From Gammaproteobacteria bacterium (lineage in GTDB: Bacteria; Pseudomonadota; Gammaproteobacteria; Ga0077536): DNA of 64,000 nucleotides. Location: NCBI GenBank assembly GCA_016209015.1, contig JACQWY010000038.1, positions 1 to 64,000 on the forward strand. Reading direction: 5' to 3'. The notes under the pieces were generated by a model, which searched no databases, had not been told where the DNA came from, and saw only the letters and a list, made by a program, of their open reading frames with translations. Made by a program: the position numbers and the translations under genes. Of this stretch, positions 1-64,000 are shown piece by piece; the first letter of the stretch is position 1, and every line of letters begins with the position of its first letter.

Positions 1-756
1 ACGCCGGATGCGCTCTGCCGGCTCCGCGTGATCGAAAGTCGCGTGAACCTGCTTGCGAAGGACGCAGATTTGCCGAAGCTCATCGGAAGTATCAAGGCCG
101 CGAAACTCGAGGATTTAAAGCTCGTGGTCGTGGACACGCTGAACCGCGCCATGCCGGGCGGCAACGAGAATGCGAGCGAAGATATGGGCCTGATGATTGA
201 TGCGGCGAGCGCGATAGTGTCCGCGATGGGCTGCACTTTCGTTTACATCCATCACTCGGGCAAGGAAGAGGCGAAGGGCTCGCGGGGGCATTCGAGCCTC
301 AAGGCCGCAACGGAATTTGAGATCAGCATCCGCCGCCATGGCGACATACGCGACATCTACGTCGAGAAGGTACGAGACGCCGAGGACGGATACACGCTTG
401 CGGCCTTCACGCTGGAATCGGTTGGCTCGTCTGTCGTCGTCGCGCCGACCGATGCGCGGCCGGAGCGCGCGTCCCGCAATCGGCTCACGGGCGCCGAGCA
501 GGCTGCGTTAGACGCCCTGCACGCCGTGCTCGATGACCGAAAGCGCCGCCGCGACCCTCCTGTGGGGTTGCTGGATCATGGCGCGAAGCAAGGCCAGCTC
601 GTGGTCACTATCGAGGATTGGCGGCAAGAGGTGTACGCGCGGAAGGGAGCGGACTTCTCACAGGACGCGAAGAGAAAGGAGTTTCAGAGGGGCCGCGCCG
701 GCCTGCAACGTAAGCAGCGCGTGATGATTCACGAGGAATTCGCATGGCTGGCGTAA
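1..756 (+). CDS. RepA-like AAA ATPase/helicase, C-terminal part (5' end outside window)
   Basis: The frame is open from base 1 with 251 residues visible, so the N-terminal part with the Walker A loop lies upstream of the window. The visible part has a Walker B strand (LKLVVVDTLNRAMPGG), then VYIHHSGKEEAKGSRGHSSL, the pattern of RecA-fold RepA/AAA_25 ATPases of plasmids, phages and integrative elements, which load or act as hexameric helicases. The last ~90 residues are charged and probably a separate DNA-binding or regulatory tail. The GGGACA repeat cluster starts within three bases of the stop codon, a common arrangement for replication genes and their control sites. The family call is from motifs only. 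A primase/helicase of a satellite element is the main alternative. Confidence 0.7.
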   Translation, partial: TPDALCRLRVIESRVNLLAKDADLPKLIGSIKAAKLEDLKLVVVDTLNRAMPGGNENASEDMGLMIDAASAIVSAMGCTFVYIHHSGKEEAKGSRGHSSLKAATEFEISIRRHGDIRDIYVEKVRDAEDGYTLAAFTLESVGSSVVVAPTDARPERASRNRLTGAEQAALDALHAVLDDRKRRRDPPVGLLDHGAKQGQLVVTIEDWRQEVYARKGADFSQDAKRKEFQRGRAGLQRKQRVMIHEEFAWLA

Positions 757-758
757 GC

Positions 759-847
759 GGGACAGGACGGGACAAACCGGGACAATTGTCCCGCCGTGTA
801 CCGGGACAGGACGGGACATATACCTTTAGGTATGTCCTGTCTCGTCC
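759..847. repeat. GGGACA direct repeats plus inverted repeat (possible iterons or regulator sites)
   Basis: The 16-mer GGGACAGGACGGGACA occurs at 759-774 and again at 803-818, with another GGGACA at 779-784. A near-palindrome follows: GGACGGGACATATACC, loop TTTA, then GGTATGTCCTGTCTCGTCC up to 847, so the second direct repeat also forms the left arm of a hairpin. The cluster sits right after the RepA-like gene and before a small basic protein gene. Iteron-like replication sites, operators or a recombination site would all fit. The function is inferred from position and repeat structure only. Confidence 0.6.
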
Positions 848-955
848 GGCCCGGTCGTCCTAGTGAAAGGGGGGGGAAGACGTTTGCCCAAGATAAAATG
901 TGATGATTTACGTTGCTTTCGCTGAAGCCGAAGACTTTCGAGCGGAACGGCACCA

Positions 956-1201
956 ATGCCGCTAACGAATGCTGAACGATGCAAACGATATAGGGCGCGA
1001 CTGAAGCGGCGGGGCAATCGTCGGCTGGACGTGCAAATTAGCGGGAGAGCGTGGGCTAAGCTCGATTTGCTGCGGAACAATTATGAAACCCTTTTGGATA
1101 CCATCGAGCGGATAATTTTTCGGCACAGAGCAGGCGACAAGAATGTCCGGGACGCGCTTCGGTCGAGCGTCAATCGCGTCATGGGCATAGAGCTGAATTA
1201 A
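956..1201 (+). CDS. Small basic protein, possible ribbon-helix-helix-like regulator
   Basis: An 81-residue ORF with an ATG start, the first gene after the repeat cluster. The N-terminal third is strongly basic (ERCKRYRARLKRRGNRRLD), followed by VQISGRAWAKLDLLRNNYE, a strand-helix pattern seen in small plasmid copy-control or RHH regulators, and a C-terminal helix. No Shine-Dalgarno sequence is obvious. Its place behind a RepA-like gene and repeats suggests replication control or an element-encoded regulator, but I cannot assign a family firmly. Bases 1202-1406 downstream hold no recognisable gene. Confidence 0.45.
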   Translation: MPLTNAERCKRYRARLKRRGNRRLDVQISGRAWAKLDLLRNNYETLLDTIERIIFRHRAGDKNVRDALRSSVNRVMGIELN

Positions 1202-1406
1202 ACGGTTTAAAGGGCCTTCGAAGTGGCCGCCACTTATGTTGCTCTGAACGATGAGAGCAGCACTGCTCTGATGAGCGCTATCAGAGGCCGCGCTTCCCCG
1301 AATGGACACCATAGCCGCATAGGCAAATAATGCTCTGAGCACGGGTTAGAGTCTCGAAGTATGCATGGGCTTTGCCACGGGTAAGGCGCAAAACCGGGGG
1401 GCTTCG

Positions 1407-1760
1407 ATGAACAAGCACGCGGCACTCTTTTTAACCGCACTAGCAGCGGCGGGCTGTGTTCCGCATGAGAGCGCAATTCGGCAACAGCAACAGCACGCAA
1501 ACGAGTTAGCGGCCCAATGTTCCGCTTACGGATTCACTCCGAAAACTCCGGAGTTTTCGAACTGCCTCATGGTAGTGGATCAGCAACAGAAGTCCGCCCA
1601 GGCTCAGCAGCGTGCGGCAGCTTCCGACTCGCTGAACGCTCTAAGCACCTCGCTGATTCAAATGGGCCAGCCGAGACCGTTGATTCCCGCTCCGCAGGCG
1701 CCCACCCATACGCAATGCTGGCGACTGACAAATGGCGCGTTGAACTGTATTTCGAACTGA
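1407..1760 (+). CDS. Small predicted lipoprotein
   Basis: The start at 1407 follows a GGGGGG stretch and gives MNKHAALFLTALAAAGC, a short n-region, hydrophobic h-region and an AAGC lipobox, so Cys-17 would be the lipidated residue. The mature ~100 residues are Gln/Ala-rich (QQQQHANELAAQ, QQQKSAQAQQRAAA) with three further cysteines, probably a short coiled segment plus a disulfide-bonded tail. An upstream in-frame start at 1365 would put 14 residues in front of the signal peptide and is less likely. Similar small lipoproteins are common cargo or lysis-related genes of mobile elements. The specific role is unknown. Confidence 0.6.
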   Translation: MNKHAALFLTALAAAGCVPHESAIRQQQQHANELAAQCSAYGFTPKTPEFSNCLMVVDQQQKSAQAQQRAAASDSLNALSTSLIQMGQPRPLIPAPQAPTHTQCWRLTNGALNCISN

Positions 1761-1761
1761 G

Positions 1762-2142
1762 TTGGTTCGACACTCTGACACCTACAACTATCCCGTTACC
1801 CGAGAATCATCCGTCGCAACGCTTGGCGCCGGCAGGGATATTCTCCCGAGGTTTATTGAAGAAGCCGAGAATTCTCACTACTACATGACGATTCAGCGCG
1901 TTAAATCGCATTATCAGCATATGGACAAGGAAACTCGGAAAGGGCTGCGCGAGTTGGCGCTGGTTTTGGATGCCGCGGCGGAGTTGCTTACTTCGCTGCT
2001 TAATCATGCGCGAGGCGGTGAGTTACCGAGCCGCCATTTGGTTAGTGAGGCGGGGCGAATGATTGACACATTGAACGCATGCAGGCGCGATATTGAGCGC
2101 GAGCGTGCTTCCGGCGCAGACGTACCGGACGCTATGCACTAA
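1762..2142 (+). CDS. Hypothetical protein, helical
   Basis: The frame opens with TTG at 1762 directly after the lipoprotein stop. An in-frame ATG at 1885 would give a shorter protein of about 85 residues beginning MTIQRVKSHYQHMDKETRK. The segment after that ATG is predicted helical, with a Leu/Ala-rich stretch (ELALVLDAAAELLTSLL) and a charged C-terminal helix. I recognise no family. It lies on the same strand as the lipoprotein and may be cotranscribed. Start choice and reality of the N-terminal 41 residues are uncertain. Confidence 0.4.
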   Translation: MVRHSDTYNYPVTRESSVATLGAGRDILPRFIEEAENSHYYMTIQRVKSHYQHMDKETRKGLRELALVLDAAAELLTSLLNHARGGELPSRHLVSEAGRMIDTLNACRRDIERERASGADVPDAMH

Positions 2143-2213
2143 CACTGCGAATGAGGACGGTAACCAGCTACCGATGAGCAATTTCGGAGCTCCGCAGGCA
2201 CTCTCGGTACGGC

Positions 2214-2684
2214 TCAAGATGGGCTTTTTTGGATTGCGTTATCGCCGCTGACAGTCGCTAGCTTCGAACCGTCGCGAATAAGCATTCGTCCTGCACGAAG
2301 TATCTCTGTCGTTTCCGTCTCGGCTTCTACGCGTATTGCGCATTCCTCACCGATCGGGAGGGGAGACATCACGAACAGAGCCGTTGCGGTAAATAGCGTC
2401 GCATCGGATAGCCGCGCGGTATCGGGAGTAGCACGTAGAATCGACTCATCAAACACGGACTCGGCAATAATTTCATCATTGAGCCGAACGCGGAAGGTCA
2501 ATCGCTCGAACATCCAATCAATTGGAGTGCACGCTTTCATATGAACACACAACTTCGTCAGAACTGCTGGAAGCGATTCGACAATTATGTCCTGACTATA
2601 GCAGCCCATAAGGGAAAACTTGTTCCCCACCTCGTGGCGGATGTCGTCACAGAACTGCGCAGTTAGAAACCGGCCTTGCCGCAT
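2214..2684 (-). CDS. DUF6941-like protein coupled to a toxin-antitoxin pair
   Basis: About 156 residues from ATG 2684, with an alternative GTG at 2687. The N-terminus reads FLTAQFCDDIRHEVGNKFSL, the pattern of a beta-rich family of unknown function (DUF6941-like) that I recognise only loosely. The rest alternates strands and includes a predicted C2-like beta sandwich region. The antitoxin gene stops (TAG, 2687-2689) within two bases of this start, so the three minus-strand genes 3485 to 2214 probably form one operon with coupled translation. It does not resemble the SecB-like chaperone of toxin-antitoxin-chaperone loci. Function unknown. Confidence 0.6.
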   Translation of the reverse strand: MRQGRFLTAQFCDDIRHEVGNKFSLMGCYSQDIIVESLPAVLTKLCVHMKACTPIDWMFERLTFRVRLNDEIIAESVFDESILRATPDTARLSDATLFTATALFVMSPLPIGEECAIRVEAETETTEILRAGRMLIRDGSKLATVSGDNAIQKSPS

Positions 2685-2686
2685 CA

Positions 2687-3145
2687 CTATGCAACCTTCC
2701 CAGCCCGTTGGGTCCGTACCGCTGCGAAAATTCGCGACGCATTTTGTTCAAGCGCTTCCGCTATCCGTGCAATCAAATCGGTCCCAGGGTCAGTCTTACC
2801 CATTTCTATGCGTGCTATATGAGGTTGGCTCGTGCCCACTCTAGCGGCGAGTTGCGCTTGAGATAATCCCGCCGCTAGGCGTAGCGACGCCAATGATTCG
2901 GGCTCTATTGAGTCTAATTCGCGCGAGAGCTTCCGACGCGCTTCCGCCACGAGTTCCGCCATAGCCGGATCATCCTCAAATTCCCCTCGCAGGGAATCGA
3001 AGCTAACGGTATTCGAGAGCGGCACCGGACGCGGCGCGTCGAAAACCCGGAAAAGCACAGTCCCGTCTGAACTAGTGGGCTCAGGACGTGATGCTTCGCC
3101 AATCTTCCAAGATTCTCTTACTGAGAGGGTGGTTGAGGTCGTCAT
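2687..3145 (-). CDS. XRE-family antitoxin with C-terminal helix-turn-helix (HigA-like)
   Basis: A 152-residue protein from ATG 3145, with GGAG about 12 bases upstream. Residues ~80-140 form a Cro/C1-type HTH (LRLAAGLSQAQLAARVGTSQ, then IARIEMGKTDPG). The N-terminal ~75 residues are polar and would be the toxin-binding, proteolysis-prone part. The gene overlaps the 3' end of the upstream toxin gene by about 65 bases in another frame. Toxin-first order with an HTH antitoxin is typical of HigBA-type modules. The antitoxin would repress its own operon and neutralise the toxin. An internal start is possible. Confidence 0.75.
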   Translation of the reverse strand: MTTSTTLSVRESWKIGEASRPEPTSSDGTVLFRVFDAPRPVPLSNTVSFDSLRGEFEDDPAMAELVAEARRKLSRELDSIEPESLASLRLAAGLSQAQLAARVGTSQPHIARIEMGKTDPGTDLIARIAEALEQNASRIFAAVRTQRAGKVA

Positions 3146-3485
3146 AGTCAATCTCGCTCCGATGAACGACGGCTAGGATGCACAGTTGTTTGGTTTGCCA
3201 GTGGTAACCGTAAATCGCTCGGTAGTCGAATACCGTTGAATCGATTGCCTTCAGTCGCCAAAGATTCAATTTTCTTTTAGCTGCCTCGTTCCATTCGGCA
3301 ACATCCACTAAGGTCGCGCCAAATCGATTCGGCCCGTGAGTCGTCAATTTGTCGAGAAATTGGGGATCGGCTTGAATTTGTTCGATCACCACATATAGAT
3401 CCGCCGCCGCGAGCGGGTTTGACGCCTTGAGCCGCAACAGATCACCGCGCGCGTTTTCGTGTACGTCAACGTGCACTATATGCAA
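3081..3485 (-). CDS. RelE/HigB-like type II toxin
   Basis: 134 residues from TTG 3485, directly after an in-frame TAA, with GTG 3476 as the only close alternative start. The C-terminal half carries the RelE-fold signature LWRLKAIDSTVFDYRAIYGY followed by a strand ending in VVHRSE, as in ribosome-dependent mRNA interferases of the HigB group. The N-terminal half is helical. It is upstream of and overlapping the XRE antitoxin gene. Such toxins cut translated mRNA, and the pair would stabilise the mobile element next to the tRNA gene. Family placement is by motif and gene order. Bases 3486-3648 beyond it contain no gene. Confidence 0.7.
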   Translation of the reverse strand: MHIVHVDVHENARGDLLRLKASNPLAAADLYVVIEQIQADPQFLDKLTTHGPNRFGATLVDVAEWNEAAKRKLNLWRLKAIDSTVFDYRAIYGYHWQTKQLCILAVVHRSEIDYDDLNHPLSKRILEDWRSITS

Positions 3486-3648
3486 TTAGGTATTATAGCG
3501 GCAACCGGCGTTTGCGGCTGCGAGTGGTCTTTGAGAACTGCTTCCGATACGGCTTCATGATCTGGAGCTCGTTTGTATATCGGTTTGTAGATGAAGGGGG
3601 AAGGTGTTCTTGTAACGTAATGGATTTAAGGAGTTATTTTTATTTTTA

Positions 3649-3675
3649 TGGCGGAGAGGGCGGGATTCGAACCCG
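3649..3675. other. Probable attachment-site half (3' end of tRNA-Ser)
   Basis: The tRNA 3' end (T arm, acceptor and CCA) is the usual crossover site of tyrosine-recombinase elements. Here the lower-GC DNA with a RepA-like gene and toxin-antitoxin genes begins immediately on the 3' side. The second copy of the att sequence and the integrase are not in the window, so the exact core length cannot be seen. This is an inference from position and composition. Confidence 0.4.
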
Positions 3676-3739
3676 CGATACGCTGTTAACGTATACACAC
3701 TTTCCAGGCGTGCTCCTTAAGCCACTCGGACACCTCTCC
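3649..3739 (-). tRNA. tRNA-Ser (anticodon GGA), CCA encoded
   Basis: A 91-base type II tRNA starting GGAGAGGTGTCCGAGTGGCT at 3739. The 5' acceptor GGAGAGG pairs with CCTCTCC before the discriminator G and CCA at 3649-3651. The T arm is GCGGGTTCGAATCCCGC. A long variable arm built around GTATACGTTAACAGCGTAT is characteristic of serine tRNAs. The anticodon GGA is at 3703-3705 and reads UCC/UCU codons. It marks the border between the accessory stretch on its 3' side and the conserved flagellar block on its 5' side. Confidence 0.96.
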
Positions 3740-3830
3740 CCGGAATGCCATCGCGAGGAGCACGCTCCTTGTGCGGCGCGAAAGCGCGGCAAGGGTAAAC
3801 CAGATGGACGGGCCGGTGCAACGCCGATGA

Positions 3831-4253
3831 CTAGGCGGCTTCGGGGCGTCGCTGCAGGCGGGCGAGCAGTTCCAGTTCGCCCTGCGTGAGGTCACAGAGA
3901 TCGGAGATTTCGTCGAGGGGCATACCCTTCGCCATGAGCTTTCCTGCCTGGGCGATCGCGGCTTCAGTGTCGGCGCTGGGCTCGGTGTGCTGGATCTGGG
4001 CGAGGATCGTGCGCTCGCGGCGCGACTGTTCGCGGACGCGATCGCCCAGCTCGCGGGAACAGGTGAGCAAAGCCTGGAACTGTTGTTCGAGCGCGTCACG
4101 CTGCCGCCGCTCGGTGTCGACTGCCGCGGTCAGCGCCGCGATGCGCCGCGATTGCGCACGCAACGCGGCAAGCACGACGACGAGCGTGACGGCGCTCGCG
4201 CCGGCGGCGACCCAGGCGATGGGCAGTTCAAGCATAAGTGTCGATGTGCTCAT
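3831..4253 (-). CDS. DUF2802 protein at the end of the chemotaxis operon
   Basis: 140 residues from ATG 4253, with an in-frame ATG at 4235 that overlaps the stop of the small upstream ORF. A single N-terminal membrane helix (IAWVAAGASAVTLVVVLAAL) is followed by a basic-acidic coiled coil, then a C-terminal helical motif AKGMPLDEISDLCDLTQGEL typical of DUF2802. In Pseudomonas-type loci a DUF2802 gene also follows the last cheW. The C-terminal motif resembles a small DNA- or protein-binding helix-turn-helix, but no function is established. It is probably a membrane-anchored accessory protein of the polar chemotaxis/flagellar locus. Confidence 0.8.
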   Translation of the reverse strand: MSTSTLMLELPIAWVAAGASAVTLVVVLAALRAQSRRIAALTAAVDTERRQRDALEQQFQALLTCSRELGDRVREQSRRERTILAQIQHTEPSADTEAAIAQAGKLMAKGMPLDEISDLCDLTQGELELLARLQRRPEAA

Positions 4254-4413
4254 CGCCGGCGGGCTCGGGAGGTTCCTGATCGTCTCGTTCGACGGCGGGC
4301 GCGGGTGGTTGCGGCGGCGGTTTGCGCTGGCGATCGGCGTGCGTGCGGTCCGGCTGGATGCGCTGGCTGCGCGGTACGCCAGCCGGAGGGGTCACCTGCC
4401 TGGTATCCACCAT
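4228..4413 (-). CDS. Possible small proline-rich protein between cheW and DUF2802
   Basis: A 61-residue ORF starting ATG 4413, 15 bases after the cheW stop, with a good GAGGAG ribosome-binding site. It ends inside the start region of the DUF2802 gene, so the three frames could be translationally coupled. The product is disordered: Pro, Arg and Gln rich in the middle (RQRKPPPQPPAPAVERDD) with an acidic tail. There is no homology I can recognise. The strong Shine-Dalgarno and tight packing favour a real gene. High GC and low complexity argue caution. Confidence 0.4.
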   Translation of the reverse strand: MVDTRQVTPPAGVPRSQRIQPDRTHADRQRKPPPQPPAPAVERDDQEPPEPAGDEHIDTYA

Positions 4414-4428
4414 GGCACGCTCCTCGCA

Positions 4429-4905
4429 CTAGAAGCCCATCGTCGCCTGCAGGTCTTCGGGCACGATGAGCTTGCCGAGGTCGACGAGGATCAGGATTTC
4501 GCCGTCGTGGCTGTACACGCCCTGGATATAGCGCGAATTCTCGTCGTTACCGATGCTCGGCGCGGAATCGATGTCCGACATCTGGATGTTCACGACTTCG
4601 GCGACGCTGTCCACGAGCAAGCCCACGATCACTTTGTTGCACTCGACGATCATGATGCGGGTCTGGTCGGAGATGTTCTGCTTCGGCAGGCCGAACAGGT
4701 CGCGCGTGTCGAGCACGGTGACGACATTGCCGCGCAGATTGATGATGCCCATTACGGCATGCGGCGCCCCGGGCACGGGCGCGACTTCCGTCATGCGCAG
4801 GACTTCCTGGACCTGCATGACGTTGATGCCGTAAATCTCCTCGGCGAGGCGGAAGGTCACCCACCGGTAGAACTGGTTGTCTTTGGCTTTTGTCACGGCG
4901 TTCAT
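4429..4905 (-). CDS. cheW: Chemotaxis adaptor CheW
   Basis: 158 residues, the normal size for a single CheW domain, from ATG 4905 preceded by GAGGTGG. Recognisable signatures are WVTFRLAEEIYGINVMQVQE near the N-terminus, PHAVMGIINLRGNVVTVLD in the middle and EILILVDLGKLI at the end. CheW links chemoreceptors to CheA in the membrane-associated array. It lies downstream of parP on the same strand and is the penultimate or last conserved gene of the cheA operon. No receptor or cheR gene is nearby, so those must be elsewhere in the genome. Confidence 0.95.
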   Translation of the reverse strand: MNAVTKAKDNQFYRWVTFRLAEEIYGINVMQVQEVLRMTEVAPVPGAPHAVMGIINLRGNVVTVLDTRDLFGLPKQNISDQTRIMIVECNKVIVGLLVDSVAEVVNIQMSDIDSAPSIGNDENSRYIQGVYSHDGEILILVDLGKLIVPEDLQATMGF

Positions 4906-5021
4906 GGACCCACCTCGTTATGGTCTTCGGGCCTGCGGGTACGTCAAATTCTTGTCGCTATCCGTTCCCGCCAAAGCTGAGTTGCATTCTGCATGCCAAT
5001 ACCGCGTATGAGGACGACGGC

Positions 5022-5753
5022 TCACTGACGTCCGAACATCTGCGCCAACGCCTCCACGTCGAGGATGAAGCGGGCGGGTTTCAAGGTCGTGCCGGCGATC
5101 CAGGGTTCGCTGCCGCGGTTCGTGCGCGGCCGGATCTCGTCTGGCGTCACGTTCATGACGCCGTCCACATGCACTCCCGTGACGACGATACCGGCCGACA
5201 GCGCCACGGACTCCCCACCGCGACCCGCCGCAGCGATGGCCGCGTAGGCTGCCGGCACGAGCGCGACGACGTCGATCTCTACAGCGGTGTCGGATGCGGC
5301 GCTGGCGAGGGCGAACTGGGGCAGCGCGAAGCGCAGCGGGCCGACCCGGAACGAGATCATCGCCGACGGATCGGACGCCGCTGCCGGCGCCGTCACGGCG
5401 AGCGGCGGCTCTTCCGCTGGAATCGATGCAGGCGCTTCGTCCTGCGGTGTCGCCTCGGGCAGGGCGGCGCTCACCGGCTCGGAGGATGCGACGGGCATCG
5501 GGATTTCCGGATCCCGCATCGACTCGCTCGCGGCGGCTTCGCTGCCGGCGTCGGCGACCGGGGCGGCGTCGGTTTCGGGCGCGGGCACGAGCACCGCCTC
5601 GTCCACCGCGGCGGCAGAGGCGACCGGCAGTATGGCCGGTCCGGTCGTCTCCGGAACGTCTGCCGCGACATCGAGGCCGGCGAGATGCTCGCCCAGATAC
5701 TGTTCGACGATGGTCCGCGTGGAGCGGGTCGGCATGACGACGAGTTCGCTCAT
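5022..5753 (-). CDS. parP: ParP-like protein: Ala/Pro-rich linker plus CheW-like (AIF) domain
   Basis: 243 residues from ATG 5753, which overlaps the parC stop as ATGA. Residues 1-25 are a conserved-looking head (VEQYLGEHLAG). Residues ~30-130 are an Ala/Pro/Glu-rich disordered linker. The last ~110 form a divergent CheW-like domain beginning MISFRVGPLRFALPQ and ending FILDVEALAQMFG. In Vibrio, ParP sits between parC and cheW and uses this domain to integrate into receptor-CheA arrays and hold them at the flagellated pole. The same gene order here supports the assignment. A generic second CheW is the alternative. Confidence 0.8.
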   Translation of the reverse strand: MSELVVMPTRSTRTIVEQYLGEHLAGLDVAADVPETTGPAILPVASAAAVDEAVLVPAPETDAAPVADAGSEAAASESMRDPEIPMPVASSEPVSAALPEATPQDEAPASIPAEEPPLAVTAPAAASDPSAMISFRVGPLRFALPQFALASAASDTAVEIDVVALVPAAYAAIAAAGRGGESVALSAGIVVTGVHVDGVMNVTPDEIRPRTNRGSEPWIAGTTLKPARFILDVEALAQMFGRQ

Positions 5754-6547
5754 CCCACTATCCTCAATTGTGCGCGTCCACCGTTCTCGAGCACGTATTC
5801 GAGCAGGCGCTCGTAAGCCTGGCTGCCCTTCGCGTTCGGCTGCCAGGTGGTGAGCGGCCGGCCGAGGCGGCTCGCTTCCCGAAACTGGGTATCGACCGGG
5901 ATCACGTCGTCCCACAACTTGATGTCGCGACGCATGCGGAGCGTTTCCACCGTATCGTTCGAGGCCCGGGTGCGACGATCGAACATCGTCGGCACCACCA
6001 CGTAGGGCAGCGGTTGGCCGCGCGACTTCTCGATCATCGTGATCGTACCGAGCAGACGGTCGACGGACTGCGCGGCGAGGAATTCCGTCTGCACGGGCAC
6101 GATGAGCTTTTCGCAGCACACGAGCGCGTTGACGACGAGCACGCCCAGCGTCGGCGGGCAATCGATGAGGCAGAAATCGTAGCGACCGGCGATCGACTTC
6201 AACGCCCGTGCGAGCACGAGTCCCATGCCCTGCTTCTGGCCGAAACGGCGTTCGAGCGAGATGAGCGCGGTCGAGCTCGGCACGAGATCGAAGCCACCGG
6301 CACGCGTCGGGTGGATGGAGTCGGCGAGGTCGGCGCTCTGATCACGCCCCGCGGCGTCGAAGAGCGTATAGGCGTTCGGTTCGACGACGTCGGGATTGAG
6401 TCCGAGGTAGCTGGTCAACGAGCCGTGCGGGTCGAGATCGACCATCAGGGTCCGCCAGCCGCGCTTGTGCAGACTGCCGGCGAGACTGACCGTCGTGGTG
6501 GTCTTGCCGACGCCACCTTTCTGGGCCGCTACCGTCCAAATCTTCAT
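5750..6547 (-). CDS. parC: ParA-family ATPase ParC, polar localisation of chemotaxis arrays
   Basis: 265 residues with a deviant Walker A at the N-terminus ([19 protein letters not shown]), the DLDPHGSLTSYLGL switch strand and DFCLIDCPPTLGVLVVNALV, all typical of ParA/MinD ATPases. Without an adjacent parB, and between motD and parP in a che operon, it matches the ParC orphan ParA that directs chemotaxis arrays to the cell pole in polar flagellates. The start at 6547 overlaps the motD stop as ATGA. The order motC-motD-parC-parP-cheW is like that of Pseudomonas. Confidence 0.9.
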   Translation of the reverse strand: MKIWTVAAQKGGVGKTTTTVSLAGSLHKRGWRTLMVDLDPHGSLTSYLGLNPDVVEPNAYTLFDAAGRDQSADLADSIHPTRAGGFDLVPSSTALISLERRFGQKQGMGLVLARALKSIAGRYDFCLIDCPPTLGVLVVNALVCCEKLIVPVQTEFLAAQSVDRLLGTITMIEKSRGQPLPYVVVPTMFDRRTRASNDTVETLRMRRDIKLWDDVIPVDTQFREASRLGRPLTTWQPNAKGSQAYERLLEYVLENGGRAQLRIVG

Positions 6548-7470
6548 GGTTCCATCTCCGCCGCCGGTGGCAGTTGGGTGATGCGCTGGAGCGTGCGCGC
6601 CGGCAGTTCTTCGCGCCCGCCCGGCACGGCATCGTCGGCCGGTCCGGCCATGCCCATGCCATCGAACTTCGACACCGCGATCACCACGCGGCGGTTCTTG
6701 CGTCGGCCGGCATCCGTGCTGTTGTCGGCTATCGGCCGGAATTCGCCGAAACCCACTGCGGCGAGCTTCGTGGGCGCGATCCCCGCTTTCACCAGCCCGT
6801 CGGCGATGGACGCGGCACGCGACGCCGAGAGATGCCAGTTCGAAGCATAGCGCCCGCCCGCGATCGCCACGTTGTCCGTGAAGCCCTCGACGCGGATCGG
6901 TTTGTCGAACTTCACGAGCTCGGGCGCCATGCGCTCGAGCACGGGGCGCGCCGCTTCGTTCACGTCGGCACTACCCGTGCGGAACAGGAGCTCGCTCGAG
7001 AGCTCGAATTCGAGCCAATACTGGCCGTCGCGCACCTTCACCTGATCGTTCTTCATCAGCGGCTCGAGCAGCTTCTCGAGACGCTCCTGCGGACCGGTGC
7101 CGGTGCCGGTCGCGCCGTCGACCTGGTCGGGCGTCGCGAGCGCGATGCGCGCGCCCTCGGCGGTCACTTTGTCTTCGATGACGGCGTTCTCCAGCGTCTG
7201 CACGTGCTCGGGCGCTGCGACGATGGCCTGTGCGGGCGGCGCCCCACCACCGAGATCGATCGGCGCCTCACGCCCGGTGTGCTGAGTGAATACGGTCTGC
7301 ATGGCATCGGAGAGCACGCGGAACTTGCCCGCGTTGACAGACGATATCGAATACATCACCACGAAGAACGCGAGCAGCAGGGTGATGAAATCGGCATACG
7401 AAACGAGCCAGCGGTCGTGCGAGAGGTGCTCCTCCTCCGCATCGCGGCGGCGATAACGCGTCGTGGCCAT
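6544..7470 (-). CDS. motD: Flagellar stator protein MotD (MotB family)
   Basis: 308 residues from ATG 7470, overlapping the motC stop as ATGA. There is one N-terminal membrane helix with the proton-carrying aspartate in SYADFITLLLAFFVVMYSIS. A linker with periplasmic plug-like region follows. The OmpA-like peptidoglycan-binding domain is at about 190-285 (VEGFTDNVAIAGGRYASNWH, LSASRAASIADGLV, VGFGEFRPIADNST). It anchors the stator to peptidoglycan. The MotC/MotD name follows location in the cheA-cheB operon rather than a distinguishing residue. A second stator (MotAB) may exist elsewhere. Confidence 0.93.
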   Translation of the reverse strand: MATTRYRRRDAEEEHLSHDRWLVSYADFITLLLAFFVVMYSISSVNAGKFRVLSDAMQTVFTQHTGREAPIDLGGGAPPAQAIVAAPEHVQTLENAVIEDKVTAEGARIALATPDQVDGATGTGTGPQERLEKLLEPLMKNDQVKVRDGQYWLEFELSSELLFRTGSADVNEAARPVLERMAPELVKFDKPIRVEGFTDNVAIAGGRYASNWHLSASRAASIADGLVKAGIAPTKLAAVGFGEFRPIADNSTDAGRRKNRRVVIAVSKFDGMGMAGPADDAVPGGREELPARTLQRITQLPPAAEMEP

Positions 7471-8210
7471 CAACTGATGAGTCCCTGCAGGCGCGATTCC
7501 ACGACCCGCGGGTTCTCACCCTCAGCGATGGCGACGATGCCGATCTGAATCATCTCCTGCAGGCGTGATTCCTCCTTCACGAGCGCCTTGAGCTTCGTGC
7601 CGGCCGGAATGAGCACCAGGTTCGCGAGGGCCACGCCATAGACCGTCGCCACGAACGCGACGCCGACACCTTCACCGAGCAACGCCGGGTCCGAAAGGTT
7701 GTGCATCACGTGTATGAGCCCGATGACCGCGCCCAGAATACCGAGCGTGGGCGAATAGCCGCCCATGCTCTCGTAAACCCGTGCGGCGAGCAGATCGCGC
7801 TGCTCACGCGTATGGCAGTCGAGCTCGAGCGTCTCGCGGATGACGGCCGGATCGTTGCCGTCGATGAGGAGCTGCAAACCTTTGCGCGCGAAGTCGTACG
7901 GGACGGATTCGACGACGTTCTCGAGACCGAGCAGGCCTTCACGGCGCGCGAGCCGGCACCAGCTCACGATGTCCGCCATCGTCTCTTCCAGCGACCATCG
8001 CGGAGGAACCACGATCCACGAGATCATGCGCGTGGCGCGTTCGAACACCGGCCACGGCGATTGCACCATCGTCGCGCCGAGCGTGCCGCCCGCGACGATG
8101 ATGAGCGCCGGCCCGTTGACGAGCATCATCAGGCTCCCGCCCTCGAGATACTGCCCGAGGATGATCGCCGTGAACGCGACGAAGAGACCGATGACGCTCA
8201 GGAAATCCAT
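7470..8210 (-). CDS. motC: Flagellar stator protein MotC (MotA family)
   Basis: 246 residues from ATG 8210, two bases after the cheB stop. It has the four-helix MotA topology: helices near residues 5-25 and 30-50 (LVNGPALIIVAGGTLGATMV), a large cytoplasmic loop containing the charged rotor-interacting region, then GYSPTLGILGAVIGLIHVMH and GEGVGVAFVATVYGVALANL as helices 3 and 4. MotC surrounds MotD and converts proton flow into torque on FliG. Being cotranscribed with cheA ties stator synthesis to the late sigma-28 class. Confidence 0.93.
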   Translation of the reverse strand: MDFLSVIGLFVAFTAIILGQYLEGGSLMMLVNGPALIIVAGGTLGATMVQSPWPVFERATRMISWIVVPPRWSLEETMADIVSWCRLARREGLLGLENVVESVPYDFARKGLQLLIDGNDPAVIRETLELDCHTREQRDLLAARVYESMGGYSPTLGILGAVIGLIHVMHNLSDPALLGEGVGVAFVATVYGVALANLVLIPAGTKLKALVKEESRLQEMIQIGIVAIAEGENPRVVESRLQGLIS

Positions 8211-8212
8211 AT

Positions 8213-9301
8213 TCAACCCGCGCTGGCGAGGCGCGCCCGCAACTCTTCCGCTGATAGCACCCGGTCCACGATGCCTGCCTTGATCGCGACCATCGGCATC
8301 CCGAAGACGACCGAGCTCGCCTCGTCCTGCGCCCAGATCTCCGCGCCGCGCGCTTTGAGCAGGCGTCCGCCCTCGACGCCGTCCGAACCCATGCCCGTGA
8401 GGATGAGGGCGAGCACGGAGCCTCCGAACACGGCGGCGACCGACGTGAACATCACGTCGACACTCGGCTTGTAGAGGTAATCACCGGCGTCCGACACCGT
8501 CAGAACCGCCCGCATCGCATCGCCGCCGACCGTCGTCTGCCGGCCGCCGGGAGCGATGAAGACCTTGCCCGGAGCGAGCACGTCGCCGGGCTTCGCTTCC
8601 TGCACGGAGAGTGCGCAGGCCCGATCGAGCCGCGCCGCGAAACACTCCGTGAACGTACCGGGCATGTGCTGTGCGATGAGAATGGGACATGGAAAGTCGG
8701 CCGGCACCGCGGCGAGCAGGTTCGCGATCAGTGCCGGACCGCCGGTCGAGGCGCCGATCGCGAGCACTTGACGGCCGGCGAGGAAGCGCTGCGGAATCGG
8801 GTTCGCGGCCGCCGCGACGGGCGTGGACGGCGCAGGCGCTTTCGCCGGTGCCGCAGGCGGCGCAACTGGCGTGGCCCGTCGCGGTGCGCGGCCCACGAGC
8901 TCCTTGATGCGGGCGACGAGATGCATGCCGCCGTCCGTCGAGAACACCGTCTTGGTGACGAAATCCGCGGCCCCTGCGTCGAGCGCGTTCAGCGTCGCTT
9001 CCGCACCGGCCCGCGTGTGCGCGGACAGCATGATGATCCGGGTCGGCCGCAGCCGCATGATTTCCCGCACCGCACTGATGCCGTCCATTACCGGCATTTC
9101 CACGTCCATCGTGACGATGTCGGGATTCAGCGCACGCACCTGGCTCACGGCCTCGCGACCATCGGCCGCATGGCCGACGACCTGCAATTCCGGATCGGCA
9201 TTCAGGATGCGCGTGATGCGGGTACGAAAGAACAGTGAATCATCGACGACGAGCGCCCTGATCGGTTGACTTCGATCGGCTTGGGGGATGCTCCCGGCCA
9301 T
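8213..9301 (-). CDS. cheB: Protein-glutamate methylesterase CheB
   Basis: 362 residues, full length. There is an N-terminal receiver domain (LVVDDSLFFRTRITRIL, acceptor Asp in DIVTMDVEMPVMDG), an Ala/Pro-rich linker around residues 135-165, and a C-terminal methylesterase domain with the Ser-His-Asp catalytic set: GASTGGPALIANLL, AQHMPGTFTECFAARL and LTGMGSDGVEGGRLL. It removes methyl groups from receptors when phosphorylated by CheA. The matching methyltransferase cheR is not in the window. The gene lies 13 bases after cheA. Confidence 0.96.
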   Translation of the reverse strand: MAGSIPQADRSQPIRALVVDDSLFFRTRITRILNADPELQVVGHAADGREAVSQVRALNPDIVTMDVEMPVMDGISAVREIMRLRPTRIIMLSAHTRAGAEATLNALDAGAADFVTKTVFSTDGGMHLVARIKELVGRAPRRATPVAPPAAPAKAPAPSTPVAAAANPIPQRFLAGRQVLAIGASTGGPALIANLLAAVPADFPCPILIAQHMPGTFTECFAARLDRACALSVQEAKPGDVLAPGKVFIAPGGRQTTVGGDAMRAVLTVSDAGDYLYKPSVDVMFTSVAAVFGGSVLALILTGMGSDGVEGGRLLKARGAEIWAQDEASSVVFGMPMVAIKAGIVDRVLSAEELRARLASAG

Positions 9302-9314
9302 GGCGCGCTAGCCC

Positions 9315-11351
9315 TCAGGAGCGCCGGGCGTAAGCATCGACGAGTTCGGGCAGGTCGAGAATGAGGGCGATCCGTCCGTTACCGGTGATCGTGGCGCCGG
9401 CGAGTCCCTTCGTGCCATGGAGCATGGCGCCGAGCGGCTTGATGACGACTTCCTCCTGGCCGATCAACTCGTCCACGAGCAGCGCGAAATGCTGACTGCC
9501 CACGGCGACGATCACGACGTGGCCGGATTCGATGACGCGGTCGTAGACGCCGTCCACGAGCCAATGACTGAGGTAATAGAGCGGCAGTGCCTTACCGCGC
9601 ACGACCAGCATCTTGCGGCCGTTCACGTCGCGGGCCTGCGCGAGCTTGAAATCGATGATTTCTTTCACGTTGACGAGCGGCAGCGCGAAAATCTGCGATT
9701 TCAGCACGACCATCAGTGTCGGCAGGATCGCGAGCGTCAGCGGCACACGGATGCGGATCGTCGTACCGATCGCCGGCGTCGAATCGATTTCGATGGAACC
9801 ATTGAGCTGCGTGATCCGCGTCTTGACGACGTCCATGCCGACGCCGCGACCGGACACATCGGAGATCTGTTCCTTGGTGGAGAAGCCGGGCAGGAATATC
9901 AGCTCGAACGCCTCGCGCTGCGAGAGTCGCGCCGCAGCGTCCGGCTCCAGCAGGCCCTTCTCCACCGCTTTGGCGCGCAGCACGTCCGCATCCATGCCGC
10001 GACCGTCGTCTTTGATCGTCAGCAGTATCTGATCTCCGCTCTGCTCGGCCGCAAGCGTGAGCACCCCCGTGCGCGGCTTGCCGGCCGCGGCACGCTGGTC
10101 CGGTCCTTCGATACCGTGATCGACGGCGTTGCGGACGAGGTGCACGAGCGGATCGGAGAGCGCTTCGACGAGATTCTTGTCGAGATCGGTATCCTCGCCG
10201 ATCATCACGAGCTCGATTTCCTTTTTCAAACTGCGCGCGAGATCGCGAACGACGCGCGGGAAGCGGCCGAAGACCTTCTTGATCGGCTGCATGCGCGTCT
10301 TCATCGCGGCCATTTGCAGATCGCTCGTGACCACGTCGAGATTCGAGACCGTCTGCGTCACCTCCGGATCACCGATGGAGGCCTGGAGATTGGTGAGGCG
10401 GTTACGAATGAGGACGAGCTCACCGACCATGTTCATGATGCGGTCGAGGATCTCGGTCTCGACGCGTACGGTCGTATCCTTGTTCTGGGCGGCTTTCGCG
10501 GCGTCGGACGGATGCGCGTCGTGGCCCGCCGCGGCCGGCGCCTCCGCATGCACGGCGCGTGCGGCCGGCGCGCGTACCGCGGGTGCCGCTGCCGGCGCGG
10601 CCTCCACATGGAATTGTCCCTTGCCGTGGAGATTGTCGAGCAGCGCCTCGAATTCGTCATCGGAGATGAGCTCTGTGCCTGCGGCGGGCGCGGCCGGCGG
10701 AGGCGTCGTCTCGGCGTGGAACTGCCCCTTGCCGTGGAGGTTGTCGAGCAGCGTTTCGAATTCGTCGTCGGATATCAGCGCCGAACCACCGGCGGCCGCC
10801 TCTACCGGGGCCGCGGCTGGCGCGTCGGCGGCACGTCCTTGCACTTCGCTCTCGCTCATCATCTGGGCGACCACATCGTCGAATTCGCCGGCTTCTTCGA
10901 GCGGCGCCGGTTCGGCGGGTGCGCGAGCGGCGGGGACCGCGGGGGCCGGAGCGTCGTCGCCGAGATCTTCGCCTTTCGCGAGACTGATCAATGCGGCAAG
11001 CAGCTCGGGAGCTGCGGCATGCGGAGCCTGGCCGCCATTCAACTCCTCGAACATGCCGCGCAGCGTATCGAGGACTTGAAGGATGACGTCCATCAGTCGG
11101 GCGGTGACCTGGCGCTTGCCTTCTCGCAACAGGCCGAATACGTCCTCGGCCTTGTGCGCGACTTCGACCATGGCATCGAGGCTGAGGAAACCGGCGCCGC
11201 CCTTTATCGTGTGGAAGCCGCGAAAGACGGCGTTCAGGAGCTCGTGATCGTCCGGCGCGGCCTCGAGCGCCACCAATTGCGAATCGAGACGCTCGAGTAT
11301 TTCCTGAGCCTCGATGAGAAAATCTTGAAGGATCTCGTCGTCCAGTTGCAT
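9315..11351 (-). CDS. cheA: Chemotaxis histidine kinase CheA
   Basis: 678 residues. The P1 Hpt domain (1-105) carries the phosphorylated His-47 in FRGFHTIKGGAGFL. A long low-complexity segment (~130-290) follows, with two copies of an acidic ISDDEFE-LLDNLHGKGQF helix motif. Then come the dimerisation helices, an HATPase domain (LVRNAVDHGIEG, DDGRGMD, GFSTKEQISDVSGRGVGMDV) and a C-terminal CheW-like regulatory domain (TLAILPTLMVVLKSQIFALP). It phosphorylates CheY and CheB in receptor arrays. First gene of a probable cheA-cheB-motCD-parCP-cheW operon with a sigma-28-like site upstream. Confidence 0.97.
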   Translation of the reverse strand: MQLDDEILQDFLIEAQEILERLDSQLVALEAAPDDHELLNAVFRGFHTIKGGAGFLSLDAMVEVAHKAEDVFGLLREGKRQVTARLMDVILQVLDTLRGMFEELNGGQAPHAAAPELLAALISLAKGEDLGDDAPAPAVPAARAPAEPAPLEEAGEFDDVVAQMMSESEVQGRAADAPAAAPVEAAAGGSALISDDEFETLLDNLHGKGQFHAETTPPPAAPAAGTELISDDEFEALLDNLHGKGQFHVEAAPAAAPAVRAPAARAVHAEAPAAAGHDAHPSDAAKAAQNKDTTVRVETEILDRIMNMVGELVLIRNRLTNLQASIGDPEVTQTVSNLDVVTSDLQMAAMKTRMQPIKKVFGRFPRVVRDLARSLKKEIELVMIGEDTDLDKNLVEALSDPLVHLVRNAVDHGIEGPDQRAAAGKPRTGVLTLAAEQSGDQILLTIKDDGRGMDADVLRAKAVEKGLLEPDAAARLSQREAFELIFLPGFSTKEQISDVSGRGVGMDVVKTRITQLNGSIEIDSTPAIGTTIRIRVPLTLAILPTLMVVLKSQIFALPLVNVKEIIDFKLAQARDVNGRKMLVVRGKALPLYYLSHWLVDGVYDRVIESGHVVIVAVGSQHFALLVDELIGQEEVVIKPLGAMLHGTKGLAGATITGNGRIALILDLPELVDAYARRS
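10605..10781 (-). repeat. Tandem 36-residue repeat within the CheA linker
   Basis: CheA residues 191-211 and 227-247 are near-identical (LISDDEFETLLDNLHGKGQF and LISDDEFEALLDNLHGKGQF), spaced by a 36-residue period and separated by Pro/Ala sequence. The motif is an amphipathic acidic helix between the P1 and dimerisation domains. In polar-array species this linker segment is the region proposed to bind ParC/ParP. Both repeats encode almost the same DNA, consistent with a recent tandem duplication. The binding role is an inference. Confidence 0.8.
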
Positions 11352-11441
11352 GCCAGCTCGCCTCGGGATACCGGCCTCGTTACGGCGCGTTCTGTCGTGA
11401 TGTCCCCTATCGCTCGCGCCGCCGTCGGCCCTGCCCTGGGT

Positions 11442-11468
11442 TTATCGGCATCGGGTGTCGATTTCTGA
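11442..11468 (-). promoter_or_regulatory. Sigma-28-like promoter upstream of cheA
   Basis: On the minus strand a perfect GCCGATAA -10 element (11442-11449) lies between cheZ and cheA, with the -35 position 11 bases upstream reading TCAGAAAT, a poor match to TAAAGTTT. The predicted start of transcription is about 80 bases before the cheA ATG. The -10 core is the same as that found upstream of fliS. Confidence 0.45.
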
Positions 11469-11470
11469 GA

Positions 11471-12184
11471 TCACACACCGAGGTCCGCGAGCAGATCGTC
11501 GACGTCGCTCTGCTGGCTGACGACTTCTTCGTCGGCCCGTATCGCGGGCCCCCGACCGACTTCAGGAGAAAGCTTCTCCGCCCTGCGCTCTTCGTAGGCA
11601 GCGAGACGCTCCGGGCTGATGAGCTTGATGAGGTTGATCTCCACCCGCGAGACGAGATCGATGGTGCGCTTGATGACCTGCCCGGTGAGGTCTTGATACT
11701 CCTGGGCCATCATGATTTCGGACAGACCGGACCTGAGCTGTTCGCTGACCGCGCCTATCGTCGAGGTGAATTCCGCGAGCTGGCGTCCGAGTGCGTCGGC
11801 CGCACCCTCGCCGCCGCCGGTGAGCTGCTGGACGAGGCTGCCGATTTCCCGGCCATTGGCCTGGAGGTGCTCGCCGAGCGGCATCAAAGCTTCGATCGCG
11901 GTGAGCGTCCGATGGGTGGCCTCTTCGCTCTTCTCGATGACGTAGCTGAGACGATCACGCGCGTCCGGGATCTCGTGCTTCGTCAAATCGAGCAACTGCT
12001 TGTCGGATACCAGGCTGCAGAAGGCGTCATGGACGTCCCGCGCGATTTCGGCGAGTTGCTGGACGAGCTGTGGAGAGTGGCGTTCGTTCAGCTCGGACAG
12101 CAGGCGATCGGTTTCGCGGTCGTCACCCGATTCCAGCGCCGCGACGAGCTGCCGCGCCAACAGCAAGCGGTGGTCGGTGTTCAC
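11471..12184 (-). CDS. cheZ: CheY-phosphate phosphatase CheZ
   Basis: 237 residues from GTG 12184 with AAGGAG upstream. A long helical protein: residues 80-180 would form the four-helix bundle. The catalytic Gln lies in MMAQEYQDLTGQVIKRTIDL, the hallmark active-site helix of CheZ. The C-terminal 20 residues (SQQSDVDDLLADLGV) are the CheY-binding peptide. It accelerates dephosphorylation of CheY-P and localises to the array or pole. Directly downstream of cheY, 20 bases apart. Confidence 0.95.
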   Translation of the reverse strand: MNTDHRLLLARQLVAALESGDDRETDRLLSELNERHSPQLVQQLAEIARDVHDAFCSLVSDKQLLDLTKHEIPDARDRLSYVIEKSEEATHRTLTAIEALMPLGEHLQANGREIGSLVQQLTGGGEGAADALGRQLAEFTSTIGAVSEQLRSGLSEIMMAQEYQDLTGQVIKRTIDLVSRVEINLIKLISPERLAAYEERRAEKLSPEVGRGPAIRADEEVVSQQSDVDDLLADLGV

Positions 12185-12204
12185 CAGGAGTCTCCTTCCG
12201 TGCT

Positions 12205-12606
12205 CTACGCCGTCGCGGTGTTGGCGGCGATGCGTTCGAAAATCTTGTCGATCTTTTCCTTTAGCGTCTGCGCGGTGAAAGGCTTGACGATGTAGCCGTT
12301 GACGCCCGCCTCGGCGGCGATGACGATCTGGTCGCGGCGCGCCTCGGCGGTCACGAGGAGTACCGGCATGTCGCGCAGCGCGGGATCAGCCCGGACGGCG
12401 CGCAGCAGATCGATGCCCTGCATACCGGGCATGTTCCAGTCGGTGATGAGGAAGTCGAAACCACCGCCCTTCAGCATGGGCAAGGCGGTGTTGCCGTCAT
12501 CGGCTTCGTGCGTATTCGTGAATCCAAGATCCCTGAGCAGATTGCGGATGATTCTGCGCATGGTCGAGAAGTCGTCGACCACCAGGATCTTCATGTTCTT
12601 GTCCAT
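12205..12606 (-). CDS. cheY: Chemotaxis response regulator CheY
   Basis: 133 residues, a stand-alone receiver domain. The acidic pair is in [16 protein letters not shown], the phosphoacceptor Asp in [15 protein letters not shown], Thr in [10 protein letters not shown] and Lys in [12 protein letters not shown]. CheY-P binds FliM (whose N-terminal peptide is present in this locus) to reverse the motor. It follows fliA by about 50 bases and precedes cheZ on the same strand, the Pseudomonas arrangement. Confidence 0.97.
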
Positions 12607-12659
12607 GACACTCTCCAGATCGTTTTATGACGTCGCACCGCGGAGCCGTCACTCGGGGC

Positions 12660-13403
12660 TCAGGCAGCAGACCAGTCGGCCATGCGGGCCTTGAGCCGGA
12701 TCAGCGCCTGGGAATGAATCTGGCAAACTCGCGACTCGCTCACCCCCAGGACTTCGCCGGTCTCGCGCAAGTTCAATTCCTCCTTGTAGTACAGCGACAT
12801 GACCAGGCGCTCGCGTTCCGGCAAGCCCGCGATGGCGTCGGCCAGGGCCTTCTTGAACAAGTCGTTCTCGACGTTCTCGAGCGGTTCGAGAATGCGTTCC
12901 GTCAAGCCTTCGGAGAGCACGTCGTCCTTGCTCGGCAAATCCTCGAAGCTGAACACGCGGTGGCTGCTCGCGTCTTGCAGGGCCTGATAGTACTGGTTGA
13001 GGTCCATGCCGAGCTTGGCCGCGACCTCGGCATCGCGCGCGTCGCGACCGAACTCGGCCTCGATTTCGGCGACCGCCTTCGTAATTTCGCGGATCTTGCG
13101 GTGCAGGGAACGCGGGGCCCAATCACCCTTGCGGATTTCGTCGAGCATCGAACCCCGGATGCGGATACCCGCGTAGGTCTCGAAGCTCGCGCCCTGCGAG
13201 GCATCGTAGTTTCGTGCGGCCTCGAGCAGTCCGATCATGCCGGACTGCACCAGATCGTCCATCTGGACGGTCGGGGGCAGGCGGCTCATCAGGTGATAAG
13301 CGATGCGCTTGACCAAGGGCGCGTATTTGCGAACCAACTCGTCCTGGTTCGTCTCGTGCAAGCCTGACTTGGCGGCCTTCTTGTATTGTGCGAGCTCTTT
13401 CAT
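12660..13403 (-). CDS. fliA: Flagellar sigma factor FliA (sigma-28)
   Basis: 247 residues. Region 2 begins [20 protein letters not shown] and continues [18 protein letters not shown]. Region 3 includes the [13 protein letters not shown] block. Region 4 ends with [20 protein letters not shown] for -35 recognition. It transcribes late genes such as fliC and chemotaxis operons; matching -10 sequences are seen upstream of fliC, fliS and cheA here. The start overlaps the flhG stop as ATGA. No flgM anti-sigma gene is in the window. Confidence 0.97.
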
Positions 13404-14260
13404 GCTTGGGCGTGTCTCCCGATCACGTCGCTTTGGATGATCCGCTCCAGGAAAAACTCAAGCTGCCCGCTCGCTGATGGAGGCTTCGGCCACTTATCGG
13501 CGGTGGATGCCAGGTTCTTGAACGCCTGGGACGCCGCGCTGCGCGGATATTCCGCCACGCAGGCGCTGCGGCGACGAACGGCCATAGCGACATTCTGGTC
13601 GTATGGAATCGTTCCCGCCAGATCCAGCGTGACATCGAGGAAGCGTTCGGTCACGCAGAGCAGCCGATTGAAGAGGTCCAGAGCCTCCGAATTCGAGTGG
13701 ACCATGTTGATGAGGACGCGGAAACGCAGGCGCCGGGTGCGCTGGTTCAGCACCTTGATGGTCGCATAGGCGTCGGTAATCGAGGCCGGGTCGTTGCACA
13801 CCACCACGATGACCTCCTGGGAGGCCTCGCAGAACTGCAGCGAGTTCGCGGCGATGCCCGCTGCAGTATCCACGATCATGATGTCCGGCGGGGTCTGCAA
13901 CTGACTGAACGCGTACAGCAGGCCCGCCCGCTCCCGATTCGTGAGATCCGCCATCCGTTGGACCCCGGACGTGGCCGGGATGACCCGCACGCCGGCCGGC
14001 CCCTCGAGCATGATCTCGTCGAGGCTGCATTGCCCGTCGAGGACGTGCAGCAGCGTCCGGGTCGGCGTCAGGCCGAGCAGGACATCGATGTTCGCGAGAC
14101 CGAGATCCGCATCCAGCAGCGTCACCCGCCGGCCGGCGGCCGCCAGCGCGACGGCCAGATTTATCGACACCGTCGTCTTGCCGACGCCGCCCTTGCCGCT
14201 CGTCACCGCGAAAACGCGGGTGCCGCCCGGATCGACCGTTTGTGTTGCTTCGTTTGCCAT
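13400..14260 (-). CDS. flhG: MinD-like ATPase FlhG/FleN, flagellar number regulator
   Basis: 286 residues from ATG 14260. The deviant Walker A is [20 protein letters not shown], followed by the [15 protein letters not shown] strand and [17 protein letters not shown], as in the MinD/ParA class. FlhG (FleN) limits flagellar number by restraining FlhF and the activator FleQ at the pole. It lies between flhF (19 bases upstream) and fliA (overlapping). A longer in-frame extension to 14320 would run into flhF and is rejected. Confidence 0.95.
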
Positions 14261-14279
14261 GCCGCGGGTCCTCGGTGAG

Positions 14280-15521
14280 TTAGATCGCGAACGCCTGCTC
14301 GATGACGGCTGCCTCGGCACGCAGCGGGGCCGCCGCCGCGAGGCTCAACATCCGCTGCAGGAGGGCTTTCGCCGAGGCCTGCTCCAAATCGTCCGGTACG
14401 TGCTGCCCCGCGCTCATGTAGGCAACTGGCAAGCCGGATTCCATGATCGCCGAAAGCGCGGGGCCGAGGATCGCCGCCTCATCGAGCTTCGTCAGCATGC
14501 AGCCCGCGAGGCGCTCGTTCGCGACCGCGCCGGTGATGCGGGCGATTGAGGGGTAGTCCGTCGTCGCCGAGAGCACGAGGTAGGTCGGAATCGGGCGCGT
14601 CTGGTTGCCGAGCGTGGCCACAAGTTCCTGGAAACGGGGGTCATCGGGCGGAAACCCCGGCGAATCGATGAGCAGGAGCGGCTTGTCCCGCAGCAAGCTG
14701 AGGCAATCCGGGAGTTCGTGGAGGTTGCGGATCGTATGTACCGCAATTCCGGCCAGCCGGCCGAAAATCTTCAACTGCTGGTGCGCGCCGAGCCGCTGGT
14801 CGTCCGCGGAGATGAGCGCGACTTTGTCCGAACCGTGGGCCAGCGCATAGCGGGCGGCAAGCTTCGCCGTAAGCGTCGTCTTGCCGACGCCCGTCGCGCC
14901 ACACAGCGCGAAGCGCCCGCCACCGCTCAGAACCGGATCCTGTCGGACGCGCAGCCGGGCGGCGAGGATCGCGAGCGTCCTCCGCCAGGCCTGCTGATGG
15001 TCTAGATGTTCCGGCACGTCCGCGACGATCTGGCGGGCGAGTTGAGGGGCGATGCCGGCTTTCGCCAGCAGCCGCAGCAGGCGCGATCGCTCCGGGCTGC
15101 GGCTCTCGAAATCGTGCCAGGCAATGCCCGAGAGCTGTTGTTGAAGCAGTGCCTTGATGTTCGCGAGCTCGCCCTGCATCTGCGTGATGGTCTCCTGATT
15201 CGTCCACAGTACGCCGTCCCGGAAGTGTCGCTGCCCGACCGGGGTCTCGCGCGCTGCAGCGGCCGGGCTGGGAGCGGCGTCCACGCGGGCTTGCGCAGCG
15301 GCAGCCGGCTCGGCATCGTCCAAGACTTCCTGGACGCGGGGCTTCGCTTTCGGCGTGAATTTCTCGATGAGCTTGGGATCGACGTCGCCTTCGGCGGTGA
15401 GGAGCTCGAATCCGCCCTCGACGCGACGGTTCGAGAGGATGAGAACGTCAGGCCCCTGTTCCTGGCGGATCATTTCCAGCGCATTGCGCATGCTGGAGGC
15501 GAAATAGCGTCTGACTTTCAT
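14280..15521 (-). CDS. flhF: SRP-family GTPase FlhF, polar flagellum placement
   Basis: 413 residues. The B domain starts [18 protein letters not shown] with [10 protein letters not shown]. An N domain follows, and the G domain has [20 protein letters not shown] (G1), [12 protein letters not shown] (G3 region; a DSPG variant) and [17 protein letters not shown] (G4). FlhF marks the pole for assembly of the first flagellar ring. Together with FlhG directly downstream it argues for one or few polar flagella. The 53 bases upstream to flhA contain no convincing promoter. Confidence 0.95.
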
Positions 15522-15574
15522 CTTCCCGTCCTCGTTGCACCGGGTCGCCCACGGTTGGCACTGCCATCGAATAC

Positions 15575-17686
15575 CTACCCCCGGATACCGGGAGCATCGC
15601 CGACGGTGGCGACGATACGGAGTTGCTTGTTGTCCGGAACCTCGTTGAAGCCGACGACGTGCATTCCCTTCACGCTCTGCCGGACGAAGCGCGCGAGAAA
15701 CTCGCGCAGGTTGTTCGGCACCAGGAGGATGGAAGGATGACCCGCCAGTTCCTGCTTCGCGTGGACATCGCGCAGCGATGCACTCAAGCGGCTTGCAAGG
15801 CCCGGTTCGACTGCGATTCCGCTCTCGACGCCGGTCTCAATCGAGCGGTGCAATAACTGTTCCAGGCTGTAGTCGAGCGTAATGACGGGAATTTCGTCGG
15901 CCAAACCGTTGATTTGCTGAATGATCAGTCGACCGAGCGATTCGCGCACGGCAGCCGTCAGCATGACGGGGTCTTGACTCTTGACGCCCCGCTCCGCCAA
16001 GACCTCGAGTATCGTCCGCACGTCACGCACCGGCACGTGCTCGCGCAGCAGGTTCTGCATGACGCGCACGACGGTGCCCAGCGTGCACACCTTCGGCACG
16101 AGGTCCTCGACGAGCTTCGGGCTCGTCTTCGCCACGCCATCGAGGAGCTTCTGCACTTCCTCGTGACCGAGCAGCTCATGCGCATGGTCCTGGATGACCT
16201 GGCTCATGTGGGTCGCGACGACGGTGCTCGCGTCGACGACCGTGTAACCGAGACTCTGCGCCTGTTCGCGCTGATCCTCGCCGATCCACACCGCGGGCAA
16301 TCCGAACACCGGGTCCTTGACGATCGTGCCGCGCAGATCGCCATAGACCTGGCCCGGGTTGATGGCGAGCTCGCGGCCGGGCTGGATCGAGGACTGCGCA
16401 ATCACCGCGCCGTGGATCGAAATGCTGTACGTCGTCGGATCGAGATCCAGGTTGTCGCGGATGTGCACGGCGGGCACGAGGAAGCCGAGCTCCTGCGAGA
16501 GCTTCTTGCGCACGCCCCGCAGCCGGTTGAGGAGTTGTCCCTGCTGGTTGCGATCGACGAGCGGAATGAGGCGATACCCGACCTCGAGGCCGATCGCATC
16601 GATCGGCACGACGTCGTCCCAGGACAGTTCTTTGGACTCGGGGGATGGCGGCGGTGGCGGCGGCCTGTGGGCTTCGAGCGCCGCCTTCTCTGCTCCTTTA
16701 CGGCGGATCAGATGCGCCGCGTAACCCGCGACCGCGGCCATGCTCAGGAACGCGACGTTCGGCATGCCGGGGATGACGCCCATGATGCCGAGCACGCCGG
16801 CGGTGACGGCGAGCGTCTTCGGATTCTCGAACAGTTGATTGACGACCTGCTGGCCCATGTCGGCCTCGGCCGAGACGCGCGTCACCATGATGGCGGACGA
16901 GGTCGCGAGCAGCAGCGAGGGGATCTGGGCGACCAGGCCGTCACCGATCGTCAGGAGCGTGAAGACGCGTGCTGCTTCGGCGAATGCCATGCTGTGTTGA
17001 AGCGTGCCGATCGCCAGGCCGCCCACCACACAGATGAAGAGGATGAGTATGCCGGCGACCGCGTCGCCGCGGACGAATTTGCTCGCGCCGTCCATCGCGC
17101 CGTAGAAATCCGCCTCCTGCGCGACTTCCGCGCGGCGGCGCTTCGCCTCCTCCTGACTGATGATGCCGGCATTGAGGTCGGCATCGATCGCCATCTGTTT
17201 GCCGGGCATCGCGTCGAGGGTGAACCGCGCGCTGACTTCCGAGATGCGCCCCGCGCCCTTCGTGATCACCACGAAGTTGATGATGATGAGGATGAGGAAG
17301 ACGACGAAGCCGACAGTATAGTTGCCGCCCACCACGAACTCGCCGAAAGCCTCGATCACGTGGCCCGCGGCGCCGGTGCCGGTGTGGCCGTGCAGCAGGA
17401 TCACGCGGGTCGAGCCGATGTTCAGCGCGAGTCGTAACAGGGTCGCGACGAGCAGTACGGTCGGGAAGGCGGCGAAATCGAGCGGCCGGCGGCTGTAGAC
17501 GGTCGCGAGCAGCACGACGAGCGCAAGCGAGATGTTGAACGTGAAGAACACGTCCAGCATGAACGCCGGCAGCGGCAACATCATCATCGAGAGGATGATG
17601 AGGAGCAGCAGCGGCGCACCGATGCCCTGGCGAAGCAGGGCACGCAGGAGGTCGCGTCCGTTGAGAGGTCCTGTCATGGCGGCCAT
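15575..17686 (-). CDS. flhA: Flagellar type III export gate protein FlhA
   Basis: 703 residues, standard size. The N-terminal ~330 residues hold about eight membrane helices with the conserved cytoplasmic FHIPEP-type segment (RFTLDAMPGKQMAIDADLNA). The C-terminal ~350 residues form the cytosolic export-gate ring that binds chaperone-substrate complexes. FlhA is the export-gate subunit that uses the proton-motive force. An alternative ATG three codons downstream gives nearly the same protein. It lies 12 bases after flhB. Confidence 0.97.
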   Translation of the reverse strand: MAAMTGPLNGRDLLRALLRQGIGAPLLLLIILSMMMLPLPAFMLDVFFTFNISLALVVLLATVYSRRPLDFAAFPTVLLVATLLRLALNIGSTRVILLHGHTGTGAAGHVIEAFGEFVVGGNYTVGFVVFLILIIINFVVITKGAGRISEVSARFTLDAMPGKQMAIDADLNAGIISQEEAKRRRAEVAQEADFYGAMDGASKFVRGDAVAGILILFICVVGGLAIGTLQHSMAFAEAARVFTLLTIGDGLVAQIPSLLLATSSAIMVTRVSAEADMGQQVVNQLFENPKTLAVTAGVLGIMGVIPGMPNVAFLSMAAVAGYAAHLIRRKGAEKAALEAHRPPPPPPSPESKELSWDDVVPIDAIGLEVGYRLIPLVDRNQQGQLLNRLRGVRKKLSQELGFLVPAVHIRDNLDLDPTTYSISIHGAVIAQSSIQPGRELAINPGQVYGDLRGTIVKDPVFGLPAVWIGEDQREQAQSLGYTVVDASTVVATHMSQVIQDHAHELLGHEEVQKLLDGVAKTSPKLVEDLVPKVCTLGTVVRVMQNLLREHVPVRDVRTILEVLAERGVKSQDPVMLTAAVRESLGRLIIQQINGLADEIPVITLDYSLEQLLHRSIETGVESGIAVEPGLASRLSASLRDVHAKQELAGHPSILLVPNNLREFLARFVRQSVKGMHVVGFNEVPDNKQLRIVATVGDAPGIRG

Positions 17687-17698
17687 GGCGGGCGATCC

Positions 17699-18832
17699 TC
17701 AGTCGTAGCGCAGTTCGGATGGAATGGGCAGGTTCGCCGGCGGCATCGGGCGCAGGCCGTCGCGCGCCGCGCGCTTGAGCTGGAAGACGTAGGCCAGGAC
17801 CTGGGCGACGGCGAGGTACAGACCGCTCGGGATCTCCTTGTCGAGCTTCGTCGTGTGATACAGCGAGCGGGCGAGCGGGGGCGCCTCGAGCATCGGGACG
17901 CGGTTCTCTTTCGCGATTTCGCGGATGCGCAGGGCGACGCGATCGGCGCCTTTCGCCACCACCACCGGCGCCGACATCGTCTCCGGATCGAAACGCAGCG
18001 CGACGGCATAGTGCTCCGGGTTCGTGATCACGACATCCGCTTTCGGCACCTTTTCCATCATCCGGCGATTCGAGAGCTCCTGCTGCATCTGGCGGATCCG
18101 GCCGCGGAGCTCGGGCGAGCCCTCGCTCTCGCGCAGCTCGTCCTTCAACTCCTGTCGCGTCATGCGCAGCTTGCGGGCGTGCTCCCAGAGCTGATAGGGC
18201 ACGTCGAACAGCGTGACGATCACGAGCCCGCCGCCGACGATCATGAAGCTCTTGAAGCAGATGGCCGCCGTCGCGGCGAGTCCGGGCTCGAGCGCGCTGT
18301 CGCCGAGCGCGACCACCTGGCGGTATTCGATCTTCATGGCTATCACGGCGCAGACGACCACGATTGCGAACTTCGCGACGGCCTTCACCACCTCCACGAG
18401 CCCGTGGATGCCGAACACGCGGCCGAGCCCGGCGATTGGATCGAGTCGTTCGAACTTGAACGCACAGCTCCCGAGATTGAAGAGCCAGCCGCCCAGCGCG
18501 AGCGGCCCGATGAGCGAGAGCGCGGCCAGTGCGCCGAGCAGCGGGGCCAGGTCGACGAGAGTCGCGACGATCGCCTTCGTGAAGGCGAGGTGCAGTTCCA
18601 CCGTCTCGCCCACCGTCACGCGATCGAACACGAAGTAATGTCGCATCAGCCCGACGAGGCCCCGATTGAGCTGGCCGCCGAGCTGGTAGATCGCGATTCC
18701 ACCACCAATCATCAGCAGCATGCTGGCCAGTTCGCGCGAGCGAGCGATGTCGCCCTTGTCGCGAGCTTCCTGCAGTCGCTTGGCGGTTGCCTGTTCTGAG
18801 CGTTCTTCGCCGGATTCGGTTTCGGCAGCCAT
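17699..18832 (-). CDS. flhB: Flagellar export gate/specificity switch protein FlhB
   Basis: 377 residues. There are four membrane helices in residues ~30-210, then a charged linker (RQELKDELRESEGSPELRG) and the cytoplasmic autocleavage domain. The cleavage tetrapeptide is NPEH (residues 271-274; bases 18011-18022) in VITNPEHYAVALRFD instead of the usual NPTH. The Asn-Pro pair needed for cleavage is kept. FlhB switches export from rod/hook to filament proteins together with FliK. It is 1 base after the fliR stop in the operon. Confidence 0.96.
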   Translation of the reverse strand: MAAETESGEERSEQATAKRLQEARDKGDIARSRELASMLLMIGGGIAIYQLGGQLNRGLVGLMRHYFVFDRVTVGETVELHLAFTKAIVATLVDLAPLLGALAALSLIGPLALGGWLFNLGSCAFKFERLDPIAGLGRVFGIHGLVEVVKAVAKFAIVVVCAVIAMKIEYRQVVALGDSALEPGLAATAAICFKSFMIVGGGLVIVTLFDVPYQLWEHARKLRMTRQELKDELRESEGSPELRGRIRQMQQELSNRRMMEKVPKADVVITNPEHYAVALRFDPETMSAPVVVAKGADRVALRIREIAKENRVPMLEAPPLARSLYHTTKLDKEIPSGLYLAVAQVLAYVFQLKRAARDGLRPMPPANLPIPSELRYD

Positions 18833-18833
18833 C

Positions 18834-19613
18834 TCAGCGTGCCTCCAGAACCCGATAAGCGGTGTCGAAGGCCGCGCTGATCGCCGTCTCGAACTGGCCG
18901 CTCATGCGACCGACGAGCACGAACATCACTGCCGCGCCGACCAGGATGGTGATGGGGAAACCGACCGCGAAGATGTTGAGCTGCGGTGCTGCACGCGCCA
19001 TGACGCCGAACGCCAGGTTGACTACGAGCAGGGCGACCATGATCGGCAAGGCGATCATGACGCCCGACGCCAACAGCGACGCCGACCAGCCCATGACGAT
19101 CTCGATCCCGGCCGCACTGATGCCCTGCGTGCCGACCGGCAGCAGATCGAAGCTCCGTGCCAGCAGATCGATGAGCAGCAGATGGCTGTTCGTGGCGAAG
19201 AAGAGCAGCGTCAGCAGGATGAGATAGAACTGGCTCACGACCGGCACCTGGGCGCCGGTCTGCGGATCCATCATCGCCGCGAAGCCGAGTCCCATCTGCA
19301 TGGCGATGAGCTGGCCCGTGAACTCGGCGATGAACTGCACGAGTCGCAGTACGAGCCCTATGGCCGCGCCGACGAAGAGCTGCATCACGCCGATGTACAA
19401 GCCGGCCGCGCTGAGCGGTTCCACGGCAGGGGGTGCCGGCAGCAGGGGCGCGAGGACCAGGGCGATCAGCATCGCAAGCACGAGGCGCGCCTTCTTCGTC
19501 ACGAGCTTGCTGCCGATGAACGGCGCCGCGAGCAGGAAACCGCCGACGCGAAGGAACGGCCACAGCCACTGGTGCATGGCCGAGAGGATCTGGGTATCCG
19601 TGAAGCTCAGCAT
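18834..19613 (-). CDS. fliR: Flagellar export gate protein FliR
   Basis: 259 residues, highly hydrophobic, starting MLSFTDTQILSAMHQWLWPF. Hydrophobic stretches near residues 15-30, 40-55, 68-90, 125-150, 180-205 and 215-240 fit the FliR fold, which with FliP and FliQ builds the helical core of the export gate. It includes the GLVLRLVQFIAEFTGQLIAM segment typical of the family. It lies between fliQ and flhB in the order fliPQR-flhB. Confidence 0.96.
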   Translation of the reverse strand: MLSFTDTQILSAMHQWLWPFLRVGGFLLAAPFIGSKLVTKKARLVLAMLIALVLAPLLPAPPAVEPLSAAGLYIGVMQLFVGAAIGLVLRLVQFIAEFTGQLIAMQMGLGFAAMMDPQTGAQVPVVSQFYLILLTLLFFATNSHLLLIDLLARSFDLLPVGTQGISAAGIEIVMGWSASLLASGVMIALPIMVALLVVNLAFGVMARAAPQLNIFAVGFPITILVGAAVMFVLVGRMSGQFETAISAAFDTAYRVLEAR

Positions 19614-19640
19614 GGCGAGCCTGCTAGTGACCCGACCGCT

Positions 19641-19910
19641 TCAGTTGATGAAGCCGGGAATGGACTGGTAGAGACGGATCGTGTAGTCCATGAGCACACG
19701 CACCATGAACGGCCCGCCGACCACCAGCACGGCGACCGTGACGAGAAGCTTCGGGATGAAGCTCAGCGTCATTTCGTTGATCTGCGTCGCCGCCTGCAGG
19801 ACGCTGACGATCAGCCCGACGAAGAGCGCCGGCAGGAGCAACACCGCCATGAGCTCGATCGCGACTTCGAGGGCACTGGCGCCGACGGTGATGACGGATT
19901 CTGGACTCAT
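19641..19910 (-). CDS. fliQ: Flagellar export gate protein FliQ
   Basis: 89 residues, the usual size, with two hydrophobic hairpin helices: LMAVLLLPALFVGLIVSVLQ and LLVTVAVLVVGGPFMVRVLM, joined by the conserved AATQINEMTLSFIPK loop. Four FliQ copies surround FliP/FliR in the export gate of the basal body. It is spaced 23 bases from fliP and 27 from fliR. Confidence 0.96.
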   Translation of the reverse strand: MSPESVITVGASALEVAIELMAVLLLPALFVGLIVSVLQAATQINEMTLSFIPKLLVTVAVLVVGGPFMVRVLMDYTIRLYQSIPGFIN

Positions 19911-19933
19911 GATTCGCGCGCTCCGGGTGAGTG

Positions 19934-20671
19934 TCAGACGTAGAAGCTCGAGGCCAGGCTGCCCACCACGAGCGCCCAGCCGTCGACGAGCACGAACAAC
20001 ATGATCTTGAACGGGAGCGAAATGATGAGGGGCGAGAGCATCATCATGCCCATGGAGATCAGCACGCTCGCCACCACGAGATCGATGATCAGGAACGGAA
20101 TGAAGATCAGGAAGCCGATCTGGAAGGCGGTCTTGAGCTCGCTCGTGAGAAACGAGGGCACGAGCACCGTGAACGGAACGTGAGCCGCATCCGGGATCGT
20201 CTTCTCGCGCGCCAGCCCGGCGAAGAGATTCAAATCCGATTCACGGGTCTGCTTCAGCATGAAATCCCGCAATGGCACTTCGGCGTGCCCGAGCGCGGAA
20301 CCGAGCTCAATCTTGTCTTCCAGATACGGCGTCACGGCCTCGGAATAAATCCGATCGGCAACCGGCATCATGATGAACGCCGTCATGAACAGCGCGAGTG
20401 CGACGAGAACCTGACTGGAAGGCGTCTGCGAAGTGCCGAGCGCCTGGCGGAGAATGGCGAGCACGATGACGATGCGCGTGAACGAGGTCATCGCGAGCAG
20501 CAGCGCCGGCAACAGCGTCAAGGCCGACATCAGCAGCAGGATCTGGATCGTCAGCGCATAGGTCTGTGAACCGTCCGCGTGCGTGGTCACCGCGACCGCG
20601 TCGAGGCCCGTCCGAGCGAGCGCGAGACCCGAGAAGAGCGAGAGCGCGACGGTGAGCAGGATGCGCTTCAC
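19934..20671 (-). CDS. fliP: Flagellar export gate protein FliP
   Basis: 245 residues from GTG 20671, which overlaps the fliO stop as GTGA. An N-terminal signal-like helix ([16 protein letters not shown]) is typical of FliP. The family core follows: [40 protein letters not shown] and [20 protein letters not shown]. Five copies form the export gate channel with FliQ and FliR. Confidence 0.96.
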
Positions 20672-21111
20672 GAGCGAGCCTCCTGCGCTGAGACCGAACG
20701 GGCGTTCGCGAGGGCGGCGGTGAACGGTGTCGCGACCGGCGCGGGCGCCCCGGCCGCCTCCGTGTCGGCGACAGGCGCCGCGGGCAGGACGTGCAGCCGC
20801 TCGATACGGCCCGGTGAGACGCCGAGCAGCAGACGCTCACCGGCGACGTCCACGAGCACGAGGCGATCACGGGCGCTGAGGGCGATACCGTCGACTATCT
20901 GGAGCACGCGTCCGCGCCCCTGCTGCAACCGCCGGACGCGCTGAGCGAGCGCGGCGACGACGAAAATCGCGATCACGACCAGCAGGAGCGCGCCGATGAC
21001 CTGTCCGATCTGGGACAGTCCGACGGGCGCGGTCGGGGCGGCTTCGGACGCGAGCGGCAGCAGCAGCGCCGTCCAGCACGTTTCCCGCAGCCTGTTGGGT
21101 CGTGATGTCAT
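20668..21111 (-). CDS. fliO: Flagellar assembly protein FliO
   Basis: 147 residues. A possible signal or weak hydrophobic N-terminus is followed by one membrane helix ([20 protein letters not shown]). A small cytoplasmic SH3-like domain then includes [20 protein letters not shown], which is conserved in FliO, and a low-complexity Ala/Pro tail. FliO helps FliP assemble and is poorly conserved in sequence, so position between fliN and fliP is important support. Confidence 0.88.
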
Positions 21112-21123
21112 CGGGATTCCAGC

Positions 21124-21522
21124 TCAGCGCAGCTTCCGCACGCGTTCCTGCGCGCTGATGACATCGGTGAGGCGGATGCCGAACTTCTCGTTCACGACAA
21201 CGACTTCTCCATGCGCGACCAGCGTGCCGTTGACGAGTACGTCGAGCGGCTCGCCGGCGAGCCGGTCGAGCTCGACCACCGAGCCCTGGTTCAACTGCAG
21301 CAGATTGCGGATCGTGAGTCGCGTGCGGCCGATTTCGACGGAAAGCGTGATGGGGATGTCGAGGATTGTATCGAGCTCGGCGATCTTCTGCTGACCACCT
21401 TCGTCCTGCAATCTCTCGAGCGGTGCCGGCTGGGCCGCGACACCCGTGTCGGAGCGTTGTTCGGCGAGGGCGGCCGCCCACTCGTCGTCCATCGCGCTTT
21501 GTTCGGTCGTGCTCATGCTCAT
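21124..21522 (-). CDS. fliN: Flagellar motor switch protein FliN
   Basis: 132 residues from ATG 21522, preceded at good distance by AGGAG. A neighbouring ATG at 21516 is possible. The N-terminal ~50 residues are acidic and flexible. The C-terminal SpoA domain shows the signatures LDTILDIPITLSVEIGRTRL, NLLQLNQGSVVELDRLAGEP and LVAHGEVVVVNEKFGIRLTD. FliN forms the bottom of the C-ring and docks FliH/FliI. It follows fliM directly. Confidence 0.96.
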   Translation of the reverse strand: MSMSTTEQSAMDDEWAAALAEQRSDTGVAAQPAPLERLQDEGGQQKIAELDTILDIPITLSVEIGRTRLTIRNLLQLNQGSVVELDRLAGEPLDVLVNGTLVAHGEVVVVNEKFGIRLTDVISAQERVRKLR

Positions 21523-21524
21523 GC

Positions 21525-22535
21525 TCAAACTCCTACCTCTGGGGTCCGCGGCGTCAGATCCGAGTGGTGCATCATCTGCGTCACTTTCAGGGCCAGATTC
21601 CCGCGGGATACGCCGTACTTGGCGCGAAACACCGGGACGTCGTCGACGCGCGCGACCACCGTCTCGGGCAATTCGATGGGCAGCACGTCTCCGGGTCGCA
21701 GCTTCAGGATGTCACCGATGCTCACGTCCACCGTCGTGAGCATGGAATTGACTTCGATCGGCGCGGACTTCACTTCGTCCTGCAGCATCTGGCACCAGCG
21801 CAGGTCCTTCTCGGTCGAATCGCTCTGCACGCCCGCGTCGAGCAATTCGCGGATCGGTTCCACCATCGAGTACGGCATCGTGACGTGGAGATAGCCCGCA
21901 CCGCCCTCGAGGTCGATGTGGAACTGCGATACGACGACCACTTCGCTCGGGCTGACGATGTTCGCGAAGCTCGGGTTGATCTCGGAGCCGACGTACTCGA
22001 AATCCACGGGCATCACCGGCTCCCAGGCTTCGGTCAGCGAGGCGAACGCGTGCTCGAGCACCTTGCGGATAATCCGCATCTCGGTACCCGTGAAATCCCG
22101 GCCCTCGATCTTCGTGTGGAAGCGGCCGTCGCCTCCGAAGAAGCAGTCGACGAGCGAGAAGACGAGCTTGGGATTGCAGACGATCAGCGCCGAGCCGCGG
22201 AGCTGCTTGATGCGGATGACGTTCATGTTCGACGGCATGAGCAGCGTGTGCACGTACTCGCCGAACTTCACCATCTGCACGCCCTCCACCGAGATCACCG
22301 GCGAGCGCCGGAGCATGTTGAAGAGCCGAATGCGCATGTTGCGCGCGAAACGCTCGTTGATCATCTCGAGCGTCGGCATGCGACCGCGGACGATGCGGTC
22401 CTGGCTCGCGAAATCGTAGTTACGCGCGGAACCCGGTTCGCCGGAGTCTTCGGGCGTGGTGTCTACGTCACCGCTGTCGACGCCGGAGAGTAGTGCGTCG
22501 ATTTCGTCTTGTGACAGCAGGTCGGCATTGGCCAT
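21525..22535 (-). CDS. fliM: Flagellar motor switch protein FliM
   Basis: 336 residues. The N-terminal peptide LSQDEIDALLSGVDSGD is the CheY-P binding motif. The middle CheC-like domain contains NMLRRSPVISVEGVQMVKFG. The C-terminal SpoA domain has LTTVDVSIGDILKLRPGDVL, which packs on FliN. FliM reverses the rotor upon binding CheY-P. It is 6 bases downstream of fliL and 2 bases before the fliN start. Confidence 0.97.
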   Translation of the reverse strand: MANADLLSQDEIDALLSGVDSGDVDTTPEDSGEPGSARNYDFASQDRIVRGRMPTLEMINERFARNMRIRLFNMLRRSPVISVEGVQMVKFGEYVHTLLMPSNMNVIRIKQLRGSALIVCNPKLVFSLVDCFFGGDGRFHTKIEGRDFTGTEMRIIRKVLEHAFASLTEAWEPVMPVDFEYVGSEINPSFANIVSPSEVVVVSQFHIDLEGGAGYLHVTMPYSMVEPIRELLDAGVQSDSTEKDLRWCQMLQDEVKSAPIEVNSMLTTVDVSIGDILKLRPGDVLPIELPETVVARVDDVPVFRAKYGVSRGNLALKVTQMMHHSDLTPRTPEVGV

Positions 22536-22541
22536 GGCGGC

Positions 22542-23093
22542 TCACTGCATGACGAAGCTGGAAAAGAAGAGGTCTTCGACGACCGGCTTGCCGGTCTGCT
22601 TCGTGAGGACCGCCTGCACTTCCTTGAGGGCCGCAGCGCGGAGCTTCTCCTTGCCGTCGGCCGACTGCAGATCCTCGAATGCCTGGCGGCTCAGCAGCAT
22701 GATCACGGCATTGCGGATCGCCGGCATGTGCTTGCGAACGATCTCTTCGCTCTTCGCGGCGGAGCTCACCACGCTCATGTCGGCTTTCAGGTATTTCGTG
22801 CGGTTGTTCTTGTCCTGGAAGTTCACGACGAAGGCCGGGTCGAGCGACGTGTACGTGGCCTCGCCGGCCTTGCCCTCGCCATGACCGCCCTCGCCCCCCT
22901 TCTCCTCGCTCTTCTCGCCGCCCTTGCCCTCGGCCTGCGCCTCGGCAGCTTCCTTCTCGCCGTCCTTGCTATCGCCCTTGAGCATGAAGAACGCGCCGGC
23001 GCCGCCGCCGAGCAGGAGGACGACGACGACTGCCGCGATGATGATCATCTTCTTCTTGCCGTCGGTGGCGGCAGGGGGTGCTTCGTTCGCCAT
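22542..23093 (-). CDS. fliL: Flagellar basal-body associated protein FliL
   Basis: 183 residues from ATG 23093; an upstream in-frame start at 23138 adds an unlikely leader. A single membrane helix (MIIIAAVVVVLLLGGGAGAF) is followed by an unusually charged Gly/Lys/Glu/His linker of about 45 residues, then the periplasmic SPFH-like domain (YTSLDPAFVVNFQDKNN to the C-terminal DLFFSSFVMQ). FliL rings the stator units and supports torque. First gene downstream of fliK. The 195 bases between fliK and fliL contain no gene. Confidence 0.93.
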   Translation of the reverse strand: MANEAPPAATDGKKKMIIIAAVVVVLLLGGGAGAFFMLKGDSKDGEKEAAEAQAEGKGGEKSEEKGGEGGHGEGKAGEATYTSLDPAFVVNFQDKNNRTKYLKADMSVVSSAAKSEEIVRKHMPAIRNAVIMLLSRQAFEDLQSADGKEKLRAAALKEVQAVLTKQTGKPVVEDLFFSSFVMQ

Positions 23094-23288
23094 GGTCTGC
23101 TCCTGAATCCTGATGCAGATCCCGGAAGCAACCGGCATGCCACGATTTTCGGCCCGCTAATTCAGTAGCTTAGCGGCTTGCGGAGTGCGTGATGACAAGG
23201 AATTGACTGCGTGGGACGGAGCGGCGGGCCGTCTGCGCCAGGGGCTTGACGGTCGGCTGACGCCGCCGTCGAGCCCGGCGCGGCGGCC

Positions 23289-24482
23289 TCAGACGTAAGC
23301 GTCGACGAGGCCGAGGCTCGCCCGCCCGTTGCGGGCCAGGCCGGGCGCCACGTCCTCGTCGAACTCCGCGGCGTTCCCGAACAACGGCGCGCTGTCGGAA
23401 CGCCAGGCGGCAAAATTCTCGGCGCCCCCTTGCTGTGGCAACTGGGCGAAGACGCCGGTGTCGCCGAGGCGGACGCCGACCTGATCGAGCATGTCGCGGA
23501 GCTTCGGCAAGGCGTCTTCGATGGCATGTCGCGTGACGCCGCTCGTCGCAGCGAGCTGCACGGACGCCTCGTCCTGCCGCAGACTGATGCGGACCTCGAC
23601 CGGCCCGAGTTCCGGCGGGTTGAGCGTGATTTTCGCGTGCTGTACGCCGTCCTGCGCGAGCACCATGATCTGCTGGGAAATCGCCTCGCCGAAACGTGGG
23701 TGTGCCACCGACAGGCCCTGTACCAGCGAGGCGACGTCCGGACGCTCGGCACGCGTGGCGAGCGCGGCCGTGGTCGCCGAAGCAACCGGAATCTGGGCCT
23801 GCTGGGCTTCGACGGCGGGACGATCCGGCAGGGCCTGGCGACTCTCCGCCGCTTTGTCGAACGAGAATTCCCCGTCCGTGGCCGCTTGCGGCGCCGCCTT
23901 CGCGCCGTGGACCTTGACGGCCGGTTCCCGGGCCTTCGCGGTGCTCGCGTCGGTGGCGGCGGTCTGCGCTTTCGCGACCTCGCCTCGACTGTCGGCTTTC
24001 GGCACGGAAACGCCCACCGGTGCGGCGCCGTCCTTCATGCCCAGTAGCGTCTGTTTGATTGCCGTTCCGGCATCGATGGCCGCTCCGGCATCGATGGCCG
24101 CAGCCGCCGGGGCCTCCGCTGCCGCCATTGCAGCGCCGCTCCGGGTCGAGGCGGCATCCTGCTTCAGCATCTGCACCGGCAAGAACTGCGCCGCGAGCGG
24201 CAAGGCCGCGGCGGGATTTGCCGCCGGGTCAGGACTCTCGGGCTCGCTCTTGCCGTCCTCGCTCGGCCGGGTAGCCGGATTCTGCTCCGCCGAGGTGGCT
24301 TCCGAGGGCGGATTCTCCGCCGGCTGCGGCTCGTCCGCAGGCGCGGCGGCCGGCTCATTCGATGCCGAGACCTTGTCCATCACCTGCCGGAAAGCGCCGT
24401 CGGATCCGCCGCTTGGAGCTTCCGTGACACGGGGTGCCCCGGGCGTCGGCGAAAGTGAGGTGATTGCTGCGGTTTCGCTCAT
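23289..24482 (-). CDS. fliK: Flagellar hook-length control protein FliK
   Basis: 397 residues from ATG 24482, chosen because the sigma-54 site at 24517-24532 lies just upstream; a longer frame to 24770 would contain that promoter. The N-terminal ~270 residues are disordered and Ala/Pro/Glu-rich, as usual for the ruler part. The C-terminal Flg_hook domain includes QIMVLAQDGVQHAKITLNPP and ELGPVEVRISLRQDEASVQL. FliK measures the hook and triggers FlhB switching. It heads the fliKLMNOPQR-flhBA gene series. Confidence 0.92.
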   Translation of the reverse strand: MSETAAITSLSPTPGAPRVTEAPSGGSDGAFRQVMDKVSASNEPAAAPADEPQPAENPPSEATSAEQNPATRPSEDGKSEPESPDPAANPAAALPLAAQFLPVQMLKQDAASTRSGAAMAAAEAPAAAAIDAGAAIDAGTAIKQTLLGMKDGAAPVGVSVPKADSRGEVAKAQTAATDASTAKAREPAVKVHGAKAAPQAATDGEFSFDKAAESRQALPDRPAVEAQQAQIPVASATTAALATRAERPDVASLVQGLSVAHPRFGEAISQQIMVLAQDGVQHAKITLNPPELGPVEVRISLRQDEASVQLAATSGVTRHAIEDALPKLRDMLDQVGVRLGDTGVFAQLPQQGGAENFAAWRSDSAPLFGNAAEFDEDVAPGLARNGRASLGLVDAYV

Positions 24483-24516
24483 GGCGTTCGTCCTGTGAAA
24501 GGTGCACCCGGAGAAG

Positions 24517-24532
24517 TGCAACGCCCGTGCCA
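24517..24532 (-). promoter_or_regulatory. Sigma-54 (-24/-12) promoter of fliK operon
   Basis: The minus strand reads TGGCAC-GGGCG-TTGCA, a perfect match to TGGCAC-N5-TTGCA with GG and GC exactly 10 bases apart. The predicted transcription start is about 20-25 bases before the fliK ATG at 24482. FleQ, encoded at 33882-35312, is the likely activator of this class. Confidence 0.85.
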
Positions 24533-24627
24533 CGGCCGAACGGCCAGGTCGGTATGACCTACGGCGACGCGCAGTGGCGGCCGCTAAGATGCGGGTCAAC
24601 GCAGCAGACCCGCGCGAAAGGATCCCG

Positions 24628-25644
24628 ATGAACACCGTAGCGACCCAGCTCCAGTCCATTCCCCCCGCGGTGCGTCGCCGCGTGCTCGTCACGGGCGGGG
24701 CCGGGTTCCTCGGCTCGCACCTCTGCGAGGAGCTCGTGCGGCGCGGGCACGACGTGCTCTGTGTCGACAACTTCTACACCGGCGCGAAGGACAACATCGC
24801 GGGCCTGATGTGCAATCCGTACTTCGAGCTCATGCGACACGACGTGACGTTCCCGCTCTACGTCGAGGCCGACGAAATCTACAACCTGGCCTGTCCGGCG
24901 TCGCCCCTGCACTATCAGTTCGACCCGGTCCAGACCACGAAAACGAGCGTGCACGGCGCCATCAACATGCTCGGACTCGCCAAGCGCCTGAAGGCTTCGA
25001 TCCTCCAGGCGTCGACGAGCGAGGTCTACGGCGATCCGAGCGTGCATCCGCAGGAAGAGAGCTACTGGGGCAATACGAACCCGATCGGCCTGCGCTCCTG
25101 CTACGACGAGGGCAAACGCTGCGCGGAAACCCTGTTCTTCGACTACCACCGGCAGCACGGCGTGCGCATCAAGGTCGCCCGCATCTTCAATACCTATGGT
25201 CCGCGCATGCATCCGCAGGACGGCCGGGTGGTCTCGAACTTCATCCTGCAGGCGCTGCGCAACGAGCCCATCACGATCTACGGCGACGGTTCCCAGACGC
25301 GCTCGTTCTGCTATGTGGACGACCTGATCCAGGGGCTGATCCGGCTGATGCAGACGCCGCCCGACGTCCTCGGCCCGATCAACCTCGGCAATCCCAACGA
25401 ATTCACGATCCGCCAGCTCGCCGAAGCGGTCATCGAGCTGACGGGCTCGCGCTCCACGCTCGTCGCGAAACCGCTGCCCAGCGACGACCCCCGCCAGCGC
25501 TGCCCGGACATCACGCGCGCCCGCAAGACGCTGGACTGGCAGCCGACGATCCAGCTCCGCGACGGGCTCGCCAAGACGATTGCCTACTTCGAGAATCTGT
25601 TGAGCCGCGGTCCGTGGACCGCGATCGGTACGGGCTCGAGCTGA
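24628..25644 (+). CDS. uxs: UDP-glucuronate decarboxylase (UDP-xylose synthase)
   Basis: 338 residues from ATG 24628 with AAAGGAT upstream; in-frame starts further upstream are rejected. An extended short-chain dehydrogenase: the NAD motif is [15 protein letters not shown], the catalytic YxxxK is in [17 protein letters not shown], and it carries the family-specific [10 protein letters not shown] and [11 protein letters not shown] segments. It converts UDP-glucuronate to UDP-xylose. The gene stands alone on the plus strand, dividing fliK from fliJ and convergent with fliJ. It could supply sugar for flagellar or envelope glycans; the link to flagella is positional only. Confidence 0.9.
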
Positions 25645-25659
25645 GCGCCGCATGAGGCG

Positions 25660-26082
25660 TCAGCGGTGCGGCAGATCGTCGATTTCGCGCTGCAGCCGCT
25701 GCTCGGCCACGCCTGCCTCGTGATGGCGTGCGCGGTCCGCAACGCCTTCCAGCGCGTCCGCGCGCAGCCGCTTCTTCATCCACGCCTCGCGTTCGAGCTC
25801 GCAGCGCCGCTCGGCATTCGCGAGCATCTGTTCGATCTGCGCGATCGCCGCGTCGATACGCTGCAGGAAGACGCGCAGCTTCTGTGCATCGTAGGCGGTG
25901 ATCACGACGCCATCGCCGCCGGTCAGCGCGCTCTGATACTCGTTGCGATAGGCCTGCAGTTCCTGGAGTTGCGTCTGATACTGCTGGAGGTCGCCGTTCG
26001 TCCTGGCGAGTGCTTGGGCCGCCACGCGCTCGGCGGTGTTCGACAGGTCGACCAGACGCTCAAGTCTCTTCGAGCGGTCCAA
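25660..26082 (-). CDS. fliJ: Flagellar export chaperone/rod FliJ
   Basis: 140 residues, almost fully helical coiled coil (RLERLVDLSNTAERVAAQAL, QLQELQAYRNEYQSALTGGD), normal for FliJ. The start is TTG at 26082, supported by the strong Shine-Dalgarno AAAGGAGG. FliJ sits in the FliI ATPase hexamer and connects it to FlhA. It is last of the fliEFGHIJ series. Confidence 0.9.
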   Translation of the reverse strand: MDRSKRLERLVDLSNTAERVAAQALARTNGDLQQYQTQLQELQAYRNEYQSALTGGDGVVITAYDAQKLRVFLQRIDAAIAQIEQMLANAERRCELEREAWMKKRLRADALEGVADRARHHEAGVAEQRLQREIDDLPHR

Positions 26083-26130
26083 GCGAGCCTCCTTTCATTG
26101 TCCGGTTCATGTGCGCATTCCAGATAGCGG

Positions 26131-27477
26131 CTAACGCGGCGGAAAAATTCGCTGCAACGCCGTAACCGACGCCTCGAAGCCGACCGGCTCGGTCCGATCC
26201 TGGCGCAGGAACGCGTTCAGAAATGGGCGGAGCTCCACGGCACGGTCGAGCTCTGGATTCGAACCCGCCTGGTAGGCGCCGACGTTGAAGAGGTCCTGAT
26301 TCTGCTCATATAGCGAGTGGTAGTGCCGGAACTGCTTCGCGAGGTCGATGTGCGGCTGGGCCACGACGTGCGTCATGGTGCGGCTGATCGACGACTCCAC
26401 GTCGACGGCGGGATAGAGACCGCGGTCGGCGAGCTTGCGAGAAAGCAGGATGTGACCGTCGAGGATTGCACGCGCCGTGTCGGCGACCGGATCGTTCGCA
26501 TCGTCCGCCTCGGTCAGCACGGTATAGAGCGCGGTGATCGAGCCGCGCCCGTTGATACCCGTGCCCGCCCGCTCCACGAGCACCGGGAGTCGCGCGAACA
26601 CGGATGGCGGGAACCCACGCGTCGCGGGCGGCTCGCCGATCGTGAGTGCGATCTCGCGGTGCGCCTGTGCGTAACGCGTCAGCGAATCCATCAGCAGCAG
26701 GACGTGCTGACCCTGATCCCGGAAATATTCTGCGATGCTGGTCGCCATCGCCGCACCGTGCATGCGCATCAGCGGCGGCGTGTCCGCGGGTGTCGCGACG
26801 ACGACCGCACGCGAAAGTCCTTCTTCGCCGAGGATGTCCTCGATGAACTCCTTCACCTCGCGGCCGCGTTCGCCGATGAGACCGACCACGATGACGTCGG
26901 CCTCGGTGAACCGCGTCATCATGCCGAGCAGAACGCTCTTGCCGACGCCGCTGGGTGCGAACAGCCCGAGGCGCTGCCCGCGCCCGATGGTGAAGAGCGC
27001 ATTGATTGAACGCACGCCGACGTCCAGTGGGTCCCGGATCGCCGACCGCTCGAGCGGATTGATCGGGGCACCGTATAGCGGGCGGCGATGCGGCGTGAGA
27101 ATCGGACCGCGACCGTCGAGAGGAGCTCCCGCGCCGTCCAGCACGCGGCCGAGCAGCGCTTCGCCCACCGCGACGTCGCCCGCGCCGCCGACCGGCACCA
27201 CGCGCGCATTCGGTGCGAGGCCGCGGGGCGTGCCCGTCGGCATCAGGAACAGACTTTCGCCGGAGAAGCCCACGACCTCGGCATCGAGCCGATCACCGTT
27301 GCCGTTCACGACGACGCAGCGGTCACCGATCGCAGCCTGGCAGCCGACGGCCTCGAGCGTGAGGCCGATCATGCGGGTCAACTTGCCTTCGACGATGAGC
27401 GGCGGCGGTTCTTCCAGACGCCCGGCGATTTCCCGGAGACGCGGCAGCCAGCGTGCTGCGCGGGGTTCAACGCGCAC
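26131..27477 (-). CDS. fliI: Flagellum-specific ATPase FliI
   Basis: 448 residues from GTG 27477, chosen because GGGAGG lies 8 bases upstream and the start overlaps the fliH stop by 11 bases. A longer frame to 27576 only adds Arg/Ser/Pro-rich antisense-like sequence. Walker A is in LFAPSGVGKSVLLGMMTRF, Walker B near HVLLLMDSLTRYAQAHREI, and the family signature GEPPATRGFPPSVFARLP is present. FliI is the F1-beta-like ATPase of the export apparatus, working with FliH and FliJ. Confidence 0.97.
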   Translation of the reverse strand: MRVEPRAARWLPRLREIAGRLEEPPPLIVEGKLTRMIGLTLEAVGCQAAIGDRCVVVNGNGDRLDAEVVGFSGESLFLMPTGTPRGLAPNARVVPVGGAGDVAVGEALLGRVLDGAGAPLDGRGPILTPHRRPLYGAPINPLERSAIRDPLDVGVRSINALFTIGRGQRLGLFAPSGVGKSVLLGMMTRFTEADVIVVGLIGERGREVKEFIEDILGEEGLSRAVVVATPADTPPLMRMHGAAMATSIAEYFRDQGQHVLLLMDSLTRYAQAHREIALTIGEPPATRGFPPSVFARLPVLVERAGTGINGRGSITALYTVLTEADDANDPVADTARAILDGHILLSRKLADRGLYPAVDVESSISRTMTHVVAQPHIDLAKQFRHYHSLYEQNQDLFNVGAYQAGSNPELDRAVELRPFLNAFLRQDRTEPVGFEASVTALQRIFPPR

Positions 27478-28108
27478 GGTCGGCCTCCCGCTCGCCACCG
27501 AGCATCTTCGAAGCGATGGCCGCGAGGCGGGTCTCGACGGTGGCGTCGATGCGCGAGGTCTCCGTCTCGACGACACAGCCCCCGCGCGTCAACAGCGGGT
27601 CGGCTTCGAGCCGCCAGCTCCGCTCTTCGTCACCGAGCGAGAGCGCCTCCCGCACGACGTCGATGTCCTCGGGATGGAGCTTCAAACGGGGGTATCGCGC
27701 CGCGACCGGCAGTTGGCGCATCGTTTCCCGCACGACGCCGACAATTTCGCCGGGATCGGACTTGAGCTCGCGTCGCACGAGATGTCTCGCGATGAGAATC
27801 GCGAGTTCCGCGACTGAGCCCACGACCTCCTCGTCCAGCTCGGCAAACGGCAGTGCCAGCTCCGTCATGAGCTTGTCGAGCTGTTTGACCTTGCGATCGA
27901 TTTCCAGCATGCCGCGCTTCAGGCCTTCCTGCCGGCCGGCGGCAAGACCCTCTTCCCACGCCTGTCGATGCAACTGCTCGATCTCGCGCGCCGTCGGCAT
28001 GTGCACGGCGGAGTGTGTAGTGCCTCCGCCCACGATCGGCCCTTCCATCGCCGGCAGTTCCAGCCGTACGACGTCGCCGAGCTCATCTGCACCGAGTATG
28101 CCGGCCAT
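27467..28108 (-). CDS. fliH: Flagellar assembly protein FliH
   Basis: 213 residues from ATG 28108, which shares a base with the fliG stop (TGATG). The N-terminal part is acidic and Gly-rich. The middle is a coiled coil (REIEQLHRQAWEEGLAAGRQ) with the GxxxG repeats usual for FliH. The C-terminal half (VGSVAELAILIARHLVRREL onward) is V-ATPase E-subunit-like. FliH binds FliI and tethers it to the C-ring through FliN. Confidence 0.94.
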   Translation of the reverse strand: MAGILGADELGDVVRLELPAMEGPIVGGGTTHSAVHMPTAREIEQLHRQAWEEGLAAGRQEGLKRGMLEIDRKVKQLDKLMTELALPFAELDEEVVGSVAELAILIARHLVRRELKSDPGEIVGVVRETMRQLPVAARYPRLKLHPEDIDVVREALSLGDEERSWRLEADPLLTRGGCVVETETSRIDATVETRLAAIASKMLGGEREADRAR

Positions 28109-29118
28109 CACACCATCTCCTCACCGCCTGCACCGCCGAGGCTGATCTGGCCTTCGTCGGCCAGCCGGCGCGCGATGGTGATGATTTCCTTCTGCGCGGC
28201 CTCGACCTCGGAAAGACGCACCGGCCCTTTCGTCTCGAGATCGTCGCGAAGCATGTCCGCGGCGCGCTGCGACATGTTCTTGAAGATCTTGTTCTTGAGT
28301 GCGTCTTCCGTGCCCTTGAGCGCGAGCACGAGGTTCTCGGTCGAAACTTCGCGCAACAGCGTCTGGATGCCGCGGTCGTCCACTTCGATGAGATTCTCGA
28401 ACGTGAACATCAGATCATGGATCTTCTGCGAGAGATCCGAGTCCGCCTCGGCGATCTGCTCGGAGATGCCTGCTTCGATGCTGCGCTCGACGAAGTTGAG
28501 GATATTCGCCGCACACTTGATGCCGCCCATCGTCGAAGCCTGGCCGCTGCTGCCGCCACGGAGTTGCACTTCGAGCATGTCGTTCAGCTCTTTCATCGCG
28601 GCCGGCTGGACCGCATCCATGGTCGCAACGCGCAGGAGCAGATCGGCGCGGGTGTTCTCGGGCAGCGCCGCGAGCACTTCTGCGGCCTGGTCGGAATCGA
28701 GATACGACAGGACGATGGCGATGATCTGCGGATGCTCGAAGCGGATGAGTTCCACGACGCTGCGCGCGTCCATCCACTTCAGGGACTCGAGCCCCTTGGT
28801 GTTGCCGCCGAGCAGGATGCGATCGATCATGCCCTTGGCCTTGTCCTCGCCGAGGGCGTCGACGAGCACCTTGCGGATGTATTCATCGCTGCCGATGCCG
28901 AGCGCGGTCTGCTCGTGGATTTTCGTGACGAACTCGTCGACCGTGACGTTCACCATGTCGCGTGAGACGTTCTGCAGCGAAGCCATTGCGACGCCGATTT
29001 TCTGGACCTCGCGCGGTCCGAGATGCTTGATGATCTGTGCGGCGGCCTGCTCTCCCAAGGTCATGAGAAAGATCGCCGCCTTGTCGACGCCGGTGAGCGT
29101 TGTAGGCTGTTCGGCCAC
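28108..29118 (-). CDS. fliG: Flagellar motor switch protein FliG
   Basis: 336 residues from GTG 29118 preceded by GGGAGA. The N-terminal domain begins LTGVDKAAIFLMTLGEQAAA. The EHPQ motif is in IRFEHPQIIAIVLSYLDSDQ. The C-terminal torque domain contains FENLIEVDDRGIQTLLREVS with charged residues facing MotC. FliG couples stator movement to the rotor. It is 2 bases downstream of fliF. Confidence 0.97.
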   Translation of the reverse strand: MAEQPTTLTGVDKAAIFLMTLGEQAAAQIIKHLGPREVQKIGVAMASLQNVSRDMVNVTVDEFVTKIHEQTALGIGSDEYIRKVLVDALGEDKAKGMIDRILLGGNTKGLESLKWMDARSVVELIRFEHPQIIAIVLSYLDSDQAAEVLAALPENTRADLLLRVATMDAVQPAAMKELNDMLEVQLRGGSSGQASTMGGIKCAANILNFVERSIEAGISEQIAEADSDLSQKIHDLMFTFENLIEVDDRGIQTLLREVSTENLVLALKGTEDALKNKIFKNMSQRAADMLRDDLETKGPVRLSEVEAAQKEIITIARRLADEGQISLGGAGGEEMV

Positions 29119-29120
29119 GA

Positions 29121-30806
29121 TCAGTCTCCCACCCAGCCCTTGATGACCTGCGCGGCAACCCGCGGATCCGAGGCCGCGACCTGCTTAGCCTGTTCGAGAG
29201 CGCTGCCACCCGCGACACCGGGCAGCATGCGCTGCTGCGCCTCGCCCGCGGTAGCCGGCAGCGCGGCGGTGCCACCGGGGCCCGGCAGACCCGCCTGGCC
29301 GTCCGCGCCGGGCAACATGCCGAGGACGGGCTTGCCCATGAGGTTCTTCATCGCCGGGCGGAGCACGCCGAATACGAGCACGAGCGCGAACAGGCCGCCG
29401 AGCACCTGCTTGCTGACGTCCCACATCCACGGCTGCTTCCACATCGGAATGTCGGGAATCGGTTCCGGAGCAGGCGGCGCGACGAAATCCTCGCTCGTCA
29501 ACGTCACGACGTCGCCACGATCCGCGCGATAGCCGATCGCGTTCTTGACGAGGTTCGTCATGCGATCGAGCTGTTCCTGCGTAAAGGCGGCCTTCGGCGT
29601 CTCGGCCGGCTTCGCCGCATCACCTTCCTTGGGCGCTTCCTTAGCGGCCGGCGCGGGATTGCGGACGACCACGGCGACCGAGAGGTGACGCACTTCGCCC
29701 TGCGGCGGCCGCACGTGTGAGATGGTCACGTTCGGCTGGTAATTCGTCGTGGATTGGACGCGCTTGGTGCGCGGCGTTTCCTGTTTCGCATTCGCCTGGG
29801 CGTTCGGCGCTGCGCCGGGCGGGTTCTGCTGCGCGTTCGCCGCCGTCTGCTCGGGCGCCGTCGCCGTACCGGGCGGAGTGTTCGAAAGCGCGCCTGGAAC
29901 GCCGCCGCTGCCTGCCCCCGCGTGCTCCTCTTCGAGCTTGCTCTCGCTCAGTACCGCAGCCTGATCGGGCTCGCGCGTTTCGCTCGTATGCTCGGAGTCC
30001 GTGAAGTCGAGCTCGGCCGTCACCTGGGCGCGTACGCCGTCCATGCCCACCATCGGCTGGAGTATGTGCTCGATGCGATCGGCCATGCTCTTCTCGAGCC
30101 GCTGAGTCATCTCGAAATGGCGGGTCGCGAGCCTGACGTCGCCATCCGCGGATTCGTCGGTGAGCAGCGAACCGTTCTGATCGATCACGGTCACGCGTTC
30201 CGAGGCCAGATTCGGCACGCTCGCAGACACGAGATGCGTGATCGCGGCGACCTGCTGGGGCTCGACACGACGACCGGCGTAGAGATCGAGGAACACCGAT
30301 GCGCTCGGGTCACGCCGGGTGCGGGCGAACGCCGTCTCCGGCGGCATTGCGAGCTGCACGCGAGCGCTCCGCACGTTCGTGATCTTGGCGATCGACCGCG
30401 AGAGCTCGGCCTCGATCGAGTGCTGGTAACGGGCGCGCTCGAGAAACTGTGTCGTGCCGAACCCTGGATCCTGGTTCAGCGACTCGAAGCCGGCCGTAGC
30501 CCCATGCGGAAGGCCTGCGGACGCGAGCTTCATGCGGGCATCGTCGAGGTTCGCCGAAGCAACCAGAATCGAGCCCGCGTCGTGGTTGATCTTGAACGGA
30601 ATCTGGGCGGTCTGAAGCTCGTTGACGATCTGGGTGAGATCGCGTTCATTGAGATCGCTGTAGAGCATCGAATAGTTCGGTGTGCGGGACCACATCACGA
30701 CGTAGGCGCCGAGCGCGACGCTCGCTGCGATTCCGATGAGCATCCCCGCCTGACGCAGCAGCGCCATCGGCGAGTTCTGCGGTATGTATACGGTTGGTTC
30801 TGCCAT
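29121..30806 (-). CDS. fliF: Flagellar MS-ring protein FliF
   Basis: 561 residues. The first membrane helix is at ~20-40 (AGMLIGIAASVALGAYVVMW) and the second near 455-475 (QVLGGLFALVLVFGVLRPAM). Between them are two ring-building motifs (YSDLNERDLTQIVNELQ and ARVQLAMPPETAFAR) and a long Ala/Pro/Gln linker at ~300-345. The C-terminal FliG-binding tail ends KQVAASDPRVAAQVIKGWVG. It nucleates the basal body in the inner membrane. Confidence 0.97.
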   Translation of the reverse strand: MAEPTVYIPQNSPMALLRQAGMLIGIAASVALGAYVVMWSRTPNYSMLYSDLNERDLTQIVNELQTAQIPFKINHDAGSILVASANLDDARMKLASAGLPHGATAGFESLNQDPGFGTTQFLERARYQHSIEAELSRSIAKITNVRSARVQLAMPPETAFARTRRDPSASVFLDLYAGRRVEPQQVAAITHLVSASVPNLASERVTVIDQNGSLLTDESADGDVRLATRHFEMTQRLEKSMADRIEHILQPMVGMDGVRAQVTAELDFTDSEHTSETREPDQAAVLSESKLEEEHAGAGSGGVPGALSNTPPGTATAPEQTAANAQQNPPGAAPNAQANAKQETPRTKRVQSTTNYQPNVTISHVRPPQGEVRHLSVAVVVRNPAPAAKEAPKEGDAAKPAETPKAAFTQEQLDRMTNLVKNAIGYRADRGDVVTLTSEDFVAPPAPEPIPDIPMWKQPWMWDVSKQVLGGLFALVLVFGVLRPAMKNLMGKPVLGMLPGADGQAGLPGPGGTAALPATAGEAQQRMLPGVAGGSALEQAKQVAASDPRVAAQVIKGWVGD

Positions 30807-30832
30807 GTTCGCCTACTCGTGGAAAGACGTTT

Positions 30833-31156
30833 TCAGATGGGCATGTTCATGATGTCCTGATAGGCACTGACCAGGCGGTTACGCACCTGGGTCATGGCCT
30901 GGAAGGACACGTTCGCCTTTTGCATCGCGACCATCACCTGCGCGACGTCGACCTGCGGGTCGCCGCGCTCGAAGTCCGCCGCGAGCGTCTGCGCCGAAAT
31001 CTGCTGCTCGTTCACCGCGTTCACGGCATTCTTCAGCAGACCGTTGAAGTCCGTCGTCTTCTGCGTTTCGCCCACGGCCGGCGTCTCGAGCCCATGGGCA
31101 CGCGCGGCGAGCGCGCGCATCTGGAGCAGGAGGCTGTTCGCGTCGATGGTGTTCAT
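30833..31156 (-). CDS. fliE: Flagellar hook-basal body protein FliE
   Basis: 107 residues with the conserved C-terminal half: NAVNAVNEQQISAQTLAADF, then VAQVMVAMQKANVSFQAMTQ and RNRLVSAYQDIMNMPI. FliE joins the MS ring/export gate to the rod. It lies 30 bases after fleR, so it may be read through from the fleSR promoter. A weak GG-N10-GC sequence at 31182-31198 (CGGAAC and AAGCA boxes) is the only local sigma-54 candidate. Confidence 0.94.
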   Translation of the reverse strand: MNTIDANSLLLQMRALAARAHGLETPAVGETQKTTDFNGLLKNAVNAVNEQQISAQTLAADFERGDPQVDVAQVMVAMQKANVSFQAMTQVRNRLVSAYQDIMNMPI

Positions 31157-31186
31157 GTCGCTACCCTCATTCCTCTCGTGATGCTT

Positions 31187-32572
31187 TCAACGTTCCGGCA
31201 CCACCATGCCTTCTTCCTTCATCCGCGCGATCTTGTAGCGCAGCGTCCGGGGGCTGATACCGAGCTTCTCCGCCGCGTATTTGCGGCTGCCTTTGCCTTC
31301 CGCGAGTGCATTGAGAATGAGTCGGCGCTCGTGGTCTTTCAGATCGTTGCCGAGGCTCTCTTCCCCGTCGTCGGACTCGTCCGCGTCCCGGTCAGCCGCC
31401 GGCACGACGACCGACGGCGCGTCGTGCCGCGCAGGACCGACGCTGAGCGTCTCGAACATGAGGTCGGCGGCCTCGATGACCGGCCCGCTGCATACGACGA
31501 GGGCGCGTTGCATGACGTTGTCTAGCTCGCGGATGTTGCCGGGCCACGGGTGCGCGAGCAGCGCCTCGCAGGCGGACGGCGCGAGCGTGGGCACGGGGAC
31601 GTTCGTGCGGTGCGCGGCCCGCGCAAGCAGGAAATCCGCGAGCGGCAGGATATCGGCGGGGCGCTCGCGGAGCGCGGGCACGTGCAGCGGAAAAACGTTC
31701 AACCGGTAGTAGAGATCCTCGCGGAAACGGCCGGTTGCGACTTCCTGCTTCAGATCGCGATTCGAGGTCGCGATGACGCGGACGTCGAGCGCGATGATGT
31801 CCTGACTGCCCAGACGTTCGACCTGACGCTCCTGGAGCACGCGCAGCAGCTTCGCCTGCAGTGCGAGGCTCATCTCGGATATCTCGTCGAGGAGCAGCGT
31901 GCTGCCCTGGGCCTGCTCGAACTTGCCGGGTATCGATTTGTACGCGCCGGTGAACGCGCCCTTTTCGTGTCCGAACAGCACGGCCTCCAGCATGTTCTCC
32001 GGAATCGCAGCGCAGTTGATTGCGACGGGATCCAGCTTCGCGCGACGCGAGTGGCGATGGATCATGCGGAAGAACACTTCTTTGCCGACGCCGGATTCCC
32101 CGGTGATCATCACCGACGCGTCACTCTGCGCCACCCGCCGAGCCAGCTCCGCGACACGTTTGGATGTGCCGTCCTCGATGACCGCATTGTCGTCCGCAAC
32201 CGCGGGCGCCGCGATCCAGCGCTGCAGGTTGCTGACGAGCACCTCGGCCTCGAACGGTTTGACGAGGTAATCGCTGGCACCGCTCTTCATGGCATCGATC
32301 GCGCTCTGGATCGTGCCGTACGCCGTCATCAGGAGCACCGGCAGATCGTGATAGCGCCGCCGGATTTCACGCAGCAGCGTCAGACCGTCCATCGGGTCCA
32401 TCTGCAAATCGGTAATCACGAGATCCACAGTCTGGGCCCCCAGCAGGCGCAGGCAGGTGGGACCGTCCGGCGCCGGGATCGCCCGGTAGCCGGCGATTTC
32501 CGCGGTGTCGCACAGCGCTTCGCGGAGCGCAGTGTCGTCCTCGACGATGATGAGCGTGGCGGGTTCGGTCAT
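31187..32572 (-). CDS. fleR: Sigma-54 response regulator FleR
   Basis: 461 residues. The receiver domain ([20 protein letters not shown], acceptor in [15 protein letters not shown]) is followed by the AAA+ domain with Walker [19 protein letters not shown] and the sigma-54 contact loop GAFTGA in [15 protein letters not shown] Fis-type HTH ([20 protein letters not shown]) ends the protein. Partnered with FleS, it activates middle-late sigma-54 flagellar promoters (hook-basal body genes). Confidence 0.96.
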
Positions 32573-32581
32573 GGCGGTCTC

Positions 32582-33745
32582 TCAGGAGGCCTGCGCGGTC
32601 GCGAGGCGCGGGAGGGACAGCACGAAACACGCACCGTCCTGGTAATCAGGTTCGATTGCGAGCTCCCCGCCATGGGCACGGGCGACTGCCCGCGCCACTG
32701 AAAGGCCGAGGCCGGTTCCGCTGCGCCGGGTCGTGAAGAACGGCTCGAAGACATTTTCGCGATCTGCAGCAGGGACGCCCGGGCCGTCGTCCGCGAAGCG
32801 CAGTTGGATGTAATCGCCGAGCTCGCGTACGGAGATCTCGAGATGACCCTTGCCCTGGGCGGCGGCGCGGCCGTTGTTCACGAGGTTCAGCATGATGCTG
32901 TGCAGCGCACTGCGGTTGCCGCGGATCCGGACCGGTGGGACGGGACCGAGTGCGACCTCGAAGTCGGAGTCGGGCATCGCCGCCGCGAGTTCGGCGATGA
33001 GCCCCTCGAGCACGGGTCCCACCTCGAGCTCACTCATTTCGAGTGTGCCGCCGCGCGCGAACGTGAGCATGTCCTCGACCAGCCGCTCGAGCTGGCGCAT
33101 CGCGTCGAGCGCCTTGACCGTGCAGCGTCGACGGAGCTCGGGATTCGCCGTCGCCCGGCTCAGGTTCGACACCTGCAGCATGGCGACCGACAGCGGGGTG
33201 CGGATCTGATGGGCAAGACTTGCCGCCATCTCGGTCTTGGCGGAGAGCCGGCGATGGTGATTCAGCAGTTCCTGGAGGCGACGGGTTTCCGTCACGTCCG
33301 TGATCAGGAGAATCTGGCCCGGCTCCCCATGGAGCGATTGCGTCGCCACGCTGACGCGTCGACCGTCTTTCAGTGAGACGTCGTGGCCATCGTCCCAGCG
33401 CGGAGCGAAGCTCGTTGCGACTATCTCTATCCAGGGTGTGCCGCGGTCGAGGCCGTCCAGCAGATTCGCCGCAGCGGGGTTGAAATCCTGGACGCGGCCC
33501 GCACCGTCGATCACGACGATGCCGCCGGGCAAAGCGGTGAGGAGGCTTTCGAGCCGCGTTGCGAGGAGGTCCTTCGCCTGGAGTTCGCGCTGCAGCTCCG
33601 CACGCGATTCGTGCAGTTCGGCCGTCAGCTCGGCGACGCGCTGTTCGAGGCTCGCATAGAATTCCGTGAGCTTGCCCGAAACCGCCTCGAACTCTGCGAA
33701 GGCGGCACACAGTTCTGCTGATTGTTCCTGCCGTTGCTGCCCCAT
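32582..33745 (-). CDS. fleS: Sensor histidine kinase FleS
   Basis: 387 residues, no membrane helices, as in cytosolic FleS. An N-terminal coiled coil is followed by a PAS domain (LLTALPGGIVVIDGAGRVQD). The HisKA phosphoacceptor His is in MAASLAHQIRTPLSVAMLQV. HATPase boxes are LNLVNNGRAAAQGKG, FADDGPGVPAADRENVFEPF and TGLGLSVARAVARAHGGELA. It phosphorylates FleR, whose start is 9 bases downstream. A sigma-54 site lies upstream. Confidence 0.95.
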   Translation of the reverse strand: MGQQRQEQSAELCAAFAEFEAVSGKLTEFYASLEQRVAELTAELHESRAELQRELQAKDLLATRLESLLTALPGGIVVIDGAGRVQDFNPAAANLLDGLDRGTPWIEIVATSFAPRWDDGHDVSLKDGRRVSVATQSLHGEPGQILLITDVTETRRLQELLNHHRRLSAKTEMAASLAHQIRTPLSVAMLQVSNLSRATANPELRRRCTVKALDAMRQLERLVEDMLTFARGGTLEMSELEVGPVLEGLIAELAAAMPDSDFEVALGPVPPVRIRGNRSALHSIMLNLVNNGRAAAQGKGHLEISVRELGDYIQLRFADDGPGVPAADRENVFEPFFTTRRSGTGLGLSVARAVARAHGGELAIEPDYQDGACFVLSLPRLATAQAS

Positions 33746-33799
33746 GGCCAGCCTAGCCTCGTCCGGTAGCGGACGCGGATCTGCGCCCGATGAGGCCGA

Positions 33800-33815
33800 G
33801 GCAAGTACTGTGCCA
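33800..33815 (-). promoter_or_regulatory. Sigma-54 (-24/-12) promoter of fleSR
   Basis: The minus strand reads TGGCAC-AGTAC-TTGCC: perfect -24 box, near-perfect -12 box and correct spacing. It lies between the fleQ stop and the fleS ATG, with a predicted start of transcription about 40 bases before fleS. This matches the known FleQ/sigma-54 control of fleSR in Pseudomonas. Confidence 0.85.
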
Positions 33816-33881
33816 CGGAATCAGGTGACTGATTTATCAGGAAAAGCGCGAACCAGGCTGAGCCGCATCAACGGCCACGCG

Positions 33882-35312
33882 TCAAAGCCCTGACACTTCC
33901 TCGTGCCGATTCAGTCCGAGCTTGCGCATCTTTTCGACGAGCGTCGTGCGGCCCATCTGCAAGCGCTTTGCGGCATGTGCGACGACCCAGTTCTCCTCTT
34001 CGAGCGCCTGGGTGATCAAGTCCGCTTCGATACGGGTCAGGTGCTCTTTGAGATCGAGGCCTGAGCGAGGCAGGTTGCTCGACTTCGGGTCCTCTGGAGA
34101 ATCCGGCGTTCCGGCGCTGAGAGGCGCCGGATTCGCGGCGACGATGTCCGCGGAACGGTATTTTTCGGGCAGGTCGTGCACGTCGACGACGCTGTTGGGA
34201 AAGAGAATCGCGAGCCGCTCGACGAGATTCGCGAGTTCCCGGACATTGCCGGGCCAGCCGTACCGGCACATGGATTCGATGCTCGCCTGAGTGAGGCGTA
34301 TCGTTCCGCGCCCTTCATTGCCGAGACGTTCCACGAGGTCGTTGACCAGGAGAGGCAGATCCTCCGCGCGGTCACGCAGCGGCGGAGTCTCGATGGGAAA
34401 GACATTCAGGCGGTAGTACAAATCCTCGCGAAAACGCCCATCGAGGATGGCCTGTTCGAGATTGACGTGAGTCGCGGCAATGATGCGGACGTTCACCGTG
34501 ATGCTCTTGTTGCTGCCGACACGCTCGAACGTACGCTCCTGGAGTACGCGTAACAGCTTGACCTGCATCGGCAGGCTCATGTCACCGATCTCGTCCAGGA
34601 ACAGCGTGCCGCCATCCGCCATCTCGAAGCGCCCCTGGCGGGTCGTGATCGCGCCGGTGAAAGCGCCTTTTTCGTGGCCGAACAACTCGCTTTCCAGCAG
34701 GTCTGCAGGAATCGCGCCGCAGTTCAGCGGCACGAAGGGCTTGCTGCGCCGGATCGAGTGATGATGAATGTGTCGGGCGACGACCTCTTTGCCCGTACCG
34801 GACTCGCCGACCACGAGCACGTTGGCATCACTGCGCGCCACCATCTCGATCATGCTGCGTACGCGCTGTATTCCCTTGCTGCTGCCGACGAGATTGCGGA
34901 AGAGTTCGAGGGATCGTTGTGCGCCCGTCTGATGCCGCGTCTCGCGGAACATCTCGACCTTTTGCAGGACGCGCTCGACCTGGAGGTGCCGCAGGGGCAT
35001 CTCGATGTATGCCAGCACGCCGCTGTCGAATTCGGCGGGAACGGGTTCCTCCTGACGGCCGCGCACGAGCAACACGACCGGCGTATAGGCATCGATGCTC
35101 TTCAGCCGACGATAGACGTCCCGCCGCCTCTCGGCGGAGCCGCAGTCACCGAGCAGAATCATGAAAGGCGGCTGCTCGCCGTCCACCAGGTGCTCCAGGT
35201 CGTCGTCTGGCGCGTAAGCCTGAACCGGCATGTCCAGATAATTCAGGATGTCCGTCAGATGACGCACCACCTGCGGGTCGTTTTCGATGACGAGCGCGGG
35301 CGTATCAGACAT
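33882..35312 (-). CDS. fleQ: Master flagellar regulator FleQ (sigma-54 activator)
   Basis: 476 residues from ATG 35312; a 17-residue longer version from 35363 is less likely. The N-terminal ~120-residue REC-like FleQ domain is followed by AAA+ with VVGESGTGKEVVARHIHHHS and the GAFTGA loop in [18 protein letters not shown] Fis-type HTH (AAKRLQMGRTTLVEKMRKLG) ends the protein. FleQ binds c-di-GMP and activates early flagellar sigma-54 promoters; such sites precede fleS, fliK, the 36.6 kb sugar operon and the 45.4 kb glycosyltransferase operon. Confidence 0.95.
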   Translation of the reverse strand: MSDTPALVIENDPQVVRHLTDILNYLDMPVQAYAPDDDLEHLVDGEQPPFMILLGDCGSAERRRDVYRRLKSIDAYTPVVLLVRGRQEEPVPAEFDSGVLAYIEMPLRHLQVERVLQKVEMFRETRHQTGAQRSLELFRNLVGSSKGIQRVRSMIEMVARSDANVLVVGESGTGKEVVARHIHHHSIRRSKPFVPLNCGAIPADLLESELFGHEKGAFTGAITTRQGRFEMADGGTLFLDEIGDMSLPMQVKLLRVLQERTFERVGSNKSITVNVRIIAATHVNLEQAILDGRFREDLYYRLNVFPIETPPLRDRAEDLPLLVNDLVERLGNEGRGTIRLTQASIESMCRYGWPGNVRELANLVERLAILFPNSVVDVHDLPEKYRSADIVAANPAPLSAGTPDSPEDPKSSNLPRSGLDLKEHLTRIEADLITQALEEENWVVAHAAKRLQMGRTTLVEKMRKLGLNRHEEVSGL

Positions 35313-35415
35313 AAAGGCGAGTTCCACGTACTTTGGGCTGTAGTGAACGAATGGGACAAACATCCCGGTAACGTCGCTTCCCGGTTCATGCCAAGATTCT
35401 GACGCGACGAGAGCT

Positions 35416-35443
35416 AGTGTAATTAACGCGGGGAGTTATTCAA
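35416..35443 (-). promoter_or_regulatory. Candidate sigma-70 promoter of fleQ
   Basis: In the 245-base gap between fliT and fleQ the minus strand holds TTGAAT (35438-35443), a 16-base spacer and TACACT (35416-35421), about 100 bases upstream of the fleQ ATG. fleQ should be constitutive or sigma-70-driven, so position is right, but both boxes have mismatches. Confidence 0.35.
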
Positions 35444-35557
35444 GGCAGGTCTAGGACGATCCAGCCCATTATTGATCTTTGACAATCGACCGATCGTCAG
35501 TTGTCCGTCGCTCGCGGAATGATGTTGCCGGGCACGGCCGACAGCCAGCGCGGGCAC

Positions 35558-35893
35558 TCAGCGGTCGGTAGCGGAGTTCGTCGAGTACGTGTCTGCGGCC
35601 CGCTTGGCCTGCACGAGGTTGCGCATGGCGAGACCGAGCTTATCGCGGGCATTCGTGGCCCGCTGCTCGAGCGTACGCGTGACTTCGAGGGTTTCCTGGA
35701 GGAGCGCGAGCGCGAGCGTCGGATTGTGCGCGAGCCGCTCGCCGGTGAGGCTGGCAAGCAAGGCACAACGCTGCTGGTCGAGTTCCGCCACTGTGTCCCA
35801 GGCCTCGCGAACAGACGCTTCGAGCGATTCCTCGTTCAGGCGACGCAATGCGTCGCCCACCTCGTCGAGGTCGTTAGCCGGGGAGCCGCTCAC
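35558..35893 (-). CDS. fliT: Probable FliT-like flagellar chaperone
   Basis: 111 residues from GTG 35893, selected because GAGGTCC precedes it and it follows the fliS stop by 10 bases. It is all-helical (VGDALRRLNEESLEASVREA, then LEVTRTLEQRATNARDKLGL), as expected of small export chaperones such as FliT, which binds the FliD cap. FliT sequences are weakly conserved, so the name rests mainly on size, helical content and location beside fliS. Confidence 0.65.
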   Translation of the reverse strand: MSGSPANDLDEVGDALRRLNEESLEASVREAWDTVAELDQQRCALLASLTGERLAHNPTLALALLQETLEVTRTLEQRATNARDKLGLAMRNLVQAKRAADTYSTNSATDR

Positions 35894-35903
35894 CCGCAGG
35901 ACC

Positions 35904-36332
35904 TCAGGGATTCGGCGCGGGTGCGGCGGCCTCGACGGCGCTGGCAATGCCGGCCCACGCCGCGCGTATCTCGTTCAGGAGCCCGATGACCTCCTCGATC
36001 TTCGTCCCGTCGTGGTCGAGGTTCGCCACGGCCAGCGTCCGCATCATGTACTCGTAGAGTGCGTCGAGATTCGCAGCGATTTCGCCACCCTTCTCCAGAT
36101 CGAGGCTCGATTTGAGACCTTCGATGATGGCAAGCGACCAGTCCAGATTTTCGCACTTGCGGGCAACGTCGGCCCGCGCAAGGGCCGCCTGGGCATTGCG
36201 CAGCTTCGATACGGCGCCGTCCAGTAGCATCTGGATCAACTTATACGGAGATGCGCTCTCGACATCCGTCTCCACCCCGACCGTCCGATAGGCGGTGATG
36301 CGATTCAGCAGATCTCGCTGTGCTAGGTTCAT
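35904..36332 (-). CDS. fliS: Flagellin export chaperone FliS
   Basis: 142 residues with the conserved FliS pattern: AYRTVGVETDVESASPYKLI, QMLLDGAVSKLRNAQAALAR and NLDALYEYMMRTLAVANLDH. The C-terminal tail is Ala/Pro-rich. FliS caps the C-terminus of flagellin in the cytosol and delivers it to FlhA. It heads the fliS-fliT pair and has a sigma-28-like promoter upstream, consistent with late-gene control. Separated from fliCD by the glycosylation locus. Confidence 0.94.
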   Translation of the reverse strand: MNLAQRDLLNRITAYRTVGVETDVESASPYKLIQMLLDGAVSKLRNAQAALARADVARKCENLDWSLAIIEGLKSSLDLEKGGEIAANLDALYEYMMRTLAVANLDHDGTKIEEVIGLLNEIRAAWAGIASAVEAAAPAPNP

Positions 36333-36419
36333 TCGTTCGTCTCCGTGGTCGACGAAAAGTTGTGAGTGAAGACGAGCCGCCCGCCGGTTTGACTCCGGTT
36401 CGCGAACGGCTGCTGCATT

Positions 36420-36446
36420 TTATCGGCATCGTCCGGCGAACTGTTG
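36420..36446 (-). promoter_or_regulatory. Sigma-28-like promoter upstream of fliS
   Basis: The minus strand has a perfect GCCGATAA -10 (36420-36427) with CAACAGTT 11 bases upstream (36439-36446), a partial match to TAAAGTTT. Predicted transcription starts about 80 bases before the fliS ATG. It sits back-to-back with the plus-strand sigma-54 site of the sugar operon in the 329-base gap 36333-36661, which contains no gene. Confidence 0.5.
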
Positions 36447-36509
36447 AGCCCGTCACGCCTGATTCAGGACCGGCTGCGAAGAAGTACCGCATTCAAGTCT
36501 CGCAGGGCA

Positions 36510-36526
36510 TGGTATGCCTCTTGCTT
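36510..36526 (+). promoter_or_regulatory. Sigma-54 (-24/-12) promoter of the sugar-biosynthesis operon
   Basis: The plus strand reads TGGTAT-GCCTC-TTGCT with GG and GC 10 bases apart; the -12 TTGC is exact and the -24 box keeps TGG. It lies about 135 bases upstream of the first gene of the operon at 36662, leaving a long leader. It would place nucleotide-sugar synthesis in the FleQ regulon. Confidence 0.65.
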
Positions 36527-36661
36527 CAACGACGACTGAACGAGGAGGTGACATTTTTCCGTCGCGCTTCGTTCGGCGCGTGTCGATTACCGTCCTGCTG
36601 ACCGGTATCGGCGACTTGCCGCCCGGCTTTCAAACAGTATTCATGCAGGGGTCATGCCGAC

Positions 36662-37669
36662 ATGGACTATCGCGACAAATCCGTACTGGTGACCGGCGGC
36701 ACAGGTTCCTTCGGCAATTTCGTCGTACGCCGTCTGCTCAATGCGGGCGTCAAGGAAGTCCGCGTCCTGAGCCGCGACGAGAAGAAGCAATACGACATGC
36801 GGGTGTTCTACCAAGGCCGCTCGGACCTGACTTTCGTCATCGGCGACGTGCGTAATGCCGAGGTCGTGCACGAGGCCATGGCCGGCATCGACATGGTGTT
36901 CCATGCCGCCGCTCTCAAGCAGGTCCCGACCTGCGAACGCCATCCGCACGAAGCCGTTCGCACGAACGTACTGGGCGCAGAGAATCTGGTCGCTGCCGCG
37001 CTCGCCCATGCGGTCCAGTGCTTCGTGATGATCAGTACCGACAAGGCCGTCAAACCGGTGAACGTCATGGGCATGACGAAAGCGCTACAGGAACGCATCG
37101 TCCTCTCCGGCAACCTCTCCCGCCTGAACCGCGGCACGCGGTTCTGCTGCGTGCGCTACGGCAACGTGCTGCGATCGCGCGGTTCGGTGGTGCCCTTCTT
37201 CCGGCGTCAGTTGTCGCTAGGGCAGACCATGACGGTCACCGACGAGCGCATGACGCGCTTCCTGCTCACGCTCAACGAAGCCATCGATCTCGTGCTCTAC
37301 GCCGCGGACCACAGCCGCGGTGGTGAGATTTTCGTCCGCAAGGCACCCGCCGCGCGCGTCACGGACATCGCGAAGGTGCTGGCCGAGGAAGCCGGCAAAC
37401 CCTTCGAGTACAAAGTCATCGGGATCCTGCCCGGAGAAAAGCTCCACGAAATCCTGGTCTCGGAGGAAGAACTCGTACGCGTGCAGGATTGCGGCGAGTA
37501 CTACACGATCCAGCCGTGGTGGGACACGGGGCGCTACTTCGAGCTCGACTACGAGTTCGGCTCTTCGCACAGCCTCGTCGCCACGCCGCAGGTGAAAGAG
37601 CTCATCGCGCTCGCGGATGCGGAGTTCGACCGTCTCGAGATGAGCGACGGCGAGTTCGCGAAGTTCTAG
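36662..37669 (+). CDS. UDP-GlcNAc 4,6-dehydratase/5-epimerase (CapE/WbjB/FnlA type)
   Basis: 335 residues, extended short-chain dehydrogenase. The NAD(P) motif is SVLVTGGTGSFGNFVVRRL, followed by VLSRDEKKQYDMRVF, VFHAAALKQVPTCERHP and ISTDKAVKPVNVMGMTKAL. In that last motif Met replaces the usual Tyr of YxxxK, as in CapE/WbjB and unlike PseB. Such enzymes make a UDP-2-acetamido-2,6-dideoxy-4-keto-L-hexose. The next genes encode aminotransferase-fold proteins and an acetyltransferase, so the product may become a 4-acylamino sugar for flagellin. The exact stereochemistry cannot be read from sequence. Confidence 0.88.
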   Translation: MDYRDKSVLVTGGTGSFGNFVVRRLLNAGVKEVRVLSRDEKKQYDMRVFYQGRSDLTFVIGDVRNAEVVHEAMAGIDMVFHAAALKQVPTCERHPHEAVRTNVLGAENLVAAALAHAVQCFVMISTDKAVKPVNVMGMTKALQERIVLSGNLSRLNRGTRFCCVRYGNVLRSRGSVVPFFRRQLSLGQTMTVTDERMTRFLLTLNEAIDLVLYAADHSRGGEIFVRKAPAARVTDIAKVLAEEAGKPFEYKVIGILPGEKLHEILVSEEELVRVQDCGEYYTIQPWWDTGRYFELDYEFGSSHSLVATPQVKELIALADAEFDRLEMSDGEFAKF

Positions 37670-37718
37670 AATACGGACCCCGGGCACCCGGCCTGGTCAT
37701 TTCGCGAGAGCTGCACCC

Positions 37719-38813
37719 GTGAGAGATGTTCCACTCTTCAAAGTCTTCATGCCGCCGCGGAATGCACTGCTGCCGCGGCTCGAGGCCGTGCTCTACAGCG
37801 GGCAGATCAGCGAAGGCGAGCCGGTTGCCGAATTCGAGACGCGCTTCGGCACCCTCGTCGGCAATCCGAACATCCTGTCGTTCTATTCCGGAACCGCGGC
37901 ACTGCACGCCGCGCTGATACTCGCTGGCGTCGGCGCGGGCGACGAAGTCGTCACCACGGCCATGACCGCCGAGCCGACGAACATGGCGATCATGCACGCA
38001 GGGGCCATTCCGGTGTGGGCGGACGTCGACCCGGGCAACGGCAATGTGACGGCCGAGTCCGTCGCGGCCTGCCTCGGGCCCCGGACGCGGGCCATCGTCG
38101 TCGTCCACTACGGCGGCATCCCCGCGCCGCTCGGCGGCATCGCCGCAGCAGCCGCACGTCACGGCATACCGGTCATCGAGGACGCTGCACATGCGCTCGG
38201 CGCACGCTATGGCGGCGCTCCGATCGGCACGCATTCCGAGTTCGTGATGTTCTCGCTGCAGGCGATCAAGCACATGACGACCGTCGATGGCGGCATGCTT
38301 GCCTGCCGCGATCCCGCGCTGCTGCGGCGGGGCCGGCGCGTCCGCTGGTTCGGCATTGATCGCACCCAGCCGCGCACCGAGCTCGACGTCTCCGAGGTCG
38401 GGTTCAAGTACCACATGAACAACGTCAACGCGACGATCGGGCTGGTGCAACTCGATCACATACGGCCGGTCCTCGATCGCTACATTGCGAATGGCCGCTG
38501 GTTCGATGCGGCGCTGCGCGGCGTGGCAGGCCTCGAGCTTTGTTCGTGGGACAGAGCGGCCGAGCCCTCCTACTGGTTCTACACCGTGCTATGCGATGAC
38601 CGTGCAGGTCTCTCGAAACACTTGAGCGCGCACGGGATCGGCAATTCCCAGGCCCACAAGCGCAACGACGTGCACAGCGTGTTCGCCGCGCGCCGTCGCG
38701 AGCTCCCGGGCCTCGACCGCTTCTATGCCCGGATGCTGCACATTCCCTGCGGGTTCTGGGTCGATGACGAGACGCGCGAATACATCGCCGAGGTCTTGCG
38801 GCGTGGCTGGTGA
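37719..38813 (+). CDS. DegT/DnrJ/EryC1-family sugar aminotransferase
   Basis: 364 residues from GTG 37719. PLP residues are intact: IEDAAHALGARYGG with Asp-155 and His-158, and FSLQAIKHMTTVDGGML with Schiff-base Lys-184. The N-terminal substrate part (SFYSGTAALHAALILAGVGAG) is typical. Such enzymes aminate 3- or 4-keto sugars on nucleotides. Acting on the product of the preceding dehydratase it would install a 4-amino group, as PseC does. The following gene overlaps its 3' end by 11 bases. Confidence 0.9.
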   Translation: MRDVPLFKVFMPPRNALLPRLEAVLYSGQISEGEPVAEFETRFGTLVGNPNILSFYSGTAALHAALILAGVGAGDEVVTTAMTAEPTNMAIMHAGAIPVWADVDPGNGNVTAESVAACLGPRTRAIVVVHYGGIPAPLGGIAAAAARHGIPVIEDAAHALGARYGGAPIGTHSEFVMFSLQAIKHMTTVDGGMLACRDPALLRRGRRVRWFGIDRTQPRTELDVSEVGFKYHMNNVNATIGLVQLDHIRPVLDRYIANGRWFDAALRGVAGLELCSWDRAAEPSYWFYTVLCDDRAGLSKHLSAHGIGNSQAHKRNDVHSVFAARRRELPGLDRFYARMLHIPCGFWVDDETREYIAEVLRRGW

Positions 38814-39927
38814 CGATGCGGTGCCGCTGTTCCGGTTCCATCCCCCTCCGGGCGCCGCCGCCGCGCTCGAGGATGTCCTGCGGGGAGGCCATCCCGCCGC
38901 GGGCGAGCTAGTCGCGAAATTCGAGCACGGCCTAGCACCGCTGCTCGGTGTACCGGATGTCGTGGCGACGAGCGACAGATCCGGCGCTCTCACGCTCGCG
39001 CTGCGCCTCGCGGGTGTCGGACCGGGCGACGAGGTGATCCTGCCGGCGCTCTGCTGCACGGCGACGAGCATGCCGATCGCGAACGTGTTCGCTACGCCCA
39101 GATGGGCGGATGTCGATCCGCGCACGGGCATGGTGGACGCGACGACCGTGGCCCCGCTCGTGACGCCACGCACACGCGCCATCGTCGTCTACCATTGGGG
39201 CGGCGACGTCGCGGATCTCGATGCGCTCGGAACACTGGCACGCGCTCACGGCCTCGTGCTCATCTCCGAGGCCTCCGCGGCATTGGGCGCATCGTGGTGC
39301 GGAGCTCCGCTCGCCGCCGCCGCGGGCCCCGACTTCACCATATTCTCGTTCTACGCCGCGACCCCGCTCGGCATCGGCGAAGGCGGCGCGCTGTGCTGCG
39401 CACGCTCCGAGGACGCGGCCGTGGCCCGCAGGTGCCGGCGCTATGGCATAGATCCGGTAACGTTCCGGCTTCCGAATCGCGATCTGAATCCGGCGAGCGA
39501 CATTCCCGTCGCCGGCTACAACTTTGCAATGACCAACCTCAGCGCGGCACTCGGACTCGCTCAATTGCCGCACGTCCCGCGGCTCGTGTCGCGTCATCAG
39601 GACAATGGCCGATTTTTCGATGCCGCACTTTCCGACATCGCCGGACTCGCGCTGCTGAAGCGGGACCCCCGTGCCCGGTCCGCCTACTGGGTCTACGCCA
39701 TGCGCGCGCAGCGCCGCGACGCACTCGTCGCGAAGCTTGCCGCCGTCGGCATCGGTGCGCAGCGCCTGCACGTCCGTAACGATCGCTATACGTGTTTCAC
39801 CGCGACGCAGTGCGTCCTGCCCGGCGTCGATCGTTTCGATGCGGAAAACCTCGCGATTCCCTGTGGCTGGTGGATCGACGATGCAGCGCGGCAGCGCATC
39901 GTCGCGACGATCCGCTCCGGCTGGTAG
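38803..39927 (+). CDS. DegT-family paralogue without the PLP-binding lysine
   Basis: 374 residues from GTG 38803, which overlaps the previous stop by 11 bases; longer upstream starts lie inside the other gene. It aligns end-to-end with its neighbour (AVPLFRFHPPPG, LALRLAGVGPGDEVILPAL, IPCGWWIDDAARQRI) but the lysine position reads FSFYAATPLGIGEGG with Thr-187, and the EDAAH motif is SEASAA (Glu-156, Ala-159). It therefore cannot form the normal Schiff base. Sugar 3-dehydratases such as ColD have His instead of Lys; Thr is different again. It may be a non-catalytic partner of the active aminotransferase or an enzyme with altered chemistry. Confidence 0.85.
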   Translation: MAGDDAVPLFRFHPPPGAAAALEDVLRGGHPAAGELVAKFEHGLAPLLGVPDVVATSDRSGALTLALRLAGVGPGDEVILPALCCTATSMPIANVFATPRWADVDPRTGMVDATTVAPLVTPRTRAIVVYHWGGDVADLDALGTLARAHGLVLISEASAALGASWCGAPLAAAAGPDFTIFSFYAATPLGIGEGGALCCARSEDAAVARRCRRYGIDPVTFRLPNRDLNPASDIPVAGYNFAMTNLSAALGLAQLPHVPRLVSRHQDNGRFFDAALSDIAGLALLKRDPRARSAYWVYAMRAQRRDALVAKLAAVGIGAQRLHVRNDRYTCFTATQCVLPGVDRFDAENLAIPCGWWIDDAARQRIVATIRSGW

Positions 39928-39930
39928 ACG

Positions 39931-40833
39931 ATGGACGTCGAATTCACGCTGCATCCGGCCGCCGCGCCGGGCACCCTGGAGGCGGAGCTCGATCGGGAAT
40001 TCGTCTCGGGACGGGGGCGCACCGGCACGCTTCGAAGTCGCTACCCCCTCGCGTTCACCAGCGACGAGTCCAGCGCCTTTCTCGTTGGGCGCCGCGACGA
40101 CGAAGCACTCGCCTGCCTCGCAGGACGCCACTTCGACTGGCAGACGCCGGAGCGGCGCTGGCGCGGTGTCATGATCGGACTGGTCTACACGACTCCCGCG
40201 GCCCGCGGCACGGGTCTCGGTTCCCGCATGCTGAGGACCGCGCTCGAAACGTTCACCCGCCAGGGCGACGAGTTCGCTGTGCTGTGGAGCCGTATCGAGG
40301 GCTTCTATGAGGCGTGCGGCTTTCGCCGCGCTGATTGCGGCACGTTCGGTCGCTGGACTCGAGAGGATGGCGCGACGGGTGCTCCGCCCGGCGAACCGCT
40401 GCAAGACGTATCACGCCCGGCGCTTCAGGCGCTCGAGGACCTGCGGCGATCGCAGAGCCGTTGCACGCTCCTGCGCCCGCTGAGCGGGTGGGAGACGTGC
40501 CCGATCCCGGCGGACGAAGTCCGCCTGCTCCGGGTCGGGCCCGCGATGAGCCCCCACGCCTATGCCTTGTTCGGTGTCGCCGCCGGCACGCGCATCGTCT
40601 ATGAACTCATCGGTGAAGCTGCGCAGTGCGCTACGCTCTGGCCCGCGCTCGCCGAAGGCGCGCAGGAAGTCCTCGTGAATGAACGCCTCGGCTCGCCGAC
40701 TCACCGGTGGCTCGCGGCGAATGCTCCCGTCGCATGGCACCCGCAGGATCTCGCACTGTGGGCGCCACTCAACGCGCAGGCATGCAATGTGGACTTCGGC
40801 GCCTGGTACCTGCCGTGGCTCGATCGTCTGTAA
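39931..40833 (+). CDS. GNAT-family acyltransferase, two-domain
   Basis: 300 residues, four bases after the previous stop. The first ~150 residues form a GNAT domain with MIGLVYTTPAARGTGLGSRM as the acetyl-CoA binding loop and FYEACGFRRAD as the C-terminal motif. The second half (residues ~155-300) looks like a degenerate second GNAT-type fold of unknown use. It probably acylates the amino group placed by the aminotransferase. Last gene of the plus-strand sugar operon, convergent with the glycosyltransferase pair, the stops 8 bases apart. Confidence 0.8.
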   Translation: MDVEFTLHPAAAPGTLEAELDREFVSGRGRTGTLRSRYPLAFTSDESSAFLVGRRDDEALACLAGRHFDWQTPERRWRGVMIGLVYTTPAARGTGLGSRMLRTALETFTRQGDEFAVLWSRIEGFYEACGFRRADCGTFGRWTREDGATGAPPGEPLQDVSRPALQALEDLRRSQSRCTLLRPLSGWETCPIPADEVRLLRVGPAMSPHAYALFGVAAGTRIVYELIGEAAQCATLWPALAEGAQEVLVNERLGSPTHRWLAANAPVAWHPQDLALWAPLNAQACNVDFGAWYLPWLDRL

Positions 40834-40841
40834 GAGACCGC

Positions 40842-43289
40842 TCAGTCCGACGCGCACCAGTGGCGCCAGATGTCCCGGTAAACCCCCTCGAGATCGCGCG
40901 CGAAGGATTCTGCATCGGTCAACGCGGAACTCGCGACCCGCGCTCGCATACCGGCACGACGTGCCGCCAAGCCGGGCAAATCGGCCGCGAGCGCAGCGGC
41001 GAGTCGCACGTATTCGGCTGCGCCGGACACGGCGAACTCCGGCATGCCAGCGGCATGGAGTACGCTGTAGCTCGCGCGCGAGAGAAACGTCTCGCCGATC
41101 AGGGCCACCACCGGCAGCCCCATCCACAGCGCATCGCAGGTCGTCGTGCCGCCGTTGCACGGAAACGGATCGAGAGCGATGTCGACGCGTGAGAAGAGCT
41201 CGAGATAGTCTCGTCGCAGCAGCCGATCGTGAAGAAGAACGCGCCCGGGATTCACGCCGCGCGCCGCGAAATCAGCACGCACGCGGTCCTGCGTTGCGCC
41301 CGCCGGCACCGTGATCATCTCGAGCTCGGCATCCGGAACGGCGCGCAGGACATCCGCCCACAGGTCCACGACCCGCGGGCCGATTTTCGCGAAGTAGTTC
41401 AGCGAGACGAAGCGCACATGGCCGCGTTCGAGCGCGGGCAGGGGTCCGACGTCCGGCATGTCGGCGAGCGGCTGATAACACCACAACGTGTTCGGCAGCC
41501 GCAGCAGGTCCTCCGTGTAGTAGCGCTCGCTCTGCCCGGGCGGCTCGGCCCGTGCATCAGTCAGACGGTAATCGACCGTGTCGAGGCCGGTCGTGGCGGG
41601 GTAACCGAGGTAAGCCACTTGGAGCGGCGCCGGTTTGCGTGCCAGGACGAGCAGCCGGCTGTTCGCAGTGTGCCCGGCGAGATCCACGAGGATGTCGATG
41701 CCATCGGCGCGGATCTGTGCATCGAGCGCCTCGTCGCTCATCCCCACGGTACTGTGCCAGTGATCGCACGAGGGTCGGAGCTTCGCGGTGACCGCATCGG
41801 GAAACGGCACTTCGGCATAGGCATGGACTTCGACTGCCTCGCGATGATGATGGCGAAACAGCGGTTCGACGAAGAACGCGCAGGCATGTGCCCGAAAATC
41901 CGGGGAGAGGTAGCCGATTTTCAGCCGGCGATTCGGATCGCGCTCGTTTGCATGGGAAGGGACACCCGGGGCGAGGTGTGCCGCATGGCGCACGTTGAAA
42001 TCGCGATGTCGATCGAAGATTTCCTGTTGTGACATCCCGTCGACGAACGCGAGTGTGAAGAGCAGATTGCTGTGCGCGGCGGCATAATCCGGCCGGATCT
42101 CCAGCGCGCGTCGGAAGGATTCGGTGGCGACTTCCAGGCGCCCCTGGTTCTTGTAGACGTTCCCCAGATTGTTGTAAGCCTCCGCGAAATGCGGTCGCTC
42201 CCGAATCGCCGCCTGGAGGTGGCCGATCGCCTCGGCGTGATGTCCCTGTTCAGTCAGCACGACCGCGAGATTGTTGTACGCTTCGGGAAGCGCCGGTTTC
42301 AGCTCGAGCGCACGTGAGAAGCAGCGCTTGGCCTGCTCGAGATCGCCGCTCAGCTTGAAGATGTTGCCCAGATTGAGTTCCGCCTCGGCGAAATCCGGCT
42401 TGAGGATCAGCGCTTCGCAGAAGCAGCGATAGGCCTCGCGTACTTCCCCGCGGCACTGAAGCGCGCTACCGAGGTTGTTCCATGCAGTCACGAGACCGGG
42501 CGCGAGCTCGAGTGCGCGACGGAAGCAGTGCACAGCTTCGTCGATGCGTCCCAGATCCTGCAGCACCACGCCGAGGTTGCTGTGTGCCTCTGCGAAATCG
42601 GGTCGCAACTGGGAAGCGCGGTAATAGCTCGTCAGGGCCTCGGCATGATGCCCTAGCGAGTACTCGGCGAGCCCGAGTTCCTGCCAGACGTCGGCATCGT
42701 TCGCGCCCGTCGCGATCGCATTGCGATAGGACGCAACCGCTTCTTCGCTTCTGCCCTCCTTCGCCAGAATCTGCGCCAGATTGCGGTGAAACTCCGGAAA
42801 TGGCGAGCGCGCGACGGCCTCCCGATAGCAGATGATCGCGGCTTCGCTTTCGCCGCCGTCGCGCAGTGCGTTGCCGAGATTGAACCAGGTCGCGGCGAGC
42901 CCGGGCTCCAGCTCGAGTGCACGCTGATATGCAAGCACCGCCTCTCCGAGGCGTCCGGCTTCGGCGAGCACCATACCGAGATTGCCGTGAGCCGCGGCGA
43001 ATCCCGGCCGGAGCGCGACCGTTCGTTCGAGCAACGCGACCGCCTCGTCGCACCGTCCGAGATCCCGCTCCGCGACGCCGAGCAGATGCAGCGCGTCCAC
43101 TTGATCCGGGTCGCAGACGAGCACCTCACGGTAGGAGGCCGCAGCTTCGGCGATCCGGCCGGCGCGGTGATGCGAGGTGCCGGCCGCAAGCAACTGCTGC
43201 GCTCCGCCCGACTGCGGCTTGGCGCCGCAGCAGTGCTTGTGCTTCTTACCGCTGCCGCAGGGGCAGGGTTCGTTGCGTTCCGTCTTCAT
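40842..43289 (-). CDS. SEC-C/TPR/GT41 protein glycosyltransferase (SPINDLY/OGT family), copy 2
   Basis: 815 residues from ATG 43289, which overlaps the upstream paralogue's stop as ATGA; a longer version from 43331 lies inside that gene. The N-terminal SEC-C zinc motif is NEPCPCGSGKKHKHCC. About eleven TPR units follow (residues ~25-420). The GT41 catalytic region has LKIGYLSPDFRAHACAFFVE, LNYFAKIGPRVVDLWADVL and PCNGGTTTCDALWMGLPVVA. GT41 enzymes attach sugars to Ser/Thr of cytosolic proteins. Placed between nucleotide-sugar genes and fliC, flagellin is the obvious substrate. Sugar donor not determinable. Confidence 0.88.
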   Translation of the reverse strand: MKTERNEPCPCGSGKKHKHCCGAKPQSGGAQQLLAAGTSHHRAGRIAEAAASYREVLVCDPDQVDALHLLGVAERDLGRCDEAVALLERTVALRPGFAAAHGNLGMVLAEAGRLGEAVLAYQRALELEPGLAATWFNLGNALRDGGESEAAIICYREAVARSPFPEFHRNLAQILAKEGRSEEAVASYRNAIATGANDADVWQELGLAEYSLGHHAEALTSYYRASQLRPDFAEAHSNLGVVLQDLGRIDEAVHCFRRALELAPGLVTAWNNLGSALQCRGEVREAYRCFCEALILKPDFAEAELNLGNIFKLSGDLEQAKRCFSRALELKPALPEAYNNLAVVLTEQGHHAEAIGHLQAAIRERPHFAEAYNNLGNVYKNQGRLEVATESFRRALEIRPDYAAAHSNLLFTLAFVDGMSQQEIFDRHRDFNVRHAAHLAPGVPSHANERDPNRRLKIGYLSPDFRAHACAFFVEPLFRHHHREAVEVHAYAEVPFPDAVTAKLRPSCDHWHSTVGMSDEALDAQIRADGIDILVDLAGHTANSRLLVLARKPAPLQVAYLGYPATTGLDTVDYRLTDARAEPPGQSERYYTEDLLRLPNTLWCYQPLADMPDVGPLPALERGHVRFVSLNYFAKIGPRVVDLWADVLRAVPDAELEMITVPAGATQDRVRADFAARGVNPGRVLLHDRLLRRDYLELFSRVDIALDPFPCNGGTTTCDALWMGLPVVALIGETFLSRASYSVLHAAGMPEFAVSGAAEYVRLAAALAADLPGLAARRAGMRARVASSALTDAESFARDLEGVYRDIWRHWCASD

Positions 43290-45457
43290 TGCATCGCCTC
43301 CGCGGTGGTTCTCGCGCACCACCGTTGCCACAGTTGCCGATAGACGGTTTCCACGTCGCGCGCAAAGAGGTCGGCGCGCATCAGCGGCGATTCCCGCAGT
43401 TGCGCACGCATGCTGGCGCGGCGTGCGGCGAGCGCCTGCGGATCCGCGGCAGTCCGGGCCGCGAGAGCTACGTATCCCGCAACGTCGTTCGCCGCGTACT
43501 CGGTCAGGCCCGCGGCGTGCAAGACGCTATAGCTCGCGCGTGACAGGAATGTCTCCCCGATCAGCGCGATCACCGGCAGCCCCATCCACAGCGCATCGCA
43601 GGTCGTGGTACCGCCATTGCAGGGGAAGGGGTCGAGGGCGATGTCGGCCAGTGCGAAAATCTGCAGATAGGCGGGACGCGGCACGCGGCCGTGCAGGATG
43701 AGCCGCGACGGATCGACCTCCAGTCGCGCGAACGCGTCCCGGATTCGAGCCTGGGTCTCGCCCGCCGGTGCACAAATCATCAGGAGGCGCGACCCGGGCA
43801 CGGCTTTCAGGACATCGGCCCAGAGCGCGATGACGCGCGGTCCGATCTTTGCGAAATTATTGAACGAGCCGAACGTAATGCAGCCGTTCGAGAGCGCCGG
43901 CAATGCCGAGACCTCCGGCACGTCATCGAAAGGTTGATAGCACCACAGGGTGTTCGGCAGGCGTACGAGCTCCTCCGTGTACCAACGCTCGCTCGTCCCC
44001 GGCGGTTCGGTACGCGCGTCGGTCAGTCGGTAATCCACGGTGTCCAGACCCGTCGTCGCGGGATAGCCGAGATAGCCGAGCTGGATGGGAGCCGGTTTGC
44101 GGGCCAGCACCAGGAGACGGCTGTTCGCGGTATGTCCGGCGAGGTCGACGAGTATGTCGATGCCATCGGCGCGGATTTGCGCGGCGACCGCTTCGTCGTT
44201 CGCACCGACGGTGCTGCGCCAGTGATCGCACAGACGGCTGAGACGCAGCGTAGTCTCATCCGGCTTCTTCACCTCGGCGTAGGCATACACCTCGACCGCA
44301 TTCCGGTCGTGATGGGCGAGCAGCGGTTCGAGAAAGAACGCACACGCATGTGCGCGCAGATCGGGGGAGATATAGCCGATCTTCAGGCGCCGCCCGGGAT
44401 CCGGGGTGTTCTGATGAGGTTGAATGAATTCCGCAAGCGGAACTCCGTGGCGGGCATTGAACGCCCGGTGGCGCTCGTAGACCTCCTGCTGGGAAACACC
44501 ATCGACGAAGGCGAGCGTGAACAGCAGATTGCTTTCCGCTCCGAGGTTGCCCGGTTTCCCCTCGAGGGCGCGTGCGTAACATGCCATCGCATCCTCCAGT
44601 CGCCCCTGATCCTTCAGCATGTTCCCGAGATTCAGATGGGCCTCGGCAAAATCCGGGGCCAGTTCGATCGCGCGCCTGATCCCGGCAGCGGCCTCTTCGC
44701 TCATGCCGATCTCGTTCAGAACGTTGGCCCGGTTGTAGATGGCGACCGCCCAATCCGGGGCCAGTGCGAGTGCATGGTCGTAGGCAGCAATCGACTCATG
44801 CCAACGGCCCAGGTCCTTGTACAGTGTTCCGAGCCCGTTATAGGCATCGGCGAAATCCGGCCTCTCTTCGAGTGCCAGACGGTACTGATCGAGCGCCTCT
44901 TCCGGCCGCCCCAGACGGCGGAGGACGTTGCCGAAATTCAGATGTGCTTCCGGATAGCGCGGATTGAAACCGAGCGCCTGCCGGAAGGCGAGCTCCGCTT
45001 CCGGCAGGCGCCCGTATTCGGCAAGCGCATTGCCGAGATTGTTGTGGGCTTCGGCGTACTCCGGGCGGAGGCGGATCGCGCGATGGTGGCAGACGATTGC
45101 CTGTTCGAGAGCACCGAGATCGCGTTCGATCGTGCCGAGATTGTTATAAAGCTCCGGGTTGTCCCCGCCGATGTCCAAGGCCAGTCTCAGGAGGTCCCGA
45201 CCTTCGCTCTTGGCGCCGAGCTGATATCGGACGAGACCGAGGCCGTGCAGGGCGCCAGGATGCCGGGGACGCTCCGCAAGCACTCCTCGGTATCCCGCTT
45301 CGGCTTCGGCGAGGAGGCCCTTACCATGCGACGCTGCCGCCACGGCATAGCGTGCCTCGACTGTCGAAGCCGGATCGGGCGCGGCTCGGCTGCCGCAGCA
45401 GATCTTGTACTTGCGCCCGCTACCGCAGGGGCAGGGCGCATTGCGCGAAACTTTCAT
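43286..45457 (-). CDS. SEC-C/TPR/GT41 protein glycosyltransferase (SPINDLY/OGT family), copy 1
   Basis: 723 residues from ATG 45457 (ATG 45466 is close and possible). The start fits a sigma-54 promoter whose transcript begins near 45480. SEC-C is RNAPCPCGSGRKYKICCGSR. About nine TPR units follow (~30-330), and the GT41 domain has RLKIGYISPDLRAHACAFFL, FGSFNNFAKIGPRVIALWA and PCNGGTTTCDALWMGLPVIA. It has fewer TPRs than its tandem paralogue, so the two may read different flagellin sites. First gene of the minus-strand pair. Substrate inferred from location. Confidence 0.88.
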   Translation of the reverse strand: MKVSRNAPCPCGSGRKYKICCGSRAAPDPASTVEARYAVAAASHGKGLLAEAEAGYRGVLAERPRHPGALHGLGLVRYQLGAKSEGRDLLRLALDIGGDNPELYNNLGTIERDLGALEQAIVCHHRAIRLRPEYAEAHNNLGNALAEYGRLPEAELAFRQALGFNPRYPEAHLNFGNVLRRLGRPEEALDQYRLALEERPDFADAYNGLGTLYKDLGRWHESIAAYDHALALAPDWAVAIYNRANVLNEIGMSEEAAAGIRRAIELAPDFAEAHLNLGNMLKDQGRLEDAMACYARALEGKPGNLGAESNLLFTLAFVDGVSQQEVYERHRAFNARHGVPLAEFIQPHQNTPDPGRRLKIGYISPDLRAHACAFFLEPLLAHHDRNAVEVYAYAEVKKPDETTLRLSRLCDHWRSTVGANDEAVAAQIRADGIDILVDLAGHTANSRLLVLARKPAPIQLGYLGYPATTGLDTVDYRLTDARTEPPGTSERWYTEELVRLPNTLWCYQPFDDVPEVSALPALSNGCITFGSFNNFAKIGPRVIALWADVLKAVPGSRLLMICAPAGETQARIRDAFARLEVDPSRLILHGRVPRPAYLQIFALADIALDPFPCNGGTTTCDALWMGLPVIALIGETFLSRASYSVLHAAGLTEYAANDVAGYVALAARTAADPQALAARRASMRAQLRESPLMRADLFARDVETVYRQLWQRWCARTTAEAMQ

Positions 45458-45490
45458 GAGGCCCATCAGCAATGAAGCGTCGGTCGAAAA

Positions 45491-45506
45491 TGCAAGTTCC
45501 AAGCCA
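45491..45506 (-). promoter_or_regulatory. Sigma-54 (-24/-12) promoter of the glycosyltransferase pair
   Basis: The minus strand reads TGGCTT-GGAAC-TTGCA: TGGC of the -24 box, an exact -12 TTGCA followed by a T-run, and GG/GC 10 bases apart. Predicted transcription starts at about 45480, roughly 20 bases before the ATG at 45457. It lies in the 407-base gap 45458-45864, which contains no gene and also carries the fliC promoter in the opposite direction. Confidence 0.75.
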
Positions 45507-45729
45507 CCCGCGGCTGTTCGCCTCCGGCAGAGTGCTCCGCAGCGTTGCGGCCCGCACGGCCGCGGGCCGACGCCGCTTTCCGCGCGGTCTGCACTCGGGC
45601 AAGCGGCCGGAATAGGGTTTCCTGGCGCGCCGGGTTTCCGTCATGCCCGGCACCCGCGCCAGATCTTCGACGCCGAATGGCCGCTTTCGCCAAGCACTTC
45701 ACACCCGCCGACTATTTCGAAAGCAGGCT

Positions 45730-45756
45730 TAAAGTTCCGAAAGGCTCGGCCGCTAC
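45730..45756 (+). promoter_or_regulatory. Sigma-28 promoter of fliC
   Basis: TAAAGTTC (45730-45737) and GCCGCTAC (45749-45756) are separated by exactly 11 bases, matching the FliA consensus TAAAGTTT-N11-GCCGATAA with few mismatches. Transcription would start about 100 bases before the fliC ATG, giving a long leader. A GGAGAA Shine-Dalgarno precedes fliC. Confidence 0.85.
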
Positions 45757-45864
45757 GCGCTGCAGGAGGCGGTAAATATTCGAGCTTCGGATATATCCGC
45801 CAGGTAAAAACAGGCTGGAGATCTCGCCGGGAGCGCGTGCTCGAGCCTTGCTCGGAGAACAGTC

Positions 45865-47361
45865 ATGCCGCAAGTTATCAACACTAACATCTTGTCCTTG
45901 AATGCCCTGCGCAATCTGAACAAGACCCAGAACGACCTCACCACCGCCATTCAGCGCCTCTCGTCCGGCCTGCGAATCAACAGCGCGAAGGACGACGCGG
46001 CGGGCATCGCGGTCGCAACCCGCATGACCACCCAGATCGGTGGTCTGACCACCGCCATCCGCAACGCGAACGACGGCATATCCGTATCGCAGACAGCAGA
46101 AGGCGCGATGGCCGAGATGACAACCAACTTGAACCGCGCACATGACCTCGCGGTGCAAGCAGCGAGCTACAACACCTCTACGGACCGCAACTCGCTGAAC
46201 CAGGAGGTCTCGCAGATTCTCGACGAAATGTCCCGCATCGTGAACCAGACCCGGTTCAACGGCCAGAAGATTCTCGCCGGCGGTTTCAGCGGCGATTTCC
46301 AGGTCGGTTCGTTCGTGAACGAGACGATTAACGTGTCGGTGTCGAACATGTCGCCGACGAACATGGGCGTGTCGACGGAATACTCGACCGTGTCCGGCCT
46401 GACGAATGCTCAGCTCGCCGGCCGCATCGCGGTCTCGTACAACGTTGCCCTCGGCGGCACCGCTTCTCTGAACGGCACGGACCTCGGCAACGCGGTTTCC
46501 GCGCAGACCGTCTCGCAGACGAAGATCGATCAGATCAACGCTGTCACGAGTTCGACGGCCGTCAACGCCTTCGGCTTCGGCAACGGCTTGGTCGGTTCGA
46601 GCTACGCGTCGGCCGGTGTCACGGCCACGGCGATCGACGGCTTGGCCGCCGGTTCGCTGTCCATCAACGGCGTGGCGATCGGCGCAGTCGCGGCGGCGAC
46701 TAGCTTGACCACCGTGGCCGACAACCTCGTCTCCGCCATCAACAGTCTGCAGTCGCAGACCGGCGTGACGGCGGTCAAGGTCGGGACTCCGGACGGTGCG
46801 ACCGCGACCCAGGAAGCGGTGGTGCTCATCAATCGCACGGGGGCGGCCATCAGCTTGACCGCGAACTCCTCGGTGGACGCGGGCATCACGTCCTTCTTCT
46901 CGAACGGCACCACGTCGGTCAGTGCGGGCTCGAACGGCGCCATCGTGCTCAACGGCTCCCTGAATGCGCTCACGCAGACCTACGACGGCTCGACGACCGG
47001 CGCCTCGCTGATCGGCATCAGCAGCTCGACCACGACACTCGCGAACGCGGTACTGTCGGCCCAGAGCGTGACGAGCACGGCCTCAGCCAACCTCTCGATG
47101 CTCGTGTTCGAAAGCGCGCTCGACACCATCAACAGCGAACGTTCGGTGCTCGGTGCGAAACTGAACCGTATGGACGCGGTGGTGCGCAACCTGTCGAATA
47201 CGGTGGAGAACATCACCTCCGCCCGCAGCCGTATCCAGGACGCGGACTTCGCGCAGGAAACGGCGAACATGACGAAAGCGCAGATTCTGCAGCAGGCCGG
47301 TGTGGCGATGGTCGCCCAGGCGAACCAGATCCCGCAGACCGTGCTGTCGCTGCTCAAGTAG
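45865..47361 (+). CDS. fliC: Flagellin FliC
   Basis: 498 residues. The D0/D1 N-terminus (VINTNILSLNALRNLNKTQ, LTTAIQRLSSGLRINSAKDD, AAGIAVATRMTTQIGGL) and C-terminus (NTVENITSARSRIQDADFAQ, ETANMTKAQILQQAGVAMVA) are canonical. The central ~250 residues are Ser/Thr/Ala/Gly-rich and surface exposed, a plausible target for the nearby GT41 enzymes. It is exported unfolded via FliS and forms the filament. It is the only flagellin gene in the window. Confidence 0.98.
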   Translation: MPQVINTNILSLNALRNLNKTQNDLTTAIQRLSSGLRINSAKDDAAGIAVATRMTTQIGGLTTAIRNANDGISVSQTAEGAMAEMTTNLNRAHDLAVQAASYNTSTDRNSLNQEVSQILDEMSRIVNQTRFNGQKILAGGFSGDFQVGSFVNETINVSVSNMSPTNMGVSTEYSTVSGLTNAQLAGRIAVSYNVALGGTASLNGTDLGNAVSAQTVSQTKIDQINAVTSSTAVNAFGFGNGLVGSSYASAGVTATAIDGLAAGSLSINGVAIGAVAAATSLTTVADNLVSAINSLQSQTGVTAVKVGTPDGATATQEAVVLINRTGAAISLTANSSVDAGITSFFSNGTTSVSAGSNGAIVLNGSLNALTQTYDGSTTGASLIGISSSTTTLANAVLSAQSVTSTASANLSMLVFESALDTINSERSVLGAKLNRMDAVVRNLSNTVENITSARSRIQDADFAQETANMTKAQILQQAGVAMVAQANQIPQTVLSLLK

Positions 47362-47388
47362 TAGTCCAGAACTCGCAGGAGTAAGTTG

Positions 47389-47429
47389 GGGCGCATTCGA
47401 CCATAATTGACCTATGATCGGATGCGCCC
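47389..47429. terminator. Hairpin between fliC and flaG (terminator or attenuator)
   Basis: GGGCGCAT (47389-47396) pairs with ATGCGCCC (47422-47429), and the inner sequence can extend the stem through CCATA/TATG around an ATTGACC loop. There is no U-tract after it, so classical intrinsic termination is doubtful. It could stabilise the abundant fliC mRNA 3' end while allowing limited readthrough into flaG-fliD. Confidence 0.5.
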
Positions 47430-47455
47430 ACACTCCGGAGCCAAGGAGTTAGGAC

Positions 47456-47860
47456 ATGAACATCAACGAGTCACTGCAGCGTCTGCCCGAACTCAGGTTC
47501 GACTCGGCTGTCCCGAAGGAAGCCGCTGCAGCGACTGCTGGTACTCGAAGCGCGGACGTGGCGGTTCACGTTCAACCGGCCACTCCCCCACCGCCCAAGG
47601 TGGCCGAGAAAGCGCCGGTCGAACAGAAGGCGCCGAGCAAGGAGGAGCTCGACCGCATCATCAAGAACATCGCCGCGCAGGTGCAATCGTACCAGCGCTC
47701 GCTGCAATTCAGCGTCGACAAAGACAGCGGCGAGGTCGTCGTCAGGATCGTAGATGCGACGACCAAGGAAGTGATTCGCCAGATCCCGTCCCAGGAAATT
47801 CTGGACCTGGCGAATCGCATGAGGTCGATGACGGGTTTGCTGTTGAAGGAACAGGTTTGA
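47456..47860 (+). CDS. flaG: Flagellar protein FlaG
   Basis: 134 residues, start ATG 47456 after AAGGAG. The N-terminal ~65 residues are Pro/Ala-rich and variable. The C-terminal FlaG domain begins DRIIKNIAAQVQSYQRSLQF and continues RQIPSQEILDLANRMRSM. FlaG modulates filament length in polar flagellates. It lies between fliC and fliD, as in Pseudomonas and Vibrio. Confidence 0.92.
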   Translation: MNINESLQRLPELRFDSAVPKEAAAATAGTRSADVAVHVQPATPPPPKVAEKAPVEQKAPSKEELDRIIKNIAAQVQSYQRSLQFSVDKDSGEVVVRIVDATTKEVIRQIPSQEILDLANRMRSMTGLLLKEQV

Positions 47861-47942
47861 ACGGCACTGTGCGGCGCGCCGGGTCGGATGCCAGAGACTG
47901 GTTCCGATTGGCGTGCCGCTCATTCCACCAGGAGTACGTGCC

Positions 47943-49295
47943 ATGAGCATCAGTTCAATCGGCGTCGGTTCCGGACTCGACGTCAAGACTATCGTCGAAC
48001 AACTCGTCGCGCTCGAGCGTCAGCCGGAATCTGCACTGGACAGCCGCGCCTCGGCGCTGCAGGCGGAAATCAGCGCCTTCGGCTCCCTCAAGAGCGCCGT
48101 TTCCAGCTTCAACGACGCCATCACGAATCTCAGCAGCATCTCCAAGTACAAGGTATTCAGGGCCTCGTCCTCGGACAGCACCGTACTCTCCGCTTCCGCC
48201 GACAGTACCGCGGCCAGGGGCTCCTATTCGATGGAGGTCAGCCGCATTGCCGAAACGCATCGCATGGCCTCCCAGACCACGTTCGCCGATTCGGGAACGA
48301 CGACGATCGGGACCAGCGGCGACACGATGACCATTACGGCCGGGACCAGCGCGTTCACGGTCGCAACCGGTGGCCTCACGCTGGCCGGCGTCCGCGACGC
48401 CATCAATAATGCGACCGACAATACCGGCGTGACCGCTTCGCTGGTGCGCGACAACATCGGCTATCGCCTGCTGCTGTCCGCGAACGAGACGGGCAGCGCG
48501 CATGCCGTCACGACGAGCTACAGCGCGGCGGACCCGTTCTCGATGCAAACCCTCAACACGGATCGTGATCAGAGCGGTTCTTTCACGCCGGTGGACCTCG
48601 ACGCGGCAGTGAAGCTCGAGGGACAGTTCGACATCACGAGCAGTTCGAATGCCCTCACGGACGCCGTGCAAGGGGTGACCATCAATCTGCTGAAAGCCGG
48701 CACGACGACTTTGACGGTCGATCGCGATACGGCATCGGTGCAGAGCTCCATCCAGAACTTCGCCTCCGCCTACTCCGCGCTCGTCAGCGTCATCGGGAAG
48801 CTGGCGAATGGCGATCTCAGTTCCGAGAAGCCCGCGCTGTACAGCCTGGAATCGCAGCTCCGCGGGATCCTCAATACGAACACCACCGGCACCGGCACGT
48901 TCGCCAACATCTTCGAAATCGGCGCGTCCACCTCGAAGACCGGTTCGCTCACGGTCGACAGCACCATGCTGACGAACGCCCTGAACAAGGATTTCAATTC
49001 CGTCGCCGATCTGTTCGCGAATGCGAGCAGTGGGCTTGCGGTACGGCTGAAGGATCTCGCGACGCAGTACATGAGCACCGGCGGCCCGATCGACGGTCGT
49101 ACGCAGGGCTTGAGCACGCAGATCCGAGACCTCGCCGCCCGCAGAGCCCGCATCGAGCAGCATGCCCTGGCGATGCAGGACATCTACACGAAGCAGTACA
49201 CGGCCCTCGACACGCTGGTCTCGCAGCTGAAGACGACGGGTAATTACCTGACCCAGCAAATCAGTCTGATGAACAAGTCGGCCATCTCCGGATAA
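47943..49295 (+). CDS. fliD: Flagellar filament cap protein FliD
   Basis: 450 residues from ATG 47943. The N-terminal signature is SSIGVGSGLDVKTIVEQLVA. Coiled-coil ends and a variable centre fit FliD, and the C-terminal domain has IRDLAARRARIEQHALAMQD and YTALDTLVSQLKTTGNYLTQ. FliD forms the pentameric or hexameric cap that folds flagellin at the filament tip, and its chaperone is the FliT candidate at 35.6 kb. Confidence 0.96.
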   Translation: MSISSIGVGSGLDVKTIVEQLVALERQPESALDSRASALQAEISAFGSLKSAVSSFNDAITNLSSISKYKVFRASSSDSTVLSASADSTAARGSYSMEVSRIAETHRMASQTTFADSGTTTIGTSGDTMTITAGTSAFTVATGGLTLAGVRDAINNATDNTGVTASLVRDNIGYRLLLSANETGSAHAVTTSYSAADPFSMQTLNTDRDQSGSFTPVDLDAAVKLEGQFDITSSSNALTDAVQGVTINLLKAGTTTLTVDRDTASVQSSIQNFASAYSALVSVIGKLANGDLSSEKPALYSLESQLRGILNTNTTGTGTFANIFEIGASTSKTGSLTVDSTMLTNALNKDFNSVADLFANASSGLAVRLKDLATQYMSTGGPIDGRTQGLSTQIRDLAARRARIEQHALAMQDIYTKQYTALDTLVSQLKTTGNYLTQQISLMNKSAISG

Positions 49296-49699
49296 CACCG
49301 ATCCAGCCGTCGCGGCCCGGTAGTACCGGCGCCGCGGCGCGCTCCTCCTTCCCGGCACTGCGCAGACTTCGAATTCCTGGTGCCGGGCTCCGCGCAGACT
49401 TGACGCACGACGGCATACGCGGCCCGCGAACGTCGGTAAACTAACCGGCGATCCACTCGTACGGGCCTGGGAAGGGCCTGCGACGCGATTCGAAAAACAT
49501 CGGGCGTCGGAGTGGCCTGGGGGGCTTTCCGCGGTCGCGTCACGAGCGCGCGGGTCCGCGCGAAAGGAGCAGGAGCCGTGAAGCTTGGCGATCGGACTCG
49601 GGAACGTTCAGGATGGCTTCGTTCCGGGTTCCATCGAGCGGAGGTTGAGCCCGCACGGCGCCCGGCGCACGCCGGATCCGGAACACGAGCCATAAGAAC
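49296..49699. other. 404-base intergenic region after fliD with a GC hairpin
   Basis: No gene is recognised here. CCCGGCAC (49351-49358) can pair with GTGCCGGG (49380-49387) around a 21-base loop, and the 9-mer CGCAGACTT occurs twice, once in the loop and once just after the right arm. There is no U-tract. The hairpin may end fliCD transcription and separate it from the following glycan operon. No convincing promoter for that operon was found. Confidence 0.45.
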
Positions 49700-51460
49700 A
49701 TGAATGGACCCGCCGATTCCTTCAACCGCAAGACCTGGGGTCGTTGCGCGGCACACATCAACGTCTTCGCCGGGTCTTCCGACGTCGGGACCAAGGCGAA
49801 AGTCATGTCACTCCTGCTCGTCGCGCTGCTGCTCGGGATCAACGGGCTGAACGTGCTCAACAGCTATGTCGGTCGCGACTTCATGACTGCCATCGCGAAC
49901 CGTGACCAGCTCGGCTTCCTGCGCCAGGCCGTGTTCTGGCTGGGTGTGTTCGCGAGCGCGACCCTCGTCGCGGTTTTCGCCCGTTACTTCGAGGAACGCC
50001 TGGGCCTGCTGTGGCGCAACTTCTCGACGCGCCGGGTTCTGGGCGGTTACATGACGAATCGCACGTACTACCGCCTCGCCGCGGCTGGTGAGATCGAAAA
50101 CCCCGACCAGCGCATCGCCGACGACATCAGGACGTTCACGACGACCACCCTCTCCTATCTCATCATGCTGCTCAACGGCAGCATCACGGCCGTCGCATTT
50201 TCGGGAGTGCTGTGGTCCATCAGTCCGTTGCTGCTCATCGTCGCCGTCGCTTACGCGGCTGCCGGTTCCTTCCTCACGGTCGGGCTCGGCGGACCGCTGA
50301 TGAGGCTCAACTTCCAGCAGCTCGACAAGGAAGGCAAATTCCGAACGAACCTCGTTCACGTCAAAGAGAACACCCACCTCGTCGCCATCTCGCAGCGCGA
50401 AGGCTATCTCTGCGGCCGTCTCATGGGCCATCTCTCCGATCTGACCGCGAATTTCGAGCGCATCATCCGGGTCAACCGCAACGTCGGCTTCTTCACGACC
50501 GGCTACAACTGGCTCATCCAGCTCATACCGATCGTCATCATCGCGCCGCTCTACATGGGCGGTGCGGTCGAATTCGGTGTCGTAACGCAGGCCGCCGCCG
50601 CATTCATGCAACTCGTCGGCGCCTTCTCGCTGATCGTCACCCAGTTCCAGTCCATCTCCTCCTTCGCTGCAGTCGTCGCGCGCATGGACGCGCTGGTGAC
50701 CGCGATCGAGGACGGTGCCGAGGACACGCACCCCGGTGTCGCAACCGTCGAGGACGAGCATCGCGTCGCCTTCGTAAACCTGAGCCTGCAGGCACCGGGG
50801 CAGAATCGCCTCCTCGTGCGCGATCTCACTTTCGAGCTCGGCGAAGCGCGTCGCGTGCTGGTGCTCGGCAGTGACGAGACGGCCGTCTCCGCGCTGTTCC
50901 GCGCCGCGGCGGGTCTGTGGATTGCGGGCTCCGGAACGATCGTGCGGCCGTCTTTCGATCACATCATGTTCCTCTCCGAACGCCCCTACCTGCCGCCCGG
51001 CCCCTTGAACGATCTGCTCCTGCGGCCACGCCGCGCCGACTGCGGTGTCCACCTCGATCATCAACCCGAGCGCCGGCGGAGCCATCAGCCGGGCGGTCAG
51101 CGCTTCCCCGAAACCCGCGTGAAGGACGTACTCGGCCTGCCCGGGATCGGGCCGCTGCTCGAGCGGGTCAGCGCGCTGCAGATCGATCACGAATGGGATA
51201 CCGTGCTCACGCTCGGCGAGCAGCAGCTCCTCGTGTGTGCACGTCTGCTGCTCGCCGCGCCGCACTTCGCGTTTCTCGAACGACCGAGCACGACGCTCGA
51301 AGGCGAGCCTCTCGACGAAGTGCTGCGCACCTTGCGCTCCCACGCCATCGGTTACGCCGTGTTCGAGCAGGAAGCGACGAATCTCGAGCCCTACGACACC
51401 ATCCTCGAGTTGCTCCCGGGTGGCGCGTGGAACGTCCGCCGCCTGGACACGGCCGCATGA
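49700..51460 (+). CDS. SbmA/BacA-like transporter with a degenerate ABC ATPase domain
   Basis: 586 residues. The N-terminal ~340 residues carry about six membrane helices with SbmA/BacA-family features (SYVGRDFMTAIANRDQ, ENPDQRIADDIRTFTTTTLS). The C-terminal ABC domain keeps its frame (LFRAAAGLW, LTLGEQQLLVCARLLL) but the Walker A reads GSDETAVS with Val-396 for Lys. The Q-loop Gln is Glu-427, Walker B is FLERPST (Glu-527/Arg-528 for Asp-Glu), and no H-loop His is present. ATP hydrolysis is therefore unlikely. SbmA/BacA proteins are proton-driven, so the ATPase domain may be structural. The next gene starts inside its stop (ATGA). Confidence 0.85.
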   Translation: MNGPADSFNRKTWGRCAAHINVFAGSSDVGTKAKVMSLLLVALLLGINGLNVLNSYVGRDFMTAIANRDQLGFLRQAVFWLGVFASATLVAVFARYFEERLGLLWRNFSTRRVLGGYMTNRTYYRLAAAGEIENPDQRIADDIRTFTTTTLSYLIMLLNGSITAVAFSGVLWSISPLLLIVAVAYAAAGSFLTVGLGGPLMRLNFQQLDKEGKFRTNLVHVKENTHLVAISQREGYLCGRLMGHLSDLTANFERIIRVNRNVGFFTTGYNWLIQLIPIVIIAPLYMGGAVEFGVVTQAAAAFMQLVGAFSLIVTQFQSISSFAAVVARMDALVTAIEDGAEDTHPGVATVEDEHRVAFVNLSLQAPGQNRLLVRDLTFELGEARRVLVLGSDETAVSALFRAAAGLWIAGSGTIVRPSFDHIMFLSERPYLPPGPLNDLLLRPRRADCGVHLDHQPERRRSHQPGGQRFPETRVKDVLGLPGIGPLLERVSALQIDHEWDTVLTLGEQQLLVCARLLLAAPHFAFLERPSTTLEGEPLDEVLRTLRSHAIGYAVFEQEATNLEPYDTILELLPGGAWNVRRLDTAA

Positions 51461-54400
51461 GCGACGGATTCCAGCGCTTCGCGAGGATCGAGCCGCTCGT
51501 CGCGATCGACGGCTGGCAGGCCATCGCACCGGGCCAGACCCGGCTCGTGCTCGCCGCGGTGCCGGCGCCGTCCGGCAGCGGGCTCGGGCTGAGGTTCGAT
51601 TTCGGCGGCGGCGGCGGCTTCGTGGTCGCCCGCCACACCTGCGCGCTCGACCTGCCGGAAGAATTCAGTTTCCGCTTCCTGTTGCGTGGCGAAGCGCCGT
51701 CCAACATCTTCGAGCTCAAGCTCGTCGATGCGAGCGGCCAGAACGTCTGGCGTTTTCGCCGCGAGGCCTGCAGGTTCACCGCGGACTGGCGCGAGATCGT
51801 GGTGCCCGCACGCGATCTGCCGTTCGCCTGGGGCCCGCTCGGCGGCGGACCGCCGCGCGACATCGCGGCCGTCGAGATCGTCATCGCGGCCGGCGACGGC
51901 GGCAGCGGCGAGGTCGACATCGCGGACATCGGCTGGCGCGACGACACCTACCGGCTCACCCCGCGCGCGAGCGCGTCGAGCGCCCTGCCGGGCCATACGC
52001 CCGACGCAGTGGCCGGCGCCACGGCGCCGCCCGGCTGGCGGAGCGTCAGCGCGGGCGAGGAATGGATAGCACTCGATTTCGGCTGTGCCCGCGAGTTCGG
52101 CGCGCTGGTGATCGATTGGGAGGCGGAGCGCGTGGCGCGTGCCTTCGCCGTCGACATCGCGCTGGAGGACAGTGCCTGGTGCACCGCCTACACCGCAGGG
52201 GAGGCCGGGGCGGTACGCAGTGTGGTCATGCTGCCCGACTGCCGCGCCCGTCACGTTCGCGTCCGCTGTCTGGCCGCGGCCTCGGCGCAGGGCTACGGCA
52301 TCTGGCGTCTCGACGTCAGACCCCATGCCTGGGGCGCGTCACGCAACGCGTTCTTCGCCGCGCTCGCCCGCGAGGCACCGACCGGCGACTATCCGAAATA
52401 CCTGCTCGGCGCACAGAGCTTCTGGACGACCGTGGGGGCGCCGGACGGTGGGGCACCCGCGCTCGTCAACGAACAGGGGCTCGTCGAGCTCGGGCGCGGC
52501 GGCCCGACACTCGAAGCCTTCGTGGCGCACGGCGGACGCCTGCACGGTTGGGCGGATTTCGAGTCCACACCGTCACTCGAGGCGGGCTGGATACCGGTCC
52601 CGACACTGCACGCAAGGTGCGGCGGCTTCGATCTCGAGCTCACCGCGTTCGCGACGCATGCTCCGCCTCGCGGCGCGCTCTATGTCGCTTATCGCCTGAT
52701 CAACCGGCGCGAGTCGCCCGAGGATTTCACGCTCTACGCGACGCTCCGCCCGTTCCAGGTCACGCCGACCTGGCAGGCATGGCAGCGCTACGGCGGAGCC
52801 GTCGAGATCTCCGAGCTCGAATTCCGCGATGACGCGCTCGTGGTCGACGGCCGACTTCGCATCGTGCCGCTGACCGCGCCGGCCGGCTGCGGTGCGGCGG
52901 CGTTCGCGCAAGGCTCGATCGTCGATTTTCTCGCGCGCGGCGAGCTTCCCGAATCGCGTCACGTGCGCGATCCCTTCTCCGCGGCGAGCGCCGCCTTCGC
53001 GTTCCCGGCAAGACTCGCGCCGGGCGCGCAGCTCGAAGTCCACTTCGCGATACCGTTCGGCGACGCAGAAGCGCCCGAGACCGTCGCGTCTGCGCGCGCT
53101 GCGCTCCGGCGACGCTGGGACGCGAGTCTCGGCACCTGGAACATCGAGCTGCCGGCGCCGGCGCGCGACCTCGCGCTCGAGCTGCGCACCGCGGCCGCGC
53201 ACATTCTCGTGAACCGCGCGGGGCCCGCGCTGCAGCCCGGCCCCCGCCGCTACACGCGCGCCTGGATCCGCGACGGCGCCATGATGGGCGCGGCACTCGC
53301 GCGACTCGGACTCGCCGCGCCCTTGCGCGACTTCGTGCGCTGGTATGCGCGCGCGCAGGCGGCCGACGGACTGCTGCCGGATTGCCTCGACGAGGAAGGC
53401 GCCGAATGGCTGCCGGAATTCGACTGCTTCGGACAGTTCGTCTTCGCGGTCGCGGAGTACTATCGATTCACGGCCGACCGCGCGTTCCTGCGCGAGATGT
53501 GGCCCGCGCTCCACCGCGCCTTGCGCTGCTTCGAGGGCCTGCGGAGCCGCCGCCTCACCGCGGAGTACGAGAACGGCGACAAAGCGCTCTATCGCGGTCT
53601 GCTTCCGGAATCCATGAGCCACGAAGGCTACATGGCGCATCCCGTGCACGCCTACTGGGACGACTTCTGGGGGCTGCGCGGCCTGAAGGACGCCGTGATG
53701 ATCGCCGAGGCGCTCGGCGAGAGTGCGGCGGCCGCGGATTATGCCGCCCAGACCGCGGCATTGCGTCGGGATCTGCTGCGCTCGATCGCCGCGTGCCAGC
53801 AGCGACACGGCATCGATTTCCTGCCGGGTGCCGCGGAGCTCGGCGACTTCGATCCGGCAGCGACCGCGATCGCCTGGTCGCCGGTCGACGAGGGCGACGC
53901 CCTGCCTCGCGCCGCCGCCGATCGTACTTTCGATCGCTATCTCGCCTTGTTCGAGTCGCGGCTCAGCGGCGACACCTGGACCAACTACAGCGCCTACGAA
54001 GTGCGCATCATCGGCGCCCTGCTGCGCCTCGGCCGCAGGCGCGAGGCGCTCGCGGTGCTGGCCTTCATGCGCGAGGGTCAGCGGCCGGCGGCCTGGCATC
54101 AGTGGCCGGAGATCACCTGGCGCGATCCGCGCGGCCCGAGCTTCCTCGGAGATCTCCCGCACGGCTGGATCAGCGCCGAGTTCATATTCGCCGCGCTCGC
54201 CTCGTTCGCCTACGAGCGCGAAGCCGATCGCAGCCTCGTGCTCGCGGCGGGGGTCGATCCGGCGTGGCTGCGCGACGACGGCATCGCGGTCGACGCGCTG
54301 CCGACACACTATGGTCCGCTGAGTTATTCGATCCGCCCCGAGGGCAGTGGTCTGCGCGTGCGCATCGCGCCGCTGCGCCATCTGCCGCGAGGCGGCGTGG

Positions 54401-54492
54401 TGCTCGCGCTGCCGGCAGCCTCGCTCGATGTGCCCGATCCCGCGCCGCTCACCATCCGCACGCTGCCCGCCGATATGCTGATCGACAACTGA
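51457..54492 (+). CDS. Large discoidin/six-hairpin glycosidase-like protein
   Basis: 1011 residues from ATG 51457; longer upstream starts lie inside the transporter gene. Residues ~1-155 look like a jelly-roll carbohydrate-binding domain (FSFRFLLRGEAPSNIFELKL). Residues ~195-290 resemble an F5/8 discoidin domain. A beta-sandwich follows (~300-570). Residues ~600-900 form an (alpha/alpha)6-barrel region with YTRAWIRDGAMMGAALARLG and LPEFDCFGQFVFAVAEYYR. There is no signal peptide, so it is probably cytosolic. It likely hydrolyses or rearranges an oligosaccharide together with the GH94 enzyme encoded next. Exact activity unknown. Confidence 0.75.
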   Translation: MSDGFQRFARIEPLVAIDGWQAIAPGQTRLVLAAVPAPSGSGLGLRFDFGGGGGFVVARHTCALDLPEEFSFRFLLRGEAPSNIFELKLVDASGQNVWRFRREACRFTADWREIVVPARDLPFAWGPLGGGPPRDIAAVEIVIAAGDGGSGEVDIADIGWRDDTYRLTPRASASSALPGHTPDAVAGATAPPGWRSVSAGEEWIALDFGCAREFGALVIDWEAERVARAFAVDIALEDSAWCTAYTAGEAGAVRSVVMLPDCRARHVRVRCLAAASAQGYGIWRLDVRPHAWGASRNAFFAALAREAPTGDYPKYLLGAQSFWTTVGAPDGGAPALVNEQGLVELGRGGPTLEAFVAHGGRLHGWADFESTPSLEAGWIPVPTLHARCGGFDLELTAFATHAPPRGALYVAYRLINRRESPEDFTLYATLRPFQVTPTWQAWQRYGGAVEISELEFRDDALVVDGRLRIVPLTAPAGCGAAAFAQGSIVDFLARGELPESRHVRDPFSAASAAFAFPARLAPGAQLEVHFAIPFGDAEAPETVASARAALRRRWDASLGTWNIELPAPARDLALELRTAAAHILVNRAGPALQPGPRRYTRAWIRDGAMMGAALARLGLAAPLRDFVRWYARAQAADGLLPDCLDEEGAEWLPEFDCFGQFVFAVAEYYRFTADRAFLREMWPALHRALRCFEGLRSRRLTAEYENGDKALYRGLLPESMSHEGYMAHPVHAYWDDFWGLRGLKDAVMIAEALGESAAAADYAAQTAALRRDLLRSIAACQQRHGIDFLPGAAELGDFDPAATAIAWSPVDEGDALPRAAADRTFDRYLALFESRLSGDTWTNYSAYEVRIIGALLRLGRRREALAVLAFMREGQRPAAWHQWPEITWRDPRGPSFLGDLPHGWISAEFIFAALASFAYEREADRSLVLAAGVDPAWLRDDGIAVDALPTHYGPLSYSIRPEGSGLRVRIAPLRHLPRGGVVLALPAASLDVPDPAPLTIRTLPADMLIDN

Positions 54493-54541
54493 CCACACGG
54501 CGCCACGACGCACCGGTGATTGCAACGAGGAGCACGCTCTC

Positions 54542-57500
54542 ATGACCCCCATCGACCGTCCCGCCGCGTTGCCCTTCCGCGCCACGAGCGCTGCCGGTCT
54601 GCGGCTCGAGCTCAACGCGAACGGCTCACTGCGCCGCCTCGATCATGGCGACATCATGCTCAACCTGTTCGTGGGCACGGAAATGGAAGGCGGACCGACG
54701 AACGTCTACCTGCGCCGTCGCCAGGGACGCGCGGCCAGTGCCGCGGTGCCGCTGCTCGGTCCGCACAGTCCGGCGCGCTTCACCTTCGACGGGCAAGGGC
54801 TCACTGCGCACGGCACGTGGCAGGAGCTCGCGTTCGAGCTGCGCCTCGTGCTCGCCGCGGACGCGCCGGCCTGGTTCTGGCATCTCGCAGTCGAGAACAC
54901 CGGCCGTGAAGCCGCGAGCTTCGATCTCCTGTATGCCCAGGATTTCGCACTCGCGCACTACGGCTTCCTGCGCACGAACGAGTTCTACACGAGCCAGTAC
55001 CTCGACCATACGCCGCTCGCGCACGCCGCACGCGGCTGCGTGCTCGCCACGCGCCAGAATCTCGCCATGGGCGGGCGCACCCCGTGGGCCTGCATCGGCT
55101 CGCTCGGCCGCGGCATCGCCTATGCGACGGACGCCCTGCAGTTCCATGGCCTCGCGACGCGCGCGGGTCGGCCGCCTGCGCTGCTGTTCGCGGACTTGCC
55201 GGGAAGACTCCAGCACGAGCACGCCCTCGCCGTACTGCAGGACGAGGCGTGCACGCTCGCGCCCGGCGCCCGGGTCGCGCGCGGCTTCTTCGGCACGTTC
55301 GAAGCCGATCATCCGGCGGCGACAGGTGAGGCGGATCTCGCCATCGCCGATCGCACACTCGCGCTGGCCGAAGCGGCCGCGCCGCCGTCGCGCGCGACCG
55401 CTGGCAAGCCGGCCGCCGCCACGCACTTCAGTCACGCCGCGATGTTCCCCGCGCTCGAGCCCTCGCCTGCCGACGTCGAACGCTTCGCCGGCGCACCGCT
55501 GCACGCAGTCGAGCGCGACGGCGCGACACTGCTGTCCGGCTTCGCGCCGGGCCGGCGGCACGTCGTGGCGCGCGCCAAGGAACTCGGCGTGATGCGGCCG
55601 CACGCGCAGATCCTGCGCACCGGCGACCGCCTCGTGCCCGACGAAGCGGCGCTCACCACCACGGTGTTCATGGCGGGCGTGTTCAATTCCATGCTCACGC
55701 AGGGCCACGTCTCCATCAATCGCTGTCTGTCCGGCGTGCGCAGCTATCTCTCGCTGTTCCGTGCGCAGGGGCAGCGGGTCTTCGTGGAAATCGCCGGCGG
55801 CTGGCAGCTCCTGGACGTGCCCTCGCTCTTCGAGCTCTCGCTCGACGGTTGCCGTTGGCTGTATCTCGCGGACGGCATGGCGATCGAAGTGACGACCCGC
55901 ACGGGCACCGCGACGCACGACGTCGCCTTCGAAATCGCGGTGCGCGCCGGCCCGCCGCGCCGTTTCCTCATCGTGCACCACGTCGCGCTCGGCGGCGATG
56001 ACGGCGTGAATCCCGGCGCGGTGATCCGACGGCGCGAGGGCGAGGAGATCCTGCTCCAGGCCCCGCCGGGATCGGAGATCGACGCACGCTTCCCGGGCGG
56101 CAGTTTCGGCATCCTGCTGGAGCGCGGCACCGTACTCGAACGCATCGGCGGCGATGAACTGCTGTTCGTGGACGGCGTTTCCCGCGACCAGCCGTATCTC
56201 TGCCTGCGGACCGCGCCCGCCGTCGGCGCGGCATTCCGCTACCGCGGACATCTGCTCACGAGCGACGCGGGCATGACGAAGGACTGCGAGGCGTTCTGGC
56301 GCGACATGCTGTGCGGACTGACGCTGCGTGCGCCCGCCGGTTCGCCGCAGGCCGCGCAAATCGACCACCTCAACGAGATCCTGCCGTGGTTCGTCTCGAA
56401 TGCCCTCGTGCACTATCTCGCACCGCGCGGTCTCGAGCAGTTCACCGGCGGCGGCTGGGGCACGCGCGACATCTGCCAGGGCCCGCTCGAGCTGCTGCTC
56501 GCGCTCGGTCATTACGCTTCCGCGCGTGATCTCCTGCTGCGCGTGTTCGCGGCGCAGAATGCCGCGGGCGACTGGCCGCAGTGGTTCACGTTCTTCGACC
56601 GCGAACGCAACATCCGCGCCGGCGATTCGCACGGCGACATCATCTTCTGGCCGCTGCTCGGACTCGCCCGCTACGTCGAGACGACCGGTGACGGCAGCGT
56701 GTTGGACGACACCCTGCCCTATCACCATGCCGAGGGGCCGGCGCGCGCCGAGCACACCAGCCTGCGCGAGCATCTGGATCGCGCGCTCGGCGTCATCGAA
56801 TCACGCCTCGTCCCCGGCACCGCGCTCATCGCCTACGGCCACGGCGACTGGAACGATGCAATGCAGCCCTACGACGCCGCGATGCGCGAGAACCTCTGCA
56901 GCTCGTGGACGGTGACCCTGCACTTCCAGACCCTGAACGCGCTCGCGCGCGCCGCCGGCCTGCTCGGCCGCGACGCCGACGCCGCCCGCTACACGGCCCG
57001 CGCGGCCGAGACCTACGCGGACTTCCAGCGCCTGCTCGTCGTCGACGGCGTCACCGCGGGCTTCGCCTGGTTCAAGCCGGGCGGCAGCCTCGACTACCTG
57101 CTCCATCCACGCGACCGGACGACCGGGCTCACTTACAGCGCGCTGCCGATGATCCACGCCGCGGCGAACGATCTGTACACGCCGGAGCAGGTCCGCGCGC
57201 ACCACGATCTGATCCGGGAGCACCTGCGCGGCTGCGACGGCGTGCGCCTGTTCGATCGCCCGCTGCCCTACCGGGGCGGTTTGCAGCGACAGTTCCAGCG
57301 TGCGGAGAGCGCGGCGTTCTTCGGCCGCGAGATCGGGCTGATGTACACGCATGCCCACCTGCGCTGGGCCGAAGCGCTCGCCCACCTCGGCGCGGCCGAC
57401 GAGTTCTTCGCGGCGCTGACGCTCGTCAATCCCATCGATCACTGCGCCAGCGTGCCGGGCGCGACGCGCCGCCAGCTCAACTGCTATTACTCGAGCTCCG

Positions 57501-57922
57501 ACGCCGCGTTCCCGGATCGTTATGCGGCAGCGGCGGACTACGCCCGCGCCCTCACCGGCGAGGTCCCGCTCGATGGCGGCTGGCGTGTCTATTCGAGCGG
57601 CCCGGGCATCGCGACGAACCTCGTCCTGCGCGCCCTGCTCGGTCTGCAGCCGGCGAGCGATGCGCTCGTGATCGATCCCTGCCTGCCTTCCACGCTCGAC
57701 GGTCTGGAAGCGGACCTGGAATTCGGCGGGCACCGCTACACCGTCGTGTACTGCGTGGGCGAGCGCGGCCACGGTGTGGAGGCGCTCGACTTGAACGGCA
57801 CGCCGCTCGCGTTCGAGCGCCTCGCGAATCCCTATCGCCCCGGCGCCGTACGCGTGCCGGCCTCGGATTACGCTGCGCTGCTGCGCTCGGGGGTCAACCG
57901 GCTGCTGGTCAGAATCGGCTGA
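54542..57922 (+). CDS. GH94 family glycoside phosphorylase
   Basis: 1126 residues from ATG 54542 with GAGGAG upstream. An N-terminal beta-sandwich is followed by a helical linker and an (alpha/alpha)6 barrel. The barrel has GGGWGTRDICQGPLELLLAL and the catalytic-acid motif YGHGDWNDAM, where Asp-769 is the first Asp of DWND. GH94 enzymes phosphorolyse beta-linked gluco-oligosaccharides (cellobiose, sophoro- or laminari-type). The length is close to the 1,2-beta-oligoglucan phosphorylase group and shorter than NdvB-type cyclic glucan synthases. Cytosolic, no signal peptide. Confidence 0.85.
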   Translation: MTPIDRPAALPFRATSAAGLRLELNANGSLRRLDHGDIMLNLFVGTEMEGGPTNVYLRRRQGRAASAAVPLLGPHSPARFTFDGQGLTAHGTWQELAFELRLVLAADAPAWFWHLAVENTGREAASFDLLYAQDFALAHYGFLRTNEFYTSQYLDHTPLAHAARGCVLATRQNLAMGGRTPWACIGSLGRGIAYATDALQFHGLATRAGRPPALLFADLPGRLQHEHALAVLQDEACTLAPGARVARGFFGTFEADHPAATGEADLAIADRTLALAEAAAPPSRATAGKPAAATHFSHAAMFPALEPSPADVERFAGAPLHAVERDGATLLSGFAPGRRHVVARAKELGVMRPHAQILRTGDRLVPDEAALTTTVFMAGVFNSMLTQGHVSINRCLSGVRSYLSLFRAQGQRVFVEIAGGWQLLDVPSLFELSLDGCRWLYLADGMAIEVTTRTGTATHDVAFEIAVRAGPPRRFLIVHHVALGGDDGVNPGAVIRRREGEEILLQAPPGSEIDARFPGGSFGILLERGTVLERIGGDELLFVDGVSRDQPYLCLRTAPAVGAAFRYRGHLLTSDAGMTKDCEAFWRDMLCGLTLRAPAGSPQAAQIDHLNEILPWFVSNALVHYLAPRGLEQFTGGGWGTRDICQGPLELLLALGHYASARDLLLRVFAAQNAAGDWPQWFTFFDRERNIRAGDSHGDIIFWPLLGLARYVETTGDGSVLDDTLPYHHAEGPARAEHTSLREHLDRALGVIESRLVPGTALIAYGHGDWNDAMQPYDAAMRENLCSSWTVTLHFQTLNALARAAGLLGRDADAARYTARAAETYADFQRLLVVDGVTAGFAWFKPGGSLDYLLHPRDRTTGLTYSALPMIHAAANDLYTPEQVRAHHDLIREHLRGCDGVRLFDRPLPYRGGLQRQFQRAESAAFFGREIGLMYTHAHLRWAEALAHLGAADEFFAALTLVNPIDHCASVPGATRRQLNCYYSSSDAAFPDRYAAAADYARALTGEVPLDGGWRVYSSGPGIATNLVLRALLGLQPASDALVIDPCLPSTLDGLEADLEFGGHRYTVVYCVGERGHGVEALDLNGTPLAFERLANPYRPGAVRVPASDYAALLRSGVNRLLVRIG

Positions 57923-57952
57923 AGAGTGCGCCGGCACCGCGGCGGGACGAAA

Positions 57953-57981
57953 GCCGGTTCACGGCGGCCCCGTGAACCGGC
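57953..57981. terminator. Bidirectional terminator hairpin between GH94 gene and flgL
   Basis: GCCGGTTCACG (57953-57963) and CGTGAACCGGC (57971-57981) form a perfect 11-bp stem with a 7-base loop, located between two convergent genes. It lacks a U-run on either side, so it is GC-hairpin termination or Rho-assisted. Confidence 0.7.
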
Positions 57982-58006
57982 GCGGACGCCTCAGCGCGGG
58001 GCGCTG

Positions 58007-59212
58007 CTAGCGGAGGTAGTTGAAGAGGCTGAGCCCCTGCACGCGCACGAACGCGGCCTGCGCCGCGTTCAGCGCATTCGTCTGCTGTGAGAGCTTGCTG
58101 ACGGCGCTCGTGATGTCGGTGTCCTCCAGACCGGATTTTATCGTCGCGAGCTGCGTCTTCAGATCGTCGTTCGTCTGCGATTGTGCGTCCAGCGCGTTCT
58201 GGCGCGCGCCGAGGCTCGTGCGCACCGCATTCAGATTTTCCATGGCCTGATCGACGTCGGCGAGATTGCGGTCCATGGTGAAGGACCAGGCGGCCCGCGC
58301 CGCGTCCGTGGACAGCGTCGTTTCCAGCGTCGTGATGGCATTCTTCACCGTGCGGAACACGGACTGGTTCTGGCTCGGCGTGAGGGTGAAGGTGTCCGTC
58401 GCCGCCGGCGAACCGGTGATCGAGACGCTGATGCCATTGAACGTGATCGCCTGGCCGTCGACGTAGGTCTGGGCCGCGAGCACGGTCGCGCCGGTCGTCG
58501 TGTCGACGACGTCGAACGTGTTCGGCGCCGTGAAATTGATGCTGAAATTGTCCGCCACGTAGGCGGCAGGATTCACCACCGAGTCCGATACCAGGCGTCC
58601 CGTACCCGTGTTCGTCGCGCCGAGCGCGGTGACGAACGTCCCGTTGCCGTTGCGGATGTCGCCGTACACCTGGTTGCCGGCGAAGCCCTCGGTGATCGTC
58701 CGGCCCTCCGCGATCGGGATTTCGCGCGTCGTCTGATTGCCGTTGTAGCTGACGTTCAGGTTCACGTCCATGGAATAGGCCTGCGTCGTGACGGCCGAGC
58801 CCGCGAAGATGTATTCGCCGCTCGCATTCCGGGTGTTCGCGAGCGAGACGAGCTCCGAGAGACGCTGGCGGACTTCCGAGGCATTCGACTTCAGATCTGC
58901 CGGGGTCAGCGACCCGTTGCGGCTCGCAACGAGCATGTCGCGGATACGCTGCAGCGCGTTCATGCTCGAGCTGATCGCATTCTGCTGCTCGTCCATCCGC
59001 AGGCCGGCGAGGTTCGAGTTGCGGGCGTGCTGCTCGATGGACGCGGTACGCTCGTTGATCGTGAGCTCCTGGGCCGCGGCGACGGGATCGTCGGACGGCT
59101 GGAGGAGACGCTTGCCGCTCGAAATCTGCTGCTGGTACTTGAATATGCTCTGCTGCAGATCGGAGATGCCGTTCAGCCCGCGATTGAACAATTCAGGTGT
59201 CGTGATTCTCAT
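58007..59212 (-). CDS. flgL: Hook-filament junction protein FlgL (HAP3)
   Basis: 401 residues. The flagellin-like N-terminus MRITTPELFNRGLNGISDLQ, then IFKYQQQISSGKRLLQPSDD, identifies FlgL. The C-terminus (ITSAVSKLSQQTNALNAAQA, AFVRVQGLSLFNYLR) is also canonical. It connects hook to filament together with FlgK, encoded 11 bases upstream. Last gene of the minus-strand flgHIJKL series. Confidence 0.95.
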   Translation of the reverse strand: MRITTPELFNRGLNGISDLQQSIFKYQQQISSGKRLLQPSDDPVAAAQELTINERTASIEQHARNSNLAGLRMDEQQNAISSSMNALQRIRDMLVASRNGSLTPADLKSNASEVRQRLSELVSLANTRNASGEYIFAGSAVTTQAYSMDVNLNVSYNGNQTTREIPIAEGRTITEGFAGNQVYGDIRNGNGTFVTALGATNTGTGRLVSDSVVNPAAYVADNFSINFTAPNTFDVVDTTTGATVLAAQTYVDGQAITFNGISVSITGSPAATDTFTLTPSQNQSVFRTVKNAITTLETTLSTDAARAAWSFTMDRNLADVDQAMENLNAVRTSLGARQNALDAQSQTNDDLKTQLATIKSGLEDTDITSAVSKLSQQTNALNAAQAAFVRVQGLSLFNYLR

Positions 59213-59223
59213 GGCTCGAATCC

Positions 59224-61098
59224 TCAGCCTCTCAGGGCGGCCATCAGCGCGTCGAAGGTCGTGCTCGCGGCCGTGATCATATGCGCCGCCGCTTCGTACG
59301 CCTGCTGGAACTTCAGCAGGTCGGCGGCTTCTTCGTCGAGGTTCACGCCGGCCTGCGCATCGCGCAGCGATTCCGCGTTCTCGCGCAGCGTCTTCAACGC
59401 CGCCTGGTTCGTCTTCGCCTGCTGCGTCAGCGTGGCGGTGCCGCCGACGGTCAGGTTGAACGTGTTCTGGTAAGTCGCCGTACCGCCGACCAGGAGTTTC
59501 GCATTCTGCAATCCGGCGAGCAGCAGGCCGTTCGCGTTGTCGCCCTTGCCGCCGGCATTCGAGCCGACGGTGAAGGAATCCCCGAGCTGCGGCACCCCGA
59601 ATACCTTCACCGTCCAGCCCGGGCCGACGATGTCCGCGCCGGAGGTATAGGCAATTGTCGGCGCCGCGCCGTTGATCCTGTAGCCGCCCGCAACGAAGGA
59701 TATCGTGGCCGGCGTGAGCACGTTCGGGTTCGTGATGTCGGTGACCGTGGGCGCGGAAATCGTGCCGTTGCCGATGTTCGTCGAGGCATAGGCGCTCTTC
59801 AGCGGGCTTGCGATCGCAATCTTCGCCGTGTCGGTGATCGCCGTGTTCATCTGCCCGACGACGTACTTCGTCGGCTCGATGCGGTAGACGTCACCGGCCG
59901 CGGGCGCCACACCGACCGTGATGGTCATCCCGTCGACGTTGAAGGGTCCGGCGCCGGCAAGCGTCTGCTGGTTGCCGTCGGCGATCCGCGTCAGCACGAA
60001 GTTCGCGCCGGTATAGCGGAGCAGATAATCCGAGGTCGTCAGATTCGGCGAGTTCGCCTGGTCGAGCGCGACCGTCACGGTGCCGGTATTGCCGGTTCCC
60101 GAATTGACCTGCGGCGCCCCGACGGTGAAGAACGCACCACCCAGCGCGCCGTTCAGATCCATGCCTTCCTGATGCTGGGCGTTGAACGTGAACGCCATGC
60201 CCGCAGAGAGGCGCCCCAGCGCGTTGCGGGCGACGTCGAGCACCTGATCGCGGAACGTCAGCACGCCGCCGAGCGAGCCGGTCGAAATCGTGTTGCTGAG
60301 GACCGTCGTGACGCCGCCCACGACCGTCGCCACCTCGGTGCGCGCGCCGTCGAGCGGGTTCGGCACGGCGGACAAGGGCTGAGTGATCCCGCCGTTCACG
60401 AGGATCTGGCCGTTGCCCATGAAGACGTTCACGGCACCGTCCTCCTGCTGCAGCGTGCTCACGTTGACCATCGCGGAGATCTGCTTGATGAGCGAATCGC
60501 GCTGGTCCATGAGATCGTTCGGCTCGCTGCCCTGACCGAGCCCCATGGCAATCACGATATCGCGGTTCATGCGTGCGATCGAGTCGGTGAGCCCGTTGAT
60601 CTGGTCGATCGAACCGCTGATCTTCTGGTTCACGTTCTGCGCCATGAGCTGGAGCTGGTTGTCCGTGTCCTTGAAGCGCGCGACGAGATCCTGCGCAGTG
60701 CTCAGGAACACCTGGCGCGTCGCGGCCGAGCTCGGGTCGTTGTTCACGTCGCTGAGCGTGGTGAAGAACTTCTGCAGTGCCGGCGAGAAGCTGCCGTTGC
60801 CGAGGAGCTGGTCGACCTGGTTCGCGAGGTCGTAGTAGGTGCTCGCCTTCGCCTCGTTCGAGGTCGCGAGCCGGACCTGGTTCGTCAGGAAGTCGTCGGC
60901 GCTGCGCGTGATGGCCGAGGCCGAGACGCCCTTGCCCTGGAACCCGCCGCTCACGAACTGCGGCGGCAACTGGCTGATCTGGACGCGCTGCCGGGTGTAG
61001 CCGTCGGTGTTCACGTTCGCGATGTTGTGGCCGACGGTGCTGATCGCGCGTTGCGTGGCGAGCAGCGCGCTGACACCGATGTTCAGGAAGTCGGGCAT
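59224..61098 (-). CDS. flgK: Hook-filament junction protein FlgK (HAP1)
   Basis: 624 residues. The N-terminal rod-type motif LNIGVSALLATQRAISTVGH NIANVNTDGYTRQRVQ is diagnostic. The C-terminal motif NLDEEAADLLKFQQAYEAAA ends the protein. The central region is long and beta-rich with Gly/Thr-rich repeats. FlgK sits on the hook end, next to FlgL. The start is 10 bases after flgJ. Confidence 0.96.
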   Translation of the reverse strand: MPDFLNIGVSALLATQRAISTVGHNIANVNTDGYTRQRVQISQLPPQFVSGGFQGKGVSASAITRSADDFLTNQVRLATSNEAKASTYYDLANQVDQLLGNGSFSPALQKFFTTLSDVNNDPSSAATRQVFLSTAQDLVARFKDTDNQLQLMAQNVNQKISGSIDQINGLTDSIARMNRDIVIAMGLGQGSEPNDLMDQRDSLIKQISAMVNVSTLQQEDGAVNVFMGNGQILVNGGITQPLSAVPNPLDGARTEVATVVGGVTTVLSNTISTGSLGGVLTFRDQVLDVARNALGRLSAGMAFTFNAQHQEGMDLNGALGGAFFTVGAPQVNSGTGNTGTVTVALDQANSPNLTTSDYLLRYTGANFVLTRIADGNQQTLAGAGPFNVDGMTITVGVAPAAGDVYRIEPTKYVVGQMNTAITDTAKIAIASPLKSAYASTNIGNGTISAPTVTDITNPNVLTPATISFVAGGYRINGAAPTIAYTSGADIVGPGWTVKVFGVPQLGDSFTVGSNAGGKGDNANGLLLAGLQNAKLLVGGTATYQNTFNLTVGGTATLTQQAKTNQAALKTLRENAESLRDAQAGVNLDEEAADLLKFQQAYEAAAHMITAASTTFDALMAALRG

Positions 61099-61108
61099 GA
61101 TGGTTCTC

Positions 61109-62071
61109 CTACAGGCTGCTCACGTCGACCGGCGCGTCGGACGCGGCGAGACGCTTGTGGATTTCGAGTACTTTCTGGGCGTATTTCGGATCGGTGGCAT
61201 AACCCGCCCGCTGCAGCTCGGTGACGAAGGCTTTCGGATCGGCTGCCCGGTCGATCGCGCGCTGGTAGCGCGGGTTGTTCTCGAGCAGCCGCACGTAGTC
61301 GTCGAAGCTCTGCGAGAGATCGCCGTAGGCGCGGAACGCGGCATTGACGTGCACCGGCTTCGCACCGAAGAACTCGGTCGTGCGGACGTCGACGGTCTTG
61401 CCCTGCCAGCCCGGGTCGGCCTTGATCGAGAACAGGTTGTTCGCGCTCGTCCCGTCGGCGTTGTGCATCATGTGCCGGCCCCAGCCCGTTTCGAGCGCGG
61501 CCTGCGCGATGAGGATGTCGGGCGTCGTACCGAGCTTCGCCGCAGCGCGAGCGGCATGCCGGCGCAGCGCCCGCGTGAATCCGAGCTCCGCGCCGGCCGG
61601 CGCGTCGACCGTGCTGTCGTCCAGGCCCGCGGCATCGTCGTCCGGCGCGGTCGCGCTGTCGGACGTGCGGTCCGCGAGGAATTCGGGATGCGCCGTCAGG
61701 CCGAGCGGCGCGCGCAGCAGCGGGAATTCGCGGCGCGCGGGCAGGTTCAGCTCACGGCTGGGATCGAGGTCCTCGGGCGCGACGCCGAGCTGCCGATCGA
61801 GCACCGCTTCCATGCCGAAGCCGCCGTGCTCGGCCATCACGAGCGAAATCTGGCTGTCGAACATGTCCTGCGCGAACGACATGCCCTGGCTGTCGAAGAG
61901 CCCGCTCTGCGGGGTCGCATCGCGCGCTGACTTCAGCATCATCTGGATGAAGATCGCCTCGAACTCTTTCGCGGCTGCCTTCGTCGCCGCGGCCTGATCG
62001 GTCTTCGCCTGCGTACGCAGCGCGGCGTATCGCGACAGGTCGGTGACTACGGTGGCTGGATTGGCGGTCAT
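61109..62071 (-). CDS. flgJ: Flagellar rod-cap/peptidoglycan hydrolase FlgJ
   Basis: 320 residues from ATG 62071; longer upstream starts extend into the gap before flgI. The N-terminal rod-cap domain (AAAKEFEAIFIQMMLKSARD, DSQGMSFAQDMFDSQISLVM) is fused to a C-terminal glucosaminidase-type muralytic domain (LGTTPDILIAQAALETGWGR with the likely catalytic Glu, then NLFSIKADPGWQGKTV). This dual form is normal for Gammaproteobacteria. It opens peptidoglycan for the rod. The 217 bases upstream to flgI contain no gene. Confidence 0.95.
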   Translation of the reverse strand: MTANPATVVTDLSRYAALRTQAKTDQAAATKAAAKEFEAIFIQMMLKSARDATPQSGLFDSQGMSFAQDMFDSQISLVMAEHGGFGMEAVLDRQLGVAPEDLDPSRELNLPARREFPLLRAPLGLTAHPEFLADRTSDSATAPDDDAAGLDDSTVDAPAGAELGFTRALRRHAARAAAKLGTTPDILIAQAALETGWGRHMMHNADGTSANNLFSIKADPGWQGKTVDVRTTEFFGAKPVHVNAAFRAYGDLSQSFDDYVRLLENNPRYQRAIDRAADPKAFVTELQRAGYATDPKYAQKVLEIHKRLAASDAPVDVSSL

Positions 62072-62288
62072 GGTTTCGAACTCGGTGCTCCTGCCTTCGC
62101 TATGCACGCCGGGTGCCAAGCGGCCGGTGGATGACCCGGGCGCGAACGGCTTCACATTCGAGAGCTGCCGACGATTCGCCGGCGGCAAAGGCTGCCGCTT
62201 CGAGGCAAGATTCGCCGGAAGTGCCGCGCCTCCGGAGGTCGGCGGCGCGGCTGTGAGCCCGATGGAAAGCGCGGGCCCGGCGGGATAT

Positions 62289-63389
62289 TCAGATGACGAT
62301 CAGCTCGGCCTTGAGCGCGCCCGCCTGCTTCAGGGCCTCGAGGATCGCGACGAGGTCGCCCGGCGCGGCGCCGACCTTGTTCACGGCCTTCACGATGTCG
62401 TCGAGCGCGACGCCGGGATTGAACAGGAACATGCGGTTCTTCTCCTGTTTGACGTCGATGCTCTGATTCGGGACGACGACGGTCGTGCCGCCGGACAGCG
62501 CGCCGGGTTGGCTGACGATCGGATTGTTGGAAATCGTGACCGTGAGACTGCCGTGAGTGACGGCCGCCGCGGTCACTTTCACGCCGCTGCCGATGACGAC
62601 GGTTCCGGTACGCGAGTTGACGATGACTTTCGCAGCCGCGTCGCCCGGTGCGACTTCGACATTCTCCAGGATCGACATGAACGCCGTGCGCTGCTCCGGA
62701 TTCTGCGGCGCGACGACGCGCACCGAGGAGCCGTCGAGCGCCGTCGCCGAGCCCGCGCCGAGCAGGCGATCGATCGCCTGCGCCATACGCGTCGCGGTCG
62801 TGAAATCGGCGGTGTGCAGATTGAGCGTCAGGCTGTCACCGTCACCGAACGGTGTGAGCACCTCGCGTTCCACCGTCGCGCCGTTGGGAATGCGACCGGC
62901 GCTCGGGATGTTCACGGAGATGCTCGAGCCGTCCTTCGACTGCGCGCCGAAGCCGCCGACCACGAGATTGCCCTGCGCCATGGCGTAGATCTGCCCGTCC
63001 GCGCCCTTGAGCGGGGTCATGATGAGGCTGCCGCCACGCAGGCTCTTCGCGTTACCCATCGACGACACCGTCACGTCGATCGTGCTGCCCTGCTTCGCGA
63101 ACGGCGGCAGCGTCGAGTGCACCATCACCGCCGCGACGTTCTTCAGCTGCGGGTTGACGGTGTCGGGCACGGTGATGCCGAGCTGCTTGAGCATGTTGCG
63201 GATGGACTGAATGGTGAATGGGGTCTGACTCGTCTGGTCACCCGTGCCGTCGAGGCCGACCACGAGGCCGTAGCCCACGAGCTGGTTGTCGCGCACGCCG
63301 GCGACGCTGGCGAGATCCTTCACGCGATCCGCGCTCGCCAACAACGGCAGGCCGAGGAGCAGGAACGCGAGGCAGTAACGGACTTTCAT
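62289..63389 (-). CDS. flgI: Flagellar P-ring protein FlgI
   Basis: 366 residues from ATG 63389 with GGAGAG upstream. The signal peptide [20 protein letters not shown] precedes [20 protein letters not shown], the P-ring signature. [20 protein letters not shown] and the C-terminal [20 protein letters not shown] follow. It is exported to the periplasm by Sec and forms the peptidoglycan-level bushing. It is downstream of flgH. Confidence 0.97.
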
Positions 63390-63419
63390 GACACTCTCCG
63401 ATCGCATTCGGCTGCGGTG

Positions 63420-64000
63420 CTAGAACGGAATCAGCGCGCTGATGAAGAAGCGGGCGATCCAGCCGAGCTTGTTCGAGTCCGCGATGGCGCCGTCGCCGCT
63501 GTAGATGATCGTGGCGTCGGCGACTTTCGTCGACGGCACCGAATTGTTCGACTGGATGTCGATCGGGCGGACGATGCCCGAGATCTTGACGTACTCGTTG
63601 CCCTGATTGAGGTTCAGCCGCTTCTCGCCGCGCACGACCAGGTTGCCGTTCGGCAGCACGTCGGCGACGGTCACCGCGATGTCGCCCGTCAGGCTGTTGT
63701 CCTGAGAGGCGCCGCTCTTGCCGGCGAACGTGCTGTTGGAGGCGAGATTCGTCTCGAGCGTGTTCGTCTTCGTGTTGTCGAGCGGCAGGAAGTCGGGCAC
63801 ACCGAACGTCGGCTTCGCGCCGAGTATCGTCGGATTCGTGACCGAGGAGTCGTTCGACTTCGAGACGTCCGTCTGCGCGTTCTTGGAGGACTTCGTCGCC
63901 TCCGTGAGCTGAATCGTCAGTACGTCGCCGATGCGCCGCGCGCGTGCGTCGTTGTAGAGCGCGACGTCGTAGCCGGTCTGGAAGATCGAGCCGTTGCGCA
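63420..64000 (-). CDS. flgH: Flagellar L-ring lipoprotein FlgH (N-terminus outside window)
   Basis: At least 192 residues; the frame is open to the window edge, so the start and signal/lipobox are missing. The visible sequence has IFQTGYDVALYNDARARRIG followed by DVLTIQLTEEATKSS, then ADVLPNGNLVVRGEKRLNLN, EYVKISGIVRPIDIQSNN and the C-terminal LGWIARFFISALIPF, all diagnostic of FlgH. It forms the outer-membrane ring of the basal body. An internal GTG at 63800 is not the true start. Confidence 0.96.
   Translation of the reverse strand, partial: RNGSIFQTGYDVALYNDARARRIGDVLTIQLTEATKSSKNAQTDVSKSNDSSVTNPTILGAKPTFGVPDFLPLDNTKTNTLETNLASNSTFAGKSGASQDNSLTGDIAVTVADVLPNGNLVVRGEKRLNLNQGNEYVKISGIVRPIDIQSNNSVPSTKVADATIIYSGDGAIADSNKLGWIARFFISALIPF

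Follow-up and report, generated by a model that had tools for sequence, protein, structure and literature searches.

Half transporters of the YddA, BclA and Rv1819c type are ATP-driven and have their ATPase motifs intact (Walker A, the Walker B Glu, the Q-loop Gln and the switch His). Their relative SbmA uses six glutamates for proton-driven transport, and two of these (E203 and E287) are missing from YddA (PMC13316013). SbmA is proposed to have arisen when a membrane domain was separated from its nucleotide-binding domain (NBD), and it is the case used to bridge ATP-driven and gradient-driven transport (PMC13316013). A degenerate nucleotide site is found in the ABC exporter MsRv1273c/72c, in which the intact partner hydrolyses ATP (PMC12038006). 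Cgt, the exporter of cyclic beta-1,2-glucan, and the ABC systems of SOGP/SGL gene clusters are ATP-driven according to the work cited in PMC11842490. When the open-access literature was searched (subscription papers were not covered), no ABC transporter with a fully dead but kept NBD was found described.

The protein analysed here (586 aa) is encoded by a gammaproteobacterial contig (JACQWY010000038.1, GenBank assembly GCA_016209015.1), of which a stretch of 64 000 nucleotides, referred to as the window, was used. The gene and its domains were positioned in the window as follows:

49700..51460, + strand: coding sequence of the dead-NBD transporter, 586 aa, ATG start (open reading frame, Pfam, sequence relatives in the PDB)
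49700..50734, + strand: transmembrane domain (residues 1-345), ABC_membrane_2 (Pfam match to residues 33-284; helices in the model)
50747..51439, + strand: inactive NBD (residues 350-580) (ABC fold in the model and with Foldseek; motif tally)
51026..51109, + strand: NBD insert (about residues 443-470), missing in most homologues and modelled with low confidence

The protein is a full-length ABCD/BclA/YddA-type half transporter. The fusion of a PF06472 membrane domain to an NBD was recovered with Pfam, with the PDB relatives, in the structural model and with Foldseek. In Pfam, ABC_membrane_2 (PF06472, 3.2e-33) outscored SbmA_BacA (PF05992, 2.3e-12), the latter still being above the cut-off. The closest PDB relatives by sequence were ABCD proteins, Rv1819c and ABCD4, and SbmA was a marginal match (E 6e-4). 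The AlphaFold2 model had a mean pLDDT of 85, with values of at least 90 in most NBD blocks except around the lineage-specific insert, and its full-length Foldseek matches were ABCD3, Rv1819c and ABCD1. The insert (about 28 residues, 51026-51109) was present in a similar form in the nearest relative (L013/L032) and was rare elsewhere. A scan for promoters and terminators gave nothing above chance.

The ATPase motifs of the NBD were located by alignment:

50867..50890, + strand: broken Walker A, GSDETAVS (residues 390-397; Val396 at the Lys position) (alignment and motif tally)
50978..50980, + strand: Q-loop position, Gln replaced by Glu427 (alignment and motif tally)
51206..51226, + strand: signature region LTLGEQQ (residues 503-509) (alignment)
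51266..51283, + strand: broken Walker B, FAFLER (residues 523-528; Glu527/Arg528) (alignment and motif tally)

In the P-loop, Gly4 has become Glu, Gly6 Ala and the Lys Val396. Glu427 stands in place of the Q-loop Gln, and Glu527/Arg528 in place of the two Walker B acids; the switch His is lost as well, whereas LTLGEQQ remains. The replacements named in the original prediction (Val-396, Glu-427, Glu-527/Arg-528 and the switch His) were found at the same residue numbers on re-alignment. Eleven landmarks were then scored in each of 82 scorable dead homologues (own family, Methylococcaceae, Rhizobiaceae) and 21 intact relatives. The canonical residue was kept at 1 to 6 of the 11 positions by 79 dead homologues and at all 11 by 20/20 intact relatives; the sequences added to these fitted the split, with three Rhizobiaceae members at 4/11 and one cyanobacterial intact relative at 11/11. 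The catalytic Glu was canonical in 0/79 dead homologues, and likewise in none of the 82, being mostly replaced by Arg. P-loop Gly6 was canonical in 0/79, Gly4 in 1/79 (it is mostly an acidic or amide residue), Gly1 in 71/79 and the Q-loop Gln in 9/79, and the Walker A Ser/Thr was gone in 70/79. The Walker A Lys position was occupied by Lys in 46/79 and by Arg in 21/79 (together 67/79). Thus, none of the dead proteins has the intact motif set of the BclA/YddA/Rv1819c type. Two of the claims made earlier apply in part to the clade. The signature region said to persist is indeed present at residues 503-509 of the 586-aa protein, but its Gly is canonical in just 34/79 dead homologues. As to the recurrence of the replacements, the change of Gly6 to Ala and the loss of the catalytic Glu are clade-wide, but the change of Lys to Val is peculiar to the 586-aa protein. 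Glu427 and Arg528 were also considered as a salt bridge or a covarying pair. This idea was discarded after inspection of the motif table, in which Arg528 accompanies Gln427 in most proteins having that residue, and Asn528 accompanies Glu427 in several.

According to these alignments, the whole clade has lost the residues required for ATP hydrolysis, and probably those required for binding too. Our preferred reading, which we hold with about as much belief as doubt, is that of a homodimeric glucan transporter, independent of ATP and probably coupled to ions, whose ATPase was lost once and whose protein was kept. The Lys or Arg in 67/79 dead homologues counts against it, since some ligand may still bind there. 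Together with the frequent P-loop Gly1, this residue would suit a different arrangement, in which transport is gated or regulated by a nucleotide, or by some other phosphorylated ligand, that binds but is not hydrolysed. Such gating is rather unlikely, given a Gly4 that is mostly acidic or amide, a Gly6 that is never kept, a Ser/Thr lost in 70/79 and a Walker B Glu lost in all. In ABC P-loops, changes of this kind, combined with those in Walker B, should repel nucleotide phosphates and metal.

Dead homologues were found in the family of the source organism (59-48% identity), in another family of the same order, in Methylococcaceae (Methylotetracoccus, Methylolobus) and in Rhizobiaceae. This wider range was obtained by genome searches and from a plasmid collection; the first scan returned mostly Methylococcaceae and understated it. 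A copy in a Myxococcota metagenome-assembled genome (L007) ends before its motifs, at the contig end. Careful trees, for which the membrane domain alone was used, separated the dead proteins from all others by a branch supported at 100/100 (99 in a quick tree). The nearest intact outgroup in the membrane-domain tree was formed by L008 (Verrucomicrobium) and L144 (Methylococcaceae), followed by the cyanobacterial L201 and then by L162/L163. The nearest intact homologues are about 37-38% identical to the 586-aa protein, and the nearest homologues overall are all dead; close homologues with intact motifs, which the original prediction had designated as the sign of a recent loss in this strain only, were looked for and did not appear. 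Up to six matches were counted per genome, and in one genome (G419) one of the six is the intact L144. The trees are most simply explained by one inactivation event, after which the gene spread and was duplicated. The position of SbmA on the quick tree is not settled (its branch is long), and no descent of SbmA from the dead clade is claimed.

The dN/dS of the dead NBD was mostly 0.03-0.19 in close pairs, similar to that of the membrane domain and of intact NBDs, and by this measure strong purifying selection acts on the dead domain. The earlier view that the replacements do not follow the pattern of random decay is borne out by the existence of one dead clade, by this selection and by the confident ABC fold. 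A recent pseudogene or a sequencing artefact, as an explanation of the 586-aa open reading frame, deserves almost no credence. Decay does happen in the clade, as seen in the copy of Rhizobium sp. WYJ-E13 (L200:5902-7360), which is split over several frames and is a probable pseudogene. A recent pseudogene is ruled out here by the open frame, by an inactivation common to 82 scorable proteins from several families and two classes, by the low dN/dS and by the presence of dead copies in complete genomes.

The acidic residues of the membrane domain were compared with the glutamate ladder of SbmA:

49991..49996, + strand: codons of Glu98 and Glu99; Glu98 is present in 83/83 dead proteins and otherwise in the two nearest intact sisters only
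50120..50122, + strand: codon of Asp141, at the position of E193 in the SbmA ladder; an acid in 83/83 dead and 21/22 intact proteins
50324..50326, + strand: codon of Asp209; invariant across the dead proteins (83/83) and found in 0/22 intact ones
50330..50332, + strand: codon of Glu211, equivalent of the SbmA ladder residue E276 (alignment with SbmA)

The suggestion that the protein may be proton-driven like SbmA/BacA divides in two. Independence from ATP follows well, but a ladder of the SbmA type is mostly absent from the dead clade by alignment. Two of its six positions are acidic (E193 and E276), and both are also acidic in nearly all intact, ATP-driven relatives. No dead protein (0/83) has an equivalent of E203, E287 or E378, and the E269 position is acidic in 4/83. 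Since four of the six ladder glutamates are missing, the known proton path does not apply. Ion coupling may still take place because the dead clade has acids of its own (E98, E99, D209), D209 lying two residues from Glu211. From the alignment we infer that E98 and D209 would belong to a coupling arrangement other than that of SbmA; D209 could also be a lineage marker without a coupling role. The more specific proposal of an independent conversion of an ATP-driven ABC transporter into an ion-coupled secondary transporter, with the NBD killed but kept, Asp209 taking part in coupling and beta-1,2-glucan as the traffic, is tentative, and we doubt it somewhat more than we believe it.

In the preferred reading, an ATP-driven half transporter resembling YddA, BclA and Rv1819c (ABCD-like) would have lost its ATPase once, in the ancestor of the clade, and the descendants would have kept the whole protein. 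Alternating access would be performed by a homodimer without ATP. The driving force would be a gradient of H+ or of another ion, used through the clade acids (D/E141, E211, D209, E98/E99), or the gradient of the substrate itself. The two dead NBDs, docked together, may act as a structural clamp or a regulatory element on the membrane domain.

The conservation of the dead NBD bears on this last point. Mean identity is higher in the membrane domain than in the dead NBD (0.57 vs 0.45). The surroundings of the Q-loop (PERPYLPPGTLR) are among the best-kept parts of the NBD, and some residues, R416, Y552 and Y565 among them, are fixed differently from the YddA-type relatives. In ABC transporters, the surroundings of the Q-loop lie by the coupling helices. 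Both the faster divergence of the dead NBD and the preservation of this region would agree with a passive remnant, retained for the folding of a membrane domain that transports by facilitated diffusion. Many surface motifs and clade-specific residues of the NBD are conserved too, and the absolute fixation of D209 hints at more than passive retention; we regard a passive remnant as improbable.

A dead half could also be the degenerate member of an ATP-driven heterodimer, as in MsRv1273c/72c (PMC12038006): it would contribute the signature motif, and an intact PF06472 partner would bring Walker A/B and hydrolyse ATP. The LTLGEQQ kept in the 586-aa protein and the intact YddA-type PF06472 paralogue (L010) in its source genome would agree with such a pair, and the fraction of dead homologues with a canonical signature Gly (34/79) speaks against it. 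The partner search, which covered halves of the PF06472 family, identified seven complete single-contig genomes holding dead PF06472 proteins only: one gene each in G415 and G435, and two each in G170, G403, G443, G456 and G459. A heterodimer of a degenerate and an intact PF06472 half is therefore rejected as a general arrangement, and as an explanation we consider it highly unlikely; in the source genome, with its intact paralogue, such a pair may still form.

Downstream of the transporter gene, two genes for carbohydrate enzymes were found:

51457..54492, + strand: GH15-like (alpha/alpha)6-barrel enzyme with an F5/8-type module, 1011 aa; its start overlaps the transporter stop (ATGA)
54542..57922, + strand: SOGP-type GH94 gene; SOGP_N and SOGP_2nd above cut-off; 5h3z, 6.7e-172

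The two enzyme genes are separated by 49 bases. The GH94 protein matched SOGP_N and SOGP_2nd above the Pfam cut-off and SOGP_4th below it. It also matched the 1,2-beta-oligoglucan phosphorylase 5h3z over its full length (6.7e-172), with GDWND/GDWDD aligned, and is SOGP-type by sequence, this activity being predicted. The GH15-like protein comprises an (alpha/alpha)6 barrel, beta-sandwich domains and the F5/8 module. Its closest folds were dextran dextrinase, exo-arabinanase, cellobiose phosphorylase and glucodextranase, and its GH family was left unspecified.

The operon of the window lies inside a flagellar region (40845-49292 and 58010-63407), with flagellin and FliD on one side and FlgL-like, FlgK, FlgJ-like and FlgI proteins on the other. 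Two TPR-GT41 (O-GlcNAc-transferase-like) genes next to flagellin are suggestive of flagellin glycosylation. The flagellar surroundings were dismissed as a functional clue, the tested flagellar genes not being found in the stretches retrieved around the operons of five relatives of the same family.

The GH15-like gene adjoins the dead transporter in the source family, on the Myxococcota contig (L007:3171-7793, where it directly precedes a dead-clade membrane domain cut by the contig end) and in several separate Methylococcaceae lineages. Among 201 genomes of the order of Methylococcaceae, the dead transporter was present in 37, including 23/23 genomes with GH94 and 24/25 with the GH15-like gene (Fisher p about 1e-20, uncorrected for ancestry, by which the co-occurrence is confounded). 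In the source order, the transporter and GH94 were found in the same 6/36 genomes, five of which have the GH15-like gene and the sixth a fragment of it at a contig end. In Rhizobiaceae, the neighbour is a PF10091 protein whose best matches are the GH144 beta-1,2-glucanases XcSGL (8xul, 2.6e-110) and CpSGL (5gzh); in one instance, an NdvB-like GH94 protein is encoded beside it. A functional link between the transporter and glucan enzymes is supported, at the level of genomes, by operon structure, recurrence and co-occurrence. Phosphoketolase (XFP) genes were seen near dead transporters of Methylococcaceae and Rhizobiaceae (L003, L113, L115, L145, L164, L165, L197), which suggests a route from glucan to acetyl phosphate.

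The convergence of the rhizobial and the other loci on one chemistry offers the best clue to the cargo, which would be a beta-1,2-linked glucan or oligosaccharide. Most Methylococcaceae paralogues of the dead transporter are not beside glucan enzymes, and many stand alone; seven genomes with a dead transporter, six of them from one genus, have neither GH94 nor the GH15-like gene. For these reasons, the cargo may differ among paralogues. No signal sequence was recognized by eye in the enzymes of the window or in the rhizobial GH144-type enzymes. A signal-peptide-like start was observed in the GH15-like neighbour at four Methylococcaceae loci (L084, L088, L092, L100). For the preferred transporter, the cargo would most likely be a glucan or gluco-oligosaccharide with beta-1,2 linkages, on which the SOGP-type GH94 and GH15-like enzymes, or in rhizobia the GH144-type enzyme, would act in the cytosol. 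As for direction, the lack of a recognizable signal sequence in the enzymes of the window and in the rhizobial enzyme slightly favours import with subsequent phosphorolysis.

The same operon and its recurrence could reflect a membrane scaffold or sensor that is no longer a transporter, the dead NBD holding cytosolic glucan enzymes at the membrane; the purifying selection on that domain would agree with such a role. The original prediction had likewise considered the domain as a regulatory or docking platform for the two enzymes. The docking of enzymes is not the general reason for keeping the dead NBD, since seven genomes are without both enzymes and the neighbouring enzyme of one subclade has a signal-peptide-like start. 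The membrane domain is, moreover, the better conserved of the two domains, and a scaffold without transport is unlikely.

The preferred transporter can be compared with four groups of known systems. With Rv1819c, BclA, YddA and the human ABCD proteins, the dead clade shares domain order and fold, and these systems provide the best sequence and structure matches as well as the nearest intact relatives; it differs from them by the absence of the residues for ATP, by the clade-specific D209 and by the link to glucan enzymes. Catalytic residues of the NBD are also lost in exporters of the MsRv1273c/72c type (PMC12038006), whereas the dead clade occurs in complete genomes without an intact partner of the PF06472 family. 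Cgt and the ABC systems of SOGP/SGL clusters resemble the dead clade in being associated with beta-1,2-glucan enzymes (SOGP, GH144-type, NdvB-like), and the dead clade suggests a transporter for beta-1,2-glucan metabolism. SbmA/BacA (SLiPT), proton-driven and without an NBD, has a homologous membrane domain (PF05992), acidic E193 and E276 positions and the independence from ATP that is predicted here. Unlike SbmA/BacA, the dead clade keeps the full NBD fold and does not conserve E203, E269, E287 and E378. One dead protein of R. binae (WP_343229143.1, L197:5797-7545) is annotated as 'SbmA/BacA-like family transporter' with the GO term peptide transport, a name that may mislead. The requirements for an ABC transporter to work without ATP would be directly testable in culturable methanotrophs and rhizobia. 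Separation from the NBD is the explanation given for the origin of SbmA (PMC13316013). The dead clade shows another outcome, in which the motor dies in place and stays under selection, with intact sisters and a new fixed acid. If the conversion to an ion-coupled transporter proposed above is true, it constitutes a second route from an ABC transporter to a secondary transporter, besides the loss of the NBD taken by SbmA.
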